64,000 nt of DNA, taken from the NCBI RefSeq assembly GCF_026151205.1, contig NC_087072.1:3243375-3307374 (forward strand), written 5' to 3'. Within the stretch, counting starts at the first letter, position 1. The number at the start of each line of letters is the position of its first letter. The stretch is from Bolinopsis microptera. Taxonomy: Eukaryota; Ctenophora; Tentaculata; Lobata; Bolinopsidae. Shown here piece by piece: positions 1 to 64,000 of the stretch. The notes under the pieces are model-generated. The model was given only the letters and a program-made list of their open reading frames with translations, searched no databases and was not told the origin of the DNA. The position numbers and the translations under genes were made by a program.

Positions 1-18
1 AACACCAGGTAGACATAC

Positions 19-293
19 CTGAAGGCTGAAAGGAGCTCTACGGTCGATAAGTTAATTAGTTCTAGAACACTGATGATGGAGCAGATTGGAGCCAGGGACA
101 CGAGATAGGGGACTTCTCTCTTTCTCTCCACGTGAACCGCGTAAAGAAGATGGATAAACACAACTATTTGGAAGACAACCAGAGCAGCATCTATTGAGGT
201 GAAGATAATGTAGCAGATACTGGGACATTCTATGAAGGCTTCAGTGAAGGTGGGGTAGTGGTCAAGTACCTCGCATGTCACGTTCTCTCTCAT
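19..293 (-). CDS. Ost-alpha/TMEM184-type membrane protein, one exon (partial gene)
   Basis: Read on the minus strand, this stretch follows an acceptor (ATTTCAG) and ends at a CAG|GTATGT donor; it is open for 275 bases. It begins at an ATG directly after the acceptor, so it may be the first coding exon or an internal one. The product has a short N-terminal segment with two Cys, a hydrophobic span around residues 28-53, a charged loop (VERKREVP), then a second hydrophobic span beginning SLAPICSIISVLEL. The order TM, basic loop, 'AP..S' TM resembles the start of organic solute transporter alpha and TMEM184 proteins (PF03619). The rest of the gene lies beyond the left edge. Family assignment rests on about 92 residues and is tentative. 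Confidence 0.45.
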
Positions 294-1424
294 CTGAAAT
301 GTGTGTATTTTACTGGTTGTTCAAGGAACTGTCAATTAAATCTTGTACTTAACAGTAATCATATTGACTATCTTGATAGTTGATAGCAATGTTTATACTT
401 GCATCTCATGTATTGATTATCTAAAGTCTGAAACTTTTGCTGGAAAATGCATTGTGTCAAGTCTCTTGAAATTTCAGTTGTAAAGTATCGTCACCTACTT
501 TTCAATAGTAAGATAAGTTCAGTTCGGCAGTCGGCACCCTCCGTCAGACCACTTGAAGTGATTGTTAATTCTCTGATCATGCGAAATAAATTATCAGTCA
601 AATAAGTTGTCGTCAAATTTAAGCTTGCTGTATTGAGGTATTATCGTTACGATTACACAATTCAGCAGAACATTTTTATTGAAAACGTTTAAATCTTTAA
701 TAAAAAGTCAAAACAATACAACACAAGCACTCAGTGTGCTGAACACAAGCAAGCAGTGTGCTGAACACAAGCACGCAAGGTGCTGAACACAGGCACACAG
801 TGTACCGGACACAAGCAGTCAAGCACGCAGTATGTACAAGTAGGAGGCCTGGTAAACACAAGCAACTAGTTTAGCAATAGTAAGGTGTGGAGACTGGATC
901 CTCTCGCACTGCTGCATTGTACCGAACAATGGCACAAGTTCCACGTGTCATTACTGTAGTCACCCTTCATTATGGATTACAATAGCACAAAATTAAAATA
1001 CACTCAGTCAAACCAACCACGATTAATCGTAGCGCCCACGTGATCAGGGCCTGACCGATCAGATTGGAGTATTAGATACCACGTGCATTAAGTCGCTGTG
1101 TTTCTCCAGGAATCTCAGGATATGAAAATTAGACCTAATACTGTGTGTGTGTGTTAGTGTGCACAATTGTAGTGATATTGTCAAATGCCTGTATACTGTT
1201 GGCCGTCTGGGTTTGATATAGATGGTACAGCTGGACAGTGCAGTCACACTCACAATTGTATTGTGAGTGATTATTTTCGTATCACTTATATGTTTTAAAT
1301 AATCCCCTCCAGACAATTGTATTGACAATAATATCCACCCGGGTCCAAAAGAAACAATTGCTCTTATTAAAGGCAATAAGGATAAGTCTACAAAGCAGAT
1401 ACCAATAACTCTGCTCTATCCCAG
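294..1424. other. Interval without a supported gene
   Basis: No convincing exon on either strand. It holds the degenerate repeats at 719-850 and short TG-rich tracts near 1141-1160. Any first exon or promoter of the minus-strand Ost-alpha-like gene, or upstream exons of the plus-strand HEAT gene, would have to lie here or outside the window; I could not find them. Confidence 0.5.
719..850. repeat. Degenerate short tandem repeat (about 22-24 bp unit)
   Basis: About four to five imperfect copies of a unit close to GTGCTGAACACAAGCACGCA occur in a row, with copies becoming less regular to the right (GTGTACCGGACACAAGCAG). Confidence 0.7.
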
Positions 1425-2404
1425 GTACTGCACGACGAGCTGTGCTGTAGGCTCAGGAAAGGGAACGAAGCAGAGAGAGTTGACGCTCTCAACAGAGTGG
1501 TTCATCTCCGGATGATGACAGGCCGGATGAAGTCTGTGTTTCTAAAGTGTTTCACTGACGACCACGTCTCTGTCAGACACAATGCAGCTAAGGTATGATA
1601 ATAAGAGTGCTGCTACTTTAATCTGACTACAAAACCGAATGTTACGAATTATGGGAAACTTACTACTTCATATTCAACTATTTTATACATTCTCTGTTGC
1701 AGGGAGCAGGCGAGTTACAGTTTTCTGACGAGGATGTAATCGAGGGTTTATTAACTCTGATCTCTGAGGACCATTCTCACAAGGTCAAAGCTGCTGCTAT
1801 CGAAGGTTTGAGAGGGATTTGTGGATCTCACGAGGAATAATATAATATCCTCAGCTTCGTTTAACTTTAATCCGTTTTTATCAAACCTAGAGAAGGAATT
1901 GTAACAATCACTCCACCCGTCAGCACTAGCAGATATAGGGGTAGTGAACGACAAGATAATATCTCAACTGGTGTGGTCTGCGCAGTACCAGCAGGAGGGG
2001 TTGGTGCGCAGCGCGGCGTGTCTCGTCCTCGCCATCCTCAAGGTGGACCGGGAGGACGTGGTCAACGTCCTTAGAGACAGGCTCACTGCTGACGCCGACA
2101 ACTCCGTCAAGAAGTAGGGCCTATTTTCAGTATTTTAGGTTATCAGAATTATTCCTTTGGTGGTTATAGTCATGTTGACAAATAAAATTGTTCCCGGCTT
2201 ACTGGTATTTTAGTGTAAGTATGTGAAAGAGCAGTATCATGTTACACGATACTGCTCATGCTCTTTCACATACTTACACTTAAATATTTGAATCTTTAAT
2301 TAACATTTTCAGAGCATCAACACAGGCTCTACAGATGTTAGGGTTGAAGCCTGAAAAGGACGCTTCCCTTATACTCGCCATTAAAGAAGCAGTAAAAAAA
2401 CTAG
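1425..2404 (+). CDS. HEAT-repeat protein, exons at the left (5' end not found)
   Basis: Four exons join in frame: 1425-1592, 1703-1805, 1924-2113 and 2313-2404. All have AG acceptors and GT donors (GTATGA, GTTTGA, GTAGGG, GTTTGT), and the phases 0, 1, 0, 1 fit one reading frame. The product is a run of paired helices typical of HEAT/armadillo repeats, for example VSVRHNAAKGAGEL, VKAAAIEALADIGVV, LVRSAACLVLAIL and NSVKKASTQALQMLGL. Such repeats form a superhelical protein-binding scaffold. The exon at 1425 starts mid-protein, so 5' exons are missing. The next exons are at 8504-8942 and 13156-13257, with other genes inside the intervening introns. HEATR4 or another small HEAT protein is possible; I do not recognise the exact orthologue. 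Confidence 0.75.
2213..2281. repeat. Intronic inverted repeat (hairpin)
   Basis: The arms AGTGTAAGTATGTGAAAGAG and CTCTTTCACATACTTACACT are perfectly complementary, and a further GCAGTATC/GATACTGC match extends them after a short interruption (CAT). The hairpin lies in the 199-base intron between the third and fourth HEAT exons, so the folded intron would bring the two splice sites closer. Confidence 0.8.
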
Positions 2405-2821
2405 GTTTGTTTTATTTACAATTTTACGAAAACAACCTAACAAATTGATGTGAGCTTTCTAGTACAAAACATACAGAATAAATTTACAATATTTGTACAG
2501 TTTAAATGTTCGAATACGGATAGGAGTGATATAAAAATTAAACACGAAACTTTAATGTCGGAATCTTCGTTTGATTTTAAAAGTTTACCAGATCAACCGA
2601 CTGTTCGAATATCAATACTGCAACTGGTGATAATAGATATCGCCCCTAACAAAAGTAGTCTCGAATACACTGTACTCTGAAAAGTGATGCCATTACGACA
2701 TAGACGGCATTATGCCACAAATAACAAAGAGTCGCAAAAAAAGAGTCACAAAAAATTTAAATCTCTAAAGCACCAAAAAAAGAACCACAAATAATTAGAA
2801 TCACTAAGAAACAAAACTCGT

Positions 2822-3002
2822 CTATTTGCTGTCCATGTTAATGTAATGACTGTCAGGAGTAGTTTTTTCTCTTAGCTCAGTAATAGTACAATACTGAACA
2901 TCCGGTCTCTTCACCAGTGGCACTGTCTTTCTGTTTCTCAGTCTGGATCCCTGCACTAGTTCCACAGTCGCGTACGTGTCATCCTCTCTTTCATCAGTCC
3001 TT
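2822..3002 (-). CDS. Receptor gene: alternative cytoplasmic tail exon B
   Basis: On the minus strand an acceptor (ACCCACAG) at 3003-3004 opens a 181-base exon in the phase needed by the donor at 3470 of the receptor gene. It encodes about 59 residues ending in a TAG at 2822. The tail has three tyrosine motifs: DTYATVEL, VQYCTITEL (fits the ITIM pattern V.Y..I) and HYINMD (Y.N, a Grb2-type SH2 motif). It cannot follow tail exon A, because A carries its own stop; the two look like alternative last exons. The acceptor has a weak pyrimidine tract, so transcript evidence would be needed. Confidence 0.5.
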
Positions 3003-3296
3003 CTGTGGGTAATATCATTACTAAATTATCTTGGGTGGGAATTGTAATTCCAACAGATCCTACTACAATACAATACATAGAGCATAGAAATTCGTTCAAT
3101 ATCAAGAGTAGAATAATATGATAAGCTAGGAGTATCAAGCTTGGAGGAGGATATTTAAAACATATAAGTGATACGAAAGGATTTTATTAGCAGGAGCTTT
3201 CAAAATACTTGTGTAAATCGTCTTCAGCTAGGAGTATCAAGGTTTACAGGGTTTGCAAGGTTTACTGACCTTGTATTTGAAGAAGATCTCAGATTA

Positions 3297-3357
3297 TCAT
3301 TGTTGATGTAAAGTACCTCCTCTTCCTCGTCGGGGTTGCCTTGTTGCAGTAATTGCC
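3297..3357 (-). CDS. Receptor gene: alternative cytoplasmic tail exon A
   Basis: Minus-strand exon opening after ATCTACAG at 3358-3359, in phase with the donor at 3470 (AG|GTAAGA). It adds the residues QLLQQGNPDEEEEVLYINK and stops at TGA 3299-3297. The acidic run followed by LYIN is a typical SH2-ligand context (Y.N). A GTCAGT donor-like site follows at 3269, which could mark an intron in the 3' UTR. Confidence 0.55.
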
Positions 3358-3469
3358 TGTAGATTGTAGGATAACCAACTTATCATAACGAAACATTTTC
3401 CAGCATACGTTTAGATATTTTTCAATTTATGCTGCTAAAGATTTAAATTTCCTTCTCAATGTATCTTAC

Positions 3470-6438
3470 CTATCTGAGATATTAGCATAATGGTCTTCCT
3501 CTTTTTCTTGGCGGACAGTGGATGAATTTATCAGCGAATCCAGTGTTAATCCTCTCAAGATTTCACGATTCTTACTTTTCTCTCCCACAGACTTGTATCT
3601 GTTATCAACGATAAAGTTGTCCAGCATGGTAGGAGTGCTGCCGGTTCCATGGTTATCACGCTGTGAGCCTGATTCTCCTTGTTTAGAGATGTCTGCATTA
3701 CGATGAACCTCAACTGCAGGAACTGTTGAAGGCTTGAATCTTGATACCAATTCATAACTTGTCCTTGCTGACCTTCTTTTTCGGATGATTATGAAAGTTG
3801 TGAGTATAACTGCTATAAGAATGATAAAGACAGACACCCCTGCTCCTAAAGGTATGTAGAAGTTTGGTTTGACTTTTTCACAACCGCCGACTAGTTTTGT
3901 TGAAGCCGAACTGGTTGTCCCTTCAGGACATGGGCCGCAGTTACTTCCGTAGCCAAACTCTCCTTCTTTACAACTACTTATATTAAGGAAACATCCGTTC
4001 ACTTTCTTTGTCAATGCAAAGCTTGTCTTTTTATATGGACATTCATTGCAGTCATTTCCATAACCGTACTGTCCTTCTTTGCAATAACTGACGTCAGCAA
4101 AGCATCCATTCACTTTCTTTGTCCTTTCAAAGCTTGTATTTTCTTCTGGGCATTGGGTGCAGTTAAATCCATAACCGTACTTGCCTCCAGAGCACTCACT
4201 TGTATCAGCAAAGCATCCATTCACTTTCTTTGTCCTTTCAAAGCTTGTCTTTTCATCTGGGCATTGGGTGCAGTTAGATCCATAACCGTACTTGCCTTCA
4301 AAGCAATCACTTGCATCAGGAAAGCATCCAGCCATTTTCTTTGTCCTTTCAATGCTTGTCTTTTTATGTGGACATTTATTGCAGTCATTTCCATAACCAA
4401 ACTGTCCTTCTTTGCAATAACTGACGTCCGCAAAGCATCCATTCACTTTCTTTGTCCTTTCAAAGCTTGTCTTTTCTTCTGGGCATTGGGTGCAGTTAAA
4501 TCCATAACCGTACTTGCCTTCAGAGCACTCACTTGTATCAGCAAAGCATCTATTCACTTTCTTTGTCCTTTCAAAGCTTGTCTTTTCTTCTGGGCATTGG
4601 GTGCAGTTAGATCCATAACCGTACTTGCCTTCAGAGCAATCACTTGTATCAGGAAAACATCCAGCCATTTTCTTTGTCCTTTCAAAGCTTGTCTTTTCTT
4701 CTGGGCATTGGGTGCAGTTAAATCCATAACCGTACTTGCCTTCAGAGCACTCACTTATATCAGGAAAACATCCAGCCATTTTCTTTGTCCTTTCAAAGCT
4801 TGTCTTTTCTTCTGGGCATTGGGTGCAGTTAGATCCATAACCGTACTTGCCTTCAGAGCACTCACTTGTATCAGCAAAGCATCTATTCACTTTCTTTGTC
4901 CTTTCAAAGCTTGTCTTTTCTTCTGGGCATTGGGTGCAGTTAGATCCATAACCGTACTTGCCTTCAGAGCAATCACTTGTATCAGGAAAGCATCCATTCA
5001 CTTTCTTTGTCCTTTCAAAGCTTGTCTTTTCATCTGGGCATTGGGTGCAGTTAGATCCATAACCGTACTTGCCTTCAGAGCAATCACTTATATCAGGAAA
5101 GCATCCATTCACTTTCTTTGTTTTCGCACGGCTAGTTTTTCCGTTTGTACATTGGTTGCAGTCAGTTCCATAACCGTACTGTCCTTCAGAGCAATCACTC
5201 ACATCGGGGAAGCACACTTCTGAACCAGCAACACTAGTTTGTCCTGTTGGACACGGCTCACAGTCTTTACCAACTCCACGTTCTCCTACTTCACAGTTGT
5301 ACCCAACTCTAGTGATCTGACGGGTTTCCAGGACTGTCTGTCCATTCTTCAGAAAACAGGTCACCACGTTCTGGTTCTGTAAGGTCAGCGTCAAAACGAT
5401 CCTCGGAGGAGTGAAGGAGTTGTATCCACTGTTATCTGTTGTGATGGCACGCTCACGTCCACAATCAAGTGTAACCTGGTCTAACGGCCAGCCTTCTACT
5501 TCCCACTGGAACTCTGTGTTTTCACCTGTGTAGTAATCTGAAGGCGAGCTGAGCAGAGACACACGGTTAGTGTAACTTAATGTGTATCTTTTAGTTACAC
5601 TGTATCCGGAGTTTTTGTTAAAGATTGTGCAGGTCCAAATTCCGAGGTGCTCAGTTGTGACGATATCTAGAGTGAGTGAAGACTCAATTATGTGATCAGC
5701 TTCAGTGGTTGAGCGGATGTTGTTCGGCACTAGATCTGTAGGTTCACCATCTTTGGTCCACTTCACATCAAGATAAGGAGCTCCAGAGCCAGTGCAGGAG
5801 AGAGTGGAGGAGGAACCGAGGTTCACAGTCTCTATTACATTACTCTCTTCCTCACAAAGTCTTGGAATGGCGTCAGAGCAAGCTGATATGTACTTGTAAA
5901 CAGTACAACTGCATCGACCAATATTCGCTATTGCTACCGTGTCTTTAAGTTTAAGAGTAGTCAGTTGACGTTGGTAATTCCATTTCAGTTCAGCGCTACG
6001 TTCAGGGTCTCCAATGGTTACATTGTAAAAACCAGGATCTAGATCAGATATTTGAATATATCTGATCTTATTTGATAGGTTCTTAGGTACCCATACACTG
6101 GGTTGCTTCTTTCCATCTATTTTTAATTTTTCATTTATTCCGACTTTTAGTCCGTTGTTTGCCAGTAATAAGATGAGGGGTTGACTTTGTCTATCTGCAG
6201 TACTAATAAACCGTAGGAAGTCATACTTTTCAGCCGGAGCGGAGGTTTCTAATCTTATGGTTATGAAACCTGTAACTGTTCCTTGCGCAACAGGTTCTTC
6301 GAAAGATGTCAGAGATTCGTCATCGAGATCTTCCCAGTCTTCGTCTGGATTGTTGTAGAGGAACTTACATACCTTTTCACAACTTCTAACAGCTTGGAAT
6401 GACAGAAGCAATACTAACGCAAGAAAACATTTCATCAC
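3470..6438 (-). CDS. Single-pass receptor with Ig domains and 13 ephrin-receptor-like Cys repeats
   Basis: One long exon codes for about 990 residues. Residues 1-19 form a signal peptide (MMKCFLALVLLLSFQAVRS). An Ig-like domain lies at about 200-290 (LSCTGSG, VKWTKDG, LGIWTCTIF) and a second divergent one at about 295-380. From about 381 to 846 come 13 modules of about 38 residues of the form C.EG.YGYG..C..CP..KTSF..TKK..GCF.D, matching the GCC2/GCC3 ephrin-receptor-like family (PF07699). A transmembrane helix spans about 858-884, then RKRRSAR and a tail with TSYELV (fits the T.Y..V ITSM pattern) and HYANI. The apparent stop after SDR is formed by the GT donor at 3469-3468 (GATAG|GTAAGA), so the tail is expected to continue into exons at 3297-3357 or 2822-3002. 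It sits antisense inside intron 4 of the HEAT gene. An adhesion or immune-type signalling receptor is inferred; the ligand is unknown. Confidence 0.85.
3955..5300 (-). repeat. Coding tandem array (about 114-117 bp unit)
   Basis: The DNA behind the Cys-rich modules is a tandem array of 13 units. Several adjacent units are almost identical at nucleotide level, including synonymous sites, which implies recent duplication or gene conversion rather than old, selected repeats. The terminal units are more divergent. Confidence 0.85.
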
Positions 6439-6534
6439 AAAACACTTATGTTAGGAACATTGCACACAAATCAGAAATCAGAAATCAGGGCCACCGTTCG
6501 TTGAAAATCAAATGTATACACGATACTGTTATAT

Positions 6535-7605
6535 TTCATACCACAACATAGCTGCTCACTACTCAGTGTACAAATACAGATGGTAATATTTTCCACCCAA
6601 ATCGTGTAGTGAGCGCTCTTTCCTCAACTATATCGATTATCGCTGGTTCTGATTTTCCAATGTATAAGATTATAATTATTACGTAAAGTATCTAACACTA
6701 GAAACCCGGTAGCCAAAAGCTAGAGTACTGGCAGATAAGGTGTGCTATAATCGCCAGACAGGATTCTTTGACCTTATAAATCCTACCGTGTAATAATTAT
6801 TTTGTAATATGGTATTTTGAGATATCTTTTAGGATATCTTAGTTTTAGCATAACGTTTATTATTAAGGAACGTAGAATTTAGTATATATCTCCGGGTATA
6901 TAATAACCAATGCTTTTATTTGTTCGTATTCGGGAGTTACACATTTTGAGTGTAAGTCGGTTGGCTGGCAGACCAACTGTCAGAGATGAGCCGTCCGCTC
7001 ATTTGCACCTGACTTACAGCCAGGCCTGTGGTTGGTCCTCGCGGCCACAGGGTGACTGCTAGTGGAGTGCCCATTGGCAAGTCACGTGGTGCAAGCAGAT
7101 GCGTTGTGCCGTCACGCATCATGGCGTGACAGTGTTTGGGAGTATATATACGGAGAGCGGAAGTGAAGAGCCCACTTTTTAGTTGCCCCTTAATCATTTT
7201 AAGGGATCCGATTGTCAATAGCCAGTTTGACTGAGCACTATCCTCTGTGAGTAGACTCGCCGGGTGTCTATATTCACGTCAACCGGTTTGCGCAAACTAA
7301 AAAAGTTTTATCTGTTGGAGTTCACTTTGTATTTCTTTTCCATTTGATAGTTCTCCTCTTTCATAACCTCGTTTTATTTCTATCATTTGATACGCCCTGC
7401 CGTGTTACGTGACTAAAGCTAGATTAGCATACACTTAACCCTAGGAACTCGGTTTTCTATAATTATGCTCTTTTACATCCCATAATCAGAACCAGCGATA
7501 TACTATATAGTATATAGTTAAAGAAAAGCGCATCCTACACGATTTGGGTGGAAAAATGATACTAATCTGTATACTGAGTAGCTAATTTGTGGTACGAAAA
7601 ATAGT
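6535..7605. mobile_element. TIR element of about 1.1 kb (non-autonomous)
   Basis: Diverged inverted repeats of about 130-150 bp bound this stretch. The left arm includes TTTCCACCCAAATCGTGTAG (near 6590-6609) and CGCTGGTTCTGATTTTCC; the right arm includes CTACACGATTTGGGTGGAAA (near 7536-7555) and AATCAGAACCAGCG. The interior is richer in GC near 6930-7260 and has a TATATATAC box at 7144-7152. No transposase could be read. It lies upstream of the receptor gene start and inside the HEAT-gene intron. Confidence 0.7.
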
Positions 7606-8503
7606 TTAAAATTACAGCATAACTGTTGAATGGTGCCGGACTACTTTAACAATGTGCTCGTCATTACACGTAAATGACCTGTCAATATCCACGCCATTAA
7701 CATTTATCGTAATTTAAAAGTCAAGCAATACAAGGTATTGGGCATGCTATATAAACCATCTGCTGTCAGGAAATCCCTGGTTTTGTTGTTGTTCCAGTAG
7801 TCGGTTCCTCACTATTGAAGGGTTATCCAGCGACGAAAACTATCTGTACATCCCGATGTATCCTCTGTGTTCATAAAATAAACTTTTACCAGTGGTGACA
7901 TTTGCTCTAATGTGTCTATCTAAAGAGCTAATTGGTACCCTTTTGTTACACATTATATATAATACCATTATTATAGCACAACCACAAATAAATGTGGACC
8001 ATGTTTTCCAAAAACAAACTCCAAAAAACCAGTTAATATCAACATGCGACTCCAGAACTATTTGTTGTTCAGAACAATTTGAATATAGGCGCCAAAATTA
8101 AAGAGGGCTGATAATTTCAAGTCAATTTTCCGAAAAATTTCGATACACGTTTAGAAGTTTAGATACACTCGAAGAGGGGAAATACGTTACTTACCGGATT
8201 GAAATAGTAAAATACCAAGATATAGACCCTGTGATATATTCAACAAAAAGTTGCTATATATTTTTCCAACATCTGAGAGATTACAATTTGTTAATCATCG
8301 ACTTTTAGCTTGCACGTTAAGAAATTAGGCGCTTTTGCCATGGCCCGAACAAAAAATGATACAAATGAAATAAGTAACTAAGGTTATATTTCATCTGGAC
8401 TAAATCTTCCACTATTATAACGTCCGCTTTAAGAAAGCATATTACACATTTGAAATTAGATAATTCAAGGGATGAAGATCGTTAACTGATTTTATATTTT
8501 CAG
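7606..8503. other. Intronic sequence without a supported gene
   Basis: AT-rich. A segment near 7740-7895 (TATAAA, then an AAATAAACTTTT poly(A)-type signal shortly before GGTGACATTTG) has the look of an LTR end, but I found no partner LTR or coding domain. Confidence 0.35.
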
Positions 8504-8942
8504 GATCAAAAGAAGCGATTTTATCATCTATCATAAACTCAGATTCCCAATCAAATAACGACTGCTATTCTTGCGAAAACGCCGAATTGGGGTATGTCAA
8601 TGTGGCAATCTATTGCAAATATTGATTTTAAGTCTTAACGGTACGTAACCTTCTAATAAAAAATTCTCAGAATTAATATCAGTCTGATTTATTTTAAACG
8701 AGCATATTCAAGAGTCAAGTTTCGGCCTAACTTACAATTACGTTTACGCCTGATGTTTCAGTTTGAAGTCGCGCGGCTCAAAAGTATCTGTGACTCGTGG
8801 AAATACACGTGGGGAAGTGAGGTCACGTGAGTCTTTGCCGAAACGAGAGAAAACGTCAGATTCTCTCAAGTTTGAGTGGCCGGATCCAATGAAGGTGATC
8901 ACACGAGATAAGGAGATCAAAATGAAGAAAGATAAAATTCAG
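8504..8942 (+). CDS. HEAT-repeat protein, exons 5 and 6
   Basis: Exon 8504-8591 follows TTTTCAG and continues the frame of the exon ending at 2404 (phase 1), giving GSKEAILSSIINS directly after AVKKL. It ends at a GTATGT donor in phase 2. Exon 8762-8942 follows GTTTCAG, completes that codon and codes for a basic, Ser-rich linker (SRGSKVSVTRGNTRGEVRSR) and a short segment FEWPDPMKVITRDKEIK before a CAG|GTAATA donor in phase 0. Here the HEAT pattern gives way to a charged, probably disordered C-terminal region. Confidence 0.65.
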
Positions 8943-11121
8943 GTAATATATATTTAATGAGTATTACTGAAAATTATTAATCATAAATTACAATGACAAT
9001 TTAGTTGCACAGTTTTATAAATAACCGATAATGTTATTTGTCTTTTTATAAGGCCCTCGTTCCAAAAATGTGTGAAAGAGAATATGGTAGGAGAATTTGG
9101 TATTATAGATGAACTGTAACCCTGAAGACCGTGTCGCTTAGCTGTTTAAAGATAACCAGCTTTATCACTCTGAAATCAACCCAGAACTTACCCAATTTAA
9201 ATTGTCTAAAACTGGTTTTAAATTACAGCATAGTTTAAATTGTATAAATGTTTCATCTCATATGTTATTAATTTAATTTTCCACTCACTCTTCCTGTCTA
9301 ACTGTTTCCAATCAGCATTTCTTGTTTTAGTGGCAGTAATGAATTTGGTTAAACCATCCTCCCATAATTGACCTTATAAACCGATGAATAATTTGTAACT
9401 GCTCTACATATCGTTCTTCACCTTTAGTGGTCGCCTTCTTGGACACTGCTTCATGCCGCCTTCATGCCGACTCTAAAAAAATATTGGGAGCATTGAGGTA
9501 TAAAGATCTTTAGTGTAATTTAGTGCATCTAGAGGAAATCTTGCGAGTTTTCTGAGAGTTTTATGAACTAATTATATAAATCGGGGCTGATAAAACGAAA
9601 TGCTCGAGATCTTGAATATAAATCATATGGTAGGGTATATATATCGCATTCCACAATTTAGGTCCCTGAAATTAGATTTAATTAGGAACCTTGAATCGCA
9701 GTTTCACGGAGCCCAAGATTTTGTGTTTTCAAAGGTTTCATTTCACATCTTACTCCTTATCATATTAATACACCGTTATAATGCACCGTGTTGTCGCTGT
9801 ATCTATATCCGCTTCCTATATCCGCGATCAACTTCATGGCTGGCGTGAAAAAAGTTTTCAAGCCTCGGCTGAGTGGTTTGGATTATTTTTATTGTTTCAA
9901 AACGGAAATTTATTTCCAAAGCAAGACTGATAGTCCGTACGGCAAACCGCTAGTATCGTTAATTCAATTCGCACGAATAAGTTTTTACTCGACCTGTTTC
10001 GATCCTTCTTCTCGGGATTAGCTAGTCATAGTTCTACATTTCTACAATGACTTAGGTAAGACTACAATCGTCTCATAATTAGAAGTAATAAAAAGCCGAG
10101 GAATAAAAATAAAAATCTGTTTCAAGTTTAGAAGGCTATGGACATTGGACCCATATTGTCGGTGATTTTATATTTAACATAATATCAAAACTAGGATGAA
10201 AAATGTCCTAATTATTATGCATCTAGAACTTCAATATCATTGATTATTCGTTGGAACTTTTGACATTGTTCCATTGTTGTTCCAGAACTTTCAAATGTCT
10301 TTTCTTATCCTCCTCCAGCTCCCCCAAAATTACTCTATAAATTGTACTTCCTACCTAACAACTAAATGAGCTGAAGTTCTAACACTTCACAATTAAAATC
10401 TCTAAGAACCTATATTTCTGCTGTGTTTGCGGTTCTGTTGTGCCTGAGGCTTGTTTCCTTAGTTAGTATTTACTGTGGATGTGTATTGTGTACCACACAC
10501 AGTAAATATAAAAAGTACACATTACACATACTAGTTACCAATCAGCAACTCTTCCTCAAGTTTTGTGTGCAGTTAGTATTTGTAGCAGATTTGCTGATAT
10601 GTCTGTAGCATTCTTTAGATTGTACTTTTTACATTATTGATAGCTGCTTAAGATGTAATGGGTTTTAACTTTTAACAGTCTTACAGCTGAATGTTTTTAT
10701 TCACGTACTCTAGTTTGACACGTACACGATTTTTGTGTTGTTTCGTGATCCTATGGCAGGCAATGATGGAACTCATATAACAGTTGCTACACGCTATCGG
10801 ATCACATTCTGGCTCACTGAACGTCATCCACGAGGGATACGGATTGCCGAACTGCAGTACGTGTCGAACTAGGATACTTGTCGAGTACGTGTACCCATCA
10901 TTTAAGCCGCGACCTAGAGAGTATATATTGTTAATTTTAGACTATTGTTCAGATAAGCAGTGCTGGCATGCCCTCAGCACTTGTTGTGCTGCACATTACA
11001 CTTGTGGTGCTGCACACTATTCACTGTTCCTACATTGTGCTTCTTGTTGTGTAAGTAAGACTGGTACCTTTGATGATGAGCCATTCTCACAGAATTCCTC
11101 TTTTTAGCAGATGTGGTAGCC
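8943..11121. other. Intron 6 of the HEAT gene, upstream of the ferroportin-like gene
   Basis: AT-rich; no exon recognised. It should hold the promoter and any 5' UTR of the ferroportin-like gene. A stem-loop (AGTGCTG/CAGCACT) lies at 10959-10981. TTTTTAGCAG at 11101-11110 could be an acceptor for a non-coding 5' exon ending just before the start codon. Confidence 0.4.
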
Positions 11122-12723
11122 ATGGTAACAACCCCAACAAATGTCCTGCTCTACACCTCGCACGCTCTCTCGCGCTGGGGAGACAGAATGTGGAGTTTTG
11201 CTATCGGAATATTCCTGATCTACCTTCACCCACAATCCTTTATGCTCACTGCTGTCTACAGTCTAGTAGTAAAGAGTTTTGAGGCCTGCCTCGCAGGATC
11301 AATCGGCCGTAAGGTGGACAATCTCCCCCGCCTCAACACCATGAGAACAGCCCTGATTATTCAGAACAGTTCAGTTGCAGCTGCTGCTATACTGATAATG
11401 GTTGCGTTCCAACTTCAGATCACTTTCTACTGCAACGAGACTCTCTTCTTCGTGTTCATGACTCTTGTAACCCTACTAGGCGTTGTCAGCACTCTCTCCA
11501 GCTCTGCTACTAAGATGATTATTGAGCGGGATTGGATAGTCGTCCTCTCCAAACATGACACTAACCTGCTCAGTGCTATCAACGCCATGATGCGGAGGAT
11601 TGATCAGGTGTGTTTGTTGTTGGCCCCCATTGTAGCTGGAGCCTTCATGACCGCACTCAACACCACGTGGGCGGCTGGTTTGATAGCTGTCTGGAATATT
11701 GTGTCGTTCTTCTTCGAGTATACGCTACTCCGTGCTGTGTACTCTAGAGTCCCGGACCTAGCTCACAAGGTGACTCCTAAAGCGGAGCGGGAGACTGCGC
11801 TCACAACCTCTCAGAAAATCAAACACGCGATAACAACCTACTTTGGAAATGTCAAGATATTCTTCTCGCAGGATGTCGCTATCATTGGAATCTGCTTGTC
11901 TCTCGTCTATCTAACTGTTCTTGGTTTCGGTTCCATCACTGTTGGATATCTCCGTCTGAATAACGTGAAGGATTTGTATATTGCTATCTCCATGGCTGCT
12001 GGAGCGTGTTTTGGTTTGCTGGGTACCATGTGCTATACTCCCTTTACGAAGAAGTTTGGAGTTTCCGCAGCAGGAGGTCTAGGGGCCGTTACTCTGGCCA
12101 TCAGTTATGGAGTTTGTTTAGCAAGTGTCGGCTTTCCCAAAGACCATCTCGATTCTATACCAGTTCCTGATATTATAGACGGGAGTTGTGGAGATGAAAC
12201 GAAGGATCCGCTTGAAGTATCAGGACCGATAGTATTCCCCACTATCCTGGTCTTAGTAGGGATCACCACCATCAGGTTCGGGTTGTGGGTCTTCGACCTG
12301 GCTATCTCCCAGTCCTTCCAACTATCCGTTTCAGAGCACCAGCGAACCACTGTAGGTGGAGTTCAGACATCTTTCAACAGTTTCTTTGACTTCACCTACA
12401 TCTTACTGACTGTATTTCTCTCGGACCCCAATCAGTTTGACATTTTGATCATTATATCTTGTGTAGCGTGTATTGGGAGTTGTATACTTTACTTAGGCTG
12501 GCTCTTTAAAACTGGTGGTCTCAAAGACAAACAAAAGGACACTGACACACAGGAAAATGCTGAGAATAGTTTCAATGAGATTGACGTGGTAGAGAATCCT
12601 GCAGCAGATACTGAGGACAATGTTATATTAGAAAACCCTCCAGATTCATTAGTGGAGCGAGCTGAATCTGAAATCAGTGTTGAAGAAGAAGATACAGTTT
12701 CTAATCAGAAACCATCTGTTTAA
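11122..12723 (+). CDS. SLC40A1-like: Ferroportin-like iron exporter (solute carrier family 40), single exon
   Basis: An open frame of 533 residues (human ferroportin is 571) from ATG 11122 to TAA 12721. Family features: LSRWGDRMW in TM1, LTAVYSLVV, RDWIVVLS, RRIDQVCLLLAPIVAG, YLTVLGFGSITVGY, RFGLWVFDLAISQ and GGVQTSFNSFFDF. About 12 membrane spans with a long cytoplasmic loop near residues 215-240 and an acidic C-terminal tail fit the major-facilitator fold of ferroportin, which exports Fe2+ across the plasma membrane. Compared with human ferroportin, the positions of D39 and D181 are kept, but H43 reads Ser, D325-C326 reads Gly-Ser and H507 reads Tyr. The nearby GTG at 11113 is not a credible start. 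The gene is intronless and sits in sense orientation inside intron 6 of the HEAT gene, suggesting an old retrocopy or a compact gene. Confidence 0.92.
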   Translation: MVTTPTNVLLYTSHALSRWGDRMWSFAIGIFLIYLHPQSFMLTAVYSLVVKSFEACLAGSIGRKVDNLPRLNTMRTALIIQNSSVAAAAILIMVAFQLQITFYCNETLFFVFMTLVTLLGVVSTLSSSATKMIIERDWIVVLSKHDTNLLSAINAMMRRIDQVCLLLAPIVAGAFMTALNTTWAAGLIAVWNIVSFFFEYTLLRAVYSRVPDLAHKVTPKAERETALTTSQKIKHAITTYFGNVKIFFSQDVAIIGICLSLVYLTVLGFGSITVGYLRLNNVKDLYIAISMAAGACFGLLGTMCYTPFTKKFGVSAAGGLGAVTLAISYGVCLASVGFPKDHLDSIPVPDIIDGSCGDETKDPLEVSGPIVFPTILVLVGITTIRFGLWVFDLAISQSFQLSVSEHQRTTVGGVQTSFNSFFDFTYILLTVFLSDPNQFDILIIISCVACIGSCILYLGWLFKTGGLKDKQKDTDTQENAENSFNEIDVVENPAADTEDNVILENPPDSLVERAESEISVEEEDTVSNQKPSV

Positions 12724-12786
12724 GTATAAATGTTTGTTTTTATTCAGATGGATGTTATGAAGGTGCTCATTTGCAAATGATGCTTC

Positions 12787-12792
12787 AATAAA
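12787..12792 (+). promoter_or_regulatory. Poly(A) signal AATAAA
   Basis: A canonical AATAAA lies 63 bases after the ferroportin-like stop codon and is the likely 3' end signal of that nested gene, before the host gene's last exon. Confidence 0.65.
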
Positions 12793-13155
12793 CTTTTAAA
12801 ATTGGATTGGATAGATAAGATAAAGAGAGAGATTATAAACGTGGTAAAGTTTTGAACCAATAATTTTAGTTGATCGCATAAGAAATATTCTAATGATTTT
12901 ATACAGCACTTTTATTTTCATTGATTACGAATATGAATAATCACAACATGTAATTACATTAAAATTAAAGACAAGCATGATAGTGTGTAGACATGAGCGG
13001 AAATATCGTAGTCAGGGAGATAACAGCTAACGGAGGTTGAATTTAGATAAACGCGGAAACTCACTTCAATTCAATGAAGTTGGAAGTGCTTCGTTGTATT
13101 TGTTAATTTCTAAACGAATTCAAAGATCACTATCTAATGTTTGATTTCATTTCAG

Positions 13156-13257
13156 GCTATTCTGAAGGAGCACGACAAGAAGGAACCGACAGCCAAATTC
13201 CTTTGGAGGAAGGCCCCTGTACAATCTCCACTCTCTACTAACACTGCTAAAGCCTAA
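13156..13257 (+). CDS. HEAT-repeat protein, last exon
   Basis: After TTTCATTTCAG this exon reads in phase 0 from the exon ending at 8942: AILKEHDKKEPTAKFLWRK followed by a short Ser/Thr-rich end and TAA at 13255-13257. It joins DKIQ to AILKEHDKK, giving one charged helix across the splice. The intron between (8943-13155) contains the complete ferroportin-like gene. Confidence 0.6.
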   Translation, partial: AILKEHDKKEPTAKFLWRKAPVQSPLSTNTAKA

Positions 13258-13444
13258 GTCACCGCCTCTCTGTTTCACAAGTGGAGTACAACTGCGGAGT
13301 AGAACTCAATTAATTTATTTGTGAGACTGTGAAGGGTAATTGTGCGATGATTATTGGATGATAAACTTTGTACTATATTTGAGATAAAAATGCGATGTAA
13401 ATCTAGTTTAAAGACATTTTAGTTGAATGGCTCTCAAGCTAAAT

Positions 13445-15076
13445 CTTAACGGGTGATACTCGTAAAATATCTGTTCCATATATTGTACGGGCGAAATAGT
13501 TGGTCGCGCGCAGTACGCCGCGCTTTTGGTGTTGACCATTGGTGGCAGGTACTTTTTGTCCTATTACGTCACGGCGCAGTACGGTTTTTTGCCCATAACT
13601 CTCCGTGGAAACATTGTTACACTACGTCATGTGGAGTGATTCGGAATCAGCGTCAAAAAATACACCGATTCAGATCAATTTCACACCCCAAAGGGCCTTT
13701 TCACAAGAATTTTCTTAAAATTTGGGCAAGCGATTTAGTAGGAGCGATAAATTTCAGATAGACCTGCTGCTGTGATATTACTGTGCAATTACTAAGGATA
13801 ATTAAAACCACCAATTTAACCACCCTCTGTTGACCAGGACTCTGTGATTAAGCAAAGAAATATGCTCAAATGTTGCAAACAAACTATGAGCAATTGGAAT
13901 ACTTTTAAAGGAGAATCAAAAACTAAAAACGCGACTGTCTTAATTATCCATGAAAAGCAATGCACTACTGGGCCGCGCCGCGCATCAAATAATTCTTCTC
14001 GGTAGATCGGCGAGATGCACCACTGGGCCTCGCCGAGCTGCGAAGGATTGACATCGTGAATCAACACTATGGTCTGCGTTGACCATTGTTAATGGTCTGG
14101 CCCGGCGCGCGCTACTTCGTAGCACTTGCCATCTTCGAAGAAATTTAGACGAGTAACATCCGTCAATGGTCTGCGAAGACCGTCAACTTTGGGGTCGTTC
14201 ACATATTACGTAATCAGCCGAGGGGGAGGGGGGTTTCCAAATGCTTACGGTTGATTACGGGGGGTTGGTCATTGATTACGTAATCAAAATTTTCGTTTTT
14301 TCCCCTCTAGAATAATAGCAATTTGACATAATACAGCAAAGCAACGATCTAGTTGCTGCGAAGCAAGAATGAAGAATACCAGTTTGCGCGCTTCGAAGTC
14401 CTCCATTTTTGTAGGTTTATAACCTACCAGGACGCGCGCCGAGTTGGACTCGTCGACGTCGGTTCTAATATTTGGAACAAATATTTTACGAGTATCACCC
14501 GTTAAGTAAAAAAGCTTCGTTCACATATTACGTAATTAATATTTTGGCAATTTTTACCCCCCCCCCCCCCTCTATCTACTCCGTAATAAACTGTAATCAA
14601 GACCTTAATTGACGATGTCAATTTATCGCAGCTCGGCGCGGCACAGTAGCGCATTTCGCCGATCTAGCTGTGAGAAGCCTCATTGAGTGCGCGGCGCGGC
14701 ACAGTAACGCATTGCGCTACAATTTAATACATGTTTCGTATCCCTTCGGCGGCGCGCGCTTCGCGCGCGAAAAGTGGCATTCAACGTATGTCAAGTTACA
14801 ATCAAGACCGCACCCCCTATTACGTAATCAAGGTTTGACCCCCCCGTAATTAAGACCCAACCCCCTCCTCGGAAAGCATTTACTAAACGAAAATTGGTTT
14901 TAAAAACGAAAATTTTGATTACATAATTAACGAAAATTGTCCAATTGGTATTTCGAAAATCGGTAAAAATTCAAATTTTGATTACGTAATCAACGACCAA
15001 ACCCCCCCCCCCCCCGTAATCAACCGTAAGCATTTGAAAACCCCCTCGGCTGATTACGTAATATGTGAACGACCCC
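13445..15076. mobile_element. Mosaic of two TIR element families, GC-rich
   Basis: Two pairs of inverted ends overlap. Family 1: CTTAACGGGTGATACTCG at 13445 pairs with CGAGTATCACCCGTTAAG ending at 14506. Family 2: GGGGTCGTTCACATATTACG at 14191 pairs with CGTAATATGTGAACGACCCC ending at 15076, and its match continues inward for about 70 bases through CAGCCGAGGGGG, GCTTACGGTTGATTACGGGG. Family 1's right end lies inside family 2, so one has inserted into or recombined with the other. Related pieces recur near 35060-35270 and 49070-50520. No transposase was read. The block is full of GCGCGGCGCGG-type motifs unlike the AT-rich surroundings. Confidence 0.65.
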
Positions 15077-15958
15077 TAATTAAAGTGAACTATTGCCTGA
15101 TACGACATACGATGTAAATATATATAAGTGGTGGATAAGTGAGCCGCGCAAGCGCTCGCGCATTAAATTTAATTGTGTCATGTGTCGATCTGCGCGCATG
15201 GCTAGTATAGTAGCGCTTGAGTGATTTAGCTACCAAGACGTAAATCGCGCGTTACGTAAAGTATTATTTTTCCCTTCATATAGAAGCGCCTTCGTTTCGA
15301 AATCCTAAGAACAACAGTGATTTCTCTACGAGGAGACAGAGGTGCGAGAAATAACTTAATTGATATAAACAGTTTATATTTGAATTTGGAGCCACAAGGC
15401 CAAGGCTGATTTTCAAATGTTTCTCCCAATATTTGAGATAGGGCATATATTGATTTTTTGAAGGGTTGTTTTTATATAGGGTCATTGTGACAATTATGTG
15501 TATATTGTTTGAATAATTTTTGATGCCCTCAATTGTTTCGAACATTAATGTATCTCGTAGGGTATCTTATTTGGTGGAAAGAGGCTGACTGCTGACGCTG
15601 TCCAGCCAAGTAATCGAATCGAAGACACAAACTGTGAAGGTGTGGTTCCGATTGACATAATCAATAATTCATAACTTTTTTGATTGTCAGTAACCAGTAA
15701 CAGAATTGGAATGTGTATATTCATACGACCATAGGTACATTATTATTATTAAATCCAAAATAGCTAATAATTCAGTTAATTATTAACAGACCCCTTTAAT
15801 TGTCTCTTTAGATCTGTTTCGGTCCTTCCCACATCTGCTGGTTGAGAATACTCAACGTTATAACATCATGATGCTTCACTAGTGACTACTTTATTAATCA
15901 AACATCATGCCAGTCAACACATTACCATGCAGTGTAACAGCTTCACTTGCTTGTAAAT

Positions 15959-16012
15959 CACCCACTTACCACTCAAATCACCCACTTACCACTTAAATCA
16001 CCCACTTACCGC
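15959..16012. repeat. Short tandem repeat (about 22 bp unit, three copies)
   Basis: CACCCACTTACCACTCAAAT and near-identical copies repeat three times, the last with CCGCTC in place of CCACTC. Confidence 0.75.
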
Positions 16013-16594
16013 TCACTTATCCATTTTGTAAACGTTATCTGGCCACCCTGTTCCACCATCTCAACTTCACATATATAATGTAAGTTGGATTGATGTTTCT
16101 CTATAATATAATACATGTCAGGTCTAATGAAAATAACGTGCATGTTTGAGTGTGGAGATTTCTCAAAGTGGTCACTACACACACACGGGCTGTGACCCCG
16201 GGGGCAGGAAGTGAGGGGTTTACATAGGGTGAGGTGTGATTAGGTCAGATTGTGGCATGCAGTGTGTAGTCAGATTGTTCTCTCTTTGATGTGTTTACCC
16301 TTGACGTGTTGTAATTTACCTATGTGTCATTACATATTCGCCACTACTTAGTAGTGATGTTATGATGCATTGCATCTGGACAAGGAAAAAATGAGAAAAA
16401 TGGTAACTTCCTTACTGGAGAGCGATTTTGGCTAAGTATTAGCACTATGTTTTGAGGCAACCTTAGATAGTATCTTGGATGGTAACATGACGTAATAAAA
16501 CGAAGAAAGAGTCCTACCAGACATCATGATGGAACTACTACGACAGAGACAACAAAGACCCCGTTGAATATTTGGTAACATAATCAAATATCTG

Positions 16595-17330
16595 TTGTTT
16601 TAAGACAACTCTATCACTCACAACTTTAAAATTCAATCTTGCGGCTTCATCATAACATTACAAAACCATATTAGGTACGAGTCATCCAGACATTTCACTT
16701 ATGTGTCAGTTCATATCAATCACTATATGATGTTACTCCTGATTATTTTGGTAACCTATCCTCCAACACCACAAACTGCTGCTTAGATATCATAATTCAT
16801 ATCTTTATTTACACATTTTAACACATTTATTTTAAATATCTCTGAACCACCTTTTCTGGGAACCCGCTCTGGGAATACAGTTATGTATCTTCTTACACAC
16901 GCAGATTTACTCATGCAGATTCAATCTGTGCTATATTAAAGGCACATTGTAACACATTCATATATTTGTTCAATATTCCAGCATTGTTTTAAAACAACTC
17001 TTTCGCTCACAATTTTAAGTTCCAGTATTGCGGCTTCATCATGTTATTACATTATCATAATTAGTAATGATTTTGCATAACTTTTTGGAATTATTCATAC
17101 CTGTCTATTCATATTTTCACACAGCATTCTTATTATCCATAAAACATCTATCAAGACTCTTTTTGGGAATACAGGTACGTATTTGTAATTTATTGTGCAG
17201 ATTCACACTGTTCTATCTTAAGAGCTGCATTCATTCTCACAGCGTCCTTTCATTTCATATATTCTTTCGATCCATTTACATCTTTTACAAAGCTATATAA
17301 GTTTTTCATTAGCCGTATTGCTCACCTTCC
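16595..17330. repeat. Degenerate tandem duplication (about 385 bp unit)
   Basis: The stretch starting GTTTTAAGACAACTCTATCAC (16595) is echoed at about 16985 by GTTTTAAAACAACTCTTTCGC; both are followed by TGCGGCTTCATCAT, then a TGGGAATACAG motif and a CAGATTCA motif in the same order. Copies differ by many substitutions and indels. Confidence 0.55.
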
Positions 17331-18540
17331 AGCACCAATTTATATAACTTATACTGCGGATATTCCTGTTTCACATATTCATGCCCACCGTTTCATTGCA
17401 CCAGAGCCTACAATTTTGTTTAACTGCCTCCATCATCATCACCCAAATTTTTACCTGCCACACAACCTGATCATAGCGTTTATATTAATAATTGATTTCT
17501 ACTTGGGAATTTAACTCACAGATTTCCTACGGCCTGAATCATTTAAACATTTAATTACTCACCAAGGAGAACTTATTACAATCGCGGCAGTTAAACATCA
17601 ACCCTTGCACAGCTTAGCTCCACCGTTTAGCCCTTTAATTATTCCTTCATCTATTTCTATCTAACAAAACAACTCCAATTATTTATTTTATTATCGTCCC
17701 CCCTCCTGCAATCTCTCACCTTCCTGTATCATCTGAATAATCACGTGGGCAACCTCCTGTTCTCCCCTTCTTTATGATATGCTACTCTATACTCGCTAAA
17801 ACACACTAGCCCATATATTACACGCTTTAGAAATTATCATTACAGGACAACATGAACCCCAAAACTTTGATCATAACATATGGACAGAACTCAGTGCCAG
17901 GACAACATGACACTCGAAAACTTTGAACATAACACGAGGAAATATGGACAGAACTGAACAAGAGCAACAACCACACTCGAAGACTGAGGAATCAGGAGGA
18001 CTCTGTATCCCAGGAACCAACTATTTAGCTATCATCGCTCAATAATCGGTTTGGTATCGACCCTTATACATACTTTGATTTTCCGACTTTAAAGCTGACT
18101 TAAGAAACCAGGGAATTAAATTTACCTTCATAACATTAAATCGTTGATTTCATATCATTTTCCTTTTCTTTTCCAAAACATTCCTGTACATTGTGCAGAA
18201 AGTTGGAGATTTTGGAAGCATGTAGGGATTTAGACCTGATATCGACCGTATATATACTAAAAATAATCTAGCACAATTGTAACTGCAGTTTTACAGAACT
18301 CTAAATGCTTAATAAACACACTTGCAGGTACCACCCGTATTCACACTCAAAAATGAGTTTTGTCAGTTTCCGATACGAGATTGGGACGGGTACTACAAAC
18401 AAACAACAAACAAACAACAAACAAACAACATATAATTTCTAATCAGATATCAGCCATATTTCATCACTCGATTAGGGCGTCTTTTAAACTAATAAACCCT
18501 TACACAAACACTCACACAAACACACTCACTCACACACAAA

Positions 18541-19340
18541 GGGGGGGATGCAACGTCAATTAATATCAATTAATGTCAATTAATGTCAATTAATGTCAAT
18601 TAATGTCAATTAATATCAATGTCAGTTTTGCAAAATTTTGGAATACTGACATTAATTGACACGATATTTTTCGACCAGAGATTATGTAGTTCTACCATAT
18701 TTTTAGCACTTTAGAACGTTTATATCATCAATTTATTCACTACTATCACATATGGAAATGTGAAATGTGAAAAAATTCAGATCATTAAACAATAAAACTA
18801 AAATAATACGGTTTTCCGAAATTTAATTTTCTTAAATGGGCGTGGCCATCCAAGGGCGTGGTTCTCAACATCATCAGAACTTAAAACCCACATTAAACGA
18901 AATGCCTTCATGACATTTATATTTGAATAACGAATCTGAAACAGCTAACATTACTCCTTCATACTAAAAAAGCCGATTCTAGATATTTTACCTGTATAAG
19001 AAACCAATAAAATATGGGCGTGGCCGGTGGGGACCGAAGATGGAAGAGTTGGAAGCTGAAATTTTTGTGGTGGTCTTTGAACCTAAGGATCAACAGATAA
19101 GAACATACTCATAATTATTCAAGGACATTTTGTTTTTTTGAACCGGTCTAACTTACATAGACGTGAATATCTTGAATATTTATCGAATAATGATAATCTC
19201 AAATTTCAAGACAAATTAATGTCAATTAATGTCAATTAATGTCAATTAATGTCAATTAATGTCAATTAATGTCAATTAATGTCAATGTCAGTTTGGGGTT
19301 TTTATGGAATACTGACATTAATTGACGTTGCATCCCCCCC
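18541..19340. mobile_element. TIR element with subterminal decamer arrays
   Basis: The left end reads GGGGGGGATGCAACGTCAAT and the right end ATTGACGTTGCATCCCCCCC. Just inside each end lies an array of the decamer TCAATTAATG (about 6 and 7 copies) in the same orientation, each followed by an imperfect hairpin CAATGTCAGTTT...GGAATACTGACATTAATTG. The flanks are CACACAAA on both sides, possibly an 8-bp target duplication, though they belong to a CA-rich microsatellite and are therefore ambiguous. No coding capacity. Confidence 0.7.
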
Positions 19341-19436
19341 CACACAAACATCCACACTCACTCACACACACACACAAACATGCACACTCACTCACACACA
19401 CACACACACACTCACTCACTCACTCCCACACAAAAG
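19341..19436. repeat. CA/CACT-rich microsatellite
   Basis: Runs of ACACAC and CACTCACTC. A similar CA-rich tract lies at 18500-18540, on the other side of the TIR element. Confidence 0.85.
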
Positions 19437-20195
19437 CCAGTTTAGACAAGTCTACGAGGTTTGAGCCCCAAAACATCTGGTAAGCACTTTTATGTTTATT
19501 GTTTTTGCCGACACCACGTCATTTTTATTTGTTTAATGTAATTATGTAATTATTAACTATATTATTAAATTCGACTGTGTGAATTTACAGCATTTATCTT
19601 AATTATTTGCCTGGTCGTGGGGTGAGCGTCGTTGACGTTCAGCTAAGGATCCTGAGTGGTCTATGCAGTCCCCCGGTCTTCTCAGCCGAATACTCGAGAA
19701 ATCGGGTGTGAGGGTTAAATGAGGAGCTGCACATTGCAGCAAAGTCTCGGGCGAAGAAAATATGGTACACACTACCTTAACCGTCACTGGCCAAACAAAT
19801 CCTTCGGCTTCCTGTAATTGGCTGGTTGCACTTGTGTAACAATGTGGCTGTTGGAATACACCGAAGTAAAATAAGTGTCTTGATAAAAAAAAAAAATTAT
19901 CTTCCCACAATAAAATACATTTGATACCAGGGTATTTTTATGAATCGGCCATTTGTTGATTCAGTTCAGCAATCTCAAATTTGAATTGCCGCACGTTTGA
20001 TAATGTACTTAAAATCTAAAATAAGATCTAAGCTGACCCAGTCAACGCTAAAATAAGTAAAATATTCTCAATTATTATCTTCTGAACGGTTACAAGGTTA
20101 ACAGTTTTCTGAAATTCATTAATTGTAGTTCCATATATCATGAATAGTATGCAAAACATTGCTAATTACTGAAATACAAGGAATGAAAATATCTC

Positions 20196-21555
20196 TACTA
20201 TAATTCAGAGAATTATTTCTGATGTTGTACGACCGCCCACGTGCAAATTAGATAAAAAATAGGAATTTAGGTAACAACCAAAAGGTTCCATAGCGACGGT
20301 GTTTTAATGCACACATGCACGTGCAAAGATTGTTTTAACGTCATTTTGATCGGTTTTGTGGTAATTACGTTGTGTTTAAAGTGTTTTATATTTAAATCGG
20401 CTGTATCTTCCTTCGGTTGAGATGGATATTTTTTGATGCGATTAAAATTTTCTTTTAAAGAATACTACTAGCTTCGTCCCTGTTACCACGGGCTTTCTAG
20501 TCTTACTTATAATTCAGAGAATTATTCCTGCTGATGATGATGTACGACCGCCCACGTGCAAATTAGGTAAAAAGCAAAAGGTTGCAAAGTAACCATGGTA
20601 ACAGGGGTTGTTACACGCACGTGCACTTGCAAAGATTGTTAAAACGGCATTTTTATCGGTTTCAAATTCTGTAAACAAATAGAAGTTGCATAGTAACCAT
20701 GGTAACGAGGGTTATTACACACACAGCGCGAGCTACATCTTAATCGGTTGTAACTTCGGTTGTGATGGATATTTTTTGATTCGATAAAATCTGACTGCCA
20801 AAGAAATAGAAAACTACTAGCTTCATCCCTGTTACCACGGGCTTTCTAGTCATTATTATAATTCAAAGAATTATTTCTGCTGTCTGTCTGTACGACCGCC
20901 CACGTGCAAATTAGACGAGAAATAGGAAGCTGCATACTAACTATGGTAACGGTGTTAAAAGTGCACTTGCACGTGCAAGGATTTGAGAGGGGCATTTTGA
21001 TCGTTTTTTTGTTATTACGTGGTGTTCAGTGCGAGCTATATTTTAATTGGCTGTCTCTCTCTCTCTGGTTTGGTCAACGGTTTCTGGCCTCCTAGTGAAG
21101 AGGGAGGCCTTCTCGCCGTGCCCACAGAGTGTGACTCCTGCTAGCCACACTCCAGGACTTTAATTGGCTGTATCTTCGGTTGTGATGGATATTTGTTGAT
21201 GCTATAAAAACTGACTATCAAAGAATACTATTAGCTTCCTCCCTGTGACCACGGGCTTTCTAGTCTCTATATTATAATTCAAAGAATTATTAATGCTGTC
21301 TGTCTGTCTGTACAACCGCCCACGTGCAAATTATATGAAAATAAGTAATTGCATAGTAACCATGGTAACAAGGATTGCTACACGCACGTGCACGTGCAAA
21401 GATTGGCGAGCGACATTTTGATCCGTTTTGATGTAATTACGTTGTGTTCAGTGCGAACTACATTTTAATCGGCTGTATCTTCGGTTGTGACGGATGTTTT
21501 TTAATGCGATAAAAGCTGACTAGCTTCCTCCCTGTGACCACGGCTTTTCTAGTTA
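20196..21555. repeat. Four tandem copies of a roughly 300-350 bp repeat
   Basis: Each copy starts with TATAATTCAGAGAATTATT or a variant, then GACCGCCCACGTGCAAATTA, a GTAACCATGGTAAC-like palindrome, CACGTGCAAAGATTG, a TCGGCTGTATCTTCGGTTG segment and an end TTACCACGGGCTTTCTAGT. Copies begin near 20196, 20505, 20855 and 21268. The CACGTG core recurs two or three times per copy. Copy 3 carries an insertion (21055-21158). Divergence between copies is moderate. Confidence 0.8.
21055..21158. mobile_element. 104-bp insertion with 13-bp target duplication
   Basis: TTTAATTGGCTGT occurs at 21042-21054 and again at 21159-21171, bracketing 104 bases absent from the other tandem copies. The insert begins with a CT run and contains a hairpin (GGCCTCC...GGAGGCC). 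Family unknown; a short non-LTR-type insertion is likely. Confidence 0.65.
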
Positions 21556-21908
21556 TCTATAATATCAATATAAATAATCCAAAATTTCTTAGCTTGGTAT
21601 TTCTGTATCATTAATATTCATTTGATCACTTTATACAGCCTTTTATTAGAAATATTAAAGCCCTTGCAAACTTACTGTTCGTCAGGAATAATCACTCATG
21701 CATGAAGATGGAAACGTTACAAATTACATTCGCCAGGTTATAAGTCATTATTAGTCATATTATATCAACATTATTGTAGGGGAAATAATTCATGCGCATC
21801 AAAACAACTATAGTAGAAATAAAGGAAAGGCTTGATATTCCTAGATAACATAATACTAACTAAAATAACTTAACAATATCATCCACCCATGTACAGTTAC
21901 TTGATCAG

Positions 21909-24900
21909 CTAGAGAGAAGAGAAGTCTTTCATGTCAATAACGGAGGTGATTGTGCCCCACATGCTGTCTTTACCGTTTACAGAGTCCCTGTGCCATTTCA
22001 CGTAGTTACTCCAGTACTTCTTGCATTCTTCTTGCCAGTATGTGCCCTTTTCTTTGTCAGCACCATTCGTTAACCTGTACAGGATCAGAGCTAGGTGACC
22101 TAAATTCTTCTCCATGGGTGAGATATAGTATATCTGAAAAGATAGGGTTAAAAATGGTCACAAGCATATTTTACGAGATATTTTGATTTTGTGTTTTTGT
22201 TTTTTTTTCAAATACCAGATTAACAAGGGAAACAGCTGCACGTTATTATATAAAACTGAAGCCAGATATAATTCATATTTTCATTTTGCATGACAATGTC
22301 AATTTAGCATTCAAGATCTGCCAATATGTTCCATTGTGAATTGAGCACGTTATAAATTTTAGAATTCGACGATTCAGATCGTATATCGCAAGTACACACG
22401 CATACTGTATAATAGTAACAGTGTAAGTGCAGTTCTTTCATGTGTCCAACGAAGAAGTTCTTAGGAGGGCTGGCATCAAGTCAGTTGAGACTTTCATCAG
22501 TGCTGCCAGGCTACGTTGGTATGGACATGTAGTTAGAATGCCAGACTCTAGACTACCGAGGTTTCTGTTGAACTGGAAGCCAAATTATGGAAAGAGGTCA
22601 AGGGACTGGAAGACCTGCGTACTCGAAAATGCTGCTAAGTTTACAGGTGTTGAAAACATCGACAACAACACAACAGAAGCTTTGGCTACCAACCGAGTAT
22701 AGTGGAGACATATGTTACGCCGTCAACGCGATGTGTGTGATGCAGGCCACTCCAACGACTAGGAGGAGACCTTACTATGTAACATGTATGTATGTAACAT
22801 GTATGTATGTATGTAAGTGTAGTGCATATGAAAATACACAAGTTCAATTCTGTAACCGTACAGTTTTCTTACAATATACAAGAACGGGATTACGACTATA
22901 AATAATCTAAATTAAAGTTCATTTATCATTCCACAAATTTTCTTTATTTCACAAATTTTCTTTATGCTGCAACCACAGACTTCTAATCGCTAAAAGCTTT
23001 AAATCACGAGATAATTACAAATTTATAGGCCAGTTATTCACGGCAGTGGTATATAATACTTACAATGTTCTGAGAGACAAGTCCCTTTTCCATCATGTCA
23101 AACACGTGTTTCCTGTTCTTAACCATCATCTCCACTAAAATGATTTTAAAATAATACAACAGAATGAAAAAAAAATTAAAACTTATTTAACATACCTTAA
23201 TTCCCAAAAATTTGGGCGACAAAAAATTTGAGCGGGCCTCTCGCCCAAATTTTTTGCAGACCAAATTAATTGCATAAATCTTTTCCGTCTGCTAAATTTT
23301 TTGCTAACCAAACTTTTGGCATTTGGCCTGTGGCCCTGAAATCTATAGAAAGATGGCTTTTTCTTCATATCCAAGTGAAATAATATTTGAAATTTTAGTT
23401 TTCTAATCCGTCATTCATGGCTTGACCAAGTAAAAAGGCTTATATTTTAAATGAATAGAAATAACTGGAATAGCTAACAGCTACTAATAAAACAAATGGC
23501 TAGAGGTACGGATACCTCAAAGCTAAGCGTATGTGCCGCTTAGTTTGATAGATCATGATGTAAACCTTCTAATTTTCTTCCAAACCTTTCGACCATCTGG
23601 TGAGGCGTCATAATGATAATTGTATGTGAAAGGGGTATGATAAGATATGCTGAGTGTAAGTAGACTAAACTATCTGATTGAGAGACTAAATATCACTATT
23701 GTATAATGCATATTATTAAATCAAAGTTCTAAACAAGGGATAGTTTAAAAAACAACGCCCAAGTCTAATCTTTCCCTAAAACAAAAACTAAAAATTAAAA
23801 ACTTCATTGTAATTTCCGCCAATATCTCTTGTCATAACTCAAATTACGGAGATAATGCAGGTCAAAGATATTATTTAAATAAAGATTTCTTTTACATAAA
23901 TCATGCACAATCAGCGAGAATAGATTGCTTTGGGGTCTTCCTCTTCTCCCTGGTAAGTCCAGTGTATTAATGCATATCTATCATTTTGTACTGTGCCATC
24001 ATCACTGTATTTTTTAGTGTTACTGGGCAGTATACGAAGCCCAAATTGTATCAATCATCATGTACAATTGCAGTAGTTGGTGTCCTACTGCAAAGTCACT
24101 AGAAAAACTAGACATTTTCCATAGAAAACACCTTAGATCATTACTGAACATTTATTGGCCTCATGGAACAATATCCAATGCAAACTTATACCTAAGATGT
24201 AACTCAGTAAAGCTATCAGATCGTGTCCCTTATAAAGCAAGGTGGAAGCTCCTAGGTCATATCTTGCGTAGTGCTGATGACTCCCCCGCTGCATTAGTTA
24301 AAGTTTGCTGTCACAACAAACTGTAAAGGGCGCGTCGGTGCGCATCGTAAGAATTTGTTCAAGATTATTGTGAATGATTTGACCCGTAGAGGTTTAAAAC
24401 TTAACTCTTTGAATGATCTTAATAAGCTTAAGATATTAGCCGATGATAGAGTTGCTTGGAGAAACAAATTTTAACTCTAGCTGTCTTGATCTGTACTGAT
24501 CACCATTTTAGGATGACTTGATTTCTTTTAGGGGTTTTGAATATTTTAATGGTGTAAACAGTTTCTTAATAATACTGGGCAGATCGTAAATTTCATAATG
24601 TGAAACAACTCAGACTACCACCTACATGCTTAAAATTGAAAGCAAAATGACTGGAATAATAAAGAATAATAATGAACTAAGGCAAATATCTAACTGAAAT
24701 TTTAGTGGAAAATCGTTCATTTTTCGAAGAATTTGTGCCCAAATTTTCGGTCGCCCAAATGAGTTCAAATTTTCTGCCCAAATTTTTCGGGCTCAAATAA
24801 ATTGTGCTCAATATAATGGCACACAAATTTTTGGGAACTAAGGTAATAGAATCTGTTTTATAATTCTAACAAGAATTTCGCCGCGGTTAAACCACGCACG

Positions 24901-27900
24901 ATCAATTTTCCCTACCATGTACCATTAATTCTTTTGAGTGAAAAGTGTGACTGGAAAAAAAAGTGCACCATATTTACATACTATGTTTTTATAAATAAGT
25001 GGGTTCGTGCATGGTATAAATTGACGATTTATTTGACCAATGCAGCGCCGCGCATCAACAATAAATGAATCCAGAAAATTGCGGAAAATAACTTTGCGAA
25101 GGAGGAATTTCGATGCAATTAATTAACACCTGGCTAGCGTCGCGCGCAGCATAACAGACGCTTCCTATACACTTAATTATAGGGGAGTGGTCTATATTGC
25201 GAAGGAGCAGACTTTTGTCGTCATCCAAACCCGATTACTTATTCCCTATGATCTTTTTGCCCTTGGCAAGAGTAGGGAAACAAATTATCTTTGTATGTCT
25301 GTATCATGCCGTTACCGCGGGCTTGTAAATATATATAATATAATAAAAAACAAAATGAAACGACCGGTTGAGTCAGACAAATGTTTCAATCATGATACAA
25401 AACCATGATATCATCAGTGACAACTGAGGTATAGGAACTAAAATCAAAATTACAAAGCTAAAATTTAACATAAACAATCACTCGTGAAACAATACTAGGG
25501 GTTAGATGTATGAGTCATTATATTATAAAAGGAATTTCCGTTTATGGCGGCATTTTGTGAGGATTTCCGTCCATGAGTTAAGTAAGTGTGGGTCAGAGGA
25601 TCGAAGTAAGATTTCTAATTTCTCAGACGTGCACAGATCGCAGCTGTTCTGGCCGGCTCTGTATCCGTGTCCACGTCTGATTATTTTCCATTCGATCCTG
25701 AATTCTAACCCACGGTCTTTGAAGGACCAGATCTTCTCCGACAGTTTGGTTCTATTTCGGTACCGCTCCAGGCGAAATGATGACGTGTGCCCGTTGTACC
25801 GGTCCTTGAATGTGCCCTCCGTCATTCCGATGTAGTGGTGCTTCTCATTTTCCGTACGGAGGGTCGCCATGTATACCACAGACTTCGATAGGCACTTTCC
25901 GTCTAGTGGGCAGGAGTTCCTGGAGCGGCAGTTGCACTGCCGTGTGGTGGGTTCCTGGGTTTCCTGGTGCTGACGAAGCAACTGCTTGTTCCGGGATTTT
26001 ATGAGGCATTCCATGTTTTTCATACAGCTGTATGAGACTTTTACACTGTTCCGGTTCAAGATCTTGTGTAGTGGATTGTCCTGAGGGAAGTGTTTCTCCA
26101 ACAGATTGAAGAATTTCCTTCCAACATTGGTCTCCACAGTGACAGAGAAGGGGGGATTGAACCAAAGGACCCTGCGTTTCCTCCTTCTATTACGTGGTGG
26201 TTTTGCCTCGCCTGCCTGGGTGTTGTAGGTCATGCACGAGTCCATATAGCCGCTTGACTTCAAAGCATCCTCGTAGTAAGGCTTGGCGTCGTCGAACACC
26301 TCCTTACAGGAAGATATGCTGTTGATTCGGTCAGCGATCATCTCCGGGATGTTGCGGATGATGGACGGTGGGTGATTTGACTGGCGGTGTACATATTTCG
26401 TTACCTTCTCCGCTTTGCGGAATGGCCGGAGGAGCCATCCGATCGGAAGGTGACGTCGAGGAAGTCAACAGATGTGGATGGTGGGGACACAGTGATCTTC
26501 AAGCCCTCTCTCCGGAATGTAGCAAACAAATCCTTCCGAATCCGCTCCATTCTGGGGCCGGGTGTGTCTGTCAGCATCACGAGTCCATCGTCCCTATAAA
26601 GGCCGTGGGATTGTTGTGGGAGTATATCTCCGATCTGGGATAGTAGGTACACACCAACCAGCTCGCATACTTCTGCGCCGTCGGGGGCACCCATTGTTAC
26701 ATCGAACAGGGAGTCCTTTCTCTGCCAGGTTTCCCCTCGCGGACAGAACAAGAGGGAGAGTCGGCTGTGTTTGATGGTGTCGATGTCTTCCTCTGAGATG
26801 TTGATGTGTTCTTGTGCAAACTGGAGGGCCCTGTCTAGAAGATTCTCACTGATGGAAGGATAGAACGACTCAATGTCGAACTGGAGAAACTGGACATGCC
26901 CGGGTGTACAGTTGGTCTCGAACCAAGAAATAACCTCTCCGGTGCTCCGCCACTGGTTGACAGAGGAAGAAGTACGGAGTTGGGCGGTGAATTTCTCGAG
27001 GATTTTTTTGCTAACTCGTCCAACATCTGACTTGGCTGGATTTATCAGGCGACAAGGAAGGTTAGTAGCGAAATTTGGCTTATGGTCCTTGAGCAGTACG
27101 AATGCCTGGGACGTTTCGAAGCGTTGCATCCGTCCCTTCAGGTCTAAGCGGGCGGCGATGGAGGCTGCCTTATTCTCAATATGCTCTGCGGTGCCTGCGG
27201 GGGCCTTACGATATTCTGCTGTGATGCTGGACTCAATGACTCAACGACTCATTGAGTCCAGCATCACAGCAGAATATCGTAAGGCCCCGCAGGCACCGCA
27301 GAGCATATTGAGAATAAGGCAGCCTCCATCGCCGCCCGCTTAGACCTGAAGGGACGGATGCAACGCTTCGAAACGTCCCAGGCATTCGTACTGCTCAAGG
27401 ACCATAAGCCAAATTTCGCTACTAACCTTCCTTGTCGCCTGATAAATCCAGCCAAGTCAGATGTTGGACGAGTTAGCAAAAAAATCCTCGAGAAATTCAC
27501 CGCCCAACTCCGTACTTCTTCCTCTGTCAACCAGTGGCGGAGCACCGGAGAGGTTATTTCTTGGTTCGAGACCAACTGTACACCCGGCTATGTCCAATTT
27601 CTCCAGTTCGACATTGAGTCGTTCTATCCTTCCATCAGTGAGAATCTTCTAGACAGGGCCCTCCAGTTTGCACAAGAACACATCAACATCTCAGAGGAAG
27701 ACATCGACACCATCAAACACAGCCGACTCTCCCTCTTGTTCTGTCCGCGAGGGGAAACCTGGCAGAGAAAGGACTCCCTGTTCGATGTAACAATGGGTGC
27801 CCCCGACGGCGCAGAAGTATGCGAGCTGGTTGGTGTGTACCTACTATCCCAGATCGGAGATATACTCCCACAACAATCCCACGGCCTTTATAGGGACGAT

Positions 27901-30900
27901 GGACTCGTGATGCTGACAGACACACCCGGCCCCAGAATGGAGCGGATTCGGAAGGATTTGTTTGCTACATTCCGGAGAGAGGGCTTGAAGATCACTGTGT
28001 CCCCACCATCCACATCTGTTGACTTCCTCGACGTCACCTTCCGATCGGATGGCTCCTTCCGGCCATTCCGCAAAGCGGAGAAGGTAACGAAATATGTACA
28101 CCGCCAGTCAAATCACCCACCGTCCATCATCCGCAACATCCCGGAGATGATCGCTGACCGAATCAACAGCATATCTTCCTGTAAGGAGGTGTTCGATGAC
28201 GCCAAGCCTTACTACGAGGATGCTTTGAAGTCAAGCGGCTATATGGACTCGTGCATGACCTACAACACCCAGGCAGGCGAGGCAAAACCACCACGTAATA
28301 GAAGGAGGAAACGCAGGGTCCTTTGGTTCAATCCCCCCTTCTCTGTCACTGTGGAGACCAATGTTGGAAGGAAATTCTTCAATCTGTTGGAGAAACACTT
28401 CCCTCAGGACAATCCACTACACAAGATCTTGAACCGGAACAGTGTAAAAGTCTCATACAGCTGTATGAAAAACATGGAATGCCTCATAAAATCCCGGAAC
28501 AAGCAGTTGCTTCGTCAGCACCAGGAAACCCAGGAACCCACCACACGGCAGTGCAACTGCCGCTCCAGGAACTCCTGCCCACTAGACGGAAAGTGCCTAT
28601 CGAAGTCTGTGGTATACATGGCGACCCTCCGTACGGAAAATGAGAAGCACCACTACATCGGAATGACGGAGGGCACATTCAAGGACCGGTACAACGGGCA
28701 CACGTCATCATTTCGCCTGGAGCGGTACCGAAATAGAACCAAACTGTCGGAGAAGATCTGGTCCTTCAAAGACCGTGGGTTAGAATTCAGGATCGAATGG
28801 AAAATAATCAGACGTGGACACGGATACAGAGCCGGCCAGAACAGCTGCGATCTGTGCACGTCTGAGAAATTAGAAATCTTACTTCGATCCTCTGACCCAC
28901 ACTTACTTAACTCATGGACGGAAATCCTCACAAAATGCCGCCATAAACGGAAATTCCTTTTATAATATAATGACTCATACATCTAACCCCTAGTATTGTT
29001 TCACGAGTGATTGTTTATGTTAAATTTTAGCTTTGTAATTTTGATTTTAGTTCCTATACCTCAGTTGTCACTGATGATATCATGGTTTTGTATCATGATT
29101 GAAACATTTGTCTGACTCAACCGGTCGTTTCATTTTGTATCTAGCTCTCGGCTTGCCGATTGAGCACTGTAAGCAGACGACGCCACCCACAATTATAATA
29201 TAATAAATATAGTCCAAGAATTTCGAACAGCAAATATACTTACTTTATAGAGTTGGCTTTTTTCCAGAGCCAGACAGAAGGTTTAGTGTAAGTCTCCAAC
29301 ATAACCCTAGCCATAAGGTACTCCCAAGTTTCAGACTCGTATCTGTCCAGATCAGGCAGAGGATACTGTTCCAGATTTATCTGAAAATTATTGAAAATTA
29401 CTTCAAATTATAATTTCAAAGTATATATATACACTTTGAAATGATATATCATTTCAAAGCGGAAGATACATGTTCAAGCGAAAATAAAAGTGTTTTCAAT
29501 TTCCGATCCACGTGACTGAAAACCCCTGCTTGAGATAGTATAGGTAAGGGCCTAGGCTATCCATTATCGGTATGAAATCTTTTATCTGGATAAACAGATA
29601 AAAATTTAGGTTTTATCTATAAAAACCGATAAAACCGATAAAACCGATAATTTTTCTGCTGAAGGCCAAAGCCAAAATGTTTTCCAAATTTCACAAAAAC
29701 TGATTGTCGACTTTTATTACTGTTTACCAGCAATCTTGCTAAAGTACAACTTCCTTTCTTTTGAAAATATTAGAGCATCAGTTTTCTTCTCCGGGGAACA
29801 ATAGTGTACCAGTTCTCTTCAAAACAGTAGACCAACGGTTTGTCTTCTCCTAAGAACAGTAGTGTACCAGTTCTCTTCAAAACAGTAGATCACCGGTTTC
29901 CTTCTCCTAAAAACAGTAGTGTACCAGTTCTCTACAAAACAGTAGACCAAGGGTTTCCTTCTCCTGAGAACAGTAAGTAGTACCGCACTGGTTCTCTTCA
30001 AAACAGTAGACCAACGGTTTCCTTCTCCTGAGAACAGTAGTGCACCAGTTCTCTTCAAAACAGTAGACCACCGGTTTCCTTCTCCTGAGAACAGTAGTGC
30101 AACAAATACCAATTCTCCTCGAAACAGTAAAACATTTAAAGTGATTCAGTGAACCGTTTCCTTATCCTGTGGATAACTTGGAGCAACAGATTCCTTCTCC
30201 TGAAGACAATGTTTCACGCCTAGAACACTTACGGAATTTAATTGAGTGCCCTGCCGGTATTTTTGACTCTTGTTAACAGTAACATGCTCGTTCCTGTCTC
30301 CAGAATGGTTATAAGGTAGAACGCCAGCACCCTAGCCTCAAGATAACAATGTCAATAACTTTCTCTAGACTTCTACAGTTCTACAGTTCTACAGTTCTAC
30401 AGTTCTACAGTTCCATAGGTATACAAATGTAAATAAACATTTGTGTAGCTCACATTTACGTAAACTACCTCTTCTATCATACTATTAAAAAAAAACATTA
30501 ATATTTCTTTAAAATTTTACGGTATTGTGGCAGTTTTTTCGGTAATTTCTAGTGAATTTTTATACCGATAAAAATATGTTTTATCTAGATAAACAGATAA
30601 CCCTTTTTAACGAATTATCGGAAATAATTATCGGTAACGATTATCGGAGTGGATAGCCTAGGTAAGGCGTAAGGTATATCAACATTCAATATATCATTGT
30701 ATTTTTAAGGGGGCCGGGGGGGTCTTCATCAAAATTCTCTCGAAATCGACTTTATAGTTGTTTCTGATAGTGGGGAGTGATATCTATCAGCTGCTTTTGG
30801 TCCAATGGAAAAATATTGTTCCTAGCCGAAATTATCGCCGGTCAGAGGTCAGCGCTTATGTGTAATTGTATTGCGCGAGCGATTTTCGATCGCGTGTTCT

Positions 30901-33900
30901 GAAAATCGAGTCTAAAAATCTATTTTCTCCTACATTTTTAAAAAATCGAGGTCCAAGATTTTCAAAATCGAATTAAAAATCTTTAAAGGCCTATCTAAAA
31001 ATTCTGAATCTACAGATCTATTCTAACTGATCCTAAGAACATATCCTGAAAGTTTGAGGGTGATTGCTCAAAAAATGTAGGAGAAGATAGATTTTTAGAC
31101 TCGATTTTCAGAACACGCGATTGAGAATCGCTCGCGCAATACGTAATTACACACAAGCGCTGACCTTTGACAGGCGATAATTTCGGCTAGGAACAGTATT
31201 TTTCCATGGGATTAGAAGCAGCTGATAGATATTATTCCCCTCTATCAGAAACAACTATAAAGTCGATTTCGAGATATTTTGATGAAGACCCCCGGCCCCC
31301 TTAATGCTCACCACAGGAATAGTAGTGACATACTCCAGAGGGTCCACGTTGTCTGATACTCTGATGAACTTCTGACACATACCAAAGGGCCATCCCTCGT
31401 AGTGACCCGCAATACTGTTCTCTGCCTCTGGTACTGCTACACACATGTAGACAGGATACCTGGTGCGGATAATAGAGTCACGTGTTGAGTGTTTTAAACA
31501 CGTGTTGTCACAATAGAGTCACGTGTTGTCTTGCTTTTCTCACAGATGGACAAGTAACAGGTGATTTAAACTAAATTAAGAGCTCTCTCCACTCACTTGG
31601 TTAGGTTTTCGTCCAGGAACGTTTTGAGGTTATAGAAAGGATATGTGGAGTCTAATCCGGGCTTCAAGTAAAGACCAGGGAATGAAACATCAGGGAAGGT
31701 TACTGGCATGAGCATTTTGTAAAACCAGTCGGTTTGCATGAACTGCATGTCCATTACCATCACATCTGTCCGGTACTCTTCACCTGGTAGCAGCATTGAT
31801 TTAACACTTATTCAGGACAAAACACACAGCATCTAACTACCTTATCAAATAACAACTACATTGGTATTGACACGTATCATAGGTTACTGGATGGTAGTAG
31901 GCAAGACATATCAATAATTCGTAAGTCTGATAAATCACTATTCGATATTTGCAATAATTTAGAGAGTTGTACACAGTCTACAATAGTTAATAAAGCAGTT
32001 ACCAATAGTGTGGTATCTGAATGTGTTGGTACTGAAGTCCCCAGAGGTCAGGAGAATGCTTTGTTTTGGCAACTCGTCCAGGATGTGACGAGAATAGTGC
32101 CAGAAATAGTGATTGTCATTTTCGTTGCAATCCTCATAATTGTGTTGCACCTGAAAATCCAGCTCGTCATTTACGTAATAACATTTTTGAGATCATAAAA
32201 TTAATGATATTTTATGATCTCAATTTAACCTAATAATAATAACTGAATTAACATAAATTACATGAATTACATAAATTACATAAATTAAATGAATTGAATA
32301 AATTACATAAATTACATAAATTACATAAATTACATAAATTACATAAATTACATAAATTACATAAATTACATAAATTACATAAATTACATAAATTAGACAA
32401 ATTACATAAATTACATAAATTACATAAATTACATAAATTACATAAATTACATAAATCACATTAAAAAAATGATTGTAGCCTATAATAATAACTTAACTAA
32501 CCTGGTAACCAATAGCAAGCACAGCCAGGGATAGGAACAGATACTTCAGGGCAGGACACTGAGCTTTACTCTTTAGGAACTCAATAACCATCCCAACCCC
32601 ACATCCAGCAATACAACACAGTGCCAGACTGGGCTGCAACCAGAACCTCTCCAATACACCGTGGGATATTCCTGATATAAATTTGGTAAAGGTCTATAAT
32701 CAGCATTTAGCACGTATGACTATGAGTCTTTACTTATAGTACTGGAAAATTGGTTTAAACTTCAATCAATTGACATTAAGGCATATATAAATTGGATACC
32801 GGATAAGTGAACATTGTTTCAAGGGCTATTTTTATCGTTTTAAATTAAACATTTTAAATATTCTCCTTTCTAACCTGATGGGTTCTTGATATTGGCGAGT
32901 GAATCGAAAACAATATGGTATGTGCCGAACATAGCCATGTAAACTAACATCGTCTCCTTTTGTTTACTTGAACCCCAAATCAGAGCTATTGTCATTCCAA
33001 CTACAAACAATATCCATCTGGATATATAACATATAAGTTGAAAGAGCTGATAGACAACGACAGGGAAAGAAAATAATCTAATTATTTGATTATTAATAGA
33101 AAGGTAAGGGTTGGGAATGGTCTACTATCATAATCGTGTTATTTGCACCGATAAAAATGTTACAAAAAGACTTACGCAGCTATAGTGAGCTCATTCCTGG
33201 AGTCATTGAAGTAAACCATTAAGTTATCAATCAGTGTGGACTGCTCAGTGCTGCTAACCAATCGGAATGTTCCGAAATCTTCTCTCAGGATATGTTTCTT
33301 GAAGTCAGAGAACGAGCGGTGGTCGCCCCATGTGACTCTAGCATTAAAGAAGATGGAAGATATGGGAAGTTGGAGGTAGGGCGAGAGTCCAGCTAGTCCT
33401 CGGAGTCCCACTCGGAAGAGTGTATGTGTTTTTGCTAGGTCGTATTTAAACATTGTATACAAGACCTGAGTGAAAAAAGTCATGTAGACATTAGATAACA
33501 ATAAAAGTTTAAGTCACAGTTCAAAGTTCAACTAATTAAGATAAAATTATGGCGTTTCTCTCAAACTCTAGTCACTAATACGACTTTCAAGAAGTGTGAA
33601 ATCAAAAAAAAGAGTCCAAGAGCATTAAAAAGTGTCCAAAAGCATTACAAAAAATAAATTTTAATTTACCCATAATGCAGTAGGAAAAATATATAATACT
33701 GATGTATGTTGGTTAGTTAGCGATAAACCACATAGAAAAGCACCAAGTTTTGCTTCGTAATATTTTCCATTTCTTCCCTCGGCATTTGTAAACCTCCAAG
33801 CAGCGTACATTATGACCATGATAAATAAGTTGCTCTGAAAAAAAATTTGATTCAGCTTCATGATTCAGTGCAACAGTGACAATTACCTAAATTAACATCG

Positions 33901-34636
33901 ACAATATGAAAACAAGATTTCTAGCAAAAGGCTAAGACAAGAATTCTAGCAAAAGGCTTGAACTGTAAGTGTAATGAACACGACAGCAGACTTACCAAAC
34001 TGAAAACTTCTCCCTGAATGCTCCACATCCAGAAAACTCTGCTAAAACCACACCAGCCTGCAGCTAGCACCCCAGCAGCATCTGAACCACTAAACCTCTT
34101 AACGTTGATGAACATCATCATATTTGTTATTCCAGCAATTGTAGACGACATTAGATTGAGCTTCCAAGCACAGCTACCAATGGGAAAGAGATTGATCATG
34201 ATAGCAGCCATAGTGGTAAACAAAGGGTAACCAGGTGGATGGGAAACTCCAAAGTCTTTAGCAGTGGACATCAGCTCCCCTGAGTCACCTCCTTGTAAGC
34301 CTGGATACATAGTGAAGATGTAGAGGGATGCTGACCCCAAAAACACCTGGAAGTGAAGACTTATTCAGTAATTTGTAGTCAATCTTAGTGTGTTTATATT
34401 TAATCGAGATGGTGAGGCAAGACCCTTAGTTTGGCTCTCAATTTAAACAAATAATCAATTTAAACAAATAATCAGCTCTAAATTGTTCCTAAGTTAATAA
34501 AACTCACCAATGAAGCCAACATCTTTTCTTCTTTATCGTAAAACAGAGGTTCTGGTTCATAATCATCTAACGGCTTTCCTGAGCGCTTTAAAGCACCGTG
34601 TGGTGTTTTAATGGCTTTCCCTTTCCCCTTTGCCAT
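21909..34636 (-). CDS. TMEM260: TMEM260, protein O-mannosyltransferase (12 exons)
   Basis: Minus-strand exons: 34636-34508, 34346-33996, 33834-33670, 33465-33176, 33017-32875, 32671-32502, 32150-32003, 31783-31597, 31459-31312, 29380-29244, 23134-23064 and 22133-21909. About 720 residues in total (human 707). The N-terminus (MAKGKGKAIKTPHG) is cytoplasmic; exon 2 has the family signature GLQGGDSGELMSTAKDFGV, HPPGYPLFT and WSIQGEVFSL of the DUF2723 GT-C fold; exon 3 has LCGLSLTNQHTSVLYI. Several membrane spans follow, then a luminal C-terminal region (NTFRYH, DVMVMDMQFM, FPGLYL). TMEM260 transfers O-mannose to IPT domains of plexin-type receptors in the ER. Splice phases fit throughout except the join 29244 to 23134, which is off by one base. 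Introns are packed with mobile elements. Confidence 0.9.
22427..22815 (+). pseudogene. 5'-truncated LINE 3' end
   Basis: The reading frame holds AARLRWYGHVVRMPDSRLP and GKRSRDWK, a motif common at the C-terminus of LINE reverse-transcriptase proteins, and stops at 22702. After it comes a short 3' UTR and an ATGT microsatellite tail (near 22781-22815). It lies in TMEM260 intron 11. Confidence 0.65.
23193..24844. mobile_element. TA-flanked TIR element carrying a LINE remnant
   Basis: The ends TACCTTAATTCCCAAAAATT (23193 on) and AATTTTTGGGAACTAAGGTA (up to 24844) are inverted repeats with TA at both outer edges, as for Tc1/mariner-type insertion. Near both ends the motif GCCCAAATTTT or its complement occurs several times. 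The interior contains the LINE coding fragment at 24018-24473. No transposase was read. It lies in TMEM260 intron 10. Confidence 0.65.
24018..24473 (+). pseudogene. LINE reverse-transcriptase C-terminal remnant
   Basis: From about 24018 the frame reads VYEAQIVSIIMYNCSSW, KSLEKLDIFHRKHLRSLL, then KARWKLLGHILRSADDSPA, typical of LINE ORF2 C-termini. At about 24320 the frame shifts by one and continues KGRVGAHRKNLFKIIVNDL to LADDRVAWRNKF and a stop at 24473. One frameshift in about 150 codons marks it as a non-functional copy. Confidence 0.7.
25363..25428 (-). ncRNA. Hammerhead-ribozyme motif (left arm)
   Basis: Mirror copy of the motif at 29060-29125, with the same core, lying near the 3' end of the minus-strand Penelope-like copy. 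Confidence 0.65.
25523..27239 (-). pseudogene. Penelope-like RT/GIY-YIG protein, left copy, frameshifted
   Basis: Same protein as the right copy, but a single base is missing near 26430 (GGAGGAG against GGAAGGAG in the other arm). This breaks the frame between the reverse-transcriptase part (27129-26401) and the part with the GIY-YIG endonuclease (26341-25523). Upstream of 27129 the left copy stays open towards the centre of the palindrome (EYRKAPAGTAEHIENK), unlike the right copy. Confidence 0.8.
27358..28965 (+). CDS. Penelope-like reverse transcriptase with GIY-YIG endonuclease, right copy
   Basis: An open frame of 535 codons. The reverse-transcriptase domain has LLKDHKPNF, FDIESFYPSI (motif A), GAPDGAEVCE and the catalytic GLYRDDGLV. 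The C-terminal part has a Cys-rich knuckle (RQCNCRSRNSCPLDGKC) and a GIY-YIG nuclease (VVYMATLR, HHYIGMTEGTFKDRYNGH), the standard order in Penelope-like elements. The first methionine here is probably internal: the homologous frame extends upstream, but in this arm a missing C in GGCCCCGC (near 27284) breaks it and the arm ends at 27249. So the protein is truncated at the N-terminus even though the rest is intact. Confidence 0.9.
   Translation: MQRFETSQAFVLLKDHKPNFATNLPCRLINPAKSDVGRVSKKILEKFTAQLRTSSSVNQWRSTGEVISWFETNCTPGYVQFLQFDIESFYPSISENLLDRALQFAQEHINISEEDIDTIKHSRLSLLFCPRGETWQRKDSLFDVTMGAPDGAEVCELVGVYLLSQIGDILPQQSHGLYRDDGLVMLTDTPGPRMERIRKDLFATFRREGLKITVSPPSTSVDFLDVTFRSDGSFRPFRKAEKVTKYVHRQSNHPPSIIRNIPEMIADRINSISSCKEVFDDAKPYYEDALKSSGYMDSCMTYNTQAGEAKPPRNRRRKRRVLWFNPPFSVTVETNVGRKFFNLLEKHFPQDNPLHKILNRNSVKVSYSCMKNMECLIKSRNKQLLRQHQETQEPTTRQCNCRSRNSCPLDGKCLSKSVVYMATLRTENEKHHYIGMTEGTFKDRYNGHTSSFRLERYRNRTKLSEKIWSFKDRGLEFRIEWKIIRRGHGYRAGQNSCDLCTSEKLEILLRSSDPHLLNSWTEILTKCRHKRKFLL
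29060..29125 (+). ncRNA. Hammerhead-ribozyme motif (right arm)
   Basis: The conserved core is present in order: GTCA (stem I, 5' side), CTGATGA at 29071-29077, a six-base stem II ATCATG/CATGAT, GAAA at 29101-29104, a two-base stem III (AC-ATTT-GT), then the cleavage-site C and TGAC closing stem I. A very short stem III is known for hammerheads of Penelope-like elements. One departure: the base pair next to the core in stem II would be U-U. Expected to self-cleave the element RNA after GUC. Confidence 0.72.
29549..30664. mobile_element. TIR element containing a minisatellite
   Basis: Left end CCTAGGCTATCCATTATCGG and right end CCGATAATCGTT...GGATAGCCTAGG are inverted. Both ends are followed inward by several GATAAAAC/TTATCGG-type motifs (ACCGATAAA three times on the left; TTATCGGAAATAATTATCGG on the right). 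The middle holds the minisatellite at 29760-30200 and an eight-base repeat TTCTACAG (about five copies near 30368-30412). No coding region. It lies in TMEM260 intron 9. Confidence 0.65.
29760..30200. repeat. Minisatellite, about 59-bp unit, seven copies
   Basis: Repeated unit with CAGTAGTGTACCAGTTCTCT, CAAAACAGTAGACCAACGGT and TTCCTTCTCCTGAGAA. The regular codon pattern creates a 97-residue minus-strand frame (29819-30112) that is a by-product of the repeat. Confidence 0.85.
30709..31300. mobile_element. Fold-back MITE flanked by TTAA
   Basis: Inverted repeats of about 230 bp: left GGGGGCCGGGGGGGTCTTCA, right TGAAGACCCCCGGCCCCC, and the match continues through AGCTGATAGATAT, GGCTAGGAACA and GAAAATCGAGTCTAAAAATC to a central loop of about 130 bases. 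TTAA stands at 30705-30708 and 31301-31304, the target duplication typical of piggyBac-type insertion. No coding capacity. Its right edge is separated from the exon ending at 31312 of TMEM260 only by the donor GTGAGC and a few bases. Confidence 0.85.
32262..32460. repeat. Nine-base microsatellite ATAAATTAC, about 22 copies
   Basis: Almost pure array in TMEM260 intron 6, with a few variants at the left edge (ATGAATTGA) and one ATTAGACAA. Because the unit is a multiple of three, it gives a spurious minus-strand IYVIYV frame. Confidence 0.95.
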
Positions 34637-34844
34637 GTGTCCTTCAAAAAATGGTATCTTAGAAATAAAATCTTAATAGACAAAGCCACATTAAATCAAG
34701 AATGAATCCAAAGTGGAAGGGTAGACATTTTAATCGAGTGAACAATAGTTTGAAACTGAGCATAAAAAGTTAAGCTCTGTCACCAGTCACGGCTCTGCAG
34801 AGTAGGTTTTATCTTTAGACTGGCATCTAGAGTAATAGAAAAGA

Positions 34845-34995
34845 AAGATATTGGCTTACATGCCTTACACAGCACTTAAACACCTGGCATGTATGTGATA
34901 TTTGAAGTTTGTGACATGTATGTCCAGTTATATTTGAAGTTTTGACATGCATGTGATATTTGAAGTTGGTGACATGTATGTCCAGCGATATTAGA
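34845..34995. repeat. Tandem repeat, about 65-bp unit, two copies plus partial
   Basis: GATATTTGAAGTTTGTGACA and TGTATGTCCAGTTATATT recur as GATATTTGAAGTTGGTGACA and TGTATGTCCAGCGATATT. It lies just upstream of the TMEM260 start exon. Confidence 0.7.
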
Positions 34996-35293
34996 AGTGT
35001 AAGGATCAGAAGATCAATCTCTCGTTTCTTCACTACTTAAGACTAAAGAATTTTCTATATTTTCTGTGCTATTATAAGTAAAACCACCAATTTAGCCACT
35101 CTCTGTTTATCGGGACTCTGTGATTAAGCAAAGATGTATGCCCAAAAGTTATTATTGAATTACATTTATCACAATGCACACTGCACTGGGCATGGCAGCG
35201 CTAAGTTGCGAAGACAGAAGAATTGACATTTGCATCGTGAATCAGCTAATTACTATCAGTTATAAATTGTAAATATTTTTGGTCGGGATAGAT

Positions 35294-35580
35294 CAGTGGC
35301 GTAACGTTGCCTGTTGGCGCCCCCTGCCGAAAAAAGCGCCCCCCTGTTGGCGCCTCCTCCCCTTTTGGTGCCCCTCCCTAAAATTGAACAAATTAGGTGA
35401 TTTTAGAGAATACGCCGGTAAAATCTCTAAAAAAGTTTGTATCTAGAGCAAAACGCGCAGTTTTGCTAGTACTTTAGTTAAGGTTTCGAAATTGTCCCAC
35501 ATTCAAACGACGATTTGGCGCCCCCTAAGACGGCGCCCCCCTGCACAGCGGGGTCAGCAGGGCCTTTCGTTACGCCACTG
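35294..35580. mobile_element. hAT-type MITE with 8-bp target duplication
   Basis: Ends CAGTGGCGTAACG and CGTTACGCCACTG are perfect inverted repeats of the classical hAT terminus. The flanks GGATAGAT at 35286-35293 and 35581-35588 are identical, as expected for an 8-bp hAT duplication. The 287-base body is rich in GGCGCCCCC motifs and non-coding. Confidence 0.93.
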
Positions 35581-35989
35581 GGATAGATACTTGTTTTACA
35601 AAAAGACTTCAAATACCTTTGACCTTACAAAATTGATTGACCTTACAAGATCTAGTCGATACGACTCAAGAATGCTAGTTAAATAGTTTGTAAGTCCTCA
35701 TCTCCATATTACAATTGATGATGAAAATCTTAAAATAACTGGCTACAATGAGCATTTTATTAACAATAAATAGTAAAGTTCAAAACTTCAATTTCCAAAA
35801 GACTAATAATTTTAAATACCTACCTAACAAAATTACACCCCGTTAAAACGTTATAAGACATCAGTAATTGAGTACAAAGTTAAAAATTTTAACAATTTCT
35901 ACACTTCAAAATTAAATTTTTTTTATTATCTAAATCATTCCACATCCACTTTATGTAGACTCCGCTGCTCCCTTCCAGAATTTCTACAC

Positions 35990-36587
35990 CAACAATTATA
36001 TTATACCCTGTTCGAATCACATCTTTCCTACTGTATATCTGTATGGGGTGGGGCAGCGAAGCAACGTATAAGCTCATTATTTACTGCTCAGAAGTACTGT
36101 CTCAGAGTACTATTTGGTGATAGACTGGCGTACCTTGATAAGTTTTAAGACTTGTGCACGTACTAGGCCTATAGGACACCAGAAACTAGACCAAAAATTC
36201 TTCATAAAAGAGCACACCAAACCGATATTTAAGCATAATAATATTCTAGCTATACAAAATCTATATACATACCACAGTTACCTCGAGCTCTACAAGATAA
36301 TGAAATTCCGTGCTAAAATATCCTTACATGAGGGTTACACATGTTCATCAAGGAAACCCTGCCTTCTAATCTGTCAGGCAGACCCACCTGACAATCACAA
36401 CACTAGATCAACCAAAATTTTTAACATCTTAACCCCAAAGTTCAGAATGACTGATTTTACTACTAGTGTAATGTGCTTGCGAGGAAAGCTAAAACGTGCG
36501 CTACTAGCTAATCAACATAACCACGCCCTGCTTGATTGGACCGTAAAAGACTTTGACTGCACAAATATTATTTTCCAAACATTATAA
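35990..36587 (+). pseudogene. LINE ORF2 C-terminal remnant
   Basis: Readable in two frames: LYYTLFESHLSYCISVWGG then, after a shift near 36110, FKTCARTRPIGHQKLDQKFF, IKEHTKPIFKHNNILAIQNL and YLELYKIMKF, ending at 36587. This matches the C-terminus of the LINE ORF2 at 40934-44302 (SHLGFGISVWGG, RTCARTRPFGEQRLG, LLELFKI) at moderate identity. It is 5'-truncated and frameshifted. Confidence 0.8.
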
Positions 36588-37431
36588 CTGGCTGGTCACA
36601 CGACACACATCTAAATTTAAATTACCCTAGGCTACTGTTTTCCAAGTCTTGTCCTGTGCGTAAAGTACGTGTGAGAAAGTTTTAATAAAATGAATGTATA
36701 TTTTTGAATTTTAAAATTTTAATTTGAGAATGAAGTATAAAGAAATTTTTAATTAGCATTGTATAGTTTAAAATATTTATAGCTTATTATAACCATTGAT
36801 AAATTTAAGCCATAATCTTTCGCCTGCTCTCCAATATCCACCTTGAAGGTGCATTTTTAATCCTTGAACTACACAATATAAAATCAAGCATGTTTTAGTG
36901 TAGACTTTTTGTCACAACAAGACTGCAACCTAGATAGTAAAAACTTTAAACAGAACCCCTAATGTCTGCTAACAATTTTTCGTACAGTCCTAATGTGAGC
37001 CTTGTCTCTAAAAACTTAACTGAACTAGCGTTTTGGTGTGTGCAAAAGCTCCCAGGCACGCGCATTCCTTGCCCCGTTAGTTACCTGTCCTTCCAAAACC
37101 AAACAAGCAGTCAAGGACAAAAAGTCATACACCAAATGGGCATTATATTTTATGAATTGTTTTACATCTTTTTACTCTGTAAAATGTGCTAAAATTAAAT
37201 TTCTTGTTTCATTGAAATTTCTTGTTTCATTGATCAAACTTTACACAAATATAATATAAAAACATTCTAGGGATCTGATAAGTCTACGTGAAGAACTCTG
37301 AAAACAAATTTAAATATTTAACCCAAAAAAATTAAAGTATCCAAAACTAAACAAGTTTTTCTTATGGTTTCTGTTCGAGGCTATATGTCGAAGTTATGTC
37401 AATCTGTCAAATTACATAAATTAATTAAACC
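36588..37431. other. Interval without a supported gene
   Basis: AT-rich. Two overlapping plus-strand frames of about 75 codons have no recognisable content. It may be the 3' UTR of the LINE remnant to the left and part of the one to the right. Confidence 0.4.
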
Positions 37432-38305
37432 ATGAGATACCTCTCCAAAACAGATAGCAAAGCCAACCCCCAGCATACTCTCAGGTACATCTCACAAGAC
37501 CACTATGAAAGATTCCACCTTAAGTTTATCAAGTGGTCCTTGTCTGTCCATTCAAAAGCATCAAATATAGGCTGCTGGGGCGAAAGTGGGCGCCACCCCC
37601 TCTTCTTTGAAGCCTGCAAACTTGCAGTAGATTTCTATAGTCGCCTTGAAAGCACTGAAAATGAACTTCTCTCCGCTGCATTTCACGAGCAGATTATGCT
37701 GGGCCTTCCTTGGTACACCAACATCTCTAATCTTCTCACCAAATATAACTTCCCCCACTCATCCTCTTCAAAATCCAAGCTCTCTACCCAAATCAGTCAC
37801 AACATGAGGGAAGAATTTGTGGATACCTGGAAATCTGCCAAGGCATCCTCACCTAAATTAGAATTCTACAATCAAATTAAACATGATTTTCAACCAGAAA
37901 CATACTTAGGAGTGGTTAAGATCCCCGATGCTCGGAAAAGCTTACAAGGTTTCGTATTAGCTGCCACAATCTTTACATTGAGAGGGGCCGTTACGAAACC
38001 CCCCTAGTACCAAGAGAACATCGATGGTGCACTTTTTGCTTTTTCAGCAAGGGGCTTAAGCCTATTGAGGACAAAATTCATGTTCTAACTGACTGTTTAC
38101 TCTACTCCTCAGTTAGAGAAAAATTTAACTTCCATCCCAAAAATATTACTGACCTAGCCGGTTTGCTATCAGATAAAACTCTAGACCCTACAAAATTTAC
38201 TGCCACAGCAAGAGCAATCCATTCAATTCTCTCTGTGAACGAAAATTTTACAGCCTACTATAAGAGCCCAGATTTCCACTCAAATACTGGCCAATGCATA
38301 ATGCT
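37432..38305 (+). pseudogene. LINE 3' coding remnant, a different family
   Basis: The frame to about 37955 reads SQDHYERFHLKFIKWSL and VHSKASNIGCWGESGRHPLF; then a one-base shift near 37950 leads into RFRISCHNLYIERGRYETPL, PREHRWCTFC and LKPIEDKIHVLTDCLLY. The order 'E.GRY..P...R.C..C....IED..H.L..C..Y' is the usual Cys-rich C-terminus of several LINE families. A microsatellite tail of (TATCCTTG) units follows at about 38437-38476. Confidence 0.75.
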
Positions 38306-38436
38306 ATAGGACCTCAAAAATAGTATTATAAAACATTTCTATTTTATCCCTACACATTTGTAAATAACTAGAATTGTGTAACCTTAAATTATTTCAGAAT
38401 TATAACTATTGTGAATTCAATAAAATAATTATCACT

Positions 38437-38476
38437 TTTGTATCCTTGTATCCTTGTATCCTTCTATCCTTCTATC
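38437..38476. repeat. LINE-type microsatellite tail
   Basis: TATCCTTG/TATCCTTC repeated about five times, probably the replicated 3' tail of the LINE remnant ending near 38430. Confidence 0.7.
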
Positions 38477-38657
38477 CACATGTAACATGCATGTTTTATT
38501 TTATAACATCTTATCTTATAACATATATTAAACCTTGACTAGCTTGCTAGATTAATATTCGATTTTTTTAATACTTTCAACACTACTATATAACAAATAA
38601 TTTGAGTGTTCAGGAATGGTATGTTACAACTCCCCCGAAGGGGCGTACTAAGCTAAG

Positions 38658-38718
38658 GGTCATCTACACTCTATTAGGGTCATCTACACTTTACTAGGGT
38701 CATCAACTCTGAAGTCCT
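38658..38718. repeat. 20-bp tandem repeat, three copies
   Basis: AGGGTCATCTACACTCTATT, AGGGTCATCTACACTTTACT and a shortened third copy. It lies directly before the ORF1 start of the large LINE and may belong to its 5' UTR. Confidence 0.75.
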
Positions 38719-38796
38719 AATCCCCTCCAAAACAAAACACTTAACGGGAGCCGACCCCAAGTCGGATCTATTTGGTCAGTATTACTTATATTTGAT

Positions 38797-40965
38797 TTGA
38801 GAATGGCGACAAATAGGAAGAATTCAGGTACTCCTAAAACATCTAATAGCTTGTCTCGCAACATTTTAGCTGAATCTACAGTGGACAATGAAGATCAGGA
38901 AAACAGGAAACATAGGGACAAGAAGAAATGTCCATGTCAACGCTCTTTTAACGGTAAAGTTTACCTCATTGACTGTTCTAAGTGTCATCAAGAGTGGCAT
39001 GTGGACTGCTTGTCTATGAAGGGTATAACGAGGTCAGCTATCAACTCCATGGTAGAATGGCTGTGCCCATACTGCTTCGTGGCACCAGTATCAACACTGA
39101 AGAAACAGAGAGGTGAATTTGTTACAGCTGCAGGAACACAAGGGCTTTGCAACAGGCCAACTCAGATTTTGAAGCATCTACAGCTGTTAAGAATCTCGAA
39201 ACTGTCAGTGCACTCGTGGCATCAGCAAGCTCAGCAGGCTCAGCTCTTGAAAAATTTGACTTCGAACAGTTCTCTAGGAACCTTGACACTCTCTCCCAGT
39301 TCGACGTTCACCTTCAACACCTGCTTCTTAAAGAGAACTCCCTTAATGGGCTAAATAATGAAATAAAGCTTCAGGGACAAATCATTAGAATCAATCAATA
39401 CTAATATTGCCGAACTTCAGAAGGACCTGAAACTTCTGTCATCCAGACCATCTACAGAACCATCCTCACCCTCAGCTTCATCTGAGCAGTTTCTGAAGGA
39501 CATCTCTGAACAGCTCACTGTACTCTGTGCCAATGAGCACACTGCAGCTGCAGGCATAAGTGAATTGAAACAATCCTTAGACTCATTACAGCCATTGCAT
39601 AATCCTGGCCCCTGCATTCCTCCCACCCCATTGCATCCAGGACCTCCTACTCAGCACCTTCGTTCTCCAGTCCCTACAGTCCCTGTGCAGCTATCCAATC
39701 ATGAGCAGAAACCTGTGGAAATGTTCAAAGATGACTACATTGATCAGCAAACAGCAAATGATTTAGGAGAACTTTTTGTTAAGGACAGCAGTCACTTCAA
39801 AGTTGAGAACGACCGCTCCTGCCTAACATATGGGGAAAGGTATGATTACCCAGGTTCCAAGTCATCTGAAAAGCCACAGGCAATACCATCGGTTCTCAAG
39901 GAACTCATTGACAAAATCAATAATGAGTTCTGCCAGGGTGATCTACCTCAGATCAACAGCTGCTTAGTAAATCGGTTTGAAGGAACAGACAGCAAGCTAC
40001 CTAGACACTCTGATGACGAGGCTACCATCCATCCAGAGTCTAAAATATTTACTGTCTCGCTTGGTTCTGCATGTCAGGTTTCTTTCTCTGACTCTCACAC
40101 AGGCACTGATAAGCACAAGCAGCAATGTGACCCACGGTCCTTGTATGTTATGACACGTCATAGCCAAGCACTGTTCGACCATCGTATTGATGCAGGTGAT
40201 ATAGAAGGGCTACGTTACAGCATCACACTTAGATCCGTGAATTCGTTGAACAGAAATGCCACATGCATCATCGGGGATTCAAACACTGGAGGCTTGAAAT
40301 TTGGTACTGATCCTGCTAAGTCATTCGGCAAGTGGTTACCTGGCAAACGCATCTTCGCTCCGGTCATTGATAATATAGATCCTTATGTCACGTTGGGGTA
40401 TAGAAACTGTGTAATATTGTGCGGGGTCAACGACCTCAAAAACGAAGACGTCAAGAACCAACATGACATTGAAATTATTTATAACGCATTAGCTTCAAAG
40501 ATTGCACAGATACAATCTGTCAATCCGTGTATACATGTTTTTGTTTGTCCAGCAATTCCCTCTAAACGTGCTGACTAAATAGAAAACTTATATATTTTAA
40601 CAGTTTGATTCGACGTAGGCTGCTCCCGTCCAATTTTGGTGTCAGTTATGTGGATGGATTTGATGAGTTCTGTGATAGAGATGGTCTTACTTGACCGCTC
40701 TCTCTCTCGCGACCTCAACAAACACCAAAAACCAGACTTCCTTCACCTCAACTGGAGGGGACTAGCAAAGTTAGGTCAATTTATTCGTAACACTGTTCTT
40801 CTCAGGATTAACGGTGGTATCGACAAAAGGAAGAGGAGGTCCACAAAGGTAGACAGTAGATCCTTCAGGGATGTGACTGCTGGAAGAGAAACTGGTCCTG
40901 TTGTTCCTGCTGCTGCTAGTCAGGGTCACGTGGATGGCTACCAACCACATGACTCCCCTCATTAA
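38797..40965 (+). pseudogene. LINE ORF1: PHD finger, AlkB-like dioxygenase, SGNH esterase (four frame changes)
   Basis: Start ATG at 38797. Residues about 44-95 form a PHD-type finger (CPCQRSF, CSKCHQEWHVDC, CPYC). After a Ser/Gln-rich, coiled-coil-like middle, an AlkB-family 2-oxoglutarate/Fe(II) dioxygenase domain is clear: LVNRFEGTDSKLPRHSDDE with the metal pair H and D (codons 40006 and 40012), the distal His in LFDHRID (40180) and the 2-oxoglutarate-binding RYSITLR (40213-40233). An SGNH esterase follows: IIGDSNTGG, CGVNDL and, beyond two frame changes, DFLHLN. The frame changes near 39130, 39375, 40575 and 40690; otherwise the frames are free of stops. It ends at TAA 40965, overlapping ORF2 by 32 bases. 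PHD and esterase domains are known from CR1-type ORF1; the AlkB-like part is the unusual piece. Confidence 0.85.
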
Positions 40966-43900
40966 GGAGGTATGTCTTGTCTGTTCTAAGAACATAGTCA
41001 TCGGCCAAACAATAGTTGAATGTTTCCACTGTGACTGCATAATGCACCATAAATGCTATCGCAAATCCAATACAAATAGCCAATCTAATGGGTTTTACTG
41101 TACTCGTTGTATCCATTTAGACAAGGTTAAATACAACCCATTTAAACTACTCACTGACAATGACAACGACGACAACAACCTAGACGAATACACAACCAAA
41201 ATCTCGAATACTTTAAATAATTGTAACTCATACACTGCATCTGACCTTACCAATATTCTCTGCAACCAAGTAAAGAAACAATCATCTATTCTCTTTCAAA
41301 ATATTGATGGAAATAAATCAAATTTTGACAACCTTGCCATTGAAACCTGTAGGTACAAAACAAAATTCTCCGTAATAGGCCTAGCTGAAACCAACACTGG
41401 GAAAGAATTAAGCAACCTATTTCAGCTCGACGGTTATAATAGTTACTATCAGGACACAGCACCTAACAAACAAAAGGGCACTGGAGTAGCCCTTTATGTT
41501 GACGATAGATTAAATGCTACAGTAATTGAAAATATATCACAAGTCACAGAAAATCTAGAAATACTTGTCTTATCATTAAGTAACGAAGATCAACCTGTTA
41601 ATGTAGGTGTTTTGTATCGTCCACCAAGTGGCTGTATTTCCCAAGCTCTAGTTGAACTTTCTAACCTTCTTGATCACATGCCGAAGTTTAGTTATCTAGC
41701 TGGAGACTTTAATATCGATCTTCATGATAAAGATAACAAAAATGTACAAAAATATGAAGAAATATTGTTCAGTAAAGGATTTTGTCCGTTAATATCTATT
41801 GCTACTCACGAAAAACCAGGCTGTAAAGCATCTTGCATAGACAACATAATTACCAACGACATTGAGAATGTTATTACTTCAGGCACCCTAAAAGAACGAA
41901 TAACTCACCACTCGCCTATTTTTAACATATTTAACTGGAATGTTGAAGTCAACTCTGGAAAAACTTCTATTAAACAGTATTACGATTTCTGTCAATCAAA
42001 TGTTAACGGCTTCCTAGTGGATCTTGAAGATGAGCTTAAAACTAAAATAATCCATAACTTTACTGAATTCCATGACACTTACAAAAACTGCATCGAAAAA
42101 TCGTTTAAACTAGAAACCCCGAAAACCTCTAAGAGAACTGTTAAGGTTAACCCTTGGATAACTCCCGGTCTCATTTGCTCAATTAATAATCAGCATAAAC
42201 TGTACGAAAATTGGGTTGAGATAAGAAATAGAAAATGTAAACTCGGGGAAACTGATAACAAGGGCGGGATTTGCCAGTGCCCTGAATGCTCACTAAAACG
42301 TAGTCGCTACCTTATCTACAAAGAATACAGAAAAGTCCTAAAGAAAACACGTCAAACAGTGAAAACAGATTACTTCTCTGGTAAATTTGCAGAAAATAGC
42401 GGGAATAGTAAAAAGACCTGGGAACTAATTAATAGTATAAGAGGAAAACGGCGGCGTGAAATAAAGCCGCTGTTCACCATAGACAACGTTAAGATAACGA
42501 ACAGGAGGATCATAGCAAACGAATTCAATAAGTATTTCGTATCATTGGCCTCTGACCTAAATACTGCTTACAATGAACTTGGTCAAATGAACATAAACAA
42601 TCTACCTAGTTTCTATGACTATTTACCGCTCTCAAACACCTCCAGCATTTACATGCATGACTGCACAACAGACGAGGTTAGCAAAATCATATCTGAACTT
42701 AAGAACGGTAAGGCAAGTGATATTCCTATTCATGTTGTAAAACAGTCCTCAAAAATAGTCACTCCTCTACTTACTGTACTGTACAATGAATGTATGAAAG
42801 ATGGCATATTCCCTGATGACCTTAAGATTGGAAGGATTAGTCCAATTTACAAGAAAGATAACCAGGAACTCCTTGAAAATTATAGACCTGTGTCGACACT
42901 TGCAGTATTTGGTAAAATATTTGAAAAAATTATATTCAACAGATTATATAGCTTCTTTCATTCACAGAATTCCTTGTATGAAAACCAGTACGGATTCCGT
43001 AAAAATCATTCGACTAGTTATGCTTTAAATTACTCAGTTAACCACATAGAATCACGTCTCAAGAAAAAACAACACGTACTTGGAATATTTATTGATCTTA
43101 GCAAAGCTTTTGATACAATCTCACATGAAAAGTTACTGCATAAGTTAGAAAATTATGGGATCCGTGGAAATGCAAACAACCTTATAGCAAGTTACCTGTC
43201 GAATAGATACCAGTATGTCTCAGTATTAGGTGAAGACTCTGAGAAACTGCCCGTTGTCTACGGAGTGCCCCAAGGGTCCTGTTTAGGTCCCCTGCTGTTT
43301 ATCATCTACATAAATGACATCCGAAACTCATCAATTATAGGAACGTTTATACTATTTGCCGATGACACTAACATATTTATTGAAGAAACATGTGTCAGAA
43401 GACTGTACGAAAAGGGAAATGAAGTTTTAGCATCTGTTTATAAGTATATGAAACTAAACTTATTACATATTAACATTAAGAAATGCTGTTTTATCCACTT
43501 TAGACCGTCACGTGCCAAAGAGGAAGTAGAAAATGACGAGAACATATTAACTTTGAACAATGTTGTCATTAAAAAAGTCCAAGAAGCTAAATTTCTAGGT
43601 GTCATTATCGATGATCAACTTAATTGGAAAACTCACACACGGTCACTTAACTCAAAACTTAAATGTGAAGTAGGTAAGTTATGCAGAATACGACACATTG
43701 TCCCTAAACAGTATTATAAGGATTTATACCATACTTTATTCGAATCACATTTGGGATTTGGAATATCTGTATGGGGTGGTATTAGCAACAACCGACTCGA
43801 ACCTCTCTTTAAAACACAGAAAAAGTGTATAAGAATTCTATTTGGGGATAAAGAAGCTTACTTAGAAAAATTTAGAACTTGTGCCCGGACACGACCATTT

Positions 43901-44302
43901 GGTGAGCAAAGACTAGGTGTGGACTTTTACAAAAAAGAACACTCTAAACCCTTGTTTAAGAATCAGAAATTGTTAACTGTTCACAACCTGTATAAGTACA
44001 CTTGTCTCTTAGAACTATTCAAAATTAATAAGTTAGAGGAACCATTATCACTGTACTCATCATTTAACAGGTCACCACGACGAGAGGATTATTTCATCAC
44101 ATCACAACCATCCTCACAATTCATCTACCAATCATCCTACATGTGGAACAGCTGTCGACAAACATCAAGTAAGATAAGTTTTAATACTCCGACAAACGGG
44201 TTTAAGAATACATTGAAAATTGCTTTACAAGAATTGCAATTCAAGCATGATACACTTGATTGGTGTGAGCTTAATTTTGCCACGAATAAGCTCAAGTTTT
44301 GA
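40934..44302 (+). CDS. LINE ORF2: zinc finger, APE-type endonuclease, reverse transcriptase (intact)
   Basis: An uninterrupted frame of about 1122 residues from ATG 40934. The N-terminus has a PHD/RING-like finger (VCLVCSKN, CFHCDCIMHHKC, YCTRC). The endonuclease shows LAETNTG, LYRPPSG, YLAGDFNID and ITHHSPIF. The reverse transcriptase shows ENYRPVSTL, NQYGFRKNHST, GIFIDLSKAFDTISH (motif A), GVPQGSCLGPLLF and the catalytic LFADDTN. A C-terminal region with FRTCARTRPFGEQRLG and HNLYKY is shared with other LINE fragments here. The combination fits the CR1/L2 group. With an intact ORF2 and a lightly damaged ORF1, it is a fairly young copy. The exact 5' and 3' ends were not located. Confidence 0.95.
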   Translation: MATNHMTPLIKEVCLVCSKNIVIGQTIVECFHCDCIMHHKCYRKSNTNSQSNGFYCTRCIHLDKVKYNPFKLLTDNDNDDNNLDEYTTKISNTLNNCNSYTASDLTNILCNQVKKQSSILFQNIDGNKSNFDNLAIETCRYKTKFSVIGLAETNTGKELSNLFQLDGYNSYYQDTAPNKQKGTGVALYVDDRLNATVIENISQVTENLEILVLSLSNEDQPVNVGVLYRPPSGCISQALVELSNLLDHMPKFSYLAGDFNIDLHDKDNKNVQKYEEILFSKGFCPLISIATHEKPGCKASCIDNIITNDIENVITSGTLKERITHHSPIFNIFNWNVEVNSGKTSIKQYYDFCQSNVNGFLVDLEDELKTKIIHNFTEFHDTYKNCIEKSFKLETPKTSKRTVKVNPWITPGLICSINNQHKLYENWVEIRNRKCKLGETDNKGGICQCPECSLKRSRYLIYKEYRKVLKKTRQTVKTDYFSGKFAENSGNSKKTWELINSIRGKRRREIKPLFTIDNVKITNRRIIANEFNKYFVSLASDLNTAYNELGQMNINNLPSFYDYLPLSNTSSIYMHDCTTDEVSKIISELKNGKASDIPIHVVKQSSKIVTPLLTVLYNECMKDGIFPDDLKIGRISPIYKKDNQELLENYRPVSTLAVFGKIFEKIIFNRLYSFFHSQNSLYENQYGFRKNHSTSYALNYSVNHIESRLKKKQHVLGIFIDLSKAFDTISHEKLLHKLENYGIRGNANNLIASYLSNRYQYVSVLGEDSEKLPVVYGVPQGSCLGPLLFIIYINDIRNSSIIGTFILFADDTNIFIEETCVRRLYEKGNEVLASVYKYMKLNLLHINIKKCCFIHFRPSRAKEEVENDENILTLNNVVIKKVQEAKFLGVIIDDQLNWKTHTRSLNSKLKCEVGKLCRIRHIVPKQYYKDLYHTLFESHLGFGISVWGGISNNRLEPLFKTQKKCIRILFGDKEAYLEKFRTCARTRPFGEQRLGVDFYKKEHSKPLFKNQKLLTVHNLYKYTCLLELFKINKLEEPLSLYSSFNRSPRREDYFITSQPSSQFIYQSSYMWNSCRQTSSKISFNTPTNGFKNTLKIALQELQFKHDTLDWCELNFATNKLKF

Positions 44303-46042
44303 TTAATGTGAGTTACTAAAATAACCACTTATCTTTCCTCATACATGCAACCACTGCACTCCAACTAAACACATTATTTACCACAGTCCACACACCATAC
44401 TCCACAGATGATATATTTATATATACACACAAACACACTAGTACCGAACAATTGCACTGTAAAACATGCTCACGATACACTCAAAATTAGAAATATTCGG
44501 CTCGTATATGAAACTTAGCGACTTACACTCAGTGTACACCCAGTGTTAACCAGTATTACACACTAGTAAATTCTACGTAACGCGCGAAAACAATAATTCT
44601 GTAGCGTTTTCATTGTCACATTTCACGTCGACGGGATTAAACGCGCGCGCGCGTAACAACTTATCTTACTGCTAACTCAGCGACTAAACACACAACGACT
44701 TTGACATTTGACAGATGACTAAACAATTGTGAGTTATGACGGACTTAACTGTATGGGTCAACTACTGAAACTATATTGTTTACTATCTTATTCATTATAC
44801 TGGACATGAGATGACGAAGTATCTTAAGCAGCACTTTATACCCCCACTTAGAACTTGATTAGTCACGAACAATAGAATCATCAAAAACCAATACAATAAA
44901 ACATCTTGATCAATAAATGCCTAGCAGCACCAGACAGCAGCCGTGTACCTTTTTCGACTCCGTGGAGTCCCTGATGGACTTTTGTTTACTTTTGTTAATA
45001 ATCGGACTAACCTTTCTTTCTCGAAACATGCATCCTATTGTATTTCATTATAGTATTAAGATGTGAAGATATACTAGATATTACAACGAAATAGAGGTAT
45101 ACCAAATTGGCCCTTGATATGAACTATAACCGTGTTGATGGTTTTAAATTTTGTATGTTGTAAGCACTTTAGTTTGTGAAGCGTTTACTCCTCCCCCTCA
45201 GCAAGACAGCTAGATTATAGATTAATGATAATAATTGTCAAATGTCGTTATATATTATATAACAGTTATAAATGTTCAATAGTTGTAGAGCGACTTCAAG
45301 AGTAGTGGTCCACAGGGGTCCGAAAAAGCCGTACAGGCACTTGGGTCCTTATCCTTGTCACTAATCTCAATTGGATTCGGTTTACACAAAGCATGAACAT
45401 TTAGACGTACACATTGACACGATATTTATTAGAAAGCAAAAAGTATAAAATAATACGTGCGTGCGCGGCTTGAGCCGCGCCGCATAAGAACGGATGCGTG
45501 CAGGGGCTGGAGTACGCTTGTATGTAAATTAATGAAATGTTGCATTGTAAATATTTAGAATTGACGATATATTTTGATCTAAAAGTAAATTTTACAAAGC
45601 TGGCTTTGGATTTAGGTAAGATTATAATTTATTTTTAAAAAAACCACGGATAATTTTAAATGTATTTCTATTTGTCGTATAATCATAAACAATTTAATCA
45701 TGTTTTTAAGAATGCGCGGCTTTGGCGGCCAGTTATTGACTTATACATTAAATTGAATTTTAAATAGAAATGTGAATATATTAAAATTTAAAACTTTCAA
45801 AACGGAGGCTTATAAATATTATTATATTATGATTGTAAAATAAAGGATAAAATTTTAAATTTGTTTCACTAAAAAATTTGTTTCACTTTTCCACAAAGAA
45901 GAACCTTGGAAAAAATAGGGATTGACGTGCCAAGCTAATAACCTAAGCTGTATGTTTTTATGTATGTACAAAATAATTACAAACTAATGAATACTGCACT
46001 GTGTGTTATGGATGAGTTTCAATGTGTCAAGGCGAACATTGT
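44303..46042. other. Interval without a supported gene
   Basis: Probably begins with the LINE 3' UTR. The rest is AT-rich with a CG-alternating tract near 44641-44656 and a GCGCGGC segment near 45460-45490. No exons recognised. Confidence 0.4.
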
Positions 46043-46150
46043 GAGTAAAACAAAATTTTTTTTTTTTAGTAAAACAAAATTTTTATTTACCACAAAACAA
46101 TCAATACATATTTAATATTATTATACATTTACAAATAAATCTATTAAATT
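46043..46150 (-). mobile_element. LINE 3' end fragment with duplicated AGTAAAACAAA tail
   Basis: GAGTAAAACAAAATTTTTTT followed by a second AGTAAAACAAAATTTTTATTTA and then CAATCAATACATATTTAATA. The same arrangement (AGTAAAACAAAGTATTTT twice, ATTTATTAGC, CAATCAATTCATATGATATA) ends the LINE insertion at 54310. On the minus strand both are 3' ends of the same LINE family. Confidence 0.55.
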
Positions 46151-46834
46151 GAGCTATATACACAATACACAGCCCGCCGCGCAGACAGCCACACATTTCT
46201 GAGAGATTCTCAGGTGCAGATGTAAGCGCCGCGCGCGCGAGGTTTGTTATCTTACAATTACATGTCACGATATATTATTAATTATCAGAGAATTTTAGCA
46301 GCAAAATAATAGTTGCATATTGGGAAAATTTCGGTCGTTAACGCAGTACAGGGCGTGGACACTGCAATGCTAATAACGGACAATTCTGAGGCACGAATTT
46401 CATTCAGCTACCCAATTTATATGTGACATGTACTTGTATTAAATTCAGATAAATGTTAGCAACAATCGACGTTAACATCGTGCAACTGTAAACTGCAAAA
46501 TATTAACGTCGATGATTATTAAATCACATCTAGCAAGTTACTAATTGTTTGCACTATATATGTTACGTCACTATAACATATGTCATTCATATTGTACGTT
46601 ATATAAGATAAAAATAAACATTTTATAATTGTTTCAATGTTCAACACTGCTAAAAAAACAAATACCTACTTGCCCATCGATTAAGCAGTCGCCAAAACAA
46701 GGCTCAATGTTAATTTACCTTCACACCTCGTTTTGGAGACTGAAGGATGTCAATAAATAAATAAATAATGGATAATATTAATACTGAATATGATGGATAA
46801 TCAGTAATATCAATAAAATCCACAATCACTAATC

Positions 46835-46985
46835 ATGTTTTCGATGGGCAAGCACTCGCAACTGGATGCTAAAACAAACGGCGCAAGTCTTGCACCGTTC
46901 ATGCAGCATACGTCGCGAGATATGATGAGCTCCGCTAACTCTGCGATTCTAACGGATGAATTGGGCTCCCCCGACAGAAACACAG
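46835..46985 (+). CDS. Possible first exon of an unidentified gene
   Basis: From ATG 46835 an open, GC-richer stretch codes for MFSMGKHSQLDAKTNGASLA through DELGSPDRNTG and reaches a GTAATA donor at 46986. I recognise no domain and could not find a following exon. The opposite strand is also open here, so this could equally be chance or an old repeat. Confidence 0.2.
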
Positions 46986-47585
46986 GTAATAGGGGGTTGT
47001 GGAAGGACACGAACACTGTTCGTTAACTCGTACCCCGGGTACCCCCTATATAGATCTATGTCCCGCCGGAGAGAGCCCACCACCAGTCATATCGAAAGCA
47101 GCTTTTAATTCTGCATTATAAATATCGCGTCGTCATAATAAATAATATACATTACCAATTACCACTACACACTTGTCACTACACACTTTTATGCACAGTA
47201 CAACTAAAATATTAACAAGAGACAGAAGAGTTTTACATCGGCTCAGCACCGCAAGGACGTTGGCTATACGCGTGGTTCATAAATTAGTTTGATTTGGGTA
47301 CGGTTCGACCGGGAAAGTGGTCGGGATTAGTTCTCATAATGAGTGATCACTGTCGTCAGAAATATTAGAGCGGGAACCTCCCCAGGTTCCGGATGAAACG
47401 CGCACAGTATTTAGAGTATCAGCGCGCAATGCTGTGCGCGTTCCCATATTGTTTTATCATTCGGCGATCGCGTTCAACGTGACTGGTGAGGAAGTGCTAT
47501 GTTGTTTACCTAAATTCAAGCATGGTATCCATAGATAAGATTATCAGTCAGTAAGTAGGAATAACAGGCAAGTATCACTTCTCAC

Positions 47586-47861
47586 TCAGAATTCAGTGAA
47601 ATTTTTGTCACACCAATCAGTTCCATACCTGTTTTGAGCTCTTAGAAGTGACTGTTTAAGCAAATTCTTGACAGAGCTGCAAGGGGAGGTGAAATTCATC
47701 GGCCCAACTTTACGAAATTCGTTCCACAGCCATGCAGATTTGTACATAAATTGATTAGTTGGAGAGGGCGTGATTAACAAATTATCTTTCCTATTTGATA
47801 AGCCGAATAGGTAGTATAACGAAATTGGTACTCGTGACTTAATGATCTTAAACAATTCCAT
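47586..47861 (-). pseudogene. 5'-truncated LINE C-terminus
   Basis: MELFKIIKSRVPISLYYLF, FMYKSAWLWNEFRKVGP and GTDWCDKNFTEF-stop resemble the end of the ORF2 at 40934-44302 (LLELFKINK, QSSYMWNSCRQ, DTLDWCELNFAT). The copy begins abruptly at about 47865 with only the last 91 codons kept. Confidence 0.75.
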
Positions 47862-47879
47862 TAAATTTCATTTAAATAT

Positions 47880-49060
47880 AAATATTCTTTATTCACCATT
47901 TGTAGTGTCATAGATGATATTCACTGAGTCGAGTCGACTTAGGGACTGTCATTTATATTCTTTATTTACTATTAGTACAAGTTTACCTCTCTGCTGTATT
48001 AGTATACAGTATCAACCATTACATGCCGCACGGATTCATTCATAGTCAATAGGACTGCCTCAAGATAATCAATCCACCATCTGGGTCTTTATCTCTGGCT
48101 CGCCTATCAGTCTCTTCCAATGGGGCGGGCTGTCAAGCTCTTTAAAAGCAACATGGATGGGACGCATTGTTGAGGAACGGCGTGACAAGTGAACTTGATA
48201 CATATATAGCTTCTTGCTGACAATAGCACCCTACAAATTCACCCTGTGCCCCACTTAGGAAGACCTATAAGTCTCCCATGATATGACAGCTGGTAACAGC
48301 TGTTATTTAGGAAAGGATCATTTTCCAAATTTTTACGGTCTACTTTTATCCACACCTGAAGCTGGTCTTCCACCTCACGTGACATTGACTGTGACAGCCC
48401 CGGTACAGGCAAAGCCTCTTCGATGCGGAGAGATGCAAGATATTAACACTTTCAAATCATCGCGTAGTGAGTACCTTGTATACCTGCTTCAGTTACATTG
48501 TCAAAAAATCACTGTCACATGATCACTCAAGCACGTGTGTCACATGATCACTCACGTGACTATTTAAAGCGACTGAATTTCAAGAATAGTTTAGCAGCAA
48601 AGTTTCATCAGCACAATCACGATGTGAATTGCCAGCTCTCATATGATTGACTGTCATAACCTAAGTTAGGAAAGGGATTGATATATATTATTCATTATAG
48701 TTCACTCTCTCTGTATCTAAGAGTGTCTACCGTATTTATCTTACGGGTTACTTTAACCAACAATTTTTTGTCATCATTTTGTAACCCTTAGCATTAGGAA
48801 TGGCCGTTCTTATCATGTAATGTAATAAAATGATGTCACAAATACTAACTAACCTCAAGGTTACAGTTCTAAGTAAATATTAATCAATAAGTATATAGAC
48901 TGAGCATTACTAATCGCACTACGTATGAGCATCCAGTATCAATTATCCTAATATAATAAGTATAAGGCTCCCTCCCTAGCGTATTGATGAGGTTAGCTCG
49001 AACCCTGAGTCATTTATATTAACCGTGGTCTATAAAACTGTGTTTTCAAAAACACAACAG
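47880..49060. other. Interval without a supported gene
   Basis: Contains a 79-codon frame at 48283-48522 with no recognisable content, and a short cluster of CACGTG and ATGATCACTC motifs at 48517-48560 (ATGATCACTCA twice). Regulatory function is only a guess. Confidence 0.35.
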
Positions 49061-49071
49061 TACCATTAATT

Positions 49072-50520
49072 GTAGGTTTATAACCTACCAAGACGCACGC
49101 CGGGTTGGACTCGTCGACGGTCTATTTGAAACAAATATTTTACGAGCATCACTGTTAAAACTATTGAGGAAAACAAAATTTGGGGTCGTTCACATTTTTA
49201 TTTCAATAAATATAATAATCAATAAATTAGAATAGAAACTTGTCTTCTTTTCAGCTCACTCTTCTGAAACCTCTTCCTCTACATTCTCAGCCTCATCCTG
49301 AACTTCATTATCTTCATCATCAACATCATCACCCCTGTCTTCATCGTTGGTGGTGTGTGCAAGATTTAGGTCCAGTTCGTTCACATATTGCAAAAAAACC
49401 AAAAACTGGATTTTTCATTTCGACGAGTCCAACTCGGCGCGCGTCCTGGTAGGTTATAAACTTACACGCTAACTACCAATCGGGAAAAAACGAAGTATAC
49501 GCCACAAGAGCCACGCACTGAAGAAGATTGTAAAATCTGATTATTGGATTTAATTGTAAAATCGCCAAAATACGCCCGCATTTGCTCTAACCAGAGCCCT
49601 TTCGCTTGCAGTAGGCCGTGACCGCCGAGGGCGGCAAAGATGTATATTCTACTTGTGAAACAAGCGCGTCACGCAGTACGCGTAGACACATGGTTATATT
49701 ATTATTATGTATTATTATGTGAAATACAATAGCTATGTGTATTAACGGGTGATACTCGTAAAATAATTGTTTCAAGACCGTCGAAGAGTTCAACTTGGTG
49801 CGCATTTTAGTTTATCACGTCGTGACCCCCACGGTCGTTTCACTATGGTAGAGTTTCTACGATACAGTTGAGCCGCGCACTCGTGCGAGGCGGGTCATAC
49901 AACGTATGACAACGTTTTAGTAGGTTATAAACCTACAACTATGTGTAAAACTGATTTCGAAGAGGGTAACAATTTATCAAAAAGTGATTATGTAATTGGT
50001 AATATGTGAACAACCACTTATTAATTTTTTAGAATATGTATTTTTAAATCGCTAAGCTGCTGATCATGACCGCGCGCGCAGTCAAGAAAATTAAAACTTG
50101 TCTTTTTTACATATTGTCTTTTCTCAGCTAGTAGCTTAACATTATAATTTGCCGCTCTCACTGAATTTGGGCGCTCTCTTACAGCTAAGCTTTTTGACGT
50201 TTCCAGTTTTGGTATTTTTTGTAATCCAAATATGTTTTTGCTTTGTCGGAACGTTTGATCAAGATATTGTACATTTTTTGTACCTTTTTGTCTTGATTCA
50301 CGATGTCAATCCTTAATTTTCGCATCTCGCGGATTTGCATACGTGCATGTGGTTGTGAGAAGATGCGCGGCGCGGCCCAGTAGTGCATAGCGCTATAATT
50401 TTTTGTCGTTCAAATCTTAAAATTCGTTATTTTTAAGACTGTCGCTCCGATGCTCCAAAAGTGCGCGGCGCGGCACAGTAACGCATCACGCTACAAAGAG
50501 GGGACATAAATGATGTCCCC
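49072..50520. repeat. GC-rich dispersed repeat block related to 13.4-15.1 kb
   Basis: Shares with the first block: TGTAGGTTTATAACCTACCA at 49070, GGGTTGGACTCGTCGACG, ATTTTACGAGCATCACTGTT, GGGGTCGTTCACATTTTTAT at 49184, the inverted GACGAGTCCAACTCGGCGCG at 49422, TTAACGGGTGATACTCGTAA at 49742, AATATGTGAACAACC at 50000 and GCGGCGCGGCACAGTAACGC at 50463. Pieces occur in both orientations, as in a cluster of nested copies. Confidence 0.65.
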
Positions 50521-51687
50521 TCTCGATCTCCTCACAATGGATATGCTCCTTAAAGCTAGTGGGAATCGCAATACAAGCACACCTATAATGTATTGATTAT
50601 GAAAGGCTGGGTGGAACTTTTGTAGATTGGCTGTCTGAAAGTTTGGAGGTGTCTTTCTCCTTTGTTAGTTTTGCTAGATTTTCTTTATAAACTTGAAGTT
50701 GAGACTCTGGCTGATGATGAAGCATGAAAATATTAAAGGAATACACTTTTTTTTTCACAAATTTCATTTTTAAGTTGTCAATTTTCAATGTCACTAACAT
50801 GTTTCAAAGCTGACAACTTGTTTGTTTCTGCAGAAAGGAATCGGTGCCAACTTGCTAATGTCTCTCCATTGTGAGTATTTTACCTATCGATATAGTGCAG
50901 ATTAACCCTGAAACGTTTGCCCAATGCTGATGCTATCATTACTAATTGGACAGGGTCTTTAGTCCATTTTTGTAAATTAAGATTGTCATTGTCTAATGCA
51001 AATACTTTGTTTTCGTGAAATTTGTTGTTCATGTGTAGTCCGTACATCAATGTGATGTACAGTCTTACAGTTTTGAGGTTATTCTTCGTAATTTTCTTAA
51101 ATTATTTTGATGCATTTAGATACGTTTCATACCAGTACACTTCAACAAGGAGCTTCTTTTTATATTTATTTCCATTGACATCATAATTTGCCTACAACTA
51201 GGGGCCATACTTGTTTCAAATTATAACTCATAATTCATCATCCAATTGATGTTTCACTACATTTCCTGTAACTTTTAAAATAAACATTGGATTAATGCTC
51301 CCTTTAAATCTGTACTGACATGTACTGAATGATGCACTTACAAGATCTATGATATTTTAACAAGGCCCCCTATTAAGGCCCCCTAATAATTATGTAGCAA
51401 TATAAATATTTAAAAAAAAAAAAAAGGAAGTAACTCACGGTATCACTCTCACAAGAGACATGTTTCATCATTTACCGGAGTTGCAACCAAATATACACAA
51501 TAAGGTTTGGTACTTTATCCGTACCTCCCCTTTCATAGAAATAATAGCAAAAATATACACCTATCTTTAAGAAATCAACATCTGATATAAAACATTCGAT
51601 CAACCAAAGTTAAAACAATTAAATATATGTGTTATTGTTACAGATGAGAGCTCAGTGTGGTGTTATTGTTTACAATTAACTGGGACC
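50521..51687. other. Interval without a firmly supported gene
   Basis: AT-rich. A minus-strand stretch at 50597-50713 after TTCATCATCAG reads ESQLQVYKENLAKLTKEKDT and ends in a stop; it could be a last exon of a coiled-coil protein, but no upstream exon was found. Confidence 0.3.
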
Positions 51688-51805
51688 CTGAAGCCTCAAG
51701 GTGGCCTAGTGGTTAGAGTGTCTCCCTTCTGCGATGAAGGTCCAGGGTTCGAATTCCAGTGTCACCTAGTCAAGGGGTATAATAATAATGATAATAAATT
51801 AATTT
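51688..51805 (+). mobile_element. tRNA-derived SINE
   Basis: The head has a Pol III A box (TGGCCTAGTGG) and B box (GGTTCGAATTCC), seven-base acceptor-like arms AGGTGGC/GTCACCT, and an anticodon-like stem CCTTC/GAAGG with a six-base loop, so it is not a proper tRNA. It is followed by a short unrelated tail and an AATAATAATGATAATAAAT tract, the usual layout of a tRNA-related SINE. Confidence 0.75.
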
Positions 51806-52444
51806 AATTTTATACAAAACCAAATTCAAAAGGTTAAATAATTTTATGCTCAGCTGTAAATGATACCTAAATGACAGTAGAGATAGTGCATCCCGCCTTG
51901 GACGGGAGTGAAAACAGAAGTTTATAGCTGCAAATTAAATCCTGACTAATAAGGCAGATACACCTAACAAGAAGATATCCATAATGAAATTTGTTTCACA
52001 TGTAGGTAGATCTATGCGAAGTTACACAATACACATTTGTGTAATGTATCAAGCATCTTCTTGGGGTACATCTACAGTTAACGCTGGATCACAGATCTAA
52101 ATTCGTAGATCATTCGTAGACTCAACGGCATAGCACCCATCCTATACTTGTAAGAGGCTTGATTTTTTAAATGTACTATCTTTACAAGAGTATATAAGGT
52201 CCGCTAAGCTAGGTGATTCCATGTTGTGGTGTAAATTAAACTGGTGTTTTTAAGGCCAGAGGTGGGGGGGGGGGGAATGGCACTTTTGTAGTTTTTGCAT
52301 ATTTGATAATAGCTACTGGAGACGAACAAAAAGAAAAAAACCGGATCAAAATCTGACCTTGCGCTTCTGAGATATCGCGCGCTCAATTTTGAGGTTTACC
52401 TGTAATTACATGTTAAACTGGAACTTTAAACGGCTGTAACTTTT

Positions 52445-52750
52445 TTGACCTTTCGATTCCTTAGTTGAGAAAACCGGCCAATCCCTGATCTTGAGGTTTG
52501 GTACAGTGGTTCCTTGGACAATTATCCTCACATCTGGTGCAGCGATTTTTTTTATTTGACTCTGTTCTCAAATTATGAGGTTAACCAGGTCAAAAATTCG
52601 AAAACTTTAATTGGTTAACCTCATAATTCGAGAACTGAGTCAAATAAAAAAAATCGCTGCACCAGATATCTAGATAGTTGTCCAAGGAACCACTGTACCA
52701 AATCTCAATATCAGGGGGTGGCTGGTTTTCTCAACTAAGGAATTGAAAAC
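52445..52750. repeat. Fold-back repeat, arms about 150 bp
   Basis: TTAGTTGAGAAAACCGGCCA, GGTACAGTGGTTCCTTGGAC, GGTGCAGCGATTTTTTTTAT and ATTATGAGGTTAACC on the left are mirrored in reverse order on the right (GGTTAACCTCATAAT, ATCGCTGCACC, GTCCAAGGAACCACTGTACC, TGGTTTTCTCAACTAA). The centre is near 52600. Confidence 0.85.
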
Positions 52751-53453
52751 CACAAAAGTGTGTTTTGAGATAGATGCAATTTAGTGTTTTCAAAATTTTG
52801 AATATTCACTGGAATGTATCACAGTTCGTTAGTTAAATAAATAAATAAATAAATAAAGTCAATTTTTACAGCACAGCAATATATATCTAAATATCAGATC
52901 CTCTGTAATCATAATGTATAAAAAAAGGAGCTTTTCTCTGTGCTGAAGGATGAATCAAGGCAGATCATGGTTCTGTTAGCAGGCCACCCTAGTTATGGAC
53001 AATACATATATATAAAATAATTAAATTATAATTTTAAAATTGTGTCAAGATTGAACTAAAACATAACTCAGGGTAAAATAGACGTATTCCCTTCGTCAAA
53101 TTAACTATTTACAATACTAAACTTAAACGAACTCCGGGTAAAATAAACGTAATCCCTTTGTCAAACTTGCTATTTACAATAAGTTAATAAATTAATACGG
53201 TTGAAAATTATTTCATATTCAATAACAATGTAGCATCAATATAATTGATACAAATGAGGAGCATACATAGCAGTGAGAATTGCACATAACAGGAGGACTG
53301 GAGGTATGGAGCAATAATGATTGACAGTGCACCTTTCCACTGATGTTCCTAATTTCCTGTAATAGCTTAATAGGCATGGAAATACCTTGATTGCAGGGGA
53401 TAGATTGGATTCACTTATTCACTGAGATAACTTAACCGAAATAACATAACTGC

Positions 53454-56400
53454 CTAGATACATTGGCTAGTGTTGGGTGGGATCATGAATTTATCGTAAG
53501 AGTTATCCCCTTGGTAATTCTCATCAGTTAGCACCATATTCATAAGAGTTTCTTTGTATAACTTAGAAAATTTCTTAACGTCATCACACTCTCTAAGGGA
53601 CTTTGGTAATATGTTCCAGGCCTTAGTTCCTAGATAGTTAAACTCCTTGTGAGATCTTGATTTAGGAGTATAAAGATTGCAGTTTTCTGCCTCACGTGAT
53701 CCACCAGAAATATACGAGAATTTCCCGATAAAATGCTTTGGACATGTTTCATTGATTATACGGTACATATATGAGCTAAGATGAACCTGTCGTCTCAAAT
53801 GGAGAGGAAGCCATCCCATATTTTTGTATACATTAACCGACCTCTCTCCGATGTTTACATCTAGGGCTATTTTAGCAACCTTTTTGTACATGATATCTAA
53901 CTCTCCTAGTCGTTTTTTATATGTTCTTGACCAGATGGTGTCTAAGTAGTCAAAATGTGGCAACATAAGTGCATTAGCAAACATCTTCCTGAACTTAAGA
54001 GGGAGAAGTTTTTTTGATCTATACATAGCACCAATTCTTTTGGATATCTTTTTCTTAATGTTATCAATATGTTCATTAAATGTCAATCTGCTGTCAACTA
54101 TAAGTCCAAGGTACTTATGGGATTTAGTTTCACAGATTACCAAAGTAAGGTCATCACAAATTTCAACAAGGATGGCATCAAGGTTAGGCTTAGAGTCAAG
54201 GATCATTAGTTTTGTTTTTTCATTATTCAGGGATAGTTTATTAGCCTGAAGCCATCTGATAACTAATTTCAACTCTTGTTTGATGTTACCATAGTTTCCT
54301 CTAGATAGTAAAACAAAGTATTTTTTAGTAAAACAAAGTATTTTATTTATTAGCAGTGCAATCAATTCATATGATATAATTATAAGAATATAATAGTATG
54401 TCACACCTATTTAACTGTTACGTTTGAGTAGTCGTGCCTTGGCTAAATCTAACTAGGACCAGTGGTGTCGATTAACATTTAATAGGTGAGTCTAAGTGAC
54501 ACAAATGGAAAATTTTAAGAAAAGACGGATCAAAACACAGATCCAAGGACAAGGAGACCCCACTGCAGGACCATACATGCTATTGGCTTGTGCATGGCCC
54601 GAAAAGGTTCCAGTTGTCCGGGAAACTGTACGTACTGGTCAACTAGTTTTGAATTTAGACTAGGCTTGATTTGTTCTGGGGTTTCTAGAGCTGAGGTAAG
54701 ATTTGATGGTGCCAGGTTTGTTCAGGCGGACATGGAAATTATGCGATGAATATATAGGTATATAAAAATCATATCAATATAAAAATAGATCCAAAAATAG
54801 ATCCAAAGATTCACACGGCAGTCAGGGAACTTCCAGACAGAATGCTTTTGAAACAGGTATAATTAGCGCTTTTGTAATTAATTGTATGCAAGGGATGGGA
54901 ATTGGGATGCTGATCAACTAAGCTGGTTCAATGCCCCAGCTATTTAGGGGGAGCCACTCAATTTCACGCCCAGGTGTTGTCAATTGCTGGGTTTCCAGTA
55001 ACAGCTTTTTGATACGGCTCTTGATAATTGAGATGGGGGAGGAAAGGTCGGAAAATTTACTAGAGCCAGGGACCATGACATTGTTTTCATTAAGAGTGCA
55101 TTTGTCGAATATTTTATCAATCAAACTGTTCCATATAGTCGTACCTTTGACGACAAAATTGTGTTTAGAAATGTCAAGTTTGTGTCGGGGGACCCGCATA
55201 GTTTGGCTACATGTTCTGGAACTTGTCAGAGAGATGGGTTGATGCAGTTTCAAGATTTTAAACAGTTCAGTGGATATATGTTGGATGTACAGGTTGTGAA
55301 TTGACATGATTTTCTCGGTATTGAATATTGGCTTAGTGTTTTCCAAAGCAAAGCTCCTTTTTGCGATGTGTTCACTGTATGGTCTTGCAATATATTGTCA
55401 AAATATAATGCACCGTCATCAGCAAATAGATAAGGTTTAGAAAATAGGCATGCATTAGGCAGGTCATTGATAAAAATGCTGAATAGAATTGGTCCTAATA
55501 TACTTCCTTGAGGCACTCCAGAGTTCAATGAATGTAAACTGCTTATCCTACTCCCAACTCTAGTTTGCTGTAATCTATCTGTGAGGAAGCTCCTAAACCA
55601 GCTCAATGCAGTATCTTTTATTCCATAATGCTTCAGCTTTTGAATGAGAATATCATGGTTAACAGTATCAAATGTCTTTCTGATGTCCAGACGAAGATAA
55701 TTGCAGGATGCTTGGCGCTGTTCTTAGCAGTAAATATACGATCAAACAGATCTAACATGAGATAAGTTGTAGAGTGATCTTTACGGAAACCATACTGATG
55801 CTCTGAAAGTATTCCCTTTTCATCAAGATATTGAGTCAGTTGGGAGTTCACACAAAATTCGATGCACTTTCCAAGAATCGGTAAAATTGAGATTGGTCGA
55901 TAATTACTAGGATTCTCAGTATCACCATCCTTATGGATTGGGGTGACTTTTGCAACCTTGCAGCTGTTTGGCATGATGCCACTGGATAAACTCAAATTTA
56001 CAAGATGTGTTAATGGAGCAATAAATGCAGGTAAAATTTGTCTAAACACTCTCAATGGTATATGATCATTAGTGGATTTGCTACAAGGGATACTTGCCAC
56101 ATAGTCTAAGATATTGGACTCAGTTATTTCAGTAAAGCTATTCAAGCTGGTCTCGTTGTCAATCTGCTCATTTTGTAGATAAGATAGAAATTAATTTTCA
56201 TTTTCCAGCTGCACTTCTGCTTGGATCTTTGGACCTATTTCAGCAAAATATTTATTGGTGGTTTCAGCATCAAGATTGTTATTGATATTGTTAGCTTTAA
56301 CAGGCAGATTTGATGCTGTCTTTATCGTTTCCCATACACCCTTTAGATCATTCATGGCACACTTGGCTTTCAGTTCTGTTGCTAAGTTAGTCTTCCTATT

Positions 56401-57561
56401 AATTCTAGACAAATAGGTTGAATAGTTTCTCTGCCGTTTATATGCCATCCATAATGAGTCACATTTATTACAGTGTATAAGACCATTTGGATGTATACGT
56501 CTGTTCTTGTTGTGTGTTAAAAATTTACGGTAAAGTTTCCCTTTCAATTTCTTACTTTCTAAAAATTCTGGAGATGGCTTATGGATGTAATCACTATGGC
56601 ACTTAATTTGTTTAATTGGACAGAAGTGATCATAGTAGTGATCAATATGTTCGTTTAAACCATCAACTGCATCATTCAGACTAGTTGAATCTATTATTGG
56701 TCTATAATCACAAGTTTCCAAAAATTCTTTAAGAGCAGTAACATTCATTTTGCTGTGATCTCTTATTAGTAACTTCTTGAATTTTGAGGCCTTATGCACA
56801 TTGAAATCGACAATGAACTTTACGACCTGATGATCTCCTATACAATCATCAAGGACTTTGCAGTCAAGAAACTTGGAGTAAGTGTTTGTTATGACAACAT
56901 CGATTGTGGTCTTTGTGATTCTGTTTCCTAGTTTAGCAATGCGGGTAATATCCTGAACTACCTGTACCATTCCAAACATTTTCATTGTAATGTCTAATTT
57001 CTTATAGTTCATACTGCTGATGTTGTTTTGGTCTACATTTACATCACCCAGCCAAATAACATTCTTACTTCCTATACTCATCATGCAGTCTGTCATATAA
57101 TCTAAAAATTTGTCAAGAGGACTAAACAACTCAGATCTGTAGAAATAGCAGATGAAAATATTGCAATCTGTAAGATGGATCCAAATAGCCTCGATTTGGT
57201 CATATTGCAAAACTAAGTTTAGTTGAATCATTTTAAACTTTATGTGCTCACTGATGAGAATGCCACATCCCCCATGACCATTGTCGTTAGGACGGTCTTT
57301 GCGGATAAAAGTAAAATTCTTGGGTAGGTTTAGACTGGCTGAGTCAATATCCGACTTAAGATTTGTTTCATTCAGGCATAAAACATCTAATTTCTCTTTC
57401 CAGATTAGATCTTGGATTTCAAGACATTTTGGCATACCTGTTAGTCCTCCCTGCATGTTGCAATGTCCCACTGCAAGCTTTTTGGCATGGTATGAAACTG
57501 TGATTTTACTAATGCACGGGTTAATGCAAGAACTGCTGTGAGAGCATGAAAATTTTTCCAA
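53454..57561 (-). pseudogene. LINE ORF2 (endonuclease and RT), split and decayed
   Basis: Minus strand. 57561-56191 encodes the endonuclease (VGHCNMQGGL, LCLNETNLKSD, WLGDVNVDQNN, CIGDHQVVKF). A TAA at 56193-56191 interrupts an otherwise continuous frame; the RT resumes at 56145 (TPIHKDGD, NPSNYRPISILPILGKC, EHQYGFRKDHSTT). A frameshift near 55685 leads to 55606-55380 (SGVPQGSILGPILF, YLFADDGALYFDN). There another LINE is inserted; the RT then continues from about 54310 to 53454 (WLQANKLSLNNEKTK, HKYLGLIVDSRLTF, LGTKAWNILPKSLR). A (TAAA) tract at 52836-52858 may be its 3' tail. No ORF1 was recognised. Confidence 0.85.
54310..55375 (-). mobile_element. LINE 3' fragment inserted into another LINE
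   Basis: Starts in IAKRSFALENTKPIFNTEKI near 55375 and codes, to 54918, for a LINE C-terminus (IMSIHNLYIQH, ELFKILKLHQPISL, GTTIWNSLIDKIF). A 3' UTR of about 600 bases follows and ends at 54310 with AGTAAAACAAAGTATTTT twice. It separates the FADD motif of the host LINE from its next segment (SRGNYGNIKQEL). Confidence 0.75.
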
Positions 57562-57699
57562 TTTATGCTGCTATAAACTTGTCAGTAAGACTTGTCAGTA
57601 AGACTTTCTATACACTTAACAACGTTTCCTTGATCAGACCTAGCCATCCCCTAAATGATTTTAGCCACCTTTAGTAGTTAATGTCCTTGTATTGTAAAA

Positions 57700-58410
57700 A
57701 ATGAGGTTAACCAAGACTTCCTGTAAACACTTACTACTTAAAAGTAGGAAAAAATTGGTTGTTAACCTCGCTTTAGACCATATAACACTGGGATTAGTTT
57801 ATTAATATCTTATTATATATGTAGTAAAACATTTGCACAGTGTAACGATTAAGTTTTTGAGGTTAACATGTATTTGACTGGTCAGATATTCCAAAAATGA
57901 GAGGTTAATCTCATTTTTTAGCCATTTACGGATAAAATCTTCTACTAAAATGTGGTCAGTTCAAATCACCTTTGTCGCGTGATTATAGTTGTAGGCATTG
58001 TGATACCAATAGATACCTCACTGCGATATTGTGGTACATTACATAAGTAAGAATCGTATGTATATTCCCTACAGTACCAACATGTGATGGTTAACCTCAT
58101 TTTTTCATTTTTCCAAGATAAAAGAAAGTCAATCAACACGTCATCTATTTAGAAATGTGTATACCGTAAACTAACGATGAAAATAATAGCTCTATCATTT
58201 GATCTATTCTCGCTATAACTAAAAAAAGAGGTTAACCTCATTTAATCACGTTTGGAAATTACTTTTTCTGATAATTATGAACCTAAAATTTAGAGTTAAC
58301 ATTTGCTGACCGAAATTTAAAAAAGATTATGGAGTGTAATAAAATATTAACCTCAATTTTATTAACCTCAATGTTGTATAGTCAATTTTGTGAAAATCGG
58401 TCAACCTCAA
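57700..58410. repeat. Cluster of GAGGTTAACC motifs
   Basis: GAGGTTAAC, GGTTAACCTC or close variants at about 57704, 57762, 57860, 57903, 58089, 58232, 58345, 58361 and 58400, in both orientations, inside an otherwise AT-rich stretch without coding potential. The same motif appears near the opposite end of the 6.3-kb element. Confidence 0.65.
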
Positions 58411-59114
58411 TTATTAAAAAAAGTTGAGCAGCTACAAATATGTGAATAGCAGCAATGTTTTTGTCATTAAAAATTATATTGATTTAGAAAATAATATTTT
58501 GGTCGATGTTTTTGACCCCTTACCCCCCCCCCCCCCCCCCTCTGGCCTTAAAAGATTAAATAGATAAAACTTAAATGTCTTCCAAATCGTATTATCTTCA
58601 AAATCACTAACGAACTTCATTTGTGTCTTAACATCCCCCTCCAGTGCCTTTGAAGTGTGATCACTGTCCAATTCTTTACATCATCAAGTTCCCTTTTTAA
58701 AACAGTAGTATCTAAAACAGATAGTAAGGGGAAAAGTGGTCGATTTAAGGGTTCCGTTGGATTTGAATGTTCACAAGGATTTTTCAACGGAATATGGTAG
58801 TTAGGACCCCTACGAACATAATTAGACTTGTTGCCAATTTTGTATCTCAACAGAAACACCACTTTTACCACTTTTTACCACCTTTGTACCACTTTTCTGG
58901 TTTGCCAAATATCTTTAGTTGTGAACGTCGTAGAAGGCTGAAAATTAACCTAGAATGTTTATCTTATCAAGGAGTAAAACTTTTGTATCCAAAATTTTTA
59001 CATTGGACAATCAGCTAATTGGATAATTACCAATTAGTTAATCACCAAAAAAAGTGAAAATTTTTTATTGGCTCAAAATGATTGAAATCGTTTGAAACAC
59101 GGAGAAATGTAGTT

Positions 59115-62100
59115 TTTAGAAAAACTTCAAAAATTTTTGACTTAAAAATTTTTTTCGAGACTTCAAAAAAAAGTTTGAAAATTTGAAAATATTTTTTCCG
59201 CCAAAAGTGATCGAATTGCATGAAACGTGGATAAAAATGCCTTGCAGAAAAACTTCGAAGATTTTTAGATTGAGGAATACTAAAATCATCAATATTTGAA
59301 ACTGGAGTTCAGTAAATCTCGACATATTTTAGTAATTAGGAATAGCTTAGCGGAAAGGGCTGGACCTGAAAAAGGTTAACCACACAATATTAGAGTTTCA
59401 TAACTAATTACAATACAGCTTTATCAAATTCCACATAAAGAAGCAGCACAAAAGGACCATTTAAGATCGAACCGATTTTACCTGCTGTTCTATCATTTTA
59501 TTGATTTCAATGATCAAAACCTCTGTCAATCTTGCCAATCTATACCGGGTATCTGAATGTACCGGACCTCTTATTTACCTCTATAATTAGACCCAGTTGT
59601 GCAAGAAATGCGATTTCTCACAGGGGTTTCTTTAAACTGTGCACTTTTTGTCACTCTCGCAACTCGCAAGAGGCCTGGTATTATAGGGGGTATAGGAAGC
59701 GAGTGTAAATATACCTTCCATCATCCATTGTGGCTTTTTTGTATTGTGAATGCGCATGCCGCTTCGTTTGCTATGCCATATACCTCGAATAACCCCCATA
59801 TGTCATTGCCAGGGTCGGGATAGAGCTGGAGATAGCATTGAAAAGTTGCTAGAAATAGCTAGACTTAGAGTGAACTGATGGAAGCTGGGTGGTGCTAAAA
59901 TGGAGGTAGCAGAACGTACTACATGATGAAAACAGGAAAACTAAGGCTGGTTGAGACCTAAAAAGATGTGAATCTGTCCTGATAGATCCAGTGAAGAGCG
60001 AGTAGCGAAGAGTTTGATCACCAACCTAAAGCTCTAAAGAAGAAGAGGGCTAAAGAGACTCACTTTGATCAATAAATCCGGTACGGCAAGGTCTGTAGCC
60101 TTGATAAGAAGATACCATGACGTAATTCATGCGGAAAAGTCGATTTATATAAAGGGTTTCGTTGGATCTAAAAAGGGTGGGTCAGTCTCTCTGTTTTCAT
60201 CAGATTCTGATGAAATGCTGTTAAGCTCAGGACGGTGATCTTAATAGGTCGGATAGCTGTATCTGGTTGCTTCCAGCCCACCCTTGTCGCTTGAAAATAA
60301 GTTCTCACCCCACCTCTTCCAAAAATGCAGTTACCAGAGCAGGAAACTCTTCTTCCTCCTCTTCTTTCAACACAAACACAATCAGGTTCCAGCTACTCTC
60401 CTCCTCTGCATCCACAATCTTATCTCCTTCTTCGGAGTTTTACTGTTGCAGACTGTATCACTTGCACTGTTCTTTTGCAGTACTCCTGCACTGTAGCTCT
60501 GTGTCCCTGACTACACCGTGGTTTACACTGCCCCTCAACTGCAATCTTTAGTAACTTTAGTTCCGGCACTCTTTGGCCATTAAAATAACCAACTCCAATG
60601 AAACCCCGTGTAGCTACGTTCTGCTACATCCATGCTAGCACCACCCAGCTACCACCAGTTTACTCTAAATCTAGCGTTTTCTAGCAACTTTTCAATGCTA
60701 TCTCCAGCTCTATCCCGACCCTGGCAATGACATATGGGGGTTATTCGAGGTATATGGCATAGCAAACGAAGCGGCATGCGCATTCACAATACAAAAAAGC
60801 CACAATGGATGATGGAAGGTATATTTACACTCGCTTCCTATAGATGTGGATACTGGCGGGGAGGTGATAATTTTTTGTTTACATTAATAGTGAGCACATG
60901 TTAAGCAGGCTGAGGAGGTGATAATTGTTTGTTTACATTTTAGGTCGAGCACATGTTAAGCAGGCTGAGGAGGTGATACATATTTTGTATTATAGAAGGT
61001 TTGTAACACTTGTAACGCCTTCTTGTTACCCCCCTTTGAGGACCCCGAATTATTTTCTGAACGAAAGCTCAAAAATAACCGAGAAATCGACCTTCTTATT
61101 AACTCATTTTGATGACTGTTTCTGACCTAAAATTGCACGAAAAATCGATTTAGCTAGGTTTCAGAACCTATAAACACTTCCTTATCCCTCAAAATTGATG
61201 TTTTATAGTTAATACGACCAACAAGCAACATATATTTTGATCCTTCGGTTCTACTCATGACCTAGACAGTTAAGCTAAACCCGACAGATTGAGGCAATCC
61301 TCACCTTAACTGATCAAACTGGTACTAACACAATTTTCAGATATAAATGCTCTTTGCGATACGTTTATTGCAGCTTTGCAACTTGAGTGAAGACCAGAGT
61401 ACGAAAACACACAGCAGGTAAGCAACTCACTTTTGGTGACTGTTCCTCACGAACATTCTGATCCTGTAACATATGAACAGGGAGATCGTCTCCTTAACAA
61501 ATCGAACAGGTACTATCACAATTTCCAGAGCACAGCATGATAACAAAGTCAAAAGAAACACAATGAAGGTAGGTTACCAACATGAACACCACAATATAAC
61601 AATCATACTGACAACTGAATTAAATGTATTCTGACGACGGGCAGCCCTGATGTGCTCCGTGGTCCTCAACGAGCGACCACTTGTAATAGAGGTGTTATGT
61701 CATGTGACACCGATCCGTCCAATCACAAACAGGAAAAGTGAGCAGATCGATATCGTGTGTTTACTTTCCTTATCTTTATTTGACCCTCTGTTCACATTGT
61801 TATCTCTACCACATCTTGACTCGGCAAGGTCCGCGTGCAATATCTGCACCGCGGTAAACACGCCATGATTACGTCATGAACTTGAAATAGTGTGATTGTT
61901 GTACACTTATATAACCGTGCCCATCGCCCACGTATATTACAAACTGTTGGGGGGGGGGGGGGGTGGGGGCGGGGGATGGGGTTTAAGATAAACAACCGAT
62001 CTTGATAGTGTGTTGGTCGCTCCTCCAACTGACTGTGATGCTAACCGTCCAGTCATGAACGGAACATTAACATTCTTTAGTTATAGCATGTTTCGGTTTC

Positions 62101-64000
62101 ATTGTTCAATTGCGGAGATTAGTATTATTAAAAACATTTACTCTAATATGAGACATACTATAACTAAAAAATTATGTTATTAAAAAATACTAAAAAATTA
62201 TGTTATTATTCTGTTCCTGACTGGACGATAAGCATCACAGTCAGTTGGAGGAGCGACCAACACACTATCAAGATCGGTTGTTTATCTTAAACCCCATCCC
62301 CGCCCCCACCCCCCCAACAGTTTGTAATGTACGTGGGCGATGGGCACGGTTATATAAGTGTACAACAATAACACTATTTCAAGTTCATGACGTAATCATG
62401 GCGTGTTTACCGCGGTGCAGATATTGCACGCGGACCTTGCCGAGTCAAGATGTGGTAGAGATAACAATGTGAACAGAGGGTCAAATAAAGATAAGGAAAG
62501 TAAACACACGATATCGATCTGCTCACTTTTCCTGTTTGTGATTGGACGGATCGGTGTCACATGACATAACACCTCTATTACAAGTGGTCGCTCGTTGAGG
62601 ACCACGGAGCACATCAGGGCTGCCCGTCGTCAGAATACATTTAATTCAGTTGTCAGTATGATTGTTATATTGTGGTGTTCATGTTGGTAACCTACCTTCA
62701 TTGTGTTTCTTTTGACTTTGTTATCATGCTGTGCTCTGGAAATTGTGATAGTACCTGTTCGATTTGTTAAGGAGACGATCTCCCTGTTCATATGTTACAG
62801 GATCAGAATGTTCGTGAGGAACAGTCACCAAAAGTGAGTTGCTTACCTGCTGTGTGTTTTCGTACTCTGGTCTTCACTCAAGTTGCAAAGCTGCAATAAA
62901 CGTATCGCAAAGAACATATATATCTGAAAATTGTGTTAGTACCAGTTTGATCAGTTAAGGTGAGGATTGCCTCAATCTGTCGGGTTCAGCTTAACTGTCT
63001 AGGTCATGAGTAGAACCGAAGGATCAAAATATGTGTTGCTTGTTGGTCGTATTAACTATAAAACATCAATTTTGAGGGATAAGGAAGTGTTTATAGGTTC
63101 TGAAACCTAGCTAAATCGATTTTTCGTGCAATTTTAGGTCAGAAACAGTCATCAAAATGAGTTAATAAGAAGGTCGATTTCTCGGTTATTTTTGAGCTTT
63201 CGTTCAGAAAATAATTCGGGGTCCTCAAAGGGGGCAACAAGAAGGCGTTACAAGTGTTACAAACCTTCTATAATACAAGATATGTATCACCTCCTCAGCC
63301 TGCTTAACATGTGCTCGACCTAAAATGTAAACAAACAATTATCACCTCCTCAGCCTGCTTAACATGTGCTCACTATTAATGTAAACAAACAATTATCACC
63401 TCCCCGCCAGTATCCACATCTATACCCCCTATAATACCAGGCCTCTTGCGAGTTGCGAGAGTGACAAAAAGTGCACAGTTTAAAGAAACCCCTGTGAGAA
63501 ATCGCATTTCTTGCACAACTGGGTCTAATTATAGAGGTAAATAAGAGGTCCGGTACATTCAGATACCCGGTATAGATTGGCAAGATTGACAGAGGTTTTG
63601 ATCATTGAAATCAATAAAATGATAGAACAGCAGGTAAAATCGGTTCGATCTTAAATGGTCCTTTTGTGCTGCTTCTTTATGTGGAATTTGATAAAGCTGT
63701 ATTGTAATTAGTTATGAAACTCTAATATTGTGTGGTTAACCTTTTTCAGGTCCAGCCCTTTCCGCTAAGCTATTCCTAATTACTAAAATATGTCGAAATT
63801 TACTGAACTCCAACTTCAAATATTGATGATTTTAGTATTCCCCAATCTAAAAATCTTCGAAGTTTTTCTGCAAAGCATTTTTATCCACGTTTCATGCAAT
63901 TCGATCACTTTTGGCGGAAAAAATATTTTCAAATTTTCAAACTTTTTTTTGAAGTCTCGAAAAAAATTTTTAAGTCAAAAATTTTTGAAGTTTTTCTAAA
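59115..64000. repeat. Large palindrome running off the right edge
   Basis: The left arm 59115 to about 62065 matches, in reverse complement, the right arm from about 62210 to 64000, apart from an insertion at 59695-60838 in the left arm. Matching landmarks: 61650-61868 with 62396-62614, a poly-G/poly-C tract at 61947-61980 with 62289-62316, direct repeats with GCACATGTTAAGCAGGCTGA at 60890-60975 and 63285-63372, and 59116-59325 with 63790-63999. Identity is high with scattered substitutions. The central loop of about 145 bases has an inner, weaker inverted repeat (AGTTATAGCATG/CATACTATAACT). The right arm continues beyond the window, so the left limit is unknown. No protein domain was recognised. 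Confidence 0.9.
59695..60838. mobile_element. TIR element inserted in one palindrome arm only
   Basis: Inverted repeats of about 240 bp (GGAAGCGAGTGTAAATATAC at the left, GTATATTTACACTCGCTTCC at the right; ATGGCATAGCAAACGAAGCG inside). TATA flanks both ends (59691-59694 and 60839-60842). The other palindrome arm shows the empty site GGGGG-TATA-GATGTGG (read in reverse complement at 63417-63429). Depending on where the duplication is placed, the target is TA or TATA. No transposase is readable in the 650-base interior. Confidence 0.88.

Follow-up and report, generated by a model that had tools for sequence, protein, structure and literature searches.

An AlkB-type dioxygenase domain in ORF1 of a LINE retrotransposon from the ctenophore Bolinopsis microptera, with relatives in further LINE families and a Helitron

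AlkB-type enzymes serve cells to remove damaging methylation from the bases of DNA and RNA. A locus of the ctenophore Bolinopsis microptera raises the question whether a retrotransposon encodes such an enzyme itself, and what for. The roles of LINE ORF1 proteins beyond RNA packaging are poorly understood, and ctenophores are argued to be the sister lineage to all other animals. Within the 64-kb stretch of DNA analyzed here (64,000 nucleotides of contig NC_087072.1, hereafter the window), the original prediction placed an AlkB-like dioxygenase between a PHD finger and an SGNH esterase in a LINE ORF1 at positions 38797-40965 and proposed that the element itself encodes an enzyme for demethylating RNA or DNA.

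The predicted interval is only a part of the element. Alignment with other genomic copies delimits a LINE of full length, about 7.3 kb, at 38566-45888 of the plus strand, which is 99.67% identical to copy L009 over an alignment of 7,331 bp. At the 5′ boundary the alignments of L009, L011, L012, and L014 start at window positions 38565-38568, that of L010 starts at 38551 and those of the remaining copies start further in; at the 3′ boundary the alignments of L009, L012, L013, and L014 stop at 45887-45888. The element has different ends and no LTRs; the 3′ terminus is a short repeated ATTTGTTTCACT motif and not poly(A), and no clear or convincing target-site duplication was found at the ends. 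ORF1 (38803-40965, plus strand) is interrupted by small indels in the window copy, while its relatives are open over 709-751 amino acids. Its end overlaps ORF2 (40934-44302, plus strand), as is also the case in relatives. ORF2 consists of an N-terminal Cys/His finger, an apurinic-type endonuclease (Pfam Exo_endo_phos, E 3.8e-4, 20.7 bits, below the cut-off of 24.5) and a reverse transcriptase (RVT_1, E 5.4e-37), whose domain at 42851-43609 (plus strand) served as probe for the genome; the 3′ untranslated region with the terminal repeat follows at 44303-45888 (plus strand). With two ORFs, the second of which combines an endonuclease (as a match below the cut-off) with a reverse transcriptase, the element is an APE-type LINE, and the short repeat tail together with the PHD finger is only suggestive of the CR1 or L2 clade. 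An Rfam search of the window at gathering thresholds gave no match.

Other features of the window were recorded as well. A second LINE at 53454-57570 (minus strand), whose ORF2 shares about 50% identity with the L034 family, is broken and has no recognisable ORF1 upstream. Fragments of LINE 3′ ends related to the main element lie at 46061-47865 (minus strand), with 96.6% identity to the 3′ portion of locus L028, and at 35951-36554 (plus strand). Two closely similar frames on opposite strands (25523-27240, minus, and 27283-28965, plus) with RT-like and GIY-YIG-like parts look by eye like a Penelope-type element present as an inverted pair. Also by eye, we noted a ferroportin-like transporter ORF at 11080-12723 (plus strand) and, at 3466-6450 (minus strand), a long ORF that resembles a receptor, with cysteine-rich repeats in tandem and an Ig-like region.

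The order of domains in ORF1 is PHD finger, Cys motif with coiled coil, AlkB dioxygenase and SGNH esterase. The AlkB-type 2-oxoglutarate/Fe(II) dioxygenase domain spans 39694-40251 of the plus strand, and the motifs from which it had been predicted were confirmed, in order and within the single frame 39367-40578, from LVNRFEG (39964-39984) through GVND of the SGNH domain: HSDDE (40006-40020) provides the metal ligands H and D followed by an acidic residue, FDHRID (40174-40191) the distal metal-ligand His, and RYSITLR (40213-40233) the Arg pair for 2-oxoglutarate binding, all on the plus strand. The acidic residue of HSDDE presumably occupies the position of D135 in AlkB and E175 in ALKBH2. Comparison with 2OG-FeII_Oxy_2 (PF13532), a check that had been set beforehand, gave a significant match of 56.9 bits (E 4.4e-15) against a cut-off of 31.2. 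A structure model of the window's own translation, built with a 60-row alignment (pLDDT 93.8, pTM 0.89), shows the double-stranded beta-helix fold of AlkB, and the best 50 rows of Foldseek and likewise of VIA-align belong to the AlkB family only, which argues that the motifs are not chance matches. ALKBH3 and ALKBH2 rank first in the Pfam, PDB-profile and fold comparisons, and among the rows listed by VIA-align they, rather than ALKBH5 or FTO, appear to be the closest folds.

To describe the neighboring domains and the conservation of ORF1 we used an alignment (A1) of 17 ORF1s from diverged subfamilies, which were chosen for long frames and not for motifs; their identity to the first row is 33-97%, the 33% row being the chimera L027 and all others reaching at least 38%. 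The PHD-type zinc finger upstream of the AlkB domain (38929-39075, plus strand) stays below the Pfam cut-off in the window (E 2.4e-4, 21.5 bits against 24) and is matched in seven of the 17 ORF1s at E 0.01, but its Cys/His pattern is conserved in the relatives, with C75, C88, and C91 invariant and H96, C99, C118, and C121 almost so. It is followed at approximately 39100-39690 (plus strand) by a Cys motif and a predicted coiled coil, as judged from the sequence and from long helices in the model of the homologue P0003. The SGNH hydrolase domain (approximately 40258-40812, plus strand), whose frame is broken in the window copy, was recognized from its conserved blocks, among them GDSNT (40273-40287) and GVND (40423-40434), both on the plus strand. 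Here the Pfam score also remains below the cut-off, both for the window frame (E 0.039) and for the open copy L009 (28.0 bits against 32.9), although 14 of the 17 ORF1s are matched at E≤0.01. In favor of the predicted esterase, the GDSN, GxND, and DxxHLN blocks are conserved in the 17 ORF1s, the catalytic residues S523, N573, D675, and H678 are invariant, and there is a profile match to the esterase of a zebrafish LINE ORF1p (PDB 4c1b) with E 8e-4.

The small indels in ORF1 of the window copy would suit the idea that the AlkB domain is an accidental passenger, caught by chance or left in a pseudogene. We give this explanation practically no chance in view of how widely the domain occurs. A genome search with the window frame yielded at least 104 matches down to 41% identity (103 of 902 candidates scored; the matches include pieces of single copies and the window itself), with open frames in diverged subfamilies; other copies do carry the domain, contrary to what a one-off capture would give. 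A protein search in public sequence sets gave 61 relatives, which may include the same species, and 59 of them contain PF13532; moreover, further LINE families and a Helitron contain AlkB as well, as described below. A one-off capture or a chance motif was therefore rejected on the basis of the genomic copies, the invariant ligands and the AlkB fold model.

Twenty of the genomic loci (L009-L028), mostly picked for long open frames, were fetched, L004 being the same copy as L009 and L006 the same as L010. ORF1 is open over 709-751 amino acids in 18 of these 20 mostly long-frame copies, and both ORFs are open in 11. At L027:759-3767 two LINEs are fused in frame, the start of an L050-type ORF2 running into an ORF1 of the F subfamily over 1,003 amino acids. 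The long ORF1 was considered as a possible new domain, which was dismissed because its N-terminal part is the ORF2 start of another LINE (as in L050), that is, a chimeric insertion.

Among the hits of a reverse transcriptase search of the genome (150 of 5,939 candidates scored), the 65 whose ORF2 frame is 1,100 amino acids or longer were picked by eye, and in 43 of these an AlkB-bearing ORF1 lies within 5 kb upstream, among the AlkB matches listed. In one of the other 22, C12:11581254, AlkB is matched at a distance of 5.3 kb upstream, only slightly beyond this limit. Seven of these 22 were examined, and the homology breaks off within ORF1 in all of them, four times in the esterase part and three times within AlkB, the end of which is retained; no further ORF1 was found in the 0.76-1.15 kb upstream of the break. 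Such breaks are as expected after 5′ truncation, and an insertion at these places is also possible. A complete ORF1 without AlkB was not met among the copies that were read.

PF13532 is found in all 17 ORF1s of A1 at E≤0.01, and the AlkB residues H432, D434, E436, H490, R501, and R507 as well as N420 are invariant. For a broader view, a 60-row alignment (A3), made without a motif filter, combined the window with the database proteins other than P0035 and P0048 (59 of 61). The H and the D of the HxD pair are kept in 59 of 60 rows each and the Glu in 58 of 60, while the distal His and both Arg residues are present in all 58 rows reaching those positions. The exceptions are P0055, without H and D of the HxD pair, and P0054, without the Glu; the Asn of NxY is replaced by Thr in 10 rows and by His in one. 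A separate motif count of 75 out of 75 segments holds partly by construction, as the segments were preselected by the patterns H.D.E and R...T.R. This preselection excluded eight of the 61 database relatives: P0035 and P0048 have neither motif nor PF13532, P0054 and P0055 have PF13532 and lack H.D.E, P0002 and P0061 are truncated, P0042 has Ala for the Thr of the pattern, and P0001 differs in another letter.

The AlkB domain is under purifying selection. Its dN/dS is 0.166 (about 0.15-0.17) between the LINE subfamilies A and B, compared with 0.106 for SGNH and 0.081 for ORF2 in the same comparison, and again 0.166 (about 0.15-0.17) for the pair G1/G2; the close pair A1/A2 gives 0.271 based on few changes, and the pair D/H is saturated. 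Values of 0.136 for a LINE2 pair, 0.060 for a LINE4 pair and 0.159-0.182 for Helitron-type pairs were obtained in other families. These data also bear on the idea that a host repair domain was captured and then retained for nucleic-acid binding only, without catalysis. LINE ORF1 proteins require nucleic-acid binding, Pfam scans of the window and the 17 ORF1s detected neither an RRM nor a CCHC knuckle that could provide it, and the database relative P0055 has indeed lost the HxD pair. Under pure binding, however, the loss of ligands would be tolerated, whereas the metal and 2-oxoglutarate ligands are kept in nearly all rows and in copies down to 41% identity and the domain is under purifying selection, which makes a non-catalytic role very unlikely in our opinion.

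The original prediction concerned one LINE. The domain is present there, but a genome search with PF13532 returned at least 151 matches (with 150 of 587 candidates scored and every listed row above the cut-off), including many other repeated ORFs. Among the loci retrieved from these, AlkB and SGNH blocks occur together in ORF1 of further LINE families (L034/L040, L035, L036/L037, L039/L042, L041, and L046), with endonuclease or reverse transcriptase frames downstream. The SGNH part has Pfam support below the cut-off in L034, L035, L040, L041, and L046 and was recognized from its blocks by eye in L036/L037, L039, and L042; in L036/L037 a coiled coil separates AlkB from SGNH. The combination is also found in an ORF of 3,388 amino acids (L033:1883-7900 with L060:2-4246), in which SGNH (7.4e-6, below the cut-off) and AlkB (4.1e-21) precede the Helitron parts and which further holds DUF6570, Helitron_like_N (3.2e-19) and a PIF1 helicase (3.5e-22). 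With a Rep-type N domain and a PIF1-type helicase in one ORF this element is a Helitron. Four more loci (L038 and L043-L045) share its type of AlkB, as compared by the AlkB domain alone. Three further AlkB ORFs (L029, L030, and L031) resemble host genes, one being ALKBH2-like and two ALKBH3-like by tree, and L031 has an SGNH-type ORF nearby.

In the AlkB tree LINE1/1k/5 group with the database relatives, and one branch (98/95) unites these with LINE2/3, LINE6, and the Helitron type and excludes the ALKBH3 and ALKBH2 sequences of host and human. LINE4 has no firm place in the later tree and fell on the mobile side at 95/80 in an earlier one. The ORF2 tree also recovers LINE1/1k/5 and LINE2/3, LINE4 and LINE6 being long branches of unsure place. 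Given these groupings in both trees, the association of AlkB with its LINEs seems to be old, and AlkB seems either to have passed at least once between LINEs and Helitrons or to have been captured separately. A recent copy of host ALKBH3 or ALKBH2 was rejected as origin, since the trees, with five cellular AlkBs and long branches, separate host and human ALKBH2/3 from the mobile domains.

What then would the domain do for the element? The conserved ligands and the purifying selection are best read, in support of the original proposal, as signs of a putative RNA or DNA demethylase encoded by the retrotransposon, and we consider it somewhat probable that this LINE, with an ALKBH2/3-like AlkB and an SGNH domain in ORF1, clears m1A and m3C from its own single-stranded nucleic acid. 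The ORF1 protein would coat the RNA of the element, with PHD finger and coiled coil contributing to assembly, and AlkB would oxidatively strip methyl groups from the Watson-Crick face of bases (m1A, m3C) in the single-stranded nucleic acid. A single-stranded stage is common to LINEs and Helitrons; the removal of these groups would unblock reverse transcription in the former and the copying of single-stranded DNA in the latter. The SGNH domain might help in the handling of RNPs or membranes, a role that has been proposed for esterases of other LINEs. That selection has preserved an intact AlkB in several families of mobile elements suggests that these elements must clear their own nucleic acid of damage or marks if they are to spread. 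Passages of PMC12140624 report that m1A and m3C interfere with reverse transcriptases, that AlkB removes both, and that the retrotransposon-derived R2 reverse transcriptase of OTTR is impeded by m1A, with a modest effect for intact tRNA and a clear one for 3′ halves.

The prediction had considered m6A or m1A marking as the target. We take the acidic residue after HxD to have a role in substrate choice of AlkB enzymes, and this residue together with the ALKBH2/3-like fold would favor N1-methyladenine and N3-methylcytosine over m6A as predicted substrates. The choice of substrate matters for the idea of an anti-silencing eraser, according to which AlkB removes regulatory methylation set by the host (m6A on element RNA or 6mA on DNA) and thereby lets the element escape silencing. 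PHD fingers are established chromatin readers, and the presence of AlkB in elements with RNA and with DNA intermediates alike would suit a mark on either. In addition, the AlkB of an orchid Ty3/Gypsy element demethylates m6A RNA in vitro according to passages of PMC9289625. Nevertheless, the nearest folds listed appear to be ALKBH3 and ALKBH2 rather than ALKBH5 or FTO, and the acidic residue, kept in 58 of 60 rows, fits m1A and m3C better; judging by their titles, the structures 4nii and 4nig show AlkB D135 mutants with m6A bound, so that m6A-bound structures go along with a change at this residue. We therefore regard anti-silencing as possible but rather unlikely.

A wider interpretation is that AlkB and SGNH form a shared eraser cassette of ctenophore mobile elements. 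Unrelated classes, several LINE families and a Helitron, would keep the pair because their single-stranded nucleic acid is methylated on its bases by the host or its chemistry, and perhaps also carries acyl groups that SGNH would remove. We consider this idea speculative and unlikely to hold in full. If true, the cassette would parallel anti-restriction in an animal, and a methylation-based defence against transposons, as yet unknown, would be expected to exist. The recurrence of a conserved, predicted dealkylase in several LINE families and a Helitron of one genome indicates that transposition can be genuinely hindered when single-stranded nucleic acid is chemically modified.

The AlkB family, LINE esterases and ORF1 proteins with PHD fingers are already known. 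ALKBH3 and ALKBH2 are DNA/RNA dealkylases of the AlkB family, and the window domain differs from them as part of a LINE ORF1 polyprotein, by an identity of 18-24% in structural alignments and by its separate place in the tree. A literature search for AlkB in retrotransposons, by titles and beginnings of abstracts, listed the orchid LTR element but no LINE with AlkB, and the words "dioxygenase" and "2OG" are absent from the text of the survey by Metcalfe and Casane (2014; PMC4120745), which covers 448 ORF1s of the Jockey superfamily and reports esterase ORF1s only in vertebrate L2/CR1 groups. With respect to the esterase, the closest parallel described is ZfL2-1 ORF1p of zebrafish, of the CR1/L2 esterase type, which like the present ORF1 has a coiled coil and an SGNH esterase, AlkB being absent from the passages of PMC3905857 consulted. 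SGNH domains recur in unrelated mobile elements: the fish texim genes lie beside Helitrons and are separate intron-containing genes, with no AlkB in passages of PMC4021074, whereas SGNH and AlkB share one long ORF with Helitron_like_N and PIF1 in L033/L060; bdelloid retroelements have GDSL ORFs, again with no AlkB in passages of PMC5408684. With respect to AlkB, the replicases of plant RNA viruses (Alphaflexi-, Betaflexi-, and Closteroviridae, cited in PMC9289625) are examples of infectious elements with an AlkB of their own in another type of genome and another gene, a likeness by description and not by sequence. In IMG/VR contigs the LINE AlkB profile gave 10 pattern matches and no confirmed relative, and a phage collection gave no match. 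The nearest precedent is the Ty3/Gypsy AlkB of Phalaenopsis, which is likewise encoded by a retrotransposon and for which the removal of regulatory marks to escape silencing has been proposed in passages of PMC9289625. There, an ALKBH5/ALKBH9-like domain forms a separate additional ORF of an LTR element, while the domain described here is ALKBH2/3-like and fused to PHD finger, coiled coil and SGNH in a LINE ORF1. With these elements the AlkB-bearing transposons described from plants, which are LTR elements, gain counterparts among the LINEs and in a Helitron of an animal, a ctenophore.
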